This document shows, piece after piece, positions 1 to 64,000 of a stretch of DNA of 64,000 bases. Below the pieces are notes generated by a model. The model worked only from the letters and a program-made list of their open reading frames with translations, was not told the origin of the DNA and made no database searches. How positions within the stretch are numbered: position 1 is the stretch's first letter; every line of letters starts with the position of its first letter. Location of the stretch: the NCBI RefSeq assembly GCF_020921035.1, contig NC_063155.1, forward strand, positions 5,565,001 to 5,629,000, read 5' to 3'. The DNA is from Rhodamnia argentea (lineage: Eukaryota > Streptophyta > Magnoliopsida > Myrtales > Myrtaceae). The position numbers were made by a program, and so were the translations under genes.

Positions 1-1888
1 GAATTTACTATTTTTTCCAACATTTCCAGTCTTTTATCGGGTTCGATCTATCACAACATCTATAAATCTAAGGGCCTACTTGCTTGTAAATTTTGCGGAA
101 CTAGAATTTTCGGTTTCATCTAATTCGAGAGTATTCGAAATCCTTTATAACATTCAAACATGGATATACATGATCGTATGTAGTTTCTTCGCAAAATTTC
201 CAACCTCCAATAAAATAACATAATTTTCTGACAAAAAATAAAAAAATAAAATAAAATACTTTATTCTTCATGTTCAGATAAGATGACGGTGCTGAGCTGG
301 CGTCGTGAGTTAGAAACGGAAAATCTCTCATCGTCGGTGCCACGTCAGACGCGTGGAAAAAGGAGGAAATATTCCATTGCTGTTCGTCGGTGGGGCCCAA
401 CGCCGACGCCAGCTTGCTGCTTTCGCGTGCACGTTCGGTTCGTCCCGTGCACTGGTAAAACGACAAGCGGTTTGGGATATTATTTCTATATTCCATTCGC
501 CCGACGATAAAAATCTTATTTTACGTGCCTAAATAATATTTAAATATAACCGGTATTTCACGTGATCCTTGAAAAGGCTTAGAATGTAACATGCCAAATG
601 GAGGAATGCGCACGTTAAATCACTCGAGGGGGCGGCCTATTTTTCGACCCTAAATTATAACCTCGGAAGCATCGGCATTCTTCGAAAGCCTTCGTCGAGT
701 CCGACACCTTTCGATATGCGATCGATACATGATCAGCGGCCCCCGACATGCCAACGAGATGCGAGTCTAGCATCTCGAGTCTCCCGACAACCCATCTTGA
801 CACGCACAAGATCAATTTTAAGCATTTTCAATAAATTATAAATCCAAATGTTAATTTATAAAAAATATATATACTTAAGTCATATACATAACCATCCTCA
901 AATCAATATACCGGAAAGCAAAAGAAATAAATTAATCGTGAATTCCTAATAAAAAAGAAGAAGAAATACTCATTATCGAGATATTTTACACATGATATAT
1001 ACAAATATATATTTAATATATAACATGTCGAAATTTTTTATTTTTTGAGAAATGACATGTTGGCATGTCATGACGTGTCGTGTCGCGACACGTGTCGATT
1101 TCGGCGCTACTTAGATCGTAGTAATATCCACATCTTATGTTTGACGCACCTTTTCGTTGTTGTCTTTCTTGTTATTCGATTGTCCGGTAGGTGGGGTTTA
1201 CGACAACGTAGGACATTTCCTTGGCGGACTCTTATGACAATTTAGACTTTTTGGAAACATAATTGATTGGGCTGACCTATCGTCTATCATGCCTTTACTC
1301 TGATACTGAAAAATTGGTGATGATTTATGTTTGTCAATTTTGAACTAATGACCCAATCATTTCCCATTGCAAAGCACGCGCGTGATAGTTATTTTGTTTC
1401 TGAAATCAATTTCTAGCTTTCTATTTTTAGTTTATGGACGAGTTTCTAAGCATATAAATGCGGTTGATACCGATACAAAATTTATTCGTTTGGTAACAAC
1501 ATGAAATTTCTAGCTGCCAACGGTCGGTGGACGGCGATCGATGGACGGGCGAATGACGACCAACGGACGGGTGAACAGCAGCCCCGCGGATGGCGACATG
1601 GATGAAGGAGAGAGAGAGAGGGAACGAGCGATGGGAATAATTCTCATTTCTCATTTCTGTTTTAGAAACGGAAAAAATTTTAAGTTCTCATTTCTGCTGC
1701 AAACCTATTTTTGAAACAGATTTTTGTTCCAAAAAAAGAAAAATAAATTTGTGTAGCCAAACGGATTTCTGTTCCAAACCTGTTTAAAAAAAAAAAAGAT
1801 TTGGAATTAGCCCTTTTCAAAATCATATCCCGAAAGGATATATTAAGATAAGAGTAATGCTGCACGTATTCGGACTACACCGAAAAAT
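1..1888. other. Intergenic DNA, no gene seen
   Basis: AT-rich DNA without a supportable gene. The short open frames here have no recognisable product. Around 1020-1105 there is a diverged relative of the GTGTC-rich end of the hAT-like elements found at 31715-33001 and 49262-50373: a TGTCGAAATTTTTTATTTTT-like stretch followed by alternating GTGTCG/CGACAC words. It is too decayed to give ends. Poly-A/T runs and a short (GA)n at about 1608-1620 are the only other features. Confidence 0.5.
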
Positions 1889-2640
1889 CTTAGCAGCAAA
1901 CAGATATGCCAAATTTAGGATTGAAACAAGTTTTGTTGATGATTAGATGTTTGACTTTCATATTAGCTTTGCGATATCTATTGTTGCAAAAAAGTATTGG
2001 TTTATCGAAATTGCTGCACTTGCTATCAAGCTAACATAAGACGGTGGTGGATTCATTTATGGATGGATTTCTTGACAATAGGCAGGAAACTTCTCTCAAC
2101 CGCGTCTAGAGTTGACGTATTATTGCGAGTTGATTTCTCTGTCGGAATCAATTTTAATGTCGCAAAAATCAATCAACTTGAATATTGTTCCCAAAATTGA
2201 ACTAAAATCCTTCATTTTAAGTGAGGCATCCAAACCACTGGGAGATTGACCCAATGGCGATTCTTCCCAAATGGAAAAAAGGAGGTGGGGGTTCGAATCC
2301 TCCCGAAGGTGGATTCTCCTCTCCTGAATCGAGGGGAGTGGGGTGGGATGCAACCTGCACATGACTTATGGTGTATACAGTGTGACCGAGGCATTCGGTC
2401 TCACATTTTATTTCTAATCGAATATTAATAAGTGTCACTACTCATTAAATCGTGAACATGACAAAGAAAAAGCCAGCAATATTAATGATGATAAAACTTT
2501 GTCCACAAAGTTTGGATAAATGATTTTCCAATACTTCTTTGCAACAACATATATCGCAAAGCTAATATTAAAGTCAAACCTCTAATCATCAACGAAACTT
2601 GTTTCAATCCTAAATTTGGCATTTCCGTTTGACTAATTGA
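1889..2640. mobile_element. Foldback/TIR DNA element remnant (MITE-like)
   Basis: Two inverted arms of about 92 bp, at roughly 1909-2000 and 2528-2620, pair with about 90 percent identity. A weaker match extends each outward to about 1889 and 2640. The arm reads CCAAATTTAGGATTGAAACA on the plus strand at the left and in reverse complement at the right. No transposase frame lies between them, so this is a non-autonomous element with long terminal inverted repeats, perhaps Mutator-related because of the arm length. I could not find a convincing target-site duplication. A SINE-like sequence sits inside it. Confidence 0.6.
2225..2412 (+). mobile_element. Putative tRNA-derived SINE
   Basis: A perfect RNA polymerase III B box, GGTTCGAATCC, lies at 2290-2300. 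A weak A-box-like stretch lies about 45 bp upstream (TTGACCCAATGG near 2246-2257). The flanks cannot fold into a tRNA cloverleaf, so it is not a tRNA gene. CATTTTA occurs just before the unit (near 2214) and CATTTTAT just after it (near 2405), a possible imperfect target duplication. It lies within the foldback element. Family assignment (Au-like or other plant SINE) is not possible by eye. Confidence 0.4.
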
Positions 2641-3265
2641 TTTGGTAATCCAAATATCTAAAATTTACGTATGGCTCTTTTATTATATTTAACGTGAAGA
2701 TATCATAGATATTTCATGTTATCTCTTTGGAAAATGTTTAGCTGATTATGCCCTAAGTTTTGCAAATGGAACGGTGGCTTCTCCACCTTCAATTCTCCCC
2801 CTTGAATGATATAACTAGATTTGTTTCTCAAGATAAAAATCAATTCTTTTTTCAATACGTGATATTAATTGGACCGTTAACTAACAGGACTGTTAGGTTA
2901 GCAACCTAACAACGTTGTTGTTGTCCATTTATATCTCTATCGCTTTAATCGAACATATAATAGCGATTAGAGTAAGGTTTGAAAATTAAGAATGGAAAAA
3001 GACGAACCAAAAGACATCGACACCAACCGCGCCCAAATCTCACTCAGCGACAACGTGGACACTGACACTGAGCTAACTCAGCTTCGCACGTATAGAATTC
3101 TTCCTCCCAGAGTCGTGCCGGGTCTTCTTCCTACGCTTCTGCGACAATTTAGCGCTCGTCGATTCCGTGTTCCAGTGCCGAATTTGACATCACAAGTTAA
3201 GCAAGAGACCCGGAAGAATAAGAAGCGACGAGGCGGAAGCTTGGGCGCCGCGAGAATTGTCGAAG
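2641..3265 (+). promoter_or_regulatory. Upstream region of the fused aldolase gene
   Basis: Non-coding DNA in front of the start codon at 3266. A TATA-like string (ATATAATA near 2954) lies about 310 bp upstream of the ATG, which would allow a 5' leader of about 280 bases. The leader region (about 2990-3265) is GC-richer than the DNA before it, as transcribed leaders in this window tend to be. A 119-residue open frame across it is out of frame with the gene and looks like a shadow. Promoter placement is an inference. Confidence 0.3.
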
Positions 3266-6200
3266 ATGGCGTCCCAAGACGTGGTTTCTTTCGTGGGCTT
3301 GTCCGAGTTGAGCTTGGACATGGCTGCCTCGCTTCTTCGCGCTGGATATAAAGTCCAGGCGCTTCAGGTTGGGAATATCTTTTTGATTGATCAAACGAAG
3401 GTCCAATTTGTTCACTTAAAGATAATGAAGGATTACTTTGTTTCTGGGCTGATCAATCGTCCGCTTTGGGAGTTTCTCGAGCTTTGCAATGCTTCCGATG
3501 GATTTTGGTTTCAAAAGGAAGCGAAAGCTTCACTTTTGGCTTTCTGATTTTCATGGGCAATTGAGTTTCTTCTTGTCTGGATCAAAATCTTCCCTTTTTT
3601 TTCCTTAATATCTGGTCCTACATACAGTGTAGCGACTTTTTGTTTTTCTAGACACTAGTGATACGTAATTTAAACTAGATTAGATTGTGCGAGCAATTTG
3701 CGTTAACTGTGTCGCTGTTGGAATTAGAAAGGGGGCATAAATGGGAGTTCTTTACGCCATTTAAGCTCATATTATTTAAATTGGCCATGCTGATTGAGTT
3801 GGGGTTTTATTACGAGACTACATTGACATTGGTCTCTATCAGTAATCAATATTTCCTTATGAATGCTTGATGTGAACGTGCATTAAACTGAGGTAAAGTG
3901 CTAATTAGCTGATTCTTGACAGCAGGCATTAGGAAGCTGCGAGTTTCTAGGTTCGGAATTGGTTCTGACTTCACATTCGGGTGTTGATGTTCTGATCTTA
4001 TTTTACTCTACTTTTACACTAGCCTCGCAAATCATGACACGAAGTTTTTAGTAATTCCTATCATTGATATCTGATGTGTCGCAATATGTCGTGACCAACC
4101 ACCATGACATCTCTCCCTTTTATGTGTACTGAAGTACGCATTCTTCTTTATCTAATTGTCTATTAAATTTGGAAACGATTTCCAGTAACAGAGGGTCTTA
4201 TTTAACTGCATTACTTTGACAGCAAACTGGGCCTCTGATGGATGCTTTTGTGAAGCTTGGGGGATGCCAGTGCGACTCTCCTATAAGAGGAGGGAAAGGT
4301 AAAAGAAACTATGCCAATGTAGAGCATAATGATTTGGTTTAGTAGTCTAGATGATTAATTTTAGTTTGATACTACATACTGACTTCCAATATTACTAATT
4401 TTTTTTTTTTTCATTTTTGAATGCTGGTATTGCAGCTTTGATCGTGTTAATATCCCATGCTGATGATATAACTAACCTGTTCTTCAGTTCAGTGGGCACT
4501 TGTAAAGGTTTCTGAAGTTTCTCCTCACGATATCACTGAGAACATTTTGACCCTTGAATCATTGGAATTTATGAACTTTGCTATATTCTTTGATTATGAT
4601 ATTACAGAATTGGAGAGAGACACTGTTGTCATCCTTCACTCAAACATTTTGCCGTCGCATTTGCAGAAATTAGAGAAGCGTCTAACAGGCAATAAATCTT
4701 TCCATCTCTTATGTAATGCTAATTCTGTGAAGGTCAAATGTATCAGAAATTTGCACTCCGGTCTTTTATTTGTGCTGACTAATTGTTCAAGAACCAGTTT
4801 ATTCTGTTTCTTCTTTTGTAATTTGTGGCTATGAACAATGTTAAATGACAAAAGTTTTTGTGTGTCACTCAATGACACCTACCTTCACTTCGATTCTGAA
4901 CAACAGCCTTATCTTACTGAAGTTTGAAAGGACATGGATACTTTTGATCTTTGTGAGTCATATCTTTCAAAGGCTTTGTAATTGTCTAGATAGGAACTGC
5001 CATTCTTTGAAATGGCTATGATTTGAAAGCAAAATTGCCCATGCCATATTACTCAAGCTAGGTGTGAACTAGTGTGCAAATGCACCTCTTCAGGTGGTCT
5101 TACACTTGTAATCTGACATCTTCTTCGATTCAGATTTATGTAAATGTCATATGAACAGTGTAAACACGTCATCTTTGCATGCATTATGCATTTGTATTGG
5201 GTAGAAATGGAAAATGATCTCCCTGAATCATTGTTGAAGAAGGTATGGATAGTTAATGAGTTAGGTCAAGGCAGTAGCGTAGAAAATGCATGGTATTGAA
5301 CAATTTGGAAGCCAAGTAAAAATGTGGAAATTTTAGATTACCTTTATATTGTTAATGAACATGCAATAGACACTGTATCAGAATACTGGCTAGTGTTGCC
5401 TGCTTTTGACAAACTTGATCCGTCTATTTCATGCAGAAAATGCTGAGGTCTCCTTTGTAGTAGATGCATATGTGTCTAGGGGAACATTTGAGCATTTAAG
5501 CGGAAATCTCGTGGTAATTTAAAATTCTCTTTTTGATTATTCTGCAGTTTGCGCATGTGGAGCCACCCTTTATATTTGTCTAGTTGGTTAATAATTAAAG
5601 TGCTGCTTTTGATTTTTCTTCCTTCCCCCTTTGCTCTTCCTGTTGTTGTTGTTCAGATCTCTTCATCAGGAAAGTCAGATGCCATTGCTAGGGCGAGGCC
5701 TATTCTCTCTGGTTTAACCATTCTTCCTCACTTGACATTATTCTAACTCTTTGGGTTATAAACATATAACAACTGTTTGTTGGATTTTGTTTGGTATGCA
5801 GCAATGTCTGACAAACTCTACATATTTGATGGAGAAATTGGAGCAGGAAGGTCTGCTTACCTTGGCCTCAGAAAACATTTTCATATTTTGGACCAATGTT
5901 TACCTTTTGTTATCATTAAAGTATAAATTCATATCCCTGTCGTAGATGATGTTCACTCCGTGCTGTAAGATAAAATATACTGTATCCTGGATGTGCTTCA
6001 CTAAGGAGTAAATGGTGTTTAGAGTCCCTTATTTTGACTAACAATTGTATTACACTAAGTGAGGGATTTACATTGCAGCAAATATAAGTTGGTTAACGAT
6101 CTGCTTGAGGGAATTCATCTGGTTGCTGCGGTGGAGGCAATTTGTTTGGGCATCAAAGCTAGTATTCATCCTTGGATTATCTATGACATTATTTCCAATG

Positions 6201-7300
6201 CTGCTGGAAACTCATGGTAAGAGCATACCTTTTGTAATTTCAGTCTAGCAATCACAAATATAATTGAGTACAATGTAGCACAAATCAAATGACACTTATT
6301 GAGTCTTATTTGTTCTCTCTGTCTTTTTACCGTTGAAATTCTGGAAAACAATTTCATGGCACTTTGCCCTGAAGATCACATCAGGCAGTCATTTCATGTA
6401 TCTTTTGAACTATCTAAAGGATTGGGATCCTCTCAATTACTTGACTTAGTATAGGCAGCCTGGATCATATCATATTACTTTGAAACCTGAATGAGTGGGT
6501 GAGATGCAATTCTAGGTGATCTGGCATGATTTCTAGAGATCCTGGTCCTTTTTCTTTCTTCATAAAGATCCAAGTTAATTCAAATGTTTTGTGAGGCCAG
6601 AAACTATGGCACCTTAGGGGCTCTAAGTTGTATTAATCCTAAAATGTATGAGTGTTCTTCCCATGCAGGATTTTTAAAAACCATGTTCCTGGACTATTAA
6701 GGGGTGATGGAACTGAAGAATACCTCCTGGATTTTATTCAGAAGTTGGTAAGACAATGGGGATATGCATAAGTTGGATGTCTTGTCTCTTATTTGGGCCC
6801 TCAATCTATGTCTATGACATCGATCATTTAGTTTATTGTTTCTGCTTATGTTATTACCCTGGTATATATCATTGCATGTTCTGTGGCATATATTTTTTCC
6901 CTTCTAGCGAATTGGGTCTTATAGGTGTCTAAATTATTTCGATCATATCAAGGGAGGATATTATAGTGTCTTTAATTTCTATTAGGTTGTGAGTTGCTGC
7001 TTGTCCAATAATTTGTTTTTCGATGACTTGAGAGTTTATACGTTAATTATTTGTTGAAGAGGAGCTGACTAGAAACTATTATCCTATGATTTCAGGGTAC
7101 TGTTCTTACTGTGGCTAAGTTGCAGACTTTTCCTGTCCCTCTGCTGTCAGTAGCTCATCAGCAACTTATTCTTGGTACCAATCTAATGTTTCAGCTAATT
7201 ATATAGTGCTCTATCACTTCATATACTTATCTCCATGTGAACTCCTTTTTCAGCTTCTGCGCATGGTCACCGAGATGATGGAGATGTGAACCTTGTTAAG
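3266..7300 (+). other. Module 1 of the fused enzyme: degenerate dehydrogenase (residues 1-285)
   Basis: Exons: 3266-3367, 4223-4298, 4436-4507, 4608-4688, 5437-5513, 5657-5711, 5802-5850, 6079-6216, 6669-6747, 7096-7174, 7254-7300. It resembles a beta-hydroxyacid dehydrogenase, with the helix region LLEGIHLVAAVEAICLG and the ISNAAGNSW segment. However, the dinucleotide-binding loop reads FVGLSELSLDMA instead of GLGxMG, and the DAPVSGG catalytic signature is replaced by DAYVSRGTF. It probably no longer binds NAD well and may be structural or regulatory. Intron 4 starts with GC at 4689. Confidence 0.85.
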
Positions 7301-10300
7301 GTTAAGAAGTTCTGTTTAGAGCATGACAATTTTTCTCAATACTTGGATGACCCAGTCACCTGTAAAATTTCACTGACTACTTGACAGATTTTGGAAGAAG
7401 TATATGGAGTAAACATTATCAGTGCAGCCAATGAAGAAAAGTACTTCCCTGAACAACTTGCAGAAGAAATTGCTGCAAATTCAGACACTGTCAGTCGAAT
7501 TGGTTTTATTGGTCTTGGTGCAATGGGATTTGGCATGGCAACTCACCTACTGAAGTCAAATTACTGTGTCTCTGGATTTGATGTAATTTCCCACCTCTAG
7601 TTTTCTCCACCAGTGGTGTTGAAATAGTCCATTGCTAGCTCAGAGCAGAAACTAGTCTCATGAATATGTTACTATCATCTTATATTAACCGTTGATGCAT
7701 CTGTTTCTATCCATATGCACAGATTTTATCTGTTCAAAATTCTTCTAACAAACATCCTTATTATGAGAATGGGAACTTTATAGGGCCATCATCGAGTATC
7801 CTCTTTTGTAGTACACAGCAGATATGTGTTGATGCGATTGGAGCTATTTGTAAAAAGTAAATTAGTTATATCAAAGGCATGGTTTCTTTGATATAACTAT
7901 AATAATAATAATCTTAGTCTAGCATAGTGTTCAGAAGATAAGGGTGCATCTATCAATCACGTGTATTAATACTCTTAAAGACTGTGTTTCCATATGCTTC
8001 AGTCGATGTATGTGTTTGTGCATAGATAAACATCCAAGATCATTTTGTTTTGTCGCATGAATATTCAGGGGAGTTGGTGTATGCTATATCCAGATGTTAA
8101 TTAGGACTACCTTTTTCTTTTGCATGGCAGGTCTATAAACCAACTCTTGATCGGTTTGCAAATGCAGGTGGCTTGGTTGGAAACTCTCCAGCAGAAGCAT
8201 CTAAAGGTTAGGAAATTTGCTATGACTTTGTTGCGATGTTTACTGGTTTCACCTGTACATGCTGTAGAGAACTTTGTTGTTGCATTCACTTCAATTTGGT
8301 TTAAGGCACTGGTACTTCCCTTATCTCTAAAGGGGCTTATGCATTCCACTCAATGTCTCCTAAATGAGCATTAGAGCGAGCGAGTGAAGCCTTCAGCTTA
8401 GTGGCTCCCTCATTTCCCTTATCCTACTCTTTCATGTTGAAGTGTGAAACCATTGGGTTCTGACATATTTTCAACCTGTAGATGTTGATGTACTTGTGAT
8501 CATGGTCACAAATGAAGCTCAAGCAGAAAGTGTCCTATATGGAGATCTTGGTGCAATCCCAGGTAACTTATTCATAATAATACTTGTTTGATTTTTTGTG
8601 TCTGTATTGACGTGTTGTTTGGTTTAACCTCAGCGCTTCCATCTGGCGCATCCATAATTCTTTCATCCACTGTTTCTCCTGGATTTGTGACTCAGCTGGA
8701 GCGACGATTGCAAAGTATGTCCTTAGTCATGCAGTGGATTAATTTAAAAGATGGAATGTCCATCTAAATAGCAAGAATAAATCTCATTGTCAAAATGATG
8801 GTGCATTGATAAGGGAAGTTCTGCAGACTCTCATAGCTAAACAAGGTTTTCTTTGGTTGAAATGGAATACTAAAAGTTTTGTTGGATAAACTAATGGGTT
8901 TATTTTCCAGAATTCTTCTTCTAAATTTTTTGCTACATATGTGATATTGCAGTTGAAGGAAAAGATCTGAAATTGGTGGACGCCCCTGTTTCTGGTGGTG
9001 TTAAAAGAGCTGCTGAGGGAACACTTACGGTATGCATTTCACAACCTTCTACATTCATTATGAGCGGAGATTCTGCAATTTGCTGATCCATATGGATGTT
9101 GGTAAAAAGATAATGGCTTCTGGTAGTGATGCTGCTCTTAAAAGCACTGGTTCAGTTCTCTCAGGTATTTAGCATTTTGTTCCAGTTATCATATGGGGAA
9201 GTTCATGTCTCTGACTTGAAAAAGTTTTAGAAGAGTGATATGTGTTGCTTTAATTATTACAGCATTAAGCGAAAAGCTTTATATTATCAAAGGAGGTTGT
9301 GGGGCTGGAAGGTACTTATTAGCTTCCCTTTTCTTTCAAGCATTTAAGGGTCTTAGGAATATGAAACATTTTTTTGCCCCACAATGCATAAGCAATGAAT
9401 TTTCCACACGTGTCTCGGAAATAATTGGTTTTCCTTTATTTGAGAGCAACATTTTGCTTTTTTGGTTTATTCTGTTTCCAGTGTCGTGAAGATGGTTAAC
9501 CAATTGCTTGCGGGAGTTCATATCGCATCATCAGCTGAGGCAATGGCTTTTGGAGCTCGCTTGAGTCTTAGCACAAGAACATTGTTCGATGCGATAACAA
9601 GCAGCACGGGAAGCTCATGGTATGTCATTTGAGAATAGCTTTTATTTGCTGTCAGCAGCAAGCTAATAGGATCTTGGAAGATAAAGTTCTTGCTTCGGCT
9701 CTGTAGAATTAATATACTGTAACTATCTATTTTATGAAGGAGCCCTTGATTGCAACCATACCAGTTATATTCAGTGGCCACTTTTGATAGACTCTGCCTT
9801 TGGCAATCACTTTCCCTCCTTGTTCATTCATTCCTAAACCCATACATTCAGTGAAAAGGGTTCAACTGTTCTGTTAGGATATAAATATTTTCTGCACGGT
9901 TCTCTAATTGCTCAAGCTTTGGACCTTTTAATATAGCATTAGAGCTCAAGATCTTTGAGTTAGACTCTGCACATTCCCCTTTTCACCCATTTTTTCCCTT
10001 CTTTGCACATCTTGGGTGTCTAAAAGCTTATGCTTTGAGGTTGGATTTTCTAATATGTTCTTGACTTTCGACAAGGGAAACTTAACCTAGGGCATGGAGT
10101 CACAGAAGTGCTTCTGAGAATGTGGAACTGCATTTGCTATCTTGGATGAGCACCCAATTTCTTGTCAGTTTAAAAGATGTTTGATCACGTGTTCTTATCC
10201 CTTGCAGGATGCTTGAAAATCGCGTCCCCCACATGTTGGATAATGATTATACACCATACTCGGCACTTGATATATTTGTGAAGGATCTGGTATGGCACAA

Positions 10301-13300
10301 GTGTCTTGCTCTTTGCAATCTTTTGAAGAATTTGTGAAAAACTATATAGAAACTCGTATAATTTCTCCAGGGCATTGTTTCCCGAGAATGTTCATCACGT
10401 AAAGTTCCTCTTCACATTGCAACCGTCGCACACCAACTTTTCCTGGCAGGTTTGAAATTTAATCCTTAGTCCTAGTGTGATGAAGTTCCCTTCCCCTCTT
10501 CCTCCATCTGGATTTTCTACATGGCAAGGAATACAGACAGCAGGATTTTCTTATCATTCTATGCTATGTGAAATATTAGGGTTTGCGTCCTGGATATAAT
10601 GAATGACTGAAATTCAAATCAGGAGAATGTCGGGGAGCCACTGTCTTGTGTTAGCATTATTTCTATTGATTACAAAGAAACGACTCAGTCCTGATAGTCC
10701 ATTGATATTTTCGTCATATGATAACTTATATCTTTCCTGCACTTCCATACTTTTCATTTCATTTCCTCAAGCTGAGTTTATTATTGACATGGAATCTTGT
10801 AGTCTTAAAGATTCAATTGGTTTGTCGACTTTAGTGGCCTGCATGATCTCCTTGCTTATTTAAATCATTCAGCTGTTGTCTGATTGGAAGATTGAATACG
10901 AGTAAAAAGATTAAAAACAAGTAATTAAAAGAAAAATCTGGTGCAAAACCACACAAATCAGCAGTCTGGTTTAGTCTATTCTTAAGAAAGCAGAAAGTTT
11001 ACATGATAGTATAAATTTGATTCACTACTGGTAATTGTATTTCGAGCAGGTTCTGCTGCTGGATGGGGCCGGCAAGATGATGCTGGTGTAGTAAAGGTAC
11101 GGAGACTGAAATCTAAGCTCCATGTTAACTCTTCTTCAACTGGTTGCATTTTCTTGACATGATACATTGCATAAACATATTGTCAGTTGTCAATAGCAAT
11201 TCCTGATTCTTGCTGGACATAGAAAATAAATAAGACAACAATGCTTATGTAACTATGAATATTGAATGGTTGTTTTGTATGGGGAGAGGAGGATCTTTAG
11301 TCTTAAAAATGAAATATTTTGAAACCTTCATGTGAATTGGGTTGACCTGAGCTTGTTTCATTTTGCTTAAAAAAACAAAATTTCGCCTTTCTATTTTAAA
11401 TAAGAAAAATATAAGTTTTAAAAAGATTATGAAAATGTTGTAAAGAACTATATATGAATATTCATATCATTAATTGTATTTTTTAAACGTTCTTAGGTGT
11501 TCCTAATTAACAAATTGTTAGAGCCGCAAGAAAAGGAAAAAGAAAATTGTTAAAAAGTAAAAGTATGACCAGATTATTCAAGCTAAATCTGATTGTCTGT
11601 CTTTCTATTTAGTGGGATAAGGCTAGGTTTGTTGTTGTAAATCTGATTATTGGATGTCATAATCTTTGGTAGGTGTTAGAATATCCAACCTCAAAGCTTA
11701 AACTAATAAGTGGAGGGAGGCAACATGAATGTAAGGCCCATATAAACCCTAGAAATAAGGGTGGGTACTTTAATACCCCTTTCACGTTTAAACAGACTTG
11801 AGAATGGTGTGTGGAATTGATGTCAGGGAGCCTCACACCGTGAAATAAATCCGAGGCGAAACCTGTCTCTGATGCCATGTTGGAATATCAAACCTAAGAG
11901 CTTAAGCCAATAGGTGGAGGGCGACAACATGGCTACAAGACCGTACACACTCCATAGACAAGCGATGGGATACTTCAATAGTAGGACAAGAGCTTCTAAG
12001 CATGAGATTACCTCCCGAGTTGTGAATGAACTGTTAAAACTAGTTTGACTGCAACTTCAGAGATTTTTTTTTGGCCTCACTACCAGACGTCTTGTTGCAA
12101 TCATCAAGTGTTAAAATGACAAAGCTATAATTTATGACCATGTAGTCGTTTAGATAATTAAATTTGAAAGATTTTTTGGGACCATAGCCAACTGCTCTAA
12201 AAACTTAAGCTGTTAGAAGAAAGCGTGGTTTAATATTTATTTATTTCAACACTTCCCCTCATGCTTAGTCAGGTCTTTTGCTTGGGACTAAGCGTGGACA
12301 TATTTATTGGGGAGGCAAATAGGGGTCTTGATACATTTGAACTCGGGACCTCTTGCTCTGATACCATGAAAGATTTTATGAGACCATAGCCAACTGCTCT
12401 AAAAGCTTAAGCTGTTAGAAGAAGGCGTGGTTTAATATTTATTTATTTCAACAAAATTCATTCAACTATGGTTTTACTGCTTAGATTCTCTGGAGCTTCA
12501 ATATGAGCTCTCTGGTGTTCTTTGCATGATTCTGTCTTGTGTCTATCAAAGCAAACAACATTTAGAAATTGTAACATCGACCAATTGGCCGGACAATGTA
12601 TATGTTGGATCAAATTTCAGTTTTGCAATGTAGGTGTATGAGACACTGACTGGTGTCAAAGTCGAAGGGAAACTTCCCATGCTTAAAAAAGAAGTCATTT
12701 TGCATTCTCTTCCGCCTGAGTGGCCAGTTGATCCAGTTGGTGACATACAGAGACTCAATCAGAACAGTTCAAAGACGTTAGTTGTTCTGGATGATGATCC
12801 TACTGGAACACAGACTGTTCATGATATTGAGGTATTGACAGAATGGTAAGCCTCTGCATGTGCCTGCTACTTTTCTTTTCCGATATGTTTGAAGAAGTGA
12901 TTATCCTTTATAATAACATTTAGCTCTCTTCGTACATAACCAAACAATTCTGTATGTTGCTTACTTATTGTCCTGTAAATAGTAAGTTTTTCAATTTAAA
13001 AGTGTTGTGGCTAAGCAGCCCCTGAAAAGATATGGTGGATAATTCTATGCAGGACGGTTGAGTCACTTGTTGAGCAGTTCAAGAAAAAACCTACATGCTT
13101 TTTCATATTGACTAACTCCAGGTCACTGAGTTCTGACAAGGCAAGTTCTAATTCTTTTGGTTACATAAATGAATTTATGGGTCTTTATGGATTGCTGTTG
13201 TTGAAGAGCAATGAGGAAAATCAAAGATCTCCTTAATCAAGATAGAAAGGAAGGATTGTGGGAAATTGCTATTGCCCTGTGGAATTTGTAGGTTTGGCTT

Positions 13301-16300
13301 ATATTTATTCAGCTCCTGAACAATATGTCATTTTGCTATAGGCCAGTGCACTCATCAAAGATATATGCCAAAACCTGCAAACAGCGGCAAAGTTGTTGGA
13401 GAATGTGGACTACACAGTAGTTCTAAGAGGTGACTCAACTTTAAGAGGTCATTTTCCAGAGGCAAGGATGAGATCTTTATAGAAATTGTTTTCAGTGATG
13501 AAACATTTTAAGAAGCTTCAGATTGTGACATCTACTTTTGATACATTCAGGAGGCTGATGCTGCTGTTTCTGTTCTTGGTGAGATGGACGCATGGATAAT
13601 CTGCCCCTTTTTTCTTCAAGGAGGACGTTATACCGTCAATGACGTTCATTATGTTGCAGATGCTAATATGTAGAGTGTTCTGAATTTCTTTCTTTTCCCT
13701 TCCTTCTAGTAACCACAGGATAAATAAATTTTACTAATTAAGAAGCCTTTACATGGATTGCATTGTCTGCAGGCTTGTTCCTGCAGGGGACACAGAGTTT
13801 GCAAAAGATGCTGCTTTTGGATTTAAATCATCAAACTTGCGCGAGGTTCGGATTCTTTTTATTTTGATTCTATGTTATAACCTAATTTTTATTGCTTTAA
13901 TACCAAAAATATTTGATTATCTGGAAATCTTCTCCATCTGAATCATAGTGGGTTGAAGAGAAGACTGGAGGCCGCATTCCAGCAGGTGGTGTATCATCTA
14001 TTTCAATCCAGCTGCTGAGGAAAGGTGGACCTGATGCCGTTTGCCAGTTCCTTTGCAGTTTGAAAAAGGTAGATAAACTAACCTTTTCACAAGGTGTAGA
14101 CATAATTATACACCCCAACAATAACTGATTCCGTGGTTTATTCTTGTCTCTGCTATTCAAATTTACCAAATCATTCTCCAAAATTCAGCTTCTGCAGTTT
14201 GTCATGCTAGAACATTAACAACACTATATGATATGGGCTAGCTTTTACACTGTTATATAAGAATGGTAAACAAGTGTGAGGACTTTTTTGTCTTCCACAA
14301 ATGGAGAAATTGTGTGCTGGAGCATTAATGACTTTATGTTATTGCTCAGCATACAAGATTGTGCCAGTGTGGCTGTTCCTATTCTTTTGTTGGCATTCTT
14401 CCTAACAAAATTTCTTTGGGGAGTCTTTACCAGTACCAACATTGCCATTTGGGTTTGACCAGCATGACAATTGAAAAATACAAGTTTTCACTTTGCTGCA
14501 GGTTTATCATGTGTAAGATTCTTTTAGCTCCAGAATCGAGACATGAAAATTGGCCTCTGGAATTTGTTTTCCAATGATCAAAAGTTTTGTAAGATGCAAG
14601 TCTGTATGATTAATGGAAGGAAAACGGAGCATGTTAGTATGAACACTAGTGATAGCTGTCGAATGAATAATAGAATCAGGTGATGCTGTCAACATATCAA
14701 GAGGAGTAATTCTTCGTTTTCTTTTATGTATCTGAACATCATAAGCCATAGCACTGCAAATGTCTTGATTTTCCGAGAAGATCGATTCTGTTTTTGTGCC
14801 CATCTGAAAATAAATTCTGTTCGCTCACTAAAAGCTCTTCTTGAATTCTCAGGGTTCAACATGTGTAATAAATGCAGCTAGTGAAAGAGACATGTATGTA
14901 TTTGCAGCAGGAATGATAAAGGTAAGAGATGACACTGCTTTTACTTTGAAATTTTTCGCAATGTATCATTATCCAATAGCTTAGTGGAGCTTCGTTGAAG
15001 CTCATTTTCTATATCAAACTGATCCATCAACAGGCAGAGCTGCAAGGAAAGCATTTCTTATGCCGCACTGCCGCTAGTTTTGTTTCTGCCCGGATTGGAA
15101 TTATCCCAAAAGCCCCAGTTTTACCCAAGGAATTAGGAATAACAAAAGAGAAGACTGGCGGACTAATAGTTGTGGGATCATATGTTCCAAAAACAACAAA
15201 ACAGGTCAAAAAGTGATATCTTACGCATTTGATTTTTCTCTTCCCTTATGTTGATGCTTTTTGCCTAAATGAGGTCTCTATGTTACCATGTTTCGCAGCT
15301 GCAAGAGCTTAAATTACAGTGCGCGCAGATCATCAGAAGTATAGAGGTAATTGAAATGTAAATCAGTGCTTTTGGTTTTGTGACAGTTGGAAGCAATTCT
15401 TCCAGGGGGAAACTTCAATTTTCAACTAATGATTCGTATCTTAGTTTTAAAAGACTCTACTTACTTTTCCTAATGTGATTTCAGTACTTCCTAAAATTTT
15501 AGTACTTTCATGTCTTTTCTTACATGAATAGATTTCTGTCGATAAAGTTGCCATGAAATCAAGAGAAGAGAGGGAGCAGGAAATTGAGAAAGCAGCGGAG
15601 ATGGCAGACGCATTTCTTAGGGCTCGTACAGACACTCTGATTATGACAAGTCGGGACCTAATTACGGGGAAAAGTTAGTCTCCCACCCCCTTCTTTCTCT
15701 TAATTGATAAGACTATGTCATCAATCATCTGAACCATTTCTGTGTGAATTAGCTTGCCTGACATCCACATTGAGCTTATATTAAATGTTCGTGTACGAAT
15801 AGCTTTTCTCAAGAGTGATATGAGTCATCATTCAAGAAAAGGGAAAAATGATTCAGAGAGTCAACATATTGATATTGCTTGAGACTTTCTTTCTCCCTCC
15901 GCATGTGCCCCTACACACATGAGGTTTGCAGAATTCTCTTTTTCTAATGGCATTGCATGCGTATGGCAGCTCCTTCTGAGAGTCTGGAGATCAACTTTAG
16001 GGTGAGCTCAGCACTGGTGGAAGTAGTTAGGAGGATTAAGACCAAACCTCGTTACATCCTTGCAAAGGTACTTTCAATTTGTTGTTTGTTAGCCATGTAT
16101 GAAGTGCAAAGTACTTTGCTGTCAGATGTTATGCTATTCTCACTAATGGTTGGACTAACTTGCTTTTATTTCTTTTGACTATGCTTTCTGGACACCAGAG
16201 TACTCATATCTTTTGCTTGCGCTGCTTGCTTTCTACAAATGCTAAAGCGTCAGAAATCGTTTCAAGCTGCAATATGTGTTGTTGTAGTGGTTGCTGCAGC

Positions 16301-19300
16301 GCATGATTCGCCCCTATTTGGTGTCTCAAGGGGTCAATATAATAGCGTATTGTTGCACCATTATGTGCAGGAAAATTCGGCTTTGCAGTGAAGCTGAAAA
16401 CATTGCTTTTTAATGAGGAGGCTTTAGTCTATATTGGCAGCAGCCACAAACTACTCAATAGACATTCAAAAGCTGAAACTGTTTGTGAGCTAACTTTCTT
16501 GACGCCCTAAAATCAGTTGGCAAATACTTCTTGCCATGGTTCAGAACATAGATCAGGTTAATAAGGTATTCCAGTGGGCTGTGGCAATTGGTTAATCCCA
16601 TATTGTTAATTTAAACCATACACCATAAATTGACCAGAATATTTTGGTCAAACTTGAAGCTGTAGGAACTGGGTCAGGCATTGTCTGGTGACTTATACTT
16701 AATGGGATGGCTGCTTTTGCTTCTATATGCTTTATATGTGCAAATGCTTATGCACTTTTTTTACTGACCCTGCTCATGTTTGCTGCGTGGGCATTTATGT
16801 TCTGGGTCATATTTACAGCAAAGCTCTCTATGTGATGGTAAATGATGCTATCCACATCTTATCTCTGAGCGTAGGGTGGAATCACCTCATCAGATCTCGC
16901 TACAAAGGCCCTTGAGGCAAAGTGTGCGAAAATAGTTGGACAAGCTCTAGCTGGTGTTCCTCTATGGCAGTTAGGTCCTGAAAGTAGACATCCAGGAGTT
17001 CCATACATTGTATTCCCAGGTGAAGCTCTATCTTATTTATTTTTACATTTGCACATTCACACATTTAATATATTATCCTCATGCAAGAATTTCTTCTCTC
17101 TTTTCTTAGGTAATGTTGGCAGCAGTACAGCACTGGCTGAAGTCGTAAAATCGTGGGCTCCTCCAGTCAGACTTTCCTCAACAAAAGAGCTTCTCAGGGT
17201 CAGGATCATTGAGATTAGTCTTTTTAATAGTATTAAAACAATATAAGATACATGTATTTTGCATTATAAATAGAATGCAGAAACAGGTCGTTATGCTATT
17301 GGTGCATTCAATGTTTATAACTTGGAAGGAGTTGAAGCAGTTGTTGCTGCGGCAGAGGAAGAACAAAGTCCTGCTATATTACAGGTAGGGCAAATAAACC
17401 TGAAACTTGATTATTCTTCACCTTTTAAGTTTGGCTGATAATCTGATAGCAAAAAGGCTCTGTCATCTGGAAGGATTCATAACGCTGAAGTTTTGTACCC
17501 TGTTACACCTAGTGTTGTAATTTATTCTGCCAAAGCTGACCCTTGTAACTCAAACTTTCTCACTGCTTATTTTCAATGTGTTTCACTTTCTAGAAGCTAA
17601 AAGTTCAAATAGCTAAATTTGACAAATTTTGGCTTTTTTTCATGAAATATTTTGGTCCTTGACAAAATGATTACTTTCCTTTTTCTGTCTTCTTAGATTC
17701 TCAATATTCTTTTTTTAAGTTTGGCCAATAATTCCCCCATTTTTTATGCCCATTTTCTTTGCAGATCCATCCAGCTGCCTTCAAGCAAGGGGGAATTCCC
17801 TTAGTTGCCTGTTGCATCTCTGCTGCGGAACAGGCTAATGTAAGCACATTTCATATCTGATTGAAAAAGAGCAGAACACCAGTACTGCACTTATATGCAG
17901 CGGAAATTCTGCTATATGTGGTGTACAGATAAAATATATTTTTATGCTCTAGTGTAAAATGTAAGTTCTCTGCACAAATGACATTAAATCGAAGAGACCT
18001 TTTACGTCGTTGGTTTGTAGAGATCCTCATACAGTCAAATGTGTCCCAATGATTCGTGGAAGCCTAGTCTGGCATTCTGCTCCGCATAGCCATTTTGCTT
18101 TAATATGTGGATCTAGTGGACATTATATGCTGTCTAACCTGAGTTTATACCGAATATATCTGTTTTGGAATAAAACATGGAACATAGAGAATGTTTGTGA
18201 ATGTATTAGTGGTGCACTGTGGTTGTCTTGTATCATTGGTCTTTCTGGTTCTGTTTTGGGTATTAAGGCACGAGTTCGTAAGTATATGTCCAGTTGAGTC
18301 ACTCCATGAACATTCTACTTCAGCTAATGCAGAAAGTATAGATGAGTTAAACAGGTTTATGAACGTGCTTTGATGCAGGTTCCAGTTACAGTTCATTTTG
18401 ATCATGGAACTTCCAAGGAAGATCTTGTGCAAGCCATTAATTTGGTACATAACTCTCAACACCGAGTCATATGCAATTTTGGCTGGCATAGGGAATGATC
18501 CAGTATGGGGTCCTGAGCTGCAGCATATTCTTTAAAGGAAAGATGGGTTAATCCGTTCACGTGAATTTTCCAGGGATTTCATTCAGTAATGGCAGATGGT
18601 TCACATCTCTCCTTTGATGATAATATCTCCTACACAAAGTTCATATCGTCTTTGGCCCACTCAAAAGGCTTGCTCATTGAGGCTGAACTAGGGAGATTGT
18701 CAGGGACAGAGGATGACCTGACTGTCGAAGATTATGAAGCAAGGCTAACTGATGTTAATCAGGTCAATATTTTTGTTAATATATGTATGCAAGCCTTACA
18801 TTCGTGGTTAAAATGTATTTTCATGAACTGGCCTCTTTAATTTTCAGGCAGAAGAATTTATCGATCGCACTGGTATAGATGCTTTGGCGGTGTGTATTGG
18901 AAATGTCCATGGAAAATATCCTCCTGGTGGTCCAAAGTTGAGGCTTGATTTGCTTAAGGTCTGGAATATTATTACCCTTATGAAAATCTTTAATCATGCA
19001 ATCGCAATGCAGTGGTGGTTAAGACACATCTATATTTTACTTATTTGTGTAGAAAGACTTAAAAGCATCTTTGTGTCCTTTATGAAGAAATATTAGTATG
19101 TATCTTCTGAAGAAAACTAAGTGACATATCCTGAGTGACTATTCAGCCGCTCATAGAACAGTATCTTGCTTATTGCATCCTTGCAAAGCTGGGCTTGCTC
19201 CAAAGCGGACATGCCTCATAAAAAGTATTGATTAGCATTCGCCAATTGCCTAGCCAGAGATCATCCACGACCTTTTTAACTGGCAAAATTTCTGTGACTC

Positions 19301-19760
19301 TTTTAGAAATTTGCAAGTACTAACATGGATTCCATCCTTGCTTCATCTTAATCCGTCAATGTTTCTTTTCCCTAGGACTTGCAATCTTTGACATCCAAGA
19401 AGGGAGTCTCCTTGGTGCTTCACGGAGCTTCGGGCTTGTCTGAGAAACTCATCAAGGTAATTAATTCTGTACAAAATGCGACTTCTTCACAGGCAGATGA
19501 TTCTAAATGGACAATCGTGATGAGCGTGAGAAAATGCTCGGAAACTAACGAAGCGAACTCGAATCATTTGCTTCCGACAGGAATGCATCGCGAGGGGCGT
19601 CAGAAAGTTCAATGTGAACACGGAGGTGCGAAAGGCGTACATGGACTGCTTGAGCGAACCCAAAAAAGATCTTGTCGATGTCATGTCGTCCGCGAAGGAA
19701 GCTATGAAGGCTGTTGTTGCAGAAAAGATGCACCTCTTTGGTTCGGCTGGAAAAGCATGA
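3266..19760 (+). CDS. Fused dehydrogenase-kinase-class II aldolase (At1g18270-type)
   Basis: A 42-exon gene encoding 1373 residues in one uninterrupted frame (4122 coding bases). The order of modules is: NAD-binding 6-phosphogluconate-dehydrogenase-like domain, a second such domain, a DUF1537 four-carbon acid sugar kinase domain, and a class II ketose-bisphosphate aldolase. This is the layout of Arabidopsis At1g18270 (about 1390 residues), to which it aligns end to end from memory. In bacteria the separate enzymes oxidise, phosphorylate and cleave four-carbon sugar acids (L-threonate/erythronate type), so a chained cytosolic catabolic role is plausible but inferred. I chose the ATG at 3266 because MASQDVVSFVGL matches the family N-terminus. 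The TTG in frame at 3257 is not needed. Three introns use GC donors (4689, 13141, 13462). Intron 22 carries two TRIM elements. The four module entries give exon coordinates. Confidence 0.95.
7388..11096 (+). other. Module 2 of the fused enzyme: intact dehydrogenase (residues 286-605)
   Basis: Exons: 7388-7582, 8131-8206, 8482-8562, 8634-8714, 8953-9029, 9110-9164, 9263-9311, 9482-9619, 10208-10289, 10371-10449, 11050-11096. It has the full binding loop IGFIGLGAMGFGMATHLL, the DAPVSGGVKRA substrate motif and GCGAGSVVKMVNQLLAG with the catalytic lysine region. These are the hallmarks of the 3-hydroxyisobutyrate/threonate dehydrogenase family, so this module is the likely active oxidoreductase. 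Exon boundaries parallel those of module 1 at several places (for example the GAG/S and SW junctions), which points to an ancient internal duplication. Confidence 0.9.
11674..11980 (-). mobile_element. TRIM element 1 in intron 22, antisense
   Basis: A terminal-repeat retrotransposon in miniature of 307 bp. Direct terminal repeats lie at 11674-11775 (102 bp) and 11878-11980 (103 bp). Both begin TGTTRGAATATC and end TACTTYAATA on the plus strand. On the minus strand a primer-binding site resembling TGGTATCAGAGC (here TGGCATCAGAGA, 11866-11877) follows one repeat, and a purine tract (GAAAGGGG) precedes the other. A perfect 5 bp target duplication, GTAGG, flanks it (11669-11673 and 11981-11985). 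It looks whole but non-coding. The repeats have diverged visibly, so it is older than TRIM 2. Confidence 0.8.
12165..12453 (-). mobile_element. TRIM element 2 in intron 22, antisense
   Basis: A 289 bp TRIM with two 87 bp direct terminal repeats (12165-12251 and 12367-12453) that differ at only a few sites. On the minus strand each repeat runs from TGTTGAAATAAATAAATA to ATCTTTCA. The canonical plant primer-binding site TGGTATCAGAGC, complementary to initiator methionine tRNA, directly follows (reverse complement of 12355-12366). A purine tract, GAGGGGAAG, directly precedes the other repeat. A perfect 5 bp duplication, AAATT, flanks it (12160-12164 and 12454-12458). It is whole, non-coding and fairly young. 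Confidence 0.9.
12634..17198 (+). other. Module 3 of the fused enzyme: DUF1537 sugar-acid kinase (residues 606-1103)
   Basis: Exons: 12634-12845, 13053-13140, 13342-13461, 13551-13669, 13773-13845, 13949-14068, 14853-14921, 15034-15204, 15299-15346, 15532-15673, 15970-16067, 16875-17019, 17110-17198. It has the N-terminal signature LVVLDDDPTGTQTVHDIEVL and the substrate loop LRGDSTLRGHFPE. The C-terminal nucleotide-binding half has GSYVPKTTKQ, KGGITSSDLATKAL and IVFPGNVGSS. These match bacterial four-carbon acid sugar kinases (OtnK/DtnK family). Introns 24 and 25 begin with GC at 13141 and 13462. Confidence 0.9.
17274..19760 (+). other. Module 4 of the fused enzyme: class II aldolase (residues 1104-1373)
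   Basis: Exons: 17274-17384, 17765-17839, 18379-18444, 18574-18762, 18848-18958, 19376-19456, 19581-19760. It has AIGAFNVYNLEGVEAVV at the start, the zinc-ligand motif HFDHG, the SVMADGSHLSF segment, IEAELGRLSGTED, AVCIGNVHGKY with the second zinc histidine region, VLHGASGL, and the phosphate-binding VRKFNVNTEVR. This is a full-length class II fructose-bisphosphate/tagatose-bisphosphate-type aldolase and should be active. The frame closes with a TGA at 19758-19760. Confidence 0.93.
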
Positions 19761-20418
19761 TGGCAAAAGCTGTGATGTTATTGTTCACCAATTCCTCAAG
19801 GAGTTGAATAAATGGTATTGACCTGGAGATGTAAAGCATCTTAATTTCCAGAATAATAAGACATCTTCATTTTTTTCAACTCTATACTTGGTCCCTATGG
19901 CGTTTAATAATATATATGGTTTCATGTGTGTTAGGATGGATCAAACAAAAATATCAACTGTCAAAATTCCGACAAATATCTTAGATTAAATCATTGAATA
20001 AATTCCTCAAACTCCTTTTGTAGATCATAAATAATACAAGTCAAAGTTCTCGTTGTTTCCATGTCGGTGATAGTCTTTTTTTTTTTTTTTTTTTACACTA
20101 AAGTGAGCGTCGTACTCAACTTTTGACATTTCTTCTCTCGACCATTAATAATTCAAGTCAAAGTTCTTAAATCAGAAATTGCGTGACTTGAAGCTCAACA
20201 TGCCATGTGCGGCGGGCAATGCAGCGGCACATGTACGGTGCCATGGGATGAGCGATGAGATGGGTGACCCGAGCATTGCGGCCGGAAAAACAAGTTCATT
20301 TTAAATTGAGTTGGCATAACTTTTATTAAGTAACTGAGCCACGCCAGCAACTCTGTTTAATTTTTGTCGACTAAATGAGTCATGTCTCCGATTGTTAGCA
20401 AGTCCCACGTGACATAGC

Positions 20419-20513
20419 AATTTAGCAAACTAAGGTCTCACATTGATTAGAATAACTCCTACTAAGCTCTCACATGTCTGTGTTAATTTAGCAAACTAAG
20501 GTCTCACATTGAT
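20419..20513 (+). repeat. Short direct repeat, two 29 bp copies
   Basis: A 29 bp sequence starting AATTTAGCAAACTAAGGTCT occurs at 20419-20447 and again at 20485-20513 without a visible change. GTCTGTGTTAATTT-like words recur around the second copy. The pattern suggests a local duplication. No function is evident. Confidence 0.8.
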
Positions 20514-21002
20514 AATAATTCCCAACTTGTCTGTGTTAATTTTCCAATCTCTCGATCGAACTCTTTTATGCATTAGACACTTTTATCGCGCACAAGATGT
20601 CATCGAGATACTTTTAAATAATGTTTGAAAAACAAAAGAAAAGAACGATTAAATTAGGCTCACGCTTTTTCCACTTCCCTTATGGCTTTGACACTCCTCT
20701 TTGTGTGTGGCCCACCAAATCTGAAACAATTTTAAATGATTTTTTTATTGATTCTTTTTTTATTTCTTTTTTTCTTGCGGGTCCCACAATCCTCCTTTTT
20801 TTCTTCTTCTTCCTCCATCCCACGCCTCCCACTCGTCTTTTTTTTTCTCCCGCACGACGTTCGCTTCGACACCTCCCTCTCCTTCCAAAAACCCCGAATA
20901 GCTTCGCCACTTTACCATGTTCTCCCAAAACAGGATAAAACAAAAGGACCAAACGCACACGATAACATGTGTTTCACTAATTTGCTTCCAAGTCATGAGA
21001 TG

Positions 21003-21068
21003 GCACCCCAAGAACCATCCGGCGTGGATGCACCCTAAGAACCATCCAGCGTGGATGCACCCTAAGAA
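21003..21068 (+). repeat. Tandem repeat, 27 bp unit, 2.4 copies
   Basis: A 27 bp unit (GCACCCTAAGAACCATCC and so on, ending GTGGAT) is repeated at 21003-21029 and 21030-21056, with a partial third copy to 21068. The first two copies differ at two positions. Confidence 0.9.
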
Positions 21069-22335
21069 TTTCAGATTGTAGCAAATAATCCGAGATAAAA
21101 CCGGGACGAAATTTCCAATGATGCATCATCATCCGTGTTCAATAGTACATCCCGACATGTTCAGCATGGTTCAATGTCACATGCCTTCCTGTAAGTACAC
21201 AACCTTATGTTCATGAAAATAAACAAAGGAGCATGCAAATCTCAAGTGTTCAACCTATTTATAAAGCAAGTAAACATCCCTCACATGATTTTGATATCGA
21301 CAAAGACTATAGTGGACAGGATTGATGGCTGTAAGGGTGACAATCTAATGTCTAAAACATAGAGTCGGACAAGTTCCAATATGCAAAATGGATGCTAATT
21401 ACATGTTGAGTCTCTCCAAAAGTAGCATAAGTTTGTTTCACTCATTTTTTAAGTAAGGTTCTTTCTTGGGTGATCAATATAAGGTAAAGCTAATTGTTCC
21501 TCCCGCATTTGCATGTCTTTTGCTTTAAAAACAATGTGGTTTGCTGCACCAAAACCAACAAACAAAGGGGGCATCAAGTCACTACTGCAGTTCGTAGTTA
21601 CAAGCCTCCCGAAGTTTACAAGGCAAAGATTCTAACTTAAGTTGATGAGGTTATCAAGAAGAAGGCAAGGAAGAAAACAAAGTAAGTGTGCAGATGAATA
21701 CCACTTCCATAAAAGCATCTATGATGAGATCTTGAAGCAAAAATTACAGTTTGCTACGTTAAGGGAGTTTTGTGGCTTGCTACCATAAAATTTTTTGCGG
21801 TTAATTGCCTAGTCCATATTAGAATTGACAGTCATGTTTCTATTGGGTTTTTGTTGTTTTCTCTAATGTTGTTTTCCCCATTTTCTAGTAGAGAAAAATT
21901 GTGCTCCTTTTATAGCTATTAACAACCGAATTCATGGTTGTCGATAGATCCATCTAGTATATATGGGAAGGCTCCAACAAATTGATTCAAGTTGCCCTCT
22001 AAATAGAGTATGTTCTTGAGAATAATCACGATTTTCCTGCATCTCCTTTATCTAGATAATAATCATGATTTTAGAACTTTTTCCATCTTCGAAATCTGAA
22101 GATGCTTGTAGCTGAAAGCTGAAGACTGGGTTTTTTTTTTTTTTTTGCTGGTCTTGTTGTCATAGTTGACAATGAGATTTTATTGTAAACGACATAGATA
22201 TGAAAACCCAAAGTCATAACTTTTTTCTCACAAAACATTCAAATGCCGCGATAAGTTGAAAGCCTTCTATGAGTCACTTGAAAAAACACAAAAAGAGGAG
22301 CCAAATCTTGTACTAAAATATCTAAATACATCATT

Positions 22336-25300
22336 TGACACCCGATTTTTAATCAATCTTTTTTCGATTTATTTTTGAAAATTCATAAAAAATTCACAAA
22401 AAATTAGAAAATTGAAAAATCAACTTTGGTAGCCTTGGCCAAGCTCAAGGAACCATTTTTGATCAAAAAATAATTTTTCATATTTTTCGCATTTTTTGAT
22501 ATTTTTCAGAAAATAGGAAAATTCCCAAAAAAATCAAGAAAAATATCAGTTGAGGTCAAAAAAATACAGAAAAATAGCCAGTATTTTTCTTTTAATTTCC
22601 TTTTCATTTTGACCTCTTAATGTTTGAAAATTCCAATTAGGATTTGTGTGTTCCTTCACAAATGCACCCCACAAATTAGACATAAAAATACCATTTGGGG
22701 TCATTTTATTTTTCTTTCTTCACTATTGAGAGTTGTGACATGATTCTCTAGTATTCCATTTCACATCCTCATCCAATTGCGCCTTAATTTGCTCAATTTC
22801 GGCATTAGGGACTTAATTGCACAGAAAATTCTTTCACTTTAGTCCCTAAAATACCAAATTCGAAATTAAATTTTCTGGAGAGACACCCATGGAACCCCAA
22901 GACCCCTATCCTATAGCTTTTGACCTTCTGAATCTAATGATAGGATCAATAATTCTTTCATTAAGGATTCCAATTTTGCAAAAATCATTTTCGGATCTTA
23001 CCCAATATTTGGGGTTTTCTCTCAATTTCAAAGAAATTTTTCACACAAATCACATTTTCAAAGGGAATCCATGTTGGGAAAATGATTTTTGGCATCAATT
23101 TCATAAAAAAAATGTTGATTGCTACCTCAATTCGGCCTTTCTTTGGGCGAACCGGGTCGGGCGGGTTTGACCCGGCGACCTGGCACTGTTCATTGTCTCC
23201 CCCAAAGCTCCACGGGCGCAAGTTAGAGGGCGGAAGGCAGTTTTTTCGAACGGCTATCTTCAACGAACAGGAACCTTCGCGAAGCTTCTGGAGAGGAGAC
23301 GGTTAGAGGGAAATGAAGATTTAACAAAAAAAGACTGGTGCTCGCAAAAAAAGGGGGGAGGGGGTGCGAGAGAGAACGAACGGGAGAAAGAGAGAGAGAG
23401 ACGCCATTAGAGAGGGGAGCACCGAGAGCTTAAGGCTTGGTCGCCGGCCAAATCAAGTGATGCCTTTCCTCGCCGATAGCATCATTCGAGTCCTCTCGGT
23501 CTCGTGAAGATTTTGAAGCTTCTTGCCGTCGCCATCAAGCTCGAAACAGGTGAGCGAGTTCACCATTTCCAGATTCAACCCCTCGCAACTTAGACTTAAT
23601 CTATCATTGTTCTCATAAGTACTTGAGTTAGAAATGCTCGTAAGCTCCTCCCGATCTCCGCTTGCTGTTTTATTTGTGATTTTTGTGCATGAAATCCCTT
23701 TGTGTCGACCTCATAACCCCGCCGCCTATCCGAGCTTGCGAACTCGCTTGCTTCGAAATTGAAGCCGCTCGACCTTCGGGTAAGTATCCTACACTTCATT
23801 GGATGATGCTAGATGGTTTAGTTTGAAGTTTCAACACAATAAATCGTGCTTATTTGATTTGTTTGAAGTTCGCGGGACATGGACGTCCGGTCGCCTTTGG
23901 TTCGCATGGTTTTAGAATGAATATAGACGCCGGACCGACATATGTTGTTTCGGAGGTCGTAAGGAGTCGATTGAGAGGAAAATCGCGAAGTTCGGGGAAG
24001 GTTGGCACGTTGGAATGGAGTTCCGGCGAGGCGCCGGCGCCGATCATCTTCTCAGACGAAGACGTTGACCGGTCAACGCAAGTTGACTCGGTCAACGTCT
24101 ATGTGGCGCCGACGTGGCGCACACGTGGCAGCCATGTCGGCAGATTTTGTTATAAAAAAAAAAAAATCCGACGGCTCAAGGGATGCCACGTGTCGAGATC
24201 CTGTTTTTTTTGGGAAAATAAAATCATTTTCCGAAATTATTCTCTTTTCGAAAAATAAAAATCCGAATTTTGTGATCGCGCGGCCCAGGTTTAGCCGCAT
24301 GTCACCATCCCGATCGTTGGATCAAATTTTCGAATTTTCGAATAATAAATAAAATCATTTTCAGAAAAATAAAAAAAATGATTAGATCAAACGGCTAAGG
24401 TTCAATCGATTCCTTTGATCTGAGCCGTCGATCGTGGTCTCGCATCGAACGGTCACGATTGGTCGTATCATTCGATCTAAGCCGTCAATCTTAGTAATCG
24501 AGGTAAACGGCTGAGATTAACTCCACTTCAATCCGAATCGTTGATTTCGGCCGCGCGATCCGACTATCGTCCTCGCGCCACGTGGCACAATCTTGACCGT
24601 CAATAGCTATTAGGCGGGAATTTTGAAATCTTGGGCGCCAATATGCGGGACGACGCCGTTTCGGTGTGTGCCGGTCCGGGCGTGGGTCCGGACCGGGTTG
24701 ACCCGGTCCAATTAATAATAATATAATAAAAAAATCGAAAAAAAATTAGGAAAAATTGTAGAAAATTCCCAAAAATTCCAAAAATTCTCAAAAATTGAGG
24801 AATGGTCACAATCAACTGGTCAATCCTATTTTTGAGATCCCTTCTCCCGATCTTTCCAAAAAATGACAATTTTTCCCTTTAGGGGTAATTTGTCTCCTAA
24901 AAATTCCTGTGAATCTCCAAAAAATGTCAAAAATTAGGAAATGGGTCATTTTGAATGGCCAATCCTATTTTTTGACATTTCTCGAACAAGAGTCCCCGAT
25001 TTTGCCCTTTTTGGCAAATTGTCCCCAAATTTTCTCAAAATTACGATTTTTTCCCCTCATGGGCGAATCGCTTCCAAATCACTCCCGATCTTCCCCAATG
25101 CTCCGAATACCCTTTTTCTAAGCCAATAGGGCTATATTAGGAATTCCATGCCGATTTGGTGTGCTTTATATGCATGTTATGGATTTTTTGATTTGCGCAT
25201 TACTTTAATTGATTGTGATTGTTAGGATAGTCACTCCCATCTGCATGAACTCCTAGATTAGGATCCGTATCCCACTCTTCCGCATGAAATCCCGAAGTTA

Positions 25301-25637
25301 GAAAAATCTATTCAACTTAGGTACCGAAAGGGCGTCAATTAAGATAATTGACGTAACTAAGTCCCCGAACCCACTTCTCCGGTTCTCTGAGAATCGAATA
25401 GAAACTCCCAACTATTCGATAAGGTTTCCAATCGTACCTTCCACGAAACGATTGGTGGCGACTCCAAGGCATGCACACGTAGCACATGCCACTAGACCGC
25501 ACCGAAAGGTCGATCACGTTATCCTCCGTTGCGATTTGGGTAATGGGCCTTGGGAGGGGCCCGCGTTCGAAGGTCCACACGCAACCGGGCCGGAAGGGCG
25601 ACCCATTAGCCCTCTGCTCCGAGAGAGAGTCGCGACA
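22336..25637 (+). repeat. Long terminal repeat of the Tat/Ogre fossil
   Basis: About 3.3 kb, beginning TGACACCCGA and ending GTCGCGACA, that is TG...CA. A primer-binding-like sequence (CGGCGACTCCACTGGGGAC, 25641-25659) follows three bases later. It resembles the tRNA-Arg-type site used by many plant Tat elements. The repeat contains stretches rich in AAAAATT words (about 22370-22620 and 24720-24970), which is common in these long LTRs. Without a partner copy the exact ends remain provisional. Confidence 0.65.
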
Positions 25638-27387
25638 GACCGGCGACTCCACTGGGGACTGGTTACGAAGCCATTAGAGGACTTAAGCCGATTAAGAAGT
25701 TGATTGATTTTTCTAACATATTTTATGCGGATGCTCGGGAAGGTGAGGTACGTACGCTAACCCATGTGTTAGATGTTTTTGCGGATGGGAGAAATAAGGG
25801 GTGGAGTGATTGTTAACATTTTTTCTTGCGGGTTGGAGTAATGAATGTATGTTTGTGGATGTGATTATAGAAGCGGTGTTTTGATATAAACTGTTGTGCA
25901 TGAAATTGCATTTTGGCGATCACGACACATTGCACACATTGGCGGTCAAACCCCGATCGCAACCACCCATAGGTTACCTTAGATAGGGAAAGGGTGTGAA
26001 AGGATCTTGTGTTCGATGGCACTTGAGACTTTCGTATTCGTTCCCGCTCATGATCTTGATTGGCAAGTTCCAACCCTCTCGGGTAGGTACCCTCGAGGGC
26101 GAATCTGCCATATTTGGATCGTGGGAGCCTTTAGCCATAGGTTCCATACCTGATTTTCTGATTTTTAGAGTATACCCTTCACTTGTCTCATGCGCATGTC
26201 CGTGAATGGTTGGTATACCTAAAACCAAAAAAAAAAAATCGGCGAGTTCGGTTGGTAAGATCTTTCTATCCCTCAAACTTGCTACGGTTTATATCATGTT
26301 TTTTGAAATATTCAACTCATTGCACATTTTAAATGTGATCATTACATCCATTGCATTTGAATAGTTACGGTGATTGGATTAAATGCCATTTGGAGGGTAG
26401 ATATAGATGTTTTCTCTCAGTATGCTGGATGCGAAGGCAAAGATAGCACTGTTCCTTCACGAGTATAAGGTGGTAAAAAATAGGAGTCCCCCATGGAGGT
26501 CATTGAAGTTTCGTCCGATGAAGATGGCGATTTGGAATGGCCGATCCCAAAGTTAACTCTTGAAGACCAGAACTGGGGGCATCTCTAAGTGTTTATGGTC
26601 ACATTCCTTTGATTTGCTTTACGTTCCTAGTTTGCTTGTATAAGATTTATTTTTTTTTAGATCCCTTCTATCTCATCCCTTAGGCTGATTGTATTAGGAA
26701 TCTGTTTTGGTTGTACACATTTGGTTGAAACTTTGATGTATTTCTTTTGATTTATCATTGGAATGTGATAATGGCATTTCTTTCAATCATTCGAACATTT
26801 CCAATCAATTATATAATTCCCTTTGGAGGAAATTGGAATTAGAACCCTTGTTTGACCTTTTGGCTATATAGGGAAGTCTAATCCCAATTTCGCTAGAAGG
26901 AACTATAAAATTGAATTGGTTCATGCATGTTGCATATCATTTTCATTATTTGTAATTCACGATAATTGAACAAGATTTTTCATGTTTTCCAAATTTAATG
27001 AAAGATATATATTTAAATCACTCTCGTTCTTAGCAAACGGCTTTAATTTGGATATCATATCTTCAATTGAATTTAAACACATTAAAATTGTGTTTTACAC
27101 TTTTTGAACATTCCATTGATTTTTCTTGGAACCGATCAAAAGCAATTATCGTGGATTACATTCCTTTCAATGGTATGCTTTTCTTCTGAAAAATATTGAT
27201 AAGAGCTTGTCACACAAGGCTAAAAGCTTGTGTAAAGATTCATATCTTTATTAATTACAAGCAAAGTATAAAATTGAAGGGATTTATGCTTTCTTTTCTA
27301 TTTCACTTTTCTAATGCCGTTCTCTCATTTAATCGGGTAACAAGAAATTGGAACGAGATCTCTTGTGAAAGTACACTTTCAAGTGAG

Positions 27388-28449
27388 ATGGATAACCAAA
27401 ATGTCCCCGCTCGACTCGCCTACGTCGAATTTCAACTCTTTCAAGTACATTCCGCGCTAGGAGAGTTGTCTCAACAGACAAGGACCCCCGCTATTCCACA
27501 AGCCGTGGATAATGTGCCGCCTCCCGATCTTCAAATAGATGTTGAAAAGCAAAACAATTGGCTTATTGACTTAGAAAGACGATTTGAAGAGATGATCACT
27601 ACATTTGCAGACTTCAAAGCCTCCATAACTCCATTGCTTCCAAATAAAGTCGCACCTACTCCCGAAGATCTTCAGAACCGGATTAATGAGTTGCGTGGGA
27701 TATTGATACGCCTTATGGACCGCGTCAATCAAATTGCTATGGAATCATCATCCCGTTCTGTGTTTGAAACTGCTATAGGTGATCTTGGAAGCAAAGGAAA
27801 ACGACCATACGAAGAGCCCATATACGAAGTCGAGCAATCTCCCCGCTCGAAAAAACAAACCCAAGGATACGTTGAGGGAACCAATTCTATTGTTACCCAA
27901 CCACTTCGGGGTCCCCAAAAGAGGCATTGCAAGCCGGATCTGCCTCATCAGAGTTGCGAATACCAGAAACCTTACATTGAATCGGTTCCAAAGCCAACTA
28001 AAGCTGCTCGGATTGCACCGAAGTCTGTTGGGCCAAAGAAAAAATCCAAACAGTTTACTCCACTTCCACAACTTCTGTCGAAGCTTCTCCCGATGCTTTT
28101 AGAAAAGCGATTGATCGTTAAAGAAGTGCCAAGATATAATGCTCCGAAGCTCAAAGGTTATGATGAGAATAAATCATGCGCCTATCACATGGGGGAAAAG
28201 GGACATAGCACGGACGATTGTGCCATACTCAAGATCAAAGTTCAGAAACTTATTGACAATGGCCTTCTGGATTTTAAGGAAACAGAATCGAACATACAGC
28301 AGAATACTTCATCTAAATATCAAGGAGTAGACCTCGTATATGTTGAAGAAGAGGAAGATAGACTTGATTTCTCGGTTGGCATCCCCAAAATTGCAAGGTA
28401 TTCTAACCGAAACGTCATCATATCCCGAAAGAGTTGGCGGGAGAAGTGA
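27388..28449 (+). mobile_element. Gag-like region of the Tat/Ogre fossil
   Basis: An open stretch of about 350 codons (from the ATG at 27388). Its C-terminal part has the Tat/Ogre gag signature: an FTPLPQLLSKLLPMLL segment, then CAYHMGEKGHSTDDC and a following LKIKVQKLIDNGLL helix. The N-terminal part is helical and charged. It belongs to the retroelement fossil and is not a host gene. Confidence 0.75.
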
Positions 28450-28778
28450 TTCATTGATATGGGAAAGATACCGCATCGGTACGCGAAGAAGCTAGGCCAT
28501 CCGAAGCTGCCATGGACTTTTCAGAATAAAGCGGTTTATGCCGGTTGTTTGCTTTGTGATTGTTTTCATTTTGTCATTTAAATTCATTCCGTAAGAAAGA
28601 CTCTTTGACACCTTGGATCTTGAGCCGTTGGTCCGAGGTGATCTGTCTTGTAAATCGGCCTTATCATTTGAATTTCAATAAATGCATGTGCACGTTTTAT
28701 TAAGGACATGCGGGAATATTCCAAACCAGCCTGATGATGATAATTGTCTTCGATTTTCGAAGACTTGAGGCCTGGGTT

Positions 28779-29904
28779 CATTGTCCTTGACGAAGAGGCT
28801 GAAATGAATTTCGAAGTAGCAAAAGCATCAGTACACGTGAACTTACGATTACTTCTATGAAGAGATAGAGATTATAATTGTATATGGAAGACATTAACCA
28901 TTAATCAAGTAAGTTGCAAAAGTACAGAAACGCTAATCAGCTTGCTCTTTCCAAATGAAAAGACGTTGCATATATGTAAACCTTTCTGCATTTCACTACC
29001 TCTGTCGTACCTGATGCAATCCTTCCGGAAGGTCTCACTTCAATTATCCTATTCCTGTTCAAAAGATCACATAGAACAGCAAAAAGAAGGTTATGTGGAC
29101 AGAAGTTATGCTTTGTATCGCAATTGGATAGTCATGAAAAGCATTTTTACACAAAATAAAGTTACATTCTACGGTAACCAAACACTTCCGTAGGAGATGA
29201 AGTAGAGCCACATGGACACTGCATCTCCGCTACGAACATAAGGAAAAGGGCATTTACTCTTTAAATACTCTAAGCATCCAAAGAAAAGCAATTTCTAATG
29301 TTCCTGATTTAAATGCGGGCAAACATGTAAAACCATAAACAGAAAAAACTTGCAGTGGTATGCCGATGAATTAGTCCTGTAAGGTTAGTCAAAATTAATA
29401 AGGAAAGAATCGTATGAACTTGGTTTCAATGTTCTAAAAGCAAACACTAGGAACGAAGCAATGAAGATCATTCACATTGGCAAACAAAACCTCGAGACAA
29501 GCAAACCAAATAGAGAAAAACGACAGTGAACTTAGAGAAATGAAAACAGCTTACATACACGATCACGATAGGCTTGACGGCACCAACAATTGACTCGACA
29601 AGTCCAGCAGATCCTCCGCGAACCTACAACGAGGAGGTCAAAGAACGATGAGCAACACGATCACCGATTGCTACGAGCCTTCACTGAATCGACCTTGAAT
29701 TTGATTCTCACAGCAATCGGGCAGAGAGAGAAAGAGAGAGTAGAACGTTCTGAGGTACCTGCATGTTGACGGAGCCATTGACGGCGAGGCGAACGCCGCG
29801 GTGAGAAATGGAGGAAGCGGACTTCACGACGATCTTGCCGTCGAGAGGTTCCTGGTGATTCCATCAATGTCCGATCGTGATTCCGATGGAGAATCAAAGT
29901 GCGC

Positions 29905-29946
<42 letters not shown>

Positions 29947-30010
29947 GTACGGAAGGGCAATAGATGCGGCTCGGTCGAGAAAGCTTGATCTCGAGCGTTG
30001 CAGATGACAT
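28779..30010 (-). pseudogene. Truncated VPS26C copy (exons 1-4 only)
   Basis: Exons equivalent to VPS26C 1-4 lie at 29951-30010, 29759-29851, 29559-29623 and 29000-29054. They encode about 91 residues starting MSSATLEIKLSRPSRIYCPS. The splice sites and reading frame of these exons are still intact. The homology stops at 28779, inside what is intron 4 of the full gene, so exons 5-11 are absent. The intact promoter and first exons mean it could still be transcribed into the neighbouring retroelement sequence. It cannot make the arrestin-like C-terminal half. Confidence 0.9.
29907..29943 (+). repeat. (GA)n microsatellite in truncated VPS26C intron 1
   Basis: A pure GA run directly after the exon 1 splice donor region on the minus strand. 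It is the counterpart of the run at about 48988-49027 in the parental copy, and the two copies differ in length. It creates several spurious serine-leucine or arginine-glutamate open frames in both copies. Confidence 0.9.
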
Positions 30011-31144
30011 TGCGAGCTCCGGCGTTGCAGCAAGAAATGGCAGTCCCGCGTCAATGGTGGCAGACTCGGGGACCGGCGTTGATGAGAAGCAAAACGACGG
30101 CGTTTCCACGCAATCAAAATTAAGGAACCGGCCTTGACCGGTTCTTCCCGGTTTTGCATTGTGAACCAGTGAGAACCGGCTCGGACTAGTTTTTAGCCCT
30201 TCTTATTGTACTTTGATTAAATGTAGATAGATACGTTGCAAATGAGTTTCGAACTTGAGAAGCTTGGGATATTCATCAATGCGTTAATCATTATGGGAGT
30301 GTTTTTCAAAAATAATATAGATATTACTTGAAATAACCCTCTAGTTTAGAGTCAACTCTAAAATTAAAATGGTTCGATTTCGGATTGATCACTAATTTCC
30401 AAATCGGGAACCGACTCTAATAAGATATGTTCCAAATTCTTCATTGGAAATCTTCCCATTTTAGAACCAACCACCCTCACTTTTGGCATTGTTATAAAAC
30501 TCTCACACCTTCTATAAAATGATCGATTTTAACTTTAATTTATACCATTCATAACTGAAAGATCTAACCCAATCCCACTAAGATGCTAGCAGCTCGAAAG
30601 TCTCCCTAGATAAAATATGTCACAATTAGATAACTCAGCATAAACTGTTCGGAAGTTTACTCACAATACGAATAAAACTCGGACATCATGAAAAATATTA
30701 GATTAATCACTTTAGCGGTAAATTATGGACCTGTTAGAGCACTGAACATCAAGTACAGATCATATGATCAAAATATGTTATAACGTGCGTATGCTGAACA
30801 AAATCTGTTATTTCAATTGACGAAATTATTTCGACCAAAAAAATTGGCGAAATTATGCTATTTCGGTCGGCATTCTTATTCGTCTCGATCTGGTTGGGCC
30901 GTCAATGCCATAGCCGGATCCGGTCCGTCAAATTTCACGACGAAACCCGGTTTCCGACGCGGCAAAACCTCATTGGCCAGAACCCAGGAACTGACGTGGC
31001 CTCACTGGAACACATACGCACAAACGCGCTCCCCCAAATTCCCATTTAACCCCTGTCTTCACCGTCGACCACCAACCCCCTCCCAAAAATTTCGCCACCG
31101 CACCACCTCCTCCGCCACCCTCCTGCTCACTGATCCGGACCACC

Positions 31145-31714
31145 ATGCGCGATCCGGGTCGCAACCTCCTCGTCTTTCTCCTCCTCCTCTCTCTCTACCC
31201 GCTAGCCCTCACCGCCCGCCCCTTCTTCCTCATACTCTCCCAGGATGACCTAAAGGACGTCTCCGCCGCCTCCCCAGACGAGCTCCTCGACTCCGCCGAC
31301 TGGGACGAGTTCGGCGACTCCGAGTCCCGCTCCGAGGAGGAGTTGGATCCCGGCTCCTGGCGCCCGATCTTCGAGTCCGACGAGCCCCTCACCGTCGGAT
31401 CCGACCCGGAGGAGCTCTATTACTCTGGCGTGTCGAAGATGATGGCCGCCGCCAGCTCCGGCGAGGGGCGGCTGATGGAGGAGGCCGTGTCGGAGTTCGA
31501 GGCCAGCGCCGCCGCGGGCTATGCGCACGCGCAGTCGGCGCTAGGGTTTCTGTACGGCACGGGGCAGATGAGGGATAGGAGCAAGGGCAAGGCGTTTCTG
31601 TGCCACCATTTCGCTGCTGTTGGAGGGAATATGCAGTCTAAGATGGCGCTTGCTTACACTTATATGCGTCAAGATGTGAGTATTAAGCTCCATTGTTTGA
31701 ATTATATGTCATCG
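31145..31714 (+). pseudogene. Truncated HRD3A copy (exon 1 only)
   Basis: The ATG at 31145 opens a frame that matches the full HRD3A exon 1 (ends 31675), with only K for M and C for Y among 177 residues. The splice donor GTGAGT is retained at 31676. About 39 bases into intron 1 the homology ends (31714) and an hAT-like element begins. Read without splicing, the frame runs to 31717 (190 residues). A signal peptide ([15 protein letters not shown]) and the first Sel1-type repeat would be made, but not the rest or the membrane anchor. It is a 5' gene fragment, recent in origin. Confidence 0.9.
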
Positions 31715-33001
31715 TAGTTTTTCAAAAATTTTCCGTGTCGGACACGTGTTGGACTCGGACACGTGTCCGACACGCTGGGACACCGCCGGACTCTTCTCAG
31801 ACACGCGGTCAACGCGTGTCCGAGTCCGGACTCGCAGTCAAACACACGGACACGCGAGGGACTCGCGTGTCCGACGTTAAAATAGTCAAAATACTACCCA
31901 ATTTTGACCTAATTTCTAATTGCCCCCTCTCAGTCGCCCGACTCACCCCTCTCTCTCTCTCTCCCTCTCACGATTGTGGCGTGTACACTGGCCTCTGCCT
32001 CTCGCGACTCGCCACCGTCGCCGGCTTGCATCGCCGGCTTTTGCTTGCGCCGGCCTCTCCCTCTCCCTCTTGCGACTGTCGACTAGCTTTTGCTCACATC
32101 TCAGCTCGCTGCCTTGATCGCCGGCCTCTGTTCGCGCGTCTGCTCTCGCCGTGCCGCGTCAAGGCATCACTCCTCTGCTCGCGCCTCTGCTCGAGACGGG
32201 TTTTGGATCTCCTCTGTTCTCCCTCCTCTGCTCGCACCATTGCCCGAGACGGGGTTTTGGATTTCCTCTGCTCGCACCATCATCTTGGCCTGCGAATCGC
32301 GTACACTCATGTCTCTCCCCCACTTAATTTTACTGTTCTATGTTTTTTTTATTCCACCGTTTCTTGAATTGCTGTCAAAGACCCAAGCTGGTTGCTGGTC
32401 ATAATCTACGTTAATTAGATACTTCAGTCATAACCTACGTTAATTTTACTGGAGGACATTTTGTATTTGCTGGTTATGTTTGATATCTATTTTGGGGGCC
32501 TCTTTGTATGTTGATAGAAAACTGTCTCCGAGGTTTGATAGTAAACAGCTTCATCCTTTTGAAGACCCAAGCCTGTGCTGGATCCATTAAATCGGTCTGT
32601 TAAATTGTTGTTCGAGCCATTTATAAGAACCTTCAATGGTCTGGGTGGGCAACAACTCTTAGAGATCTCAAAACCATATTGAGTTTGTTCAAAATGAAAG
32701 AAAAACTAAAAAGCTTAGGTTTTTCAATGGTGATGTATCGACATGAGTGTATTGAAACACTTTTGATATGCAACACTTTTTTGTATGTTCAACTGGTGTC
32801 TTTGTCTTCTACTCTTCTGTGCATATCTCTAGTTTCGGCATCATGATATATTATTGTTGAAATTATAAAAATAATAATTTATCATATATATATATAAATA
32901 TACATATAATATACAACGTGTTCTAACGTGTCGGAATTTTCTATTTTTTGGGAATTCACGTGTCGGCGTGTCGTGTCGTGTCCCGTGTCCGTGTAACATA
33001 G
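31715..33001 (+). mobile_element. hAT-like non-autonomous element, 5'-truncated
   Basis: This belongs to the same family as the intact element at 49262-50373 but lies in the opposite orientation. The left end lacks the terminal CTAYGTTACACGGAC but keeps the subterminal CCGTGTCGGACACGTG repeats. The right end is complete (GTCCGTGTAACATAG, ending 33001). The first 250 bp and the last 70 bp match closely. The middle is longer and partly different. The 8 bases after it (GTTAGAAC) resemble the GTGAGAAC target of the other copy. No transposase frame is present. Confidence 0.75.
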
Positions 33002-34288
33002 GTTAGAACTGGTCTGGTTCCCGGTTTCACGTAGTTGGACCCAGCAATATCCGGTTCGACTCCCGGTTCCGCATTGAAGCCGGCAATAACCGGTCCGACT
33101 CCCGGTTCCTTGCGCGGAACCGGCCCTTCGTCACTCATCAGTCACCTTCTTTCGTTTGTCTCCGAGCATCGGTCTCAACCCTCCATCAATCGCTCCCTCT
33201 CGCGCTCTCACAATCTCACTGTCTCTCACCCTCCGGTTCGCTCTCGCGCTCTCACAGTGCCACTTCCTGCAGGTGAAATCGAAGCCCATACAACTGGAGA
33301 ACTCAACTCGACAAAGAGAAGATGAAGGCTTGTTGAAGATTTCGAAGGGGGGAGAAATTGAAATTGGGGTTCGCCTTTTGGGGGGGGATTGGAGTTTCGG
33401 TTTCGATTTTCTGTTATTCTCCGACGGGACGTTGAGCGAAGTTTTGAGGGGGGTCAAGTGATTTGTCCGAGAATTTGGACTTGCACTGAACTGTAATTGC
33501 TCAACTGATTTGTGTGCGCTCGCCGTCGTCTTCCACCGCCTCAACGGGCAGCTTTGACGCTCCGTTGCCTTCGATAGTTCGTTTGATGCGATTCAGGTTC
33601 GCTTTCGGTTGAATCTCGGATATTCTTCTCTCTTTTTATTTGTTTGTTTATTATTATCTGGGGGAAGAAGCATGATAATGAGTTATTTTCTTCTACTGTC
33701 CTTAAATTTTTTTTTTTTTTAACCTTTGTTGCTGTGTGATGTAATTGATCTTTGTACATGTTTTTGATACTTTTGATTTACTTTAGTTTGGTTTGACGAT
33801 GATTCGGTCACATTTTCGAAAAACTCCCAACCAATCCAAACAGCCATGCATGAACACTTAGTGAAAAGAACCTTAAGTGTCTGAACTTCTTGATTAGTGT
33901 CTGAACTTGGAATCTCTGGTTTGTAGGCCACGTTCTACTTGCCTCCTAGCGAGCCCCTTTACTTACTTCTAGAATAAAATCTTATGTCATTATGAATGAT
34001 TTTCCTAATGTTGCACGTGGGATAAGGATTTGGGAGAACCCGCGCCGAGCAAGATTGAGAAAACCTTCGACGAGGGATGACACACGTTCCCACTCGACAA
34101 TCTGCTAAACCAGTTTTTCTGACCTCGCTTCTAGACGGTCCCTTAGTTTTGAAAAGCTCTTCCCAACTCTGATTCTAATGACAAACATGCAGTGTACACA
34201 TGAAATAGATGTCTTGCAGAGTGTGTTCAACAATTGGGAATAATGTAGTTCTTTGTTTGCATTGTTGCAGGCTGCCCAAGACAGCATT
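33002..34288 (+). promoter_or_regulatory. Promoter, leader exon and leader intron of the DUF3245-like gene
   Basis: A short GGTTCC-rich stretch (33033-33118) holds an imperfect two-copy repeat of about 40 bp. A C/T-rich tract and a GC-richer transcribed-looking region follow. A splice donor (ATTCAG then GTTCGC, after 33596) and an acceptor (TTGTTGCAG, ending 34270) frame a likely 5'-UTR intron of 674 bp. The start codon lies 18 bases into the next exon. Open frames at 33035-33544 fall in this leader and are not supported. Confidence 0.5.
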
Positions 34289-35205
34289 ATGAGTGGAGAA
34301 GCAGCACAGAAATCTGGAGTTCCTCAAATTATCAAATCAGACATGGCTTTGAAGCTGGTAATGGGCTTTTGATATATCACGGTTGATGAAACTCGAGTGT
34401 TGTTAATTATATATTAGATCATGGCGAGTCTTGATTTACTGTATAGTTGAATTCCTAATTTCCTACGGTGATTAGTTCATGAAATATTTGGTGATTGCTA
34501 GAGGGGTTCTTCAGTACTAAAGCTATTATGGAGTCATCAAAACGTGGTCACTTCATTTTGTACAACTTAGACCGGAGAAGATAATGTGTTATACCTCTTT
34601 CATTGCAATGGGCCATTACGATTTTGTGAGCAATCATTGATGCATCAATGGGAAGGTCTCGTGATTATTATTGAATAACTCTGGTTTTGTTTTGATTGTT
34701 GGTCGTCTCTTTTTACTTTTGAGTCATTCTAAAGCTCATGTTTGTTTTTTCGGCCTCTGATGGAAACACGCTTATGTTTAGGCTGAACAATGGGTCAATA
34801 ATATGACTAAAATTGCCGAGGAAGAGCACACAGAGGCAGAATCCGAGGGTCGGCCATCTAGGTCGGTATAGGCTATCTTCTTAATATTTCCATGTAATAT
34901 TTCCCTTCATGTAGTATTGTTAACTCAAATTCTAATCTCTCTATAGACTCGGTCTTGGTGCAAAGTTTTCACGTCAAGTGAGACCTGGACCTTCAAATGA
35001 CCCTGTGGAAAGGAAAATGTATGCCAACTTGCAGTCTGCAAAAAGAAAAGCTGCCAAAGATGCTGAGGAGTCCGGCCTAACTGCAAGAGATCCAGGTGGT
35101 GATAGTGATGTCGATGACGAGTTAGAAAGCAGAGCAAGCGCTTTTGCAAAGAAGAGAGTAATTACTCCACCCGTCTATTTAACAGTGAAGAAGAAACGGA
35201 GATAA
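34289..35205 (+). CDS. Small conserved nuclear-type protein, probably DUF3245-like
   Basis: Three coding exons (34289-34357, 34782-34861, 34947-35205) give 135 residues in one frame. The sequence starts MSGEAAQKSGVPQIIKSDMA, has a helix ALKLAEQWVNNMTKIAEEE, then the conserved-looking RLGLGAKFSRQ block, and a basic/acidic tail ending in KKKRR. That tail includes VERKMYANLQSAKRKA, a nuclear-localisation-like ending and an acidic GGDSDVDDELESR patch. I associate the WVNNM and LGLGAKF motifs with the DUF3245 family from memory. Its function is unknown. The clean splicing and a likely 5'-UTR intron support a real gene. Confidence 0.75.
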
Positions 35206-37508
35206 CCACTTGAAAGGTTTATTTTTCTGGTCGTCGAAAGGAAAACCTAGACTGTTGAATAGGGTTAGTTCTTCCAGAAGATTATTCTCCTTGTTTGCTG
35301 AGCTGGCAATACAGTAGGCATTCTTCATTCCCCTACTCGATAAGAGAGGTCCACTTATTCAGTGACTTTTTCAATGTGCTAGCCAAGTGAGGCTTGATAC
35401 GGTGGCTAATCTCTTATGTTGCTAGTTGATTTTCTTATTGCGTATCTCGTGTCATGTTGAATAATTTGTTGCTTTTTTTCTAAGCAAAAAGAAGATAGTA
35501 TTATCCAGAATAAGATTGAAACAAGTGTTCAAAGCTAGGAACAAGCTATTAGCAGCATGCCTGGGGAAACAAGAAGGCCGAATGAGGCGCTTTGGAGCCT
35601 GAAGTACCTGGGCCAACTCCAGCCAAAATACCTGATTCTACAGCAGGTGGTTCCTATCCAGACTCTCCCTCTTCTCCAAGGTCGTGGAATATTGCAAGGC
35701 AAATTTGGCTCATCAGTACAACATGACTATGCCTCTTTAGGGAAGCTCTTGGTGAGCTTCAGAGCTGAGTGTTTGAGATAGCTCTTGCGCAGAAGCGCCT
35801 TTTAGCTTCTACTCTTGCTGGAGCTTTCAATCTTGGCAAGTCATCACGAAGACATTAGTTGTATCCGGAAGCTTATTATTTCGATACGATTGCACGTGTG
35901 TTCAAGGTGTTTGCATCATGTGGGTTCAATTAGTGCGGCAACTAAAGTTGTCCAAACAGAAGTTACACATGGTCGATCGGCCTCTCTGCTCCAGTTTATT
36001 GGCAAATACTTTGCAGTTTCCCCTACCTTGATCCCAGCCTACACATGCAGGAGGTTTCTCAAAATATTTGTGTGATATACAACAAATGTCAGCTGCAGAC
36101 ACTAAAGATAGAATGAGGAACGACATGGAACAAAAATGGAAGATGAAAGCTCAAAAGTTTGTTCTAGTTTCCAATGGTTATTCAAGTGATACTGGATTTA
36201 GCACTATCCGGCTAGGAAGCCATGCAAATGATCATTTCAGTAAATTTTCATCAGATTGAACCCAAATAATTTGTGGGTATGAATATGTTTCAGGTGAGGT
36301 CGCCTTGCTCTGTGATATCAAGTTTACATGGGAGCATGGTTGCTCCTCAAATGATTTTTTTTCCTCAGCTCTTAGCTTCCCCAATGATTTTAGTCACTCT
36401 TGTGTATGGTTGCTCCTCCATGCAGGAAACTGACTAAATTAGCTCCTTTTATCCCAAGGGACTCCGATAGCTATAGCTAAGTCATTTTCAAAAAATTGGA
36501 AACTTTACCACAAGTTGACTCAAATACAAGAGAAGGGTCTATAACAGGACTACTACTATTCTTCACATCTCCAGCTGAAATTGGTTTCCACTCTCATCAA
36601 CGAGCTTGATCCTCACCAGGGTATCGTTGTCTGACAGCTAGACTAATGCCAAATGCTCTATTATAACCTAGAAATTAGGGGTGAGCAAGATAGTTTGGCT
36701 TTTGGGGGCGCTAATCCAGTTCAATAAAGTTGGATCCGGTGATTTCGATCCGGTTCCCTCTTTTATTTCTTAAATATAAAATTAATTTTAATCAATCTAT
36801 TGAAATTAAAGTCCGTGTTGCTCATCTCTACTTATAATCCATTGGTTCCATTCGACTGGTCCGATTCCGATGGGAACTGATTACTCCTACTCAAAATGAC
36901 CTCATTCTACATTTATGTTCCATCAGCAAGGTCTCGGTGCAATCAAAATCCCAAATTGAATGTGAATCCTCATACGTAAAAATCCATGTTTTGAAGCATC
37001 TTTCGAAAGAACAATGGACCTGATTGAAGTTCTATAAGAACAATAACCGCGATGATAGAGAATTATCACAAGCATGAAGCAGTTGACATATGCTTAAACC
37101 ACAGCTATTATAGCACTTTACCACGTCAATTTAGTTGGATCAACGAAATCAAAAAGGAGAAATAAGACATGCGCTGCCGAGATTAAAGCTCAAGAGTCAA
37201 GAACACACTTCCGGAGTTTGTAGTGCTTCTACAACCGCATACATCTTTAAAGCCTGAAAGAAGACTTTGCACTTGGGTTTTGATTTTACAATACAGCACC
37301 TCAAGATATGAAACGACTGATAAATAGGTGCCGCTCGACGAATCAGGTTCGCAAGGTGATTAGTATTAGATTAGTGTCTCGACTTTGAGTCGTTCCATGC
37401 ATTATAAACGCATCAAAAGAACTACATATCAATGTTTGCGAGGCGGTAGTATGTTCATAATCTTCTGATAATGAATTAAGTGATCAAAAAAAGAAATAGA
37501 GTCATAAT
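35206..37508. other. Intergenic DNA with a possible unidentified gene remnant
   Basis: The 3' UTR of the DUF3245-like gene should occupy the first few hundred bases. Between about 35540 and 36260 the base composition looks coding in broken stretches in different frames. Examples are PGPTPAKIPDSTAGGSYPD near 35590, LAQKRLLASTLAGAFNLGK near 35785 and SAATKVVQTEVTHGRSASL near 35930. I could not assign these to a family, and no single frame spans them, so an old gene remnant is likely. From 36290 to 37508 I see no gene, only a small MITE-like unit. Confidence 0.4.
36674..36832. mobile_element. Possible small hAT-type MITE
   Basis: A sequence of about 158 bp starting TAGGGGTGAGCAA and ending in the imperfect reverse complement (TTGCTCATCTCTA). 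This kind of terminus is common among plant hAT MITEs. The 8 bp flanks (CTAGAAAT and CTTATAAT) match at only 5 of 8 positions, so the boundaries are uncertain. Confidence 0.4.
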
Positions 37509-38033
37509 TTAGATACAAACTTTGGTATTTATTTTATCAGCGACCTTCTTCATCATATTCTCCAGGGAAGCTACATAATGCTCTAACTCTTCCACTCCCA
37601 TGCCATCATCAACATCCCCGTCCCACCACATGCCGCCGAAAAGATTCCCGGCAGCTCTTCTCCCTCCGGCTTCGACCGCGTCTCCCTTCACCTCTTTGAG
37701 CTTCGACGCCGCGTCTTGGTACTGCTTCTTGCGCTTGTCAATGGCTTGGGTCGCAGCTGAAGTCGCCGCCTCGCTTGCTCGGGCACCACCTCCACCGGAG
37801 ATGTAACGGTCGATGACGGCATCGGCGGAGGGGTGGCCAAAGACAAAGGGATTGCCGTGGGGCGAGTAGGCGATGATCGCAACCTCAGCACCGCACAGGA
37901 CGGCAAGCTCGCTCGCCTTCCAGAACATGCCCCGGTGACGCTTGGAGAACGTCACCTCGCGCGCGGCTTTGTCCTCGATGATCTTGCATTCAGTTCGACG
38001 GCGACCGAGGGTTTGCCTCTTCGTCTCCGCCAT
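37509..38033 (-). CDS. Type I (M-alpha-like) MADS-box transcription factor
   Basis: A single-exon gene of 174 residues. Residues about 6-62 form a MADS domain: GRRRTECKIIEDKAAREVTF, SKRHRGMFWKASELAVLCGA and the beta strands EVAIIAYSPHGNPFVFGHPS, followed by VIDRY. The GHPS.D.VIDR segment and the lack of introns are typical of type I AGL61/AGL62-like proteins. In Arabidopsis these act in the central cell and endosperm. The 100-residue C-terminal part has a coiled-coil-prone stretch (KRKKQYQDAASKLKEVKGD) and ends HYVASLENMMKKVADKI. The family usually has lysine where this protein has W in the MFWKASEL block. The length is on the short side, but the ORF looks whole. Expression cannot be judged from sequence. 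Confidence 0.9.
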   Translation of the reverse strand: MAETKRQTLGRRRTECKIIEDKAAREVTFSKRHRGMFWKASELAVLCGAEVAIIAYSPHGNPFVFGHPSADAVIDRYISGGGGARASEAATSAATQAIDKRKKQYQDAASKLKEVKGDAVEAGGRRAAGNLFGGMWWDGDVDDGMGVEELEHYVASLENMMKKVADKINTKVCI

Positions 38034-38158
38034 GGCCTCCAGTCTCTGACTACTCTCTCACGAGGACGACAGCTCGGTTTTGCTTCTGAGATTTTTGGAG
38101 GTGAGAAGTGTTATTGAGATTGCAGCAGCTGACAAAAGATAGGAGAAAGCTCGGGGAG

Positions 38159-38166
38159 TATTTATA
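38159..38166 (-). promoter_or_regulatory. TATA box of the MADS-box gene
   Basis: TATAAATA on the minus strand, 126 bp upstream of the start codon at 38033. This would place transcription start near 38130 and give a leader of about 100 bases. It is the best core promoter match in the upstream 400 bp. Confidence 0.6.
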
Positions 38167-38199
38167 GCAAGGTTTTATCCTAACAAGTGTCCGAAATAT

Positions 38200-39415
38200 T
38201 TCCTGAAAAGTTTCAATTTCCCGAATTATACTCGCACCTATACCTAAGATTCTAACGTTTCCTTATTTGTCCGAACGCTTATGATTTATTGCTTCTTTGG
38301 AATATATTCTTATTCTAGAACATCTATTTAGATGTGTTTCGAGATACTTGTTAAGTAGTTAAAGCAAATAAAGCTTTTTAGTTTCAATATGTTATTTTAA
38401 GAAAATTGAATTATTCGTTTATTAACTATGTTCAATTAAGTGTTTGAAAATAATGATTAACAACATATTTATCGGATAATTAAGTAGTCATGAAGACAAT
38501 ATTCAATGATTGGAAGAGATTTTCTGTGAATTTCAAGTAAATATTAAAATCTCCGAGGATACAGTGGATAAAATGATAATATAAAACTCCTGACGTAACA
38601 GTTATTAAAATTTCTGCATGCGCCTATGTAAGTAACTTTTTTTTATCTGGGTCGAGTCTTTCGGTCCTTGACTTGTAATTTCATATTCAATTCCATCCTC
38701 CAAACCCCTTTCCGTTTTTGTTCTTTTCTGGAGTAGTTGGATGCTCTTGGTCCAAAAAATAAAATAAAAATAAATAAAGATGCACGTGAATGATTTTTTC
38801 CGAAGTAACGGCACTTGAGTAATCAATTAAAAATTTAGAGATAAGTGTACTCAAAATTTTAGAATTTGTCGTGAAAGTACAGTTGAATCATAAAACTTGT
38901 AAATAATGTAATCGGATTCTAAAACTTATCAAATTGCTACGTTCGAGTCCTTTCGTTAACTTCGTTCAACTTAACTAAAATAAAATAGTGACGTGGCTTG
39001 TTTTTCTATTGTTTTCTTCGTCTTGCATGGGTAAAACGATGTCGTTTTGGCCTAAATAAAAAATTTTAATACGTTTTATTTAAATTAAACTAAATATAAG
39101 CTAAAATTTCAAAATTAAAATAGAAAAAAACAGAAAGAGGGGATGAGAAATTAGAGCCCTTGCCACTGCCGCTGCCCCACCATTGCTGGGAAGGGCCGGC
39201 GAGGGTGGGGATGGCCAGCAAGGGTCGTTGGGCCTTGGCCGGTGGCCGATGACCCTCGCCGACGGCAATCAAGGCCCTCCCTCTCTTTTGGTGCGCTTTG
39301 TGTAATATGCAGATGACATTTGGCCTTGCAATGCCATGTGGTCTGTTGACCATTTGATTGGTCAAACATTTAACAAAAAAAAAGGAAAATAGTCACCGCC
39401 TCAAATAATAGTGCT
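38200..39415. other. Repeat-like intergenic DNA
   Basis: AT-rich DNA with no gene. From about 38840 to 39370 the sequence has a mosaic typical of non-autonomous transposon relics: AT-rich flanks, a stretch with many GTTCGAGTCCTTTCGTTAAC-like words, then a GC-rich island at 39158-39290 built of GGCGAGGG/CCGGCGAGGG words. I found no inverted ends or target duplications by eye. Confidence 0.4.
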
Positions 39416-40910
39416 CGGTCGAGATTATAAAAAGGAGAAAGTGCTTCATTCACTCATGAAAACAGGAAGAGGAAGACGCAAAGAGAAGAAGAAGAAAGAT
39501 AGAAATAAATTCGTTTTGGTCAAAAATCAAGCCAAATCAATTGCGTTTTTCAGCATCTAATAAGTATTCGACTCCTTGTTCGTACAATCAGAATAGTTTT
39601 CCTAGCTACGGTAGCAGTTTTACTTGATTGTGAAACCAATTTTCACTAAATTGATAGGATTCGAGTTTGTGGGCCTCAATTAGCTTTCGAGATTTGAATT
39701 AGGCTATATCGGGTGAGTGATGCTTATCTCTTCTATGAATTTATAAAGTCATCTCTTGAAGGCGGTACGGATTTGATATATATTATGAATGCTAAAGGCA
39801 TATTAGTTGCATAAAAAAAAAAATATGGATCGGGCATTTACTGCGTTTTGATACTTACGAACCACTTGAGAAATGTATTACGAAATGAATTATGAAATAC
39901 ATGTTTCGATTTGTGAACCTAGTTTATCCAAAATGGTTGTGAAATACATTTTGGTTTATGAAATGGATTCTAGATTGGTTTGTGGATTATTAGTAAATGT
40001 CGGTTTGATGCTCATTATGGCCATGAACCCAGTTAAGGGTTTTTGGGTATGCATTCCAGTTTCAGGATATTTTTCGGGGCCGAACCACCGGCTGATAATA
40101 AGTGGAGACCTTACCAAGAGGGCGAATCTTGGTTGCCTTGTCACTAGGCGTTCGTGGTTTCATATGAGCAAGAGATTGGTAAATGAAATGGATCATTGAC
40201 ATTTGATTTGATGGAGATTGATCAATTAAATTTTTTTTTTGTGATATTTGGTGACTAATGAAATGTTTCTAGTATATATATTTATATATCGTTAAGCTAA
40301 AGTGATATTATTCATTTTTATGTGAATTAGAGTTTTCATATTATTATATGTGCATAGTGAGTGCTCGAACTTCTTAGAAGAGATATGTACTACTCACCGA
40401 GCTGTGGTTGCTCATTCCATTCATTTTACATGTTTTCAAGCTCTTCGGTTAACGGCAAGTAGAACGAGAGCGCAAACGTCAGGGGCTTTTGGGAGTCAGA
40501 TTTTGGGTATGATCTAAGGGAAATTGTAAACATTTATGTTGTTAGTTGTCGAGTTTAGCTGAGTAGTGAGATGTAAATATCTTTGAGAATTGTAGAAATT
40601 CTGATGGAGGAGCCAACTTTATATTTAGTCATATATAGTTTATGTTGGTTTCTATCTGAAGCTGCATCCTTTAGGTATGAGGACGGCCTCATGGGCGCAC
40701 ACCGTAAGTCTCATGCACCAACAACTATCTTGGCTCATTTCCTTAGCCTATTAGGCTCTGAAATCTTTGGTCACGGGGCTCCGTGTGGGTAGACTTAGCT
40801 AATACAATTCGTATCGTGTTGAGCTAATTAGTCGCGATAGTTGAATCCTTATTGATATCGTGGGTGTTTTACCTGCAACTTTGTAGCCGTACCAGTAATT
40901 CTTAAAACCT
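39416..40910 (+). repeat. Probable solo LTR (Ty3/Gypsy-like), ends unclear
   Basis: A TATA-like TATAAAAAGG at about 39427 is followed by a purine-rich leader (GAGGAAGACGCAAAGAGAAG). Further on come text elements seen in many plant Tekay/Del-type LTRs: an ACCTTACCAAGAGGGCGAATCTTGG-like segment with CACTAGGCGTTCGTGG near 40141, and ACTCACCGAGCTGTGG followed by ACATGTTTTCAAG. The far end is GGGTGTTTTACCTG near 40865. No internal coding part follows. It is called a fossil solo LTR by style, not by paired ends. Confidence 0.4.
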
Positions 40911-41563
40911 TCCTATTTGGTACCAAGCATTTTTTTGTACGGTCACCTGATTAAATTTTATGGTCAACATGGTAGCGGCTTGACTCCTTCTGATTTCCGA
41001 CGTCATCACACGACATTATTTGTTCATGCAAAACACATTCTTCAATTTATAACGTGACCACTAATTTTTCGTTTACTTGTTATTCATAGGTGGCTAGTGA
41101 TTCTTGTATACATCAATTTATTTTAGCAACCTTTTCCATAAAAAATGATGTGTTCGGTAATTTTCCATTTTTAGTGGCATTTATACCAATTTCGTATATA
41201 TTGAGGTAATTTTTTTTTTTATCTATTCTATTTTTGTAACTTTTTTTGGTAAAATAAGAAATTGGTTATAGCTAATTTTTTACGTGAATGAGATTTTGTG
41301 AGCATGGTCCGAGACATGGAAAGGTTTGATCTCAAACGTCACTATCAATATTTTTAAAAGGTTATCTTATTAAATAACGCCGTGATTTAATATTTAATTC
41401 TCTATAACGACGATTTATGACGTCATCTTTTGCAGTTGATCGAATCTGGTTCCTCCTCTTTCGAGCACCTTGAAAATCCCATTTGTGTCTCCCACTCGGA
41501 CCCTCCACTGCCATACCAGCTCTCTCTCTCTCTCGTCCCAGAAGAAGAAAAGGAAGAATCTTT
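40911..41563 (+). promoter_or_regulatory. Upstream region of the aldose 1-epimerase gene
   Basis: AT-rich upstream DNA, then a C/T-rich leader directly before the start codon (CT repeat at about 41518-41533). No clear TATA box is seen in the last 150 bp. The pyrimidine-rich leader is a common substitute in plant housekeeping genes. Confidence 0.35.
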
Positions 41564-43768
41564 ATGGCGGATCAGGCCAAGCAAGCAGAGCTGTTCGAGC
41601 TCGACAATGGGACCATGCAGGTGAAGATCACAAATCTCGGTTGCACCATCACCTCGCTTTGTGTTCCGGGCAAAGATGGTTCGTCGCCGGTGATCGTTTC
41701 TGTTCGCGATCGAAGTCGATTTTTCTCCTAGTCTGAAATCGTTGCTGACGACTCGATTGTGTCTGTTTTTTTGGTTATTTGTAGGGAAATTGGCTGATGT
41801 GGTTCTGGGTTTTGACTCCGTCGAACCGTATCTGGTGAGAAAGTTCGCGACTTTTTGCTCGCATAATCATAATTTTCACTCTTGTGCTTACGGAGATGCT
41901 TCGGTGATTATGCATTTTTCGTCTTCTTCTCTTCCATGACTCTTAATCTGCTGTAAATTTCCGAACCAGTATAGCAAGTGAGTTGTTATCAGTAATTTTG
42001 GTGGTAATTGAACTTCGAAAGATTTGGTTGACAGACCCTTTCGTGGATTGATTTGTGTTTTTGTGTGTGCGCGCAGAAAGGCGCTGCGCCGTACTTCGGC
42101 TGCATTGTGGGGCGGGTTGCGAACAGGATAAAGGAGGGCAAGTTCACTCTCGATGGCGTTGAATACTCTTTGCCTATCAACAAGCCCCCAAACAGTCTTC
42201 ATGGTATGAATTGTTAGTAATCGGTAGTTTCAATGTCAATGTTGCTCGAGCTAACGAGATCATACTAAATGACACGTCGTGTGAATTAGTTGTCTTTGCT
42301 ATCGTCAGTCTTGTGTATGTGTTTGACTGTCCGTCTGCTGCGGAAGTGCCTTCTATATGTTCTCCCTTTGGCATCTGCCGACTATCTGTTTCATCTAGAT
42401 AGGTGGTGTCCGGAATTGAATTGTGTGAGAGGGTTGCCGAACGTGATTTTATCGCACTTTGACCTTGCTGCACATCCCGCCTCTGTGGAAGCTTGAGGAT
42501 TTGTAGCACTGCAGTTTAAATTTTATGCTTGGCTTATCAAGTATTGAGGGAATTTCAAGTCCTTTTCCCCTGAATTGGAAATTACACTGAGCAAAGTGTT
42601 CTTGTATTATGGTTTAATCACCTCAGCTGTGGTTGTATTGGAACTCACGTGAACTGCTTCTGACAAAAGGAGGGAAGCAAGTTTTTACTTTTTTCCAACC
42701 ATCAGACACAGAGTGCGCACACAAGCACATTAAGCAGAAGAAACATTTCGAGGAAAATAAATACTGCTCAACAATCATGAGATCCACGAAGAATTTTGCC
42801 ATTTCCAGTTAGTGTTGGTGATAAGAGGTTCACTCTCTTAGAACAAAAAGTATGCATATGTCGAGCAACCTAATTCTTCAATATGTCAATCTGATAATGG
42901 CCTTCTGAATTTTTTGTGTTAGGTGGGCACAAGGGTTTTGATAAGGTGATATGGGAGGTAGCTGATCATAAGAAGGGCAAAAATCCTTCCCTTACCTTCA
43001 AATATCACAGTCGTGATGGGGAAGAAGGTCTCTCTCTCTCTCTCTCTCTCACGCGCACACGCGGCACGCATGCTGATCAACACACCCATGCGTTTGCACC
43101 AACACTGCTTTTGATGCCATGGGTTGCATGGTCATATGATTATAGGTTATCCGGGAGATGTTGCTGTGACTGCTACTTACACCCTCACATCTAATACAAC
43201 CATGAGGCTCGACATGGAAGCTGTGCCTAATAAGGCCACTCCAATCAGCTTGGCTCAGCATACCTACTGGAATTTAGCTGGTCACAATTCCGGAAACATA
43301 CTCAACCACTCCATCCAGATTTGGGCTAATCACATCACTCCCGTGGATCATAACACAGTCCCAACAGGTGAAATCATGCCCATCAAAGGAACGGCTTTTG
43401 ATTTCACGACGGAGAAGAAGATCGGCGTTTCGATCCATGAGGTGCCTGGTTTGGGGTACGACCACAACTATGTGCTGGACTGTGGGGAAGAAAAGTCGGG
43501 CCTAAAACACGCTGCCAAACTGAAGGACCCTTCAAGTTCTAGGGTTCTTGACTTATGGACCAATGCTCCGGGAATGCAGTTTTACACTGCAAATTACGTC
43601 AATGGAGTAGTCGGTAAAGGCGGGGCAGAGTATGGGAAGCACTCTGGGGCCTGTCTGGAGACACAAGGATTTCCAAATGCCATCAACCAACCAAACTTTC
43701 CATCTGTTGTTGTTCAACCTGGTGAGAAGTACAAGCATTCCATGCTTTTTGAGTTTTCAGTGGAGTGA
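41564..43768 (+). CDS. Aldose 1-epimerase (galactose mutarotase)
   Basis: Five exons (41564-41678, 41785-41834, 42077-42203, 42923-43027, 43146-43768) give 339 residues in one frame, the usual length of the family. The enzyme interconverts the alpha and beta anomers of glucose and galactose and probably acts in the cytosol, since no signal peptide is seen. Visible signatures: substrate-binding [15 protein letters not shown], the [16 protein letters not shown] block, the catalytic-histidine region [21 protein letters not shown], and the C-terminal catalytic-glutamate region [17 protein letters not shown]. The start is chosen at [13 protein letters not shown], which fits plant homologues. Intron 4 begins with a (TC)n run right after the donor at 43028. 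Confidence 0.95.
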
Positions 43769-44522
43769 AACATTGGGAAGGTTTGCGTGTTGATAAGGTG
43801 AGTTCTGAGCTTGTGTGCCTTTACCTGAGATAAGTGTTTTGATGGAAATGTAGTACCTTCCTGGAAGTAATAAGAATGGCCAAATGCTTTCATTTACATT
43901 ATTGGCCGCATTCTTATGGAACACTCTGATTTTTTTAGCACTTGTCCATTTTCTTTTCCGTTTTCCTTTTTAGCGGTTTTTAATGATATCACAGGGAATA
44001 CAGCATTGATTTGGACACAATGGTTTTTCTTGCTGTTAATACGTTGGAACACCTCCACCTTGGAAAGGATATATATGTCGACGTGTCTTCTATATTTATA
44101 CATGTAAATGCATTTATCTTGGAACGTGCTAGCTAATCTGAGTATAAACGGTAAATGGTCTCTACTATTCTTTAGCAAATGGAAGAGCAGTCATCGACCT
44201 ACAGTAAACATTCCAAAAGACCAAACAGTAAAAGTTCAACACTGTGAAGTACGTACAAACACTAGAGTCTGAGTAGTTTCCTCCAATTATCCAAGAGGAT
44301 ATAACAGCACGAACTTCGAGATTCTGTTTACATCTGGCAACTAAAAAACCTTTCGACAGTGCAGACATCGCCATCAAGATTATGAGCAGATTACACCAGC
44401 CGTCGTATATGACAGCAATCTGAATCAACGGTGAACAACCGCCCAAATGATCACTGATACGAGAAACTTCTCTGAAGAAAGTACAGGCATTAAAGTTTGA
44501 GTTGTTGGCTCCACGCTGATTC
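43769..44522. other. Intergenic DNA between convergent genes
   Basis: Holds the 3' ends of the aldose 1-epimerase gene (plus strand) and VPS26C (minus strand), which meet tail to tail. AATAAGAATGG at about 43869 could serve as a plus-strand polyadenylation region. No other gene is seen. Confidence 0.5.
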
Positions 44523-47500
44523 TCATCTGGTGCGAACCAGTTCAAGTGGTAGTGTTTCCATTGCCATCTAAGATAGGTAAAAGGGAGCATTTTTCAAGAT
44601 AGGAGCTCAAGATAAAGCACATAAAACTAAAACAATCCTTTTTCATACCCACAGCCTAGGAGTTCTGGGATCAGACTTGGCCTGCATCTTCGATAGCTCT
44701 GATTGAAAGCTAATAACTATGGCAACTTTGAACTCGATTGAAAATGGTCTGTTTGGAAGATGCAATTTAATGGAAAGTCAATAGCAGTAGTAGCTTCCAC
44801 TGGTCCATAGTAGTTGAAAGAGAAGGAAAGAACAAACGACAACTGCAGATGAATTTTCCAAAGCTGCATGTGAAATGGAAAACAGAAGCCTGACATTCAT
44901 CTATGGTCACAGGTGAAACTATAGTAATCAATATTGTCTTCAACCACAGGGCATTTCAAAAGGTTGTGCAGTGGTCTCTCAGGAATTTCATTTCAAGCCT
45001 AAGGTCCAAGCATTCTCTGTTTGTGTGCTTATGTTGGGGGCCAAGGGGCTAATGCTCAAGTGAAGCTCAATAAAGTCACTCAATCTACTTAAAGCTAAAG
45101 GTTGCCGCATATTTCCAGAATTAACCGAAAGGACTGACTGTAGATATAGATCTTTATGTACAAATTTAAAGTCTCCAGTGCTTGCTCTGGATATCTGAAA
45201 AGAAAATTGAAATTGAACCTAATAAGTGTTGAAAGCAAGATTAACCTGTTCGGTTCACTATGATGCTAATGCTCAATAGTTGTGGAGCTCTCCAATCAAT
45301 TAGATTAATTGTGTACAGACTGAAGGGACCTAAGAATACACAATCACTGTTAAGCTGTGGGGTTTCACTACACATGCTTATGCAGAAAAAGAAGGAGACA
45401 CAATAGTGGTGGCAATGTGGATACGGCAACTCACCCAGCCAAGGTCGTTGGACAAGTTAAAAGGCGAGGAAGAATAACGTAGATGGGCAACATCAAATGC
45501 CGAGACACATCTCCATCTGCTATCTAGTACATGTAGAAGGACAATGTTAAGGAAGATTTTGATCCAGACATATACATCTATTTAGTCAAAATTTTACACA
45601 CCTGTGTTGTTTGTACCAAGGACGTTTCAGTCACAATTCTATCTCCAAAAAGAACCGACTCAATTCGAAGTATGTGTATATCAATAGAGTGAATTGGAAC
45701 TGCAGATGTTTCCACGATAAGCTCTCCACTAATTGGATCTGACAGAGCACACTGAATGGACAACTTTCCAGTCACTCGAAAACCACCTGTACATCATCAT
45801 CTTCCACGTAAGATGTTGGATCAGGCAACTGTATATTTGCTTAGATATAACAGCAAAACCAATAAGGATTTTACAAACGATCGTAGCACAACTTGCCCAT
45901 CCTGTCACTTTTCATCCAAGAGTGCTTGAGGAAATAAATGAGCATAGTACAATGTTCTATCTCACCATTGACTATAGTTTAGAATTATGCTAAAAGACAC
46001 TGAAAGATAGATACATATAGAAGTTTGCCTGATTTCAACTCAGGAAGCAATGGATGTCTTTGGGTATCCTGAGTAATGTAAAAGATAACCATCTCAGGAG
46101 AAGCTGGTTGATCAAGAAGCTCGGCTGAAAAAATTAACAGAGGAAGCGGTGGATTAGATCCTACCCACAAGTTATCATTGCCAAAACTGATTTAGAATCA
46201 ATGAGGAAGCATGTCATACCCTTATCAGTTTCTAAAATGAACTCCATTGTGGTATACAAGGATTTGTGCAGATACCCTCTTGTTACATCTGCAGTTAGCA
46301 AGTACTGTAACAGATTTAATGAATATCAACCATGAAAGTAGTCCCTAAATTCAGGCAGAAATGAAAACATTTCCAGAAGGGGAAATGAGAAATCGAATAA
46401 CTAAATGGTCCAGAAGAAGGGAGCCAAGTGCAAGCGTGCAATTTGGTTGCCTATCCTTTACCATTTTTCACCATGCGCCAACTGGCCTTTAGAACTCATT
46501 CATGAAAAGACATGATGCATATATAAGATTACCTTATCATGTCTACCAAATTTAAAAGCTCGTACAATTACTACGACAAATGAGGAAAGAGAAGGACACA
46601 TACAGCATATGATCAAACTCATCAGTCACCTTCATAGAATAAATATCAAATTTTCTTTTTGATCCTATGATCCTTTACCCATGCTCATACATCAAGCATC
46701 TAATCTTATTATCTGCTATCCAATCCCAACTACTACGATATATGGTAATTACCACGAAGAGCCCCCATCTAATGTCAGGTTAGCGCAGAGAATTACTTAT
46801 TTCGACAGATGTGTTGTGCCGTGATGGTGATTCAGGCCAAGACGAACACGGAACAATAATGATCCAGAGCTTCATTCCCTAACAAGTTGCTTAAATCTAA
46901 AGATCATGAAGATATTTTCCGACCAGCAAAACTTGCATGGATTTTATGCTTGTACCCAAATTAGGATCAAAACAACATCTTATATAGTTCGTATTATTCT
47001 TCACAAGCAAACAAACTTGGAAATAACCTATCAATAAACAGTAGACAAGACAAAGAACTTCATAAATTCATCATGTCTATGTATGAAAGACATAAAAACG
47101 GAAGTCTTTCTTTCAAGAAAGTTAGCAATTCAATGACGAAAATTAGACAAATACAATGAAATTTTGATAGAGAGATCTCTTTCGGAAAAATAACTAATTC
47201 AGCATTTTCTAGCCTTTTGTAGAACGTGAAAAAAAATTCATGTCCACAAAGGCTCCAACCAGGATTACATCCCTTGCTTTTGGGTAGCAGCATATAATTC
47301 TAAATAATGTATCTATCTACAATAAGATACAACAGTTACACAATGCAAAAGTCATACAGAAGCCGTCTTTAAATGTCATATGGGAATCTGCAAATGATAT
47401 CTGTTCCATGTTTTATCAAATATGATCAGGTACATGATCAAATTATTCACCTGGATATTGATATCAGCTCCATGAAAGGTCTCATAAAATCTATCATGAT

Positions 47501-48985
47501 TGTCATTTCCCGATTGTTTCAGAGTTACAGAAAATGGTATCTGCGATGAACAACACACAAATAAGTTGAAGGCTTTCAAGAATTTCATTTCATAAGTCAA
47601 ATCTGATAAGGGTAAAAATGAGGGCGACTATATGGGCCAATAATCAAAGCACATAAGCAAAAACTGGGCTATTTGTACTCTGCTAATATATTAGCACAAG
47701 ACATCAACAAAATAGGAAAATCTACTCTGATTAATATATCAGCAGTAGCAAACTCCAAAAAACCATGTTGTGTTGCTCTCAAAGACTCGTATCCAATATA
47801 GAAAATAGAGTGAAGTATAGAAAAAAGCTTTGCATGTTATACTAACAAATATTTAACAACATTGTCCTTAACGAAGAGGCTGAAATGAATTTCAAAGTAG
47901 CAAAAGCATCAATACACGTGAACTTACGATTACTTCTATGAAGAGATAGAGATTATAATTGTATTTGGAAGACATTAACCATTAATCAAGTAAGTTGCAA
48001 AAGTACAGAAATGCTAATCAGCTCGCTCTTTCCAAATGAAAAGACGTTGCATATATGTAAACCTTTCTGCATATCACTACCTCTGTTGTACCTGATGCAA
48101 TCCTTCCGGAAGGTCTCACTTCAATTATCCTATTCCTGTTCAAAAGATCGCATAGAACAGCAAAAAGAAGGTTATGTGGACAGAATTTATGCTTTGTATC
48201 GCAATTGGATAGTCATGAAAAGCATTTTTACACAAAATAAAGTTACATTCTATGGTGATCAAACACTTCCGTAGGAGATGAAGTAGAGCCACATGGACTC
48301 TGCATCTCCGCTACGAACATAAGAAAAAGGGGATTTACTCTTTAAATACTCCAAGCATCCAAAGAAAAGCAATTTCTAATGCTCCTGATTTAAATGCGGG
48401 CAAACATGTAAAACCATAAACAGAAAAAACTTGCAGTGGTATGCCGATGAATTAATCCTGTAAGGTTAGTCAAAATCAGTAAGGCAAGAATCGTATGAAC
48501 TTGGTTTCAATGTTCTAAAAGCAAACACTAGGAACGAAGCAATAAAGATCATTCACATTGGCAAACAAAACCTCGAGACAAGCAAACCAAATAGAGAAAA
48601 ACGACAGTGAACTTAGAGAAATGAAAACAGCTTACATACACGATCACGATAGGCTTGACGGCACCAACAATTGACTCGATAAGTCCAGCAGATCCTCCGC
48701 GAACCTACAACGAGGAGGTCAAAGAACGATGAGCAACACGATCACCGATTGCTACGAGTCTTCACTGAATCGACCTTGAATTTGATTCTCACAGCAATAG
48801 GGCAGAGAGAGAGAGAGAGGAGAACGTTCTGAGGTACCTGCATATTGACGGAGCCATTGACGGCGAGGCGAACGCCGCGGTGAGAAATGGAGGAAGCGGA
48901 CTTCACGACGATCTTGCCGTCGAGAGGTTCCTGGCGATTCCATCAATGTCCGATCGTGATTCCGATGGAGAATCAAAGTGCGCGC

Positions 48986-49029
<44 letters not shown>

Positions 49030-49093
49030 GTACGGAAGGGCAATAGATGCGGCTCGGTCGAGAAAGCTTGATCTCGAGCGTTGCAGACGACAT
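44523..49093 (-). CDS. VPS26C: VPS26C (DSCR3-like) retriever/retromer-type subunit
   Basis: Eleven exons on the minus strand: 49034-49093, 48838-48930, 48640-48704, 48081-48135, 47451-47540, 46220-46304, 46029-46124, 45602-45786, 45435-45523, 44649-44748, 44523-44567. Their 963 bases give 320 residues in one frame. The protein has the double arrestin-like fold family blocks EIKLSRPSRIY, GKIVVKSASSISHRGVRLAV, RFYETFHGADINIQYLLTAD, EMVIFYITQDTQRHPLLPEL, SIDIHILRIESVLFGDRIVT and a C-terminal LPLELVRTR. It matches plant At1g48550. VPS26C acts in endosomal cargo retrieval with VPS35-type and VPS29 partners. Intron 7 uses a GC donor. An in-frame ATG at 49192 could add 33 residues. The 5' part is duplicated at 28779-30010. 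Confidence 0.95.
48988..49027 (+). repeat. (GA)n microsatellite in VPS26C intron 1
   Basis: A GA run in the 103 bp intron 1 of VPS26C, starting a few bases after the donor GTACAC. On the transcribed strand it is a CT tract that fills much of this short intron. Confidence 0.9.
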
Positions 49094-51341
49094 TGCGAGC
49101 TCCGGCGATGCAGCAAGAAATGGCAGTCCCCCGTCAATGGTGGCGGACTCGGGGACCGGCGTTGATGGGAAGCAAAACGACGGCGTTTCCACACGATCAA
49201 AATTAAGGAACCGGCCTTGACCGGTTCAGTTCCCGGTTTTGCATTGTGAACCAGTGAGAACCTATGTTACACGGACACGGGACACGACACGCCGACACGT
49301 GAATTCTCAAAAAGTAGAAAATTCCGACACGCTGGGAGACGTTTTATATTATATGTATATTTTGATATATACACGATAAATTATTGTTTTTATAATTTCA
49401 ACAATAATACATCGTGATGTCGAAACTATTATTAATCTCCTCCTTAGAAAGATCTCACAAAATATATCGGGTGTAGGCAAAACAAAATCATATCTTGCGA
49501 TAAAAAAATATATCATGTCAATAATTCAATTACATTTCATTTCAATAATCCATAAAACTTGGAGGGACAAAAAAAAAAAAATTCACGTAAGACAAAGACA
49601 CAAGTCGAACATACAATACGGTTTTGAGATCTTTAAGAGTTGTATGTCATATTATCAAGTGATATGTCCAAGCCGATTATGATCGCCTTATTCAATCAAT
49701 AAAGACAAAAGGCTAAAAGTGGGAACAAGACGGGAGCTGGGAGCAAAATTAAGTGGGGGAGACAGATGGGCGTACGCGATTCGCAAGCCAAGATGAAAGG
49801 CGGGTGAAATTGAGGAGATCCAAAACCCTTGTCTTAAGCGGTGGCGCGAACAGAGGAGATCCAAAACCCCCCTCTCGAGCGGAGGCGTGAGCAGAGGAGG
49901 GGAGCAGAGGAGGGATGCCTTGAGGCGGCGCGGCAAGAGAAGAGGTGCGAGCCGAGGCGCGAGCAGAAGGCACGAGCCGAGGTACGATTGAGGCGGCGAG
50001 CCGAGGCGTGAGCAGAAGCTAGTCGACGGTCGCGAGAGGGAGAGGCCGACGCGAGTAGAAGTCGGCGACGGCGGCAAGTCACGAGAGGCTAGTCGACAAT
50101 CGCGAGAGGGAGAGGGAGAGGGAGAGGTGAGACCGGCGACCGAGATGGATGAGTGAGAAATTAGGTCAAAATTGGGCGTTTTGCCTATTTTAACGTCGGA
50201 CACGCGAGTCCCTCGCGTGTTCGTGGAGTTGACCGCGAGTCCCGACTCGGACACGCGTTGACCGCGTGTCCGAGAAGAGTCCGGCGGCGTCCCGGCGTGT
50301 CGGACACGTGTCCAAGTCCGACACGTGTCCGACACGGAAAATATTTGCAAAACAACGAGTCCGTGTAACGTAGGTGAGAACCGCCTCGGACTAGTTTTTA
50401 GCCCTTCTTATTATACTTTGATTAAATGTAGATAGATACGTTGCAAATGAGTTTTGAACTTGAGAAGCTTGGGACATTCATCAATGCGTTAATCATTATG
50501 GGAGTGTTTTTAAAAAATAATAGAGACATTACTTGAAATAATCCTCTAGTTTAGAGTCAATTCTAAAATTAAAATGGTTCGATTTCGGATCGATTACTAA
50601 TTTCCAAATCAAGAACCAACTCTAATAGGATATGTTCCAAATTCTTCATTGGAGATCTACCCATTTTAGATTCAACCACCCTCACTTTTGGCATTGTCAT
50701 AAAATTCTCACACCTTCTATAAAATGATCAATTTTAACCTTAATTTATATAATTCATAACTGAAAGATCTAACCCAATCCCATTAAGATGTTAGCAGCTC
50801 GAAAGTCTTTCTAGATAAGATATGTCGCAGTTAGATAACTCGGTATAAACCATTCAGAGGTTTACTCACAATACAGATAGAACTCATACTTCATGAAAGA
50901 TACTAAGTTAATCACTTTAGCGGTAAATTCTGGACCTGTTAGAGCACTGAACACCAAGTATATGATCAAAATATGTTATAACGTGCGTATGCTGAACAAA
51001 ATCTGTTATTTCAATTGACGAAATTATTTCGACCAAAAAATTGACGAAATTATACAATTTCGGTCGGCATTCTTACTCGTCTCGATCTGGTTGGGCCGTC
51101 AATGCAATAGCCGGATCTGGTCCGTCAAATTTCACGACGAAACCCGGTTGCCGACGCGGCAAAACCTCATTGGCCAGAACCCAGAAACTGACGTGGCCTC
51201 ACTGGAACACATACGCACAAACGCGCTCCCCCAAATTCCCATTTAACCCCTGTCTTCACCGTCGACCACCACCCCCCTCCCAAAAATTCCGCCACCGCAC
51301 CTCCTCCTCGGCCACCCTCCAGCATACTCATCCGGACCACC
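49094..51341. promoter_or_regulatory. Shared divergent promoter region of VPS26C and HRD3A
   Basis: The two start codons point away from each other. They are 2248 bp apart here and 1134 bp apart in the duplicate, which lacks the hAT-like insert. The HRD3A side has a GC-rich leader of about 300 bp, and the start lies in CCACCATGCG. The region next to VPS26C is rich in GGAACCGG words. The strong conservation between the two copies reflects recent duplication, so it does not reveal regulatory elements. Confidence 0.5.
49262..50373 (-). mobile_element. hAT-like non-autonomous element with 8 bp target duplication
   Basis: 1112 bp. The terminal inverted repeat is CTATGTTACACGGAC at the left and the reverse complement of CTACGTTACACGGAC at the right. 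A perfect 8 bp duplication, GTGAGAAC, flanks it (49254-49261 and 50374-50381). The segmental duplicate keeps the unoccupied site (GTGAGAAC once, at 30169-30176). Both ends are packed with GGACACG/CGTGTCC subterminal words, as is common for hAT transposase-binding regions. No transposase is encoded. An open stretch of 220 codons (49688-50350, minus) is discussed in the findings. Confidence 0.9.
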
Positions 51342-54300
51342 ATGCGCGATCCGGGTCGCAACCTCCTCGTCTTTCTCCTCCTCCTCTCTCTCTACCCGCT
51401 AGCCCTCACCGCCCGCCCCTTCTTCCTCATACTCTCCCAGGACGACCTAAAGGACGTCTCCGCCGCCTCCCCAGACGAGCTCCTCGACTCCGCCGACTGG
51501 GACGAGTTCGGCGACTCCGAGTCCCGCTCCGAGGAGGAGTTGGATCCCGGCTCCTGGCGCCCGATCTTCGAGTCCGACGAGCCCCTCACCGTCGGATCCG
51601 ACCCGGAGGAGCTCTATTACTCTGGCGTGTCGAAGATGATGGCCGCCGCCAGCTCCGGCGAGGGGCGGCTGATGGAGGAGGCCGTATCGGAGTTCGAGGC
51701 CAGCGCCGCCGCGGGCTATGCGCACGCGCAGTCGGCGCTAGGGTTTCTGTACGGCACGGGGCAGATGAGGGATAGGAGCATGGGCAAGGCGTTTCTGTAC
51801 CACCATTTCGCTGCCGTTGGAGGGAATATGCAGTCTAAGATGGCGCTTGCTTACACTTATATGCGTCAAGATGTGAGTATTAAGCTCCATTGTTTGAATT
51901 ATATGTCATCATCACCTATAAGCAGATGGTCCATCTTTAATATCAATTCAACAAATACTGCCGTTTGCATTAGCTGTAGATGGTGTTATTAATTTGACGT
52001 TAAAGCTTTTGGTGTCTTCATTTCAAAGAGTAGATTACAAGTTGAATTTGTTGTTTGGATGCGAGGCTGATGTGGGTTGCTCGTAACATCTTAAGAGTTA
52101 GCTTAGTAGACCCTGTGAAAGTGGCTTTCGATGGACAGGAAGTTCGTAAGCTTTCCCTTGCAATTCTCACTACGATCACGTTTCTGTTATTTAGTAATTC
52201 TGGACTTATATGTGGGAAAATGAATTTGTTTATCCATGTGTTGTGGGAAGAATTTGGACACTGAAGAAAGTAGTAGAATTTGTTTTAAGATGGTCGTTTA
52301 AGTCGATGAGCTGATCCTCATTCTGATGGCTTTACAGATGTATGAAAAAGCAGTCAAGCTGTATGCCGAGTTAGCAGAGGTAGCTGTAAATAGCTTTTTA
52401 ATCACGAAGGAGTCTCCTGTTATAGAACCAATTAGAATTCACAATGGAGCTGAGGAGAATAAAGAAGCTCTGAGAAAGTCTCGAGGTGAGGACGATGAGG
52501 ACTTCCAGATATTGGAGTACCAGGCACAGAAGGGGAATGCAATTGCAATGTACAAAGTGGGGTTGTTCTATTATTTTGGCCTGAGAGGATTGAGGCGAGA
52601 CCATAAGAAAGCATTGTCATGGTTTCAAAAGGCTGTGGAGAAGGGCGAGCCAAGGTCAATGGAACTTCTTGGGGAGATATATGCTAGGGGAGCTGGAGTT
52701 GAGAGGAACTATACAAAGGCTTTTGAGTGGCTAAAGCTTGCCTCCAGACAGCAGCTTTACTCGGCTTATAATGGAATGGGTTATCTATATGTCAAAGGTT
52801 ACGGAGTGGAAAAGAAGAACTACACTAAGGTAAATTGGATTGATTGTTTCATAAGTGGATTTGTGTTAATACTTCCATTATATGTGAAAATTGGATCTCG
52901 GTTACCCTTGGCAAAGATGTTACTATTTGGGAACATTACTGTTACTATTTGGAAACATTAGTGTTACTGCCTCGTCTCATATCCCATGACTGCTTTGACT
53001 CTTGTTTCCTCAACACATTCAATGTACTCAAGTTCTTCTCATTAACTCATTAGTTTCTCTCTCTTGGATTACAATGTTGTTTGTTAATTGGAAAATTTTC
53101 TATGTTATGACTAAATGTTCTTGGAAAAGACAATTGCATGAATTGCCGACTCAAGGCCTCTAAGCTTTGACTACGAACTTCCCATATGCCCGTTTTATGT
53201 TTCCTTTAAATTTGTCTTTCCTCCTACAGTTGGTCTCTGATTCTTGACTTAGCTACATTAGGATAATTGTAGCAGGTGGTGCCAAGCAAATTTTTGTATG
53301 TCATCACTAGAATAAGTACTTTGGGAGTTACTATTTATTCGTTGATCACAACATTTCGTGATTGTTTTCTTCTTAATTCATGAAATCCTCATTCCTGTGA
53401 CTTGATAATCTTTTTCCTAGGCTTGTTCATTTGGTGCATTTGATTCGATTTGGCAAATGAGACATGGGTTCATAAAGAATCAACTTCTGAGCACTAGGTT
53501 TTCCTGTGTACATTCACAGTCCTTATTTGTGATGGCTGTGATGAGATCAATTACATATTATTTGCTCCTGACTTATAGTAATTCATTGCAGGCAAAGGAG
53601 TACTTTGAGAGGGCTGCTGAAAACAAGGAGGCTGGCGGGCACTATAACCTGGGGGTAATGTATCTTAAAGGCATTGGGGTAAGAAGGGATGTGAAGCTAG
53701 CGTGTGAATACTTCATAGTGGCTGCCAATGCAGGCCAACCCAAGGCATTCTACCAGCTAGCAAAAATGTTCCATACAGGTGTAGGGCTCAAGAAAAATCT
53801 TGCCCAGGTAGAACCTAAATACTTTGATTTGTGTGTTAGCAACTGTCTATCCTTGCATCATGCATCTATATATATGTAATATACTTTGAAATTTGTGGAT
53901 ATGCATGCATGTGTATCCTATCTTCACTTTTTGCTTAGTAATACGTAAAGATTGCAATGCCATACTTATCCTGTTTTCATATGTAAGGTCATATATCGAG
54001 CTGAATATTTGTAAGCTGAATTATATTTTCAGGCTACTACATTGTATAAGCTAGTTGCAGAGAGGGGACCGTGGGGCTCTTTGTCAAGATGGGCCCTTGA
54101 ATCATATTTAAAAGGCGATGTGGGCAAGGCATTCCTCTTGTACTCGAGGATGGCTGAGTTGGGCTATGAGGTGGCACAAAGTAATGCTGCATGGATTCTT
54201 GACAAGTATGGTGAGCGCAGCATGTGCATGGGGGAAGCAGGATTTTGCTCAGATGCAGAACGACACCAACGATCACATTATTTATGGTGGCAAGCTTCTG

Positions 54301-54763
54301 AGCAAGGCAACGAGCATGCTGCTTTGCTGATCGGAGATGCATACTATTATGGACGGGTATGTATTTCCAATAGATTGACTATAGGAAAGGATAAAAGATA
54401 AGTTTGTCTTTAGTGGACTCCTAACCTCTGGATGGAGTAGTTCAGGTCTACGGACCTGGATCTCACTTGAGTTGCCTTGGCTCTAATTGATCCTAATTGT
54501 TTTTGTCCTCTCTTAGGGTACCGAAAGAGATTATGAACGTGCAGCAGAGGCTTACATGCATGCGAAATCCCAATCTAATGCACAAGCCATGTTCAATCTT
54601 GGTTACATGCATGAACATGGCCAAGGTCTTCCTTTCGATCTTCATTTAGCAAAACGCTATTATGATCAAGCCCTTGAGAATGATCCTGCTGCAAAACTGC
54701 CTGTTTCGCTGGCCCTCACAAGCTTATATATACGGAAGAACTACGCAGACAGCTTCCTTGTAA

Positions 54764-54794
<31 letters not shown>

Positions 54795-55475
54795 TGTTTT
54801 TTTTAATTCAGAAAATATGTGTAGGCAAGAGTTATACTGCTTCAAGGAGGATTTCTTGCACCTGTTGGCAAATAGCCATCTTTGGCCCATAATTTTTGGG
54901 TTCCATATTAATGGATGGATGTGAAGAATTGCATCTACGCACGTTCATTCTTTATTTTCTGGTTTCCTTCCTATTTTTTCTAGTGCCACTAAATAAGCAA
55001 GTCTTGACCCTGGATTCCATGGGAAAGTACCGAAGAGACTTAAATCACTCTGGATTCCGCGGGAAAGTACCGAAGAGACTTAAATCACCTCGTTGATTAA
55101 CTCTGAAAAATAGTTTGGTATGAGGATCATACCTGTTGAGCTAGTATGTGCTGATAGTTGATTAGGGAGACACAGCTAGCTGATTAATTAATGTTTCTCT
55201 TGTTCCTAGGTCTGAGTCTGAATGATTAATATGGTGATTGGCTTCCTTTTCAGGTCAATTTGATTGATTCACTGCCTGAGGCTTATCCGAAGGTGGAAGC
55301 GTGGGTAGAAAACGTGATTTTGGAAGAAGGAAATGCCACGATACTCACGCTATTCGTCTGTCTACTTACCGTCTTGTATCTCCGTGAGCGGCAGCGCAGG
55401 CATGCCGCGGCAGTCATTGGTGAGGTTGGAGGGCAACGGCAGCCAATTGAGCCTGGTGTTCCTGGACTCAATTGA
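51342..55475 (+). CDS. HRD3A: HRD3A / SEL1L-type ERAD adaptor (EBS5)
   Basis: Six exons (51342-51872, 52338-52829, 53592-53807, 54033-54356, 54517-54759, 55254-55475) give 675 residues, against 678 in Arabidopsis At1g18260. An N-terminal signal peptide ([20 protein letters not shown]) is followed by an acidic stretch and about a dozen Sel1-like repeats. Examples are [40 protein letters not shown] and [22 protein letters not shown]-terminal membrane anchor ([14 protein letters not shown]) is followed by RERQRR. The protein sits in the ER membrane with its repeats in the lumen. It partners the HRD1 ubiquitin ligase and passes misfolded glycoproteins to it. Divergent to VPS26C and tail to tail with POT1. 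Exon 1 is duplicated at 31145. Confidence 0.97.
55011..55088 (+). repeat. Tandem duplication, 40 bp unit, in HRD3A intron 5
   Basis: TGGATTCCATGGGAAAGTAC and its continuation (55011-55050) is repeated at 55051-55088 with two or three changes. It lies about 170 bp before the last exon. Confidence 0.85.
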
Positions 55476-56323
55476 TCGCCGTTGTGACGTCCATTTCCTG
55501 TGTCCATGAGGTTCAACGTTAACTCTCGAGGGGGCAGCATGTGGGGTTTTTCATGATGTTTGTACAGCTGATTGTTTTCCTTTTTGTTCATTTAATGGTT
55601 GTCAATTTTTGTTTACTGAACATTGTTACGTAGAGAGAGAGAGAGAGAGAGTACATAGGAAGAGAAAACATAAGAAACAAGAGTTTGTCTTTTCTTCTTC
55701 ATAATTAACACAATTGTATTTTTAAGGTGTCTACTTACAATACAATGCCAATTTCAGCAGTACAAGATAGGAAAGGTCTTTTCAGTTTCTGCCCTTTTTC
55801 AGGGTAATGACGAGAGCACGTAGTTTTCCGTTCAACTTTGTACTTAGAAACTTAAAACTGCTGATTTTATTACTTCTAACTATGTACTTATCTTTTTCAA
55901 AATTATGAATTTTCTCGACTTTTTGAGCCTTTCAACTCTCGGGAGAGCCCTCACTTTTGCACCGTCTGAGTGCGCCCGATAAATTCGATGACTATTATGC
56001 CAGTGTCGTAGGATTTTCACTCAATTTGTTGGCAAAAGCACAGGCACAAAACGGTTGAGATGCGTTAAGATATCGCGCTTATGGTTATTACCATTGCCTC
56101 AACAGGGAAGCCTCGACTAAGACCTCAAAATTGCGCTTGTCAAAATGAGCTCCAAGTTCGTGAAGGATCGAGTTGAAAGTAATCCCAACAGGGAGAAAGA
56201 AAGGGGAAGAAAACCACAAAAAAAGAGAGTAGAATACGGACATACACCGATAACAGGCATAAGTGGTTCGGATATTTACATCTCTACTTCCTAACTGTAC
56301 TATTATTGAATAAGATCGAGCCT
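55476..56323. other. Intergenic DNA between HRD3A and POT1
   Basis: Both genes end here tail to tail. A (GA)n run lies at about 55634-55651 in the likely HRD3A 3' UTR. No gene is seen in the remaining bases. Confidence 0.5.
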
Positions 56324-59300
56324 TTAACCTGCCACCTTGGTGTCGAAAATTCGAAACCGACGGCTTCCCCAAACATCACTTTCATTAAGGTAGTAAGATT
56401 TGATACAACAAAAGACCCAGGGTGGGTCTCTGTCGGTATACTCAGTTCCCTTGCTGTCGTCATCTTCACTTAATCCGAGCAACTTGTTCATCCTCCTGTT
56501 CAAATCAGAAGCAGAAGGATGGCCATCGAAAAACTTTTCCTACAAAGGAACGACAAGAAAATGGTTTCAAGTTCCATACACCTAGAGTTTTAACCCATCT
56601 AGAACAAGATCAGGCATAGCCTAATTAAGAATATGCCGGGTCATTGGGCAAAGAAGAAAATTCCATAACAGCAAAAGACCAAGGTTATAAGCAATTCTAG
56701 AACACTAGTCTATCGACATATGCCTACTTCACCTTCTTTATGAAAATATTTTAGTTTACCAAGTAGGATTTTTCTCTTATTTAGTGAAAATACTAAACAT
56801 TTAAAATACTCTTGCTTTGTAAAAGTGCTATTGGGGTCAGACTTATAGACCTTGCCTGCAAAAGCAGAAAAGGCCAAAAAGAAGGTAGCAGGAAATGTCT
56901 GAAAACTCACCAGCAGCATTAACCTATACAAAAATGCAATCCTGGGAGTGAAAATCTCTTGTACTCTCCCTAAGTTAACTTTTTCCTTTTTCCAGTCAAG
57001 CTCTCTGCATAGAGAGGGGCCTCGACTGATTAAAGACAACGAGGCCTATTTGTGAAGATAAAACCCTTAATTTTCTTCTCGGGCTAGTTGGTAAACCTTT
57101 CACTTACTATTGCTAATAGAAAGTGATAATCAACATAGACGGCTACCAAGGAAATTCTGTTTCACTTCTTTATCATACCCCATCTTCAGCATACAGAAAT
57201 GCATGCACTCGAGCAGTTGGATCTTCGATAGTCAGCCTAACCCTATATGTCCCAACAGGAGAGAGGAAGTTCTCAGCTTCGCATGGAAATGCTGCCACAA
57301 CTCGTATCACACACTTAAACTTGGCAGTAACCTGGAAAGTACAAATTTCTGCTTAGGAAGAAGTAAACAGCTTTCTTAGTATGAGTTAACATTTTCCAAA
57401 ATAACAATAAGTCTCAAGCAGCTCTTCAAAGTGAGGAATCATTTCCAAGTCCCACAAAAAAACCTCATCTAAAGATGTGCGCAAACTAACATGCAACTTG
57501 ATCTAAATCTTTTTGCTCATCTACACTTAGGTGTACTAGATAATCAGCAATTGGGGCTCCAAGCACAAGGAATTTTTTTTCCCCAATCGATCTGTAGTGC
57601 GTACGTGTGCTGAGAAATTTCTTTCTATTTTTTTTTTTTGTGGGGGCAAAGTGCTGAGAAATTGAAGTGTTTCCATAAGAAACAACTAAATCAGAATATC
57701 ACAACACAGGAAAAGTGCTGCATTGACATCTAGAAAACTATTTAGCAAGATTACACTAGGTAGCACTATGAAAGGATATAATTAATCAATGGTTGAGGGC
57801 ATGCATAGAAGTAACCATCTCATTATGTAGAATATGATCAGTGATAAAAAGGGAAAAATCAATAGACTATAAATCATTGACACTTCTTCAATTCAACAAC
57901 CAATTTCTAACTCAGGAGATTGACTCGTCCTAACAGCATTTCAGTGACTAAAGCAGCTAGGTGTCACCTCAAAGTGACTTAAAAGATTCCAGGCAGCTTT
58001 CAAAGAATTATATATTCAATATGCAACATTATTCTTCACAAGAGGATTGAACTTATAGAACTGCATAATTTACCTCAGGATAGGTGAGAACATCCCTTAA
58101 TGTAACAGGCAGCACATGATCATGCTCAACCTCTGATAGAGTTAAAATTCATCAAGATTATGGGTGAACAGTCCTCATAATTACAGAAGCTGTAAAGCGA
58201 AAAATTGAAATTCCTGATTCTGATGTACATTGGGAACTTATGTTGATGAACCAAACAAACAGATGCATCCTGGATTAATTTAAACTAAATGAGTTATACC
58301 CAAATTAACTAATATGACCATTCTGCAATTCTCTATGGCGACAATACCGCCATTTACTCAAGTGAAAAGATATTTTTGCTTAGGGAAAAGATAAGGTCCT
58401 GTTTGGTTTGACTTTAAGTCATTAATTTTGGGGTCATTAAGTGCTAAAATACATGCATCTCTAGGAATTTTAGGTGTTTAACAATTTAGATATGATCTCT
58501 AAAAATAAAATGGTGAAAGTTAAAAGCAAAAGCCTCACCAAACACCCACACATCTCTTTTTTTGTCCAGGCCACAAGGGACAAGACAAATTGATTGATGA
58601 TTATATAATTGCAGACATGTAGAAAACGGTGTAGCAGAATTCCTATCCGAGTGCTGAAGCAGCAGCAGTACTCCAGCAGAGGACTAGACAGTACATCATG
58701 AGAGAACAATCTTTCTATGGATGTCAAATAGTGCATGCCTGCAATCCTAAAACAGGGCCGTAGTAACAGTTGACCACATAAAAAGAGATCAAACCTGTAA
58801 CTGTCGATGGTGCAGGAAAGCAAGACCACGGCATGCGACCCCATTTCTCTGACAATCGTTCTTCATAACACCTGAATTATCCAAGGTAATTGAGGAATTA
58901 ACCAAAAATCTGCCAAAAGGAAACCTTTAAATTGCCATTTGCTGTGTTGACCTTTGGCAACCCAACACGTAGCGGTCCTCCTTAGGCACATAACGAAGTT
59001 TTGTGAAGGGCATCAAGACACCGCGCCAAAGCCCTGCATGGACTTCACAGACGATATTGAGAAAGTTTAACCAAGTGCCAGTCTTCAAGAAACCAAGACC
59101 AAGATTTTTGTTGCCTTCACCCAACACCACCGTCAGGACACTCCCAACAGAGGGAAAGGTACAGAGTATGTCTCTAGGCAGTGGCTCTTTTCCCAAATGT
59201 AATGGGAGTGGATTGTCCATCTCATCAGTCATCCTGTGTTTTGCAAAGGATGTAAATAACTCTGGTCCAATAGCACAAAAATAATAAATATCTTGTGAGT

Positions 59301-62300
59301 GATTCCAACATCATTTGATGGCATTAAATCCGCTAATTTGCCCAATTATGTGCAAAGTGAATGCCTTGAAACTAGACCACCGAGACTGGCATACTCTCTT
59401 TCTTTATCAGTAATTACGAGCATATTAATTAAAGGAACTGTTCAAACACATCAAGAAATATACATGACGAGCATTTAGTTGATATTTTTTTTCTGGCCAG
59501 AAGGTTAAAAAAAATGTTGGCATTTCATCTGTTTGTATAGAAAACTAAACCGAACTGCACATTTACATTTCCACCTCAGAGCTATCGTTATTCAATTCAG
59601 CCTCATTGCCAATAACCAAAACTTTAATTTGTTTATTTAATGGCTAAATTTCATGACAATCTGGTCTCTCAAAATACAATGAATGCATAGTAAAGGACTA
59701 TAAGACCAATAATACAGACAGGAAGGGAACAAAATCCAACATTACAGCTTACAGTTCATCTTCAACAAATGGCAGAAAGACCACAACAGTCTACAAGGGA
59801 ATAGCACCCTACTATGGATGATCTTCCTCGGGGCACTTAAATGTCTTTCAACCCCCCACAACTATGAAGTTCAAGGTGTTTTACAAGTTTTGAAACTTCA
59901 ACTTTCATCAACGAAAAGAAAAAAATGAAAAAAGTTGACTCACTTCGTCTGAATTTTTTTACTGGGGGCATCAGTTCCATCCCAAACAAAGATAATCCAC
60001 TCCTTTTCTGCAACCTCACGTGTGTGAAGAATCTGAAGAAGGTACAGATAAATAGAATGACAGCATTGAAATCACAATATAATGACAAGTCCCTCAAAAT
60101 TTCCCAAGAAGCTATGACAGTGGCACAAACTTACTGTAACTGACATCCTACACATATTAAATGCTGATAATGACAATGAGATGAGGACACGTTGATTACC
60201 TTGCAAATTAGACTCAGGCGTTGACCTTCCTTGATCTCTCTCAAGAATTGGAAATCATTTGGATCTATGAAGCACATGTAGAGTTTGAATAAATCACTTA
60301 GAATAACCAGCAAAACCAAGTTTGACAACGCCACAAGTACAGGGTACTATTAGAATGCCCACCAAACAAAAATAATGGATACTTCTACAAACACCAACAA
60401 CGACTGAGCCTTACCATACTAAAAGGGCTAGGTATATGAATCCTTTTACACTGCAAGTGATTTTGTATCAGATATGTCATAAGATCTAACTTTTTTTAAT
60501 TTTTATAATTATTTGTCGCCTCTTCTACCTGCTTCACATCTATAACATGACCATCGAGTGTGAAATGCAATGGAAAGTGTTCATATAGTTCTCCAAGAAC
60601 AAGGATTGAGTAAAAATGGTTAGCATCTGTATTTGCTCTTGAGTAGAACCCACTTAGAATACTCTCTAAATGCTTTCAGCAATACAAAAACGCTTTGTTC
60701 TATGGGACCAATACTTGACTACAGGACTTCCAATGCATCCATAGAGTGGAACACTGTGCATCAAGGTGGGGAAGAGCAGTCATGATGTAGAGCTTCTTAC
60801 ATGCAGAATTCTGTTGTCAACAAGTGAAGAATCTTGTACCCATATTTCTCGATTTCTTAAAATATGCCAAATGATGTACTACAGCCAACTTGACAATATC
60901 TTCCATCCCAATTTCGAAAGACCATATTTTAAACCATTCACACCAACACATGAAACCTGCACATCAACTTCAGGAAAGTTGCCAAATTCTACTCTCCATG
61001 CTGGTCTGAATATGTATAGAAACAAAGTTGAAACGTGAATTATTCTCACCTTCTCTCTGTCCTTGAGAAGAATTTCTCCTCGTATTCAGCATACCAAAGA
61101 GAAAACAATCATCATGAACACAAAAGAACAAACTAAGATACATAGCCTTAAGGGATATTACCTGTATTGAGCTGAAAACCAGTAAACCACTTTCTAAGGT
61201 CTGCTATGAACTTCTTATCCAGTTCTCTAGTTCGAAATCTTGCAGAAACTTGATAAGGAGTGAAGTCTCCACCACTTACGCCCTCATATAAAGCAAATGA
61301 AGAGAATTTCTTATTAAAGAAAGCATATACTTCGCGTTCATGTGTTTTCATCTGCGGAAATGAAAGGAAAGGATCATGCTCTTATAAATGGTATAAAGAA
61401 TTTCGGCAAAACTGCTTTAACTCAACCTGAAAGACTGTGTATGTCATGGATGAGGAGCTCAAAACATTGTCCCAGACTCGCAGAAGCAAGCTACTTCTAG
61501 ACTAGATATTTAAGTTAACTACCTAATTATTTCAAGTACATTACATAGCATTTGAAGCAAGTGACAGATGGAAATACCACAACATGAGAGAGCAGGATTA
61601 TATCTCCTGGTGAGGCACCCATGGGAAGCTTCTCTACACTTTCAGCAAAGAAGTTGACTGAAATTCCAGGATCCGAATAGGATTCATCCGCTATTTTTAG
61701 CGAGATAAAGAAATCTGCAAATGAATATGAACATGTCCGATAAACAGACCTGGAAAAATATAGAAACTTCCAAAGTAAAAATAGAAGAAAGTTTTGATGG
61801 ATAACATGATTACAGGGATCAAGGTGCCTGGAAAAGAAACTAACAATACTAAGCAAGACCTTCATTTTGTGTAATGTACAGTTCTTAAAGAGTCCCAGTG
61901 CCACCATAGACTCATCACTGTTGAATGCTGCGCACCATTCGAATACGAGGCTGAACATCACGCCCCCGAGCCCATCGTAATTTGAAGAAAAAGAACGTTG
62001 GGTGCGTGCAACCCGTCATCACACGGAACTAGACATACTTACCTTGTTTCCATCCAGAAGCACACAAGTTAATTACTTTGACACATCTTCAAGTACAATC
62101 TTTCCAAAATGTTAAAAAAAAAGAGCGAGAAAGGAAGCCCAATTCCATATGAACTTGAATCAAAGTCATAACTATCAAAATAACTGAGCTTAAATCAACT
62201 GCCCCTCCTTCCCTAAAACAGAACAAAACAAAGATAGAGCAGACTCATTCCTGGCGCAGCAGGTAAGGTTTACAGCATTACCATGGCAGCTCAGATTCAG

Positions 62301-62685
62301 GTATAATGCACAAAAATGGAAGAAGAAGAGGCTATATGGAAGGTGAGAGAAGGAGAAAACAGCAAATTCAGAGAAAGAACTGGCTCAGCCGACAACCTTA
62401 TGTGAGATTTATCATCAACCTACTACCGACCTCACGGTAGCAGCCGTAAGTCCGGCCTTTTTTGTCATCATTGCCAGAAAGAAAGAAAAAAACAGGCAAA
62501 CCTTCTCTCTCTCTCTCTCTCTCTAGAAACTGCGAAACGAGATGAGCAGGAAAGGGAGAGAGGTTACCGGTTCCTTTGCTTTTCTTGGGGAGGCCGAGCT
62601 CGAGAACGACGCCGACCAAGTTCACTCTTTGATTGAGGCAGGAGATGGCGTCCCTCAGCTTCAGGAACTTGTAATCGTCTCTCTC

Positions 62686-62691
<6 letters not shown>
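56324..62691 (-). CDS. POT1: POT1, protection of telomeres protein
   Basis: Ten exons on the minus strand (62568-62691, 61578-61714, 61162-61351, 60200-60264, 59944-60032, 58952-59233, 58795-58871, 58074-58132, 57179-57331, 56324-56539) total 1392 bases and 463 residues in one frame, near the 467 of Arabidopsis POT1a. Residues 1 to about 145 form the first OB fold: YKFLKLRDAISCLNQRVNLV, KIADESYSDPGISVNFFAES and VYAFFNKKFSSFALYEG. A second OB fold follows (FLREIKEGQRLSLICK and KEWIIFVWDGTDAPSKK). The C-terminal region has RVRLTIEDPTARVHAFLYA and ends RRFRIFDTKVAG. POT1 binds the telomeric single strand or assists telomerase in the nucleus. Plant family members differ in which role dominates. 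Introns are unremarkable except for a MITE-like insert in intron 7. Confidence 0.96.
58385..58552. mobile_element. Possible hAT-type MITE in POT1 intron 7
   Basis: A unit of about 165 bp that starts AAGGTCCTGTTTGGTTTGAC and ends near CACCAAACACCCACA. Its ends are inverted, GTTTGGT against ACCAAAC. GTTTGGT-ended AT-rich units are frequent MITEs in plants. I could not confirm a target duplication. Confidence 0.4.

Positions 62692-62728
<37 letters not shown>
62692..62728 (+). repeat. (CT)n microsatellite before the POT1 start codon
   Basis: An uninterrupted CT run begins at the base after the POT1 ATG on this strand, so the POT1 leader ends in a GA-repeat just before its ATG. A second (CT)n lies in intron 1 at about 62505-62523. 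GAGA-type leaders can bind BPC-family factors in plants, which is an inference here. Confidence 0.8.
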
Positions 62729-62730
<2 letters not shown>

Positions 62731-64000
62731 GCAACTCCGCTGGGCTAAAACCCTAAATTTGGGGTTTGGCGCACAAAGTTCATCTTTTGAATTTGGTGGG
62801 GCGGATGCTTTGCCGAACGGAGGTGGAGGAGGCTGCTTTTTATTTAGGTTAATACGACCAAAAATCGAAACTGATATTGTGATTTATCTTAAATTATTTT
62901 TTAACCATAAAAAATTTTGAACTGATATATGTTTGGAAAATTTATCGTAAACTAATATATCTATGATAAAATTACTTTCCGTTAATTTTCGCTAAATTTT
63001 TTTGCCAAATTAATAATTTGGATGACACATGACAATTGTCAAATGTACATGTTTGAAGTTTTTACTCTCTATTTATCACTAGAGTATCAGTTTAGGGTTT
63101 TTTGTAATATTAATATAATTTTCGTGATATTAATCATTTTATTTAAAGCGCATTTGCTGTAGATAGCTTATAAAAATTACCGAATGGAAAAATATTTTTG
63201 AGTCAAATTATTATCAATAATATAATTGTTTTTATTAATTACTTTAAGGGATATCTAAGACTGTCCTTGACCCGTTGGTCCTATCACTAGATACAAATAA
63301 TGACTTTAAAAATTAAATGAAACTCTTTTTTTATTTATTTATTTGATATGCTTGAATAGCTCACTGGTCTCATAGGACTCTAAACAAGACCTTCTCAAAC
63401 ATTCATTTGAAGGTGTGAAAATGGCATTTTGCGTTGGTGCGACAAGTTCGCGCAGTAAATCGGCTCCCTCACTATGTTCTCGCATGTTTACCGGTGACTC
63501 TTATCTTCTAACGGATGGGTATTCACATTTGAGTCTTGATCAGAACAGTGCTTAATATACTAATTTCATAGACTATTCTGACAGAGCTACCATTACTCAT
63601 TAGCTAATACGGGCCTGCCAAAATGATCAGTCTACACGCCTCCGAACATCAGGCCGAAAAACGCAGTAGCTACCACCAACCTCTTTTACCAGAACGTAAT
63701 GCTTGGCAGGCCATACATCGTATGAGATCCCATTTCTCAGCTTATAATCATATCCTCTTCTTCCATTTTACTCGCAAAACTTGGGAAATTTATAAATTTA
63801 CAGAACAGAATGGAATTGCAAACTTATGCTCTTTCTCCATGCCGAATAAACGGACTGTAAGCAAATGGAAGTAGCTTGCTCGAGATCACGCCATGGAATT
63901 TTTCTGGCTGCCTTATTGAGACTTCGCTTAACGAGGGCTCCTCCATATTTGCTCGTCGTACTCTGTCCTCGTTTCTTGGGGCCGCTCGTGGTTGCACTTT
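62729..64000. other. POT1 upstream and right-edge DNA
   Basis: Upstream DNA of POT1, AT-rich from about 62850 to 63350, with no clear TATA box. The last 600 bases are less AT-rich. On the minus strand an open stretch of 66 codons (63998 down to a stop at 63798-63800) enters from the right edge and contains YGGALVKRSLNKAARKIPW. It might be the last exon of a gene beyond the window, but I do not recognise it. Confidence 0.35.

Follow-up and report, generated by a model that had tools for sequence, protein, structure and literature searches.

Partial duplication of the divergent VPS26C and HRD3A gene starts in Rhodamnia argentea, probably by break repair at a DNA transposon

The 64-kb stretch of Rhodamnia argentea contig NC_063155.1 analysed here (positions 5,565,001 to 5,629,000, hereafter the window) contains the divergent gene pair VPS26C and HRD3A together with a second copy of the region in which both genes begin. 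This raises the question of how a fragment with two 5' ends and the spacer between them came to lie so close to its parents, and whether it has a function. Our analysis suggests that this partial gene-pair duplication probably arose at a DNA transposon, by gap filling or the repair of a break, and that the fragment itself is most likely non-functional and under no selection.

The duplicated block and its parental gene pair

Self-BLAST and a repeat search paired the block with 47860-49262 and 50374-51910 in direct orientation, the parental copy being split by an insertion (Table 1), and with a BLAST E value of 0.0 chance similarity can be excluded. The second copy of the shared gene-start region described in the initial annotation therefore exists as a direct copy about 20 kb from the parental pair (start-to-start distance 19,079-20,205 bp), with a right end one base earlier (31713) than first given. 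Apart from searches of family and structure libraries, sequence comparisons were confined to the window, in which the block is the sole long duplication and no homology extends beyond its 2.9 kb on either side; both edges are abrupt and the flanking sequences unrelated. The copies are identical at 2,816 of 2,924 aligned positions (96.3%; 108 differences) and are separated by five indel events, none of them coding. Differences at noncoding positions (99/2,120) are spread unevenly, 45 falling into a single segment of 440 positions, while the 54 among the remaining 1,680 (3.2%) make it fair to call the duplication recent. The duplication itself is confirmed as real, and an assembly artefact or misplaced haplotype is scarcely credible given the unrelated sequence at both edges, the 3.7% divergence of the copies, and a transposon site that is empty in one copy and filled in the other.

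Table 1. Coordinates of the features in and around the two copies (positions in the window)
Feature	Position	Strand	Remarks
Duplicate block	28779..31713	.	Direct copy of 47860-51910 minus the parental insertion; from BLAST, alignment and exact ends
Parental counterpart of block	47860..51910	.	Includes element A
Parental VPS26C	44523..49093	-	11 exons, 320 aa, ATG to TGA; spliced by script
Parental HRD3A	51342..55475	+	Exon 1 at 51342-51872; TGA after 55472 ends the later exons
Duplicate VPS26C exon 1	29951..30010	-	Begins with ATG
Duplicate VPS26C exon 2	29759..29851	-	
Duplicate VPS26C exon 3	29559..29623	-	V here, I in parent
Duplicate VPS26C exon 4	29000..29054	-	Copy stops within intron 4
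Duplicate spacer, ATG to ATG	30011..31144	.	1,134 bp, uninterrupted
Duplicate HRD3A exon 1	31145..31675	+	M147K, Y153C; donor GT intact
Open frame with HRD3A intron 1 retained	31145..31717	+	190 aa
Transition-rich segment	30263..30702	.	45/440 positions differ, 38 transitions; parental counterpart 50468-50907
Empty target site, one GTGAGAAC	30169..30176	.	In duplicate
Left target-site duplication of element A, GTGAGAAC	49254..49261	.	
Element A	49262..50373	+	1,112 bp, inverted ends CTATGTTACACGGAC / CTACGTTACACGGAC; splits parental spacer
Right target-site duplication of element A, GTGAGAAC	50374..50381	.	
Element B	31712..33001	-	Inverted relative of element A; far end intact
8 bp GTTAGAAC beside intact end of element B	33002..33009	.	
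Retrotransposon gag-like ORF left of block	27388..28446	+	Cys-His knuckle-like end, by eye

Structure and family searches bore out the gene names: the parental VPS26C model matched only VPS26C in the PDB at E ≤ 0.001 (E 3.2e-57), and the hand-joined parental HRD3A protein contained Sel1 repeats (E 1.5e-50), with SEL1L as a match at E 1e-82 and chains of the yeast Hrd3 type at E ~1e-23. The VPS26C model requires a GC-AG intron after exon 7 (46029, minus strand). Both parental genes look complete and to this extent the pair may be called intact, but the parental spacer is interrupted by element A, giving an ATG-to-ATG distance of 2,248 bp in the parent versus 1,134 bp in the duplicate.

Coordinates and splice sites likewise upheld the proposed content of the block, namely VPS26C exons 1-4 (273 bp), HRD3A exon 1 (531 bp) and the spacer, and all GT/AG sites and reading frames are kept in the duplicate, as had been claimed. 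VPS26C exons 1-4 differ from the parent at four positions with one residue change (I/V), and HRD3A exon 1 at five positions with exactly the two residue changes first reported, so that nine of 804 coding positions differ, six synonymously and three nonsynonymously. A phmmer search with HRD3A exon 1 against the PDB matched 17 distinct sequences, and among the five alignments listed three were SEL1L chains carrying Y at position 153 and Q at position 147. The cysteine at position 153 of the duplicate is thus probably the derived state, while position 147, where the copies have M or K, gives no polarity.

The neighbourhood of the pair holds several further genes. A MADS-box ORF (37512-38057, minus strand; SRF-TF E 1.7e-20) lies in the interval that separates the duplicate from its parents, and an aldose 1-epimerase ORF (43115-43765, plus strand; Pfam E 5.4e-53) just past the 3' end of VPS26C. 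Exon ORFs at 7385-19757 (plus strand) belong to a large multi-domain gene with 6-phosphogluconate-dehydrogenase-like NAD-binding, NBD_C and class-II aldolase domains above cut-off and a sugar-binding SBD_N domain below it; a fused aldolase gene of similar kind presumably lies next to HRD3A in Arabidopsis. The sole Rfam match in the window, the C/D-box snoRNA snoR113 (RF01420, 86 bits; 62380-62476, minus strand), is located near POT1-like exons, for which Pfam POT1 scored 27.1 bits at 61151-61381 against a cut-off of 29. Two inverted repeat arms of 104 bp (1897-2000 and 2528-2631, 92% identical) may represent the two termini of a small foldback or TIR element.

Insertion of element A relative to the duplication

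In the parent, the 8-bp sequence GTGAGAAC stands on both sides of element A, whereas the duplicate has it once. As the site in the duplicate is empty, element A probably inserted after the duplication, which is also the simplest order of events, and the duplicate would then probably preserve the older, pre-insertion layout of the promoter. With comparison made within the window only, this order rests on one empty site.

The well-aligned ends of element A and its relative, element B, carry 32 differences in 368 positions, so that neither can have been copied from the other recently. None of three ORFs searched in element A and two in element B matched a Pfam family. An 8-bp target-site repeat is shared by the hAT superfamily and element A, but the hAT terminal consensus has A at position 2, with which the element A ends CTATG and CTACG do not fit; Mutator elements, with a target-site repeat of 9 bp, differ from element A in this length. 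An 18-base pattern of the element end had no exact match in IMG/VR, and a literature search with the motifs of the element returned one match, by its title a paper on a pseudorabies-vectored vaccine.

Precise excision of element A from the duplicate would produce the same appearance as a site that was never occupied. In passages of PMC4423477, precise excisions are described as indistinguishable from insertions by comparison, a share of 83% precise excisions is cited for mPing in Arabidopsis, and eight of 94 excisions in rice are reported to have left both target repeats.

Origin of the block

The two edges of the block differ in what adjoins them. On the right, homology to HRD3A intron 1 ends at 31713, from where the sequence is that of element B, which here misses 15 bp that element A has at the same end; with element A as a proxy for the missing end, the dinucleotide TC is common to the HRD3A side and element B. 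On the left, the gag-like ORF gave nothing in Pfam at E ≤ 0.01 and one insignificant match at E ≤ 1. The initial annotation had the two promoters facing transposon DNA, which is present on the right (element B, 31712-33001) and only likely on the left. Inspection of the sequence revealed no target-site repeat across the two block edges. When the 15-bp element end was searched for with up to four substitutions, matches with zero or one mismatch occurred only at the two ends of element A and the outer end of element B; none lay close to the left edge, where homology starts at 28779, the nearest match left of the block being at 26198, one of nine scattered four-mismatch matches in the window.

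These edges are best accounted for by a repair patch. A break at the end of element B would have cost the element its last 15 bp and the target-site repeat on the broken side, and repair would have copied 2.9 kb, reaching from intron 4 of VPS26C into intron 1 of HRD3A, with sequence about 20 kb away in cis as the template. The copy would have been joined to element B through about 2 bp of microhomology and on its other side to the retrotransposon-like left flank, with element A inserting into the parental spacer afterwards. The right end falls inside element B, at a distance of 15 bp from the terminus as judged from element A, which supports this sequence of steps, and the block is a copy of a distant segment whose donor is retained, as a patch should be. 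A processed retrocopy was rejected, as the spacer, VPS26C introns 1-3 and part of intron 4 were copied as well.

It is known from plants that repair moves gene fragments near transposons, and Wicker, Buchmann and Keller (2010) reportedly described such movement in plants by break repair with filler DNA. The block resembles this filler in being a foreign segment that adjoins a transposon border and apparently has little microhomology there; in the present case it includes introns. According to parts of PMC4423477, 58 of 94 transposon excisions in rice brought filler DNA, but at lengths of 1-123 bp, far below the 2.9 kb of the present block with both 5' ends of a divergent pair, which counts against the comparison. 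Sections of PMC8277862 attribute single-copy Pack-TIRs in animals mostly to gap filling, with a bias to templates in cis and microhomology in 190 Pack-TIRs (67.6%; median 2 bp). The cis template and the fusion to a TIR element are found here, as is, with element A as the proxy, a right junction with roughly 2 bp of microhomology, whereas in our case the element stands on one side only. The left flank does not represent the second half of element B, which also speaks against a patch. A further counterpoint is that gap-filling breakpoints in animals tend to the interior of the element rather than its ends (same sections of PMC8277862), the present one being 15 bp from the end of element B.

Two other origins have to be weighed against repair. 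The block might have been carried by an A/B-family DNA transposon, in the manner of a Pack-MULE or Pack-TIR, or by a Helitron, and its position next to element B would fit, as Pack-MULEs likewise carry gene fragments beside a TIR-type element. In those, however, terminal and target-site repeats bracket the cargo, while around the block terminal inverted repeats are not present on both sides, only the ends of element A and the outer end of element B matching; GTTAGAAC is absent in both orientations from 28301-28900, so that no target-site repeat surrounds the unit; and element B is truncated at the very junction. With element sequence at the right edge only, the block does not look like a standard Pack-MULE. 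Helitrons start with TC after an A and end in CTRR, and by eye the junction sequences have no such ends. We therefore regard transposon capture as unlikely, even though TIR elements do capture gene fragments according to parts of PMC8277862. The direct orientation and closeness in cis would also suit a once longer tandem or segmental duplication that was formed by unequal crossing-over and that deletions and insertions later eroded to this part. As homology outside the 2.9 kb is missing on either side within the window, this would require two independent erosions, one of which stopped just inside element B, and we consider it quite improbable.

Divergence of the copies and possible output of the duplicate

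The segment of raised divergence differs from the rest of the noncoding sequence in its transitions (38/440 versus 34/1,680, P ~1e-9; 4.3 times more per site) and not in its transversions (7/440 versus 20/1,680, P = 0.48), the contrast between the two classes alone giving P = 0.023. It was chosen after seeing the data, and permutations, which cover the placement of the segment and treat neighbouring sites as independent, were as extreme in none of 5,000 runs with a fixed width of 440 positions and none of 2,000 with several widths; the former scan delimited 30263-30702 and the multi-width transition scan 30403-30702. A corresponding scan for clustered transversions was not unusual, with 612 of 2,000 permutations equally strong. 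Gene conversion acting on an older duplication is disfavoured as an explanation of the uneven divergence, since transitions are raised in the segment, transversions are not, and none of the five indels lies inside it.

The changes in the segment resemble deamination of methylated cytosine, with both copies alike, C or G being kept in the duplicate only at 20 sites and in the parent only at 18. Pooled over the copies, 9/34 CG, 4/25 CHG and 25/223 CHH sites changed in the segment, and 15/642, 4/408 and 23/1,351, respectively, elsewhere in the block (coding sequence included). Preferential methylation decay of the duplicate is not supported, as CG was lost in the parent only at 13 sites and in the duplicate only at 11. 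Against the deamination reading, the observed/expected ratio of CpG in the segment is no more than mildly low (duplicate 0.90, parent 0.66; 1.02-1.27 in the remaining noncoding-rich parts), and the ends of elements A and B, which are expected to be methylated, exhibit only a modest excess of transitions (21, with 11 transversions).

It has been reported in parts of PMC8042742 and PMC5257005 that truncated FOLT2 copies in Arabidopsis express siRNAs silencing FOLT1, and the present locus likewise combines a truncated duplicate with an intact gene. By analogy with this precedent, FOLT-like trans-silencing by the duplicate is possible: its transcripts would give rise to small RNAs and DNA methylation on both spacers. 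The transition-rich segment with its load split between the copies would agree with such a functional silencer. For FOLT, siRNAs and methylation are reported in those parts, compared with a transition-rich segment here, as read from the sequence. A hairpin precursor in the segment is not supported, its folding having no advantage over that of shuffled sequences (z 0.60 and 0.45), and the two copies, being direct and not inverted, form no mutual hairpin. Any methylation may moreover predate the duplication, the segment possibly being a repeat of older date that was already methylated, and the weak transition excess at the ends of elements A and B counts against silencing as well. A functional silencer is thus very doubtful in our view, and it is highly improbable that the duplication brought RNA-directed methylation to both spacers and that the C-to-T load over 440 bp is the scar of trans-silencing.

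Firing of two promoters in the duplicate, protein fragments made from it and small RNAs acting on the parents are hypothetical. The 190-aa HRD3A frame ends at a TAG created at the junction with element B and had no Pfam match at E ≤ 0.01, and the VPS26C frame with intron 4 retained comprises 111 aa. The 91-aa VPS26C fragment stayed below the Pfam cut-offs for both Arrestin_N (23.8 bits, cut-off 24.9) and Vps26 (18.6 bits, cut-off 27). Rfam placed no known RNA within the block, and no tRNA was found. With approximate site counts, the nonsynonymous share of 3/9 disfavours neutrality of both copies (P = 0.0095), as is expected with the parent under constraint, and is not clearly at odds with a neutral copy beside a parent under constraint, for which omega 0.1 was assumed (P = 0.074); the former result leaves room for constraint on the duplicate, too. 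Unbroken frames are expected at such a young age, and the duplicate is probably a young, inert repair patch.

Literature searches found no work naming both HRD3A and VPS26C and, on duplicated bidirectional promoters, only items unrelated by title. The locus amounts to a natural experiment, in which one chromosome has, within 20 kb, a divergent spacer that a transposon has split and a copy of it with the empty site. The pair allows a direct test of the effect of the insertion on the shared promoter, and silencing of parental genes by a fragment that bears their promoter could be tested on it as well. Being direct repeats, the two copies could also recombine. About 20 kb would then be lost, and with it the MADS-box gene, the aldose-epimerase gene and what remains of VPS26C, while HRD3A would stay whole.
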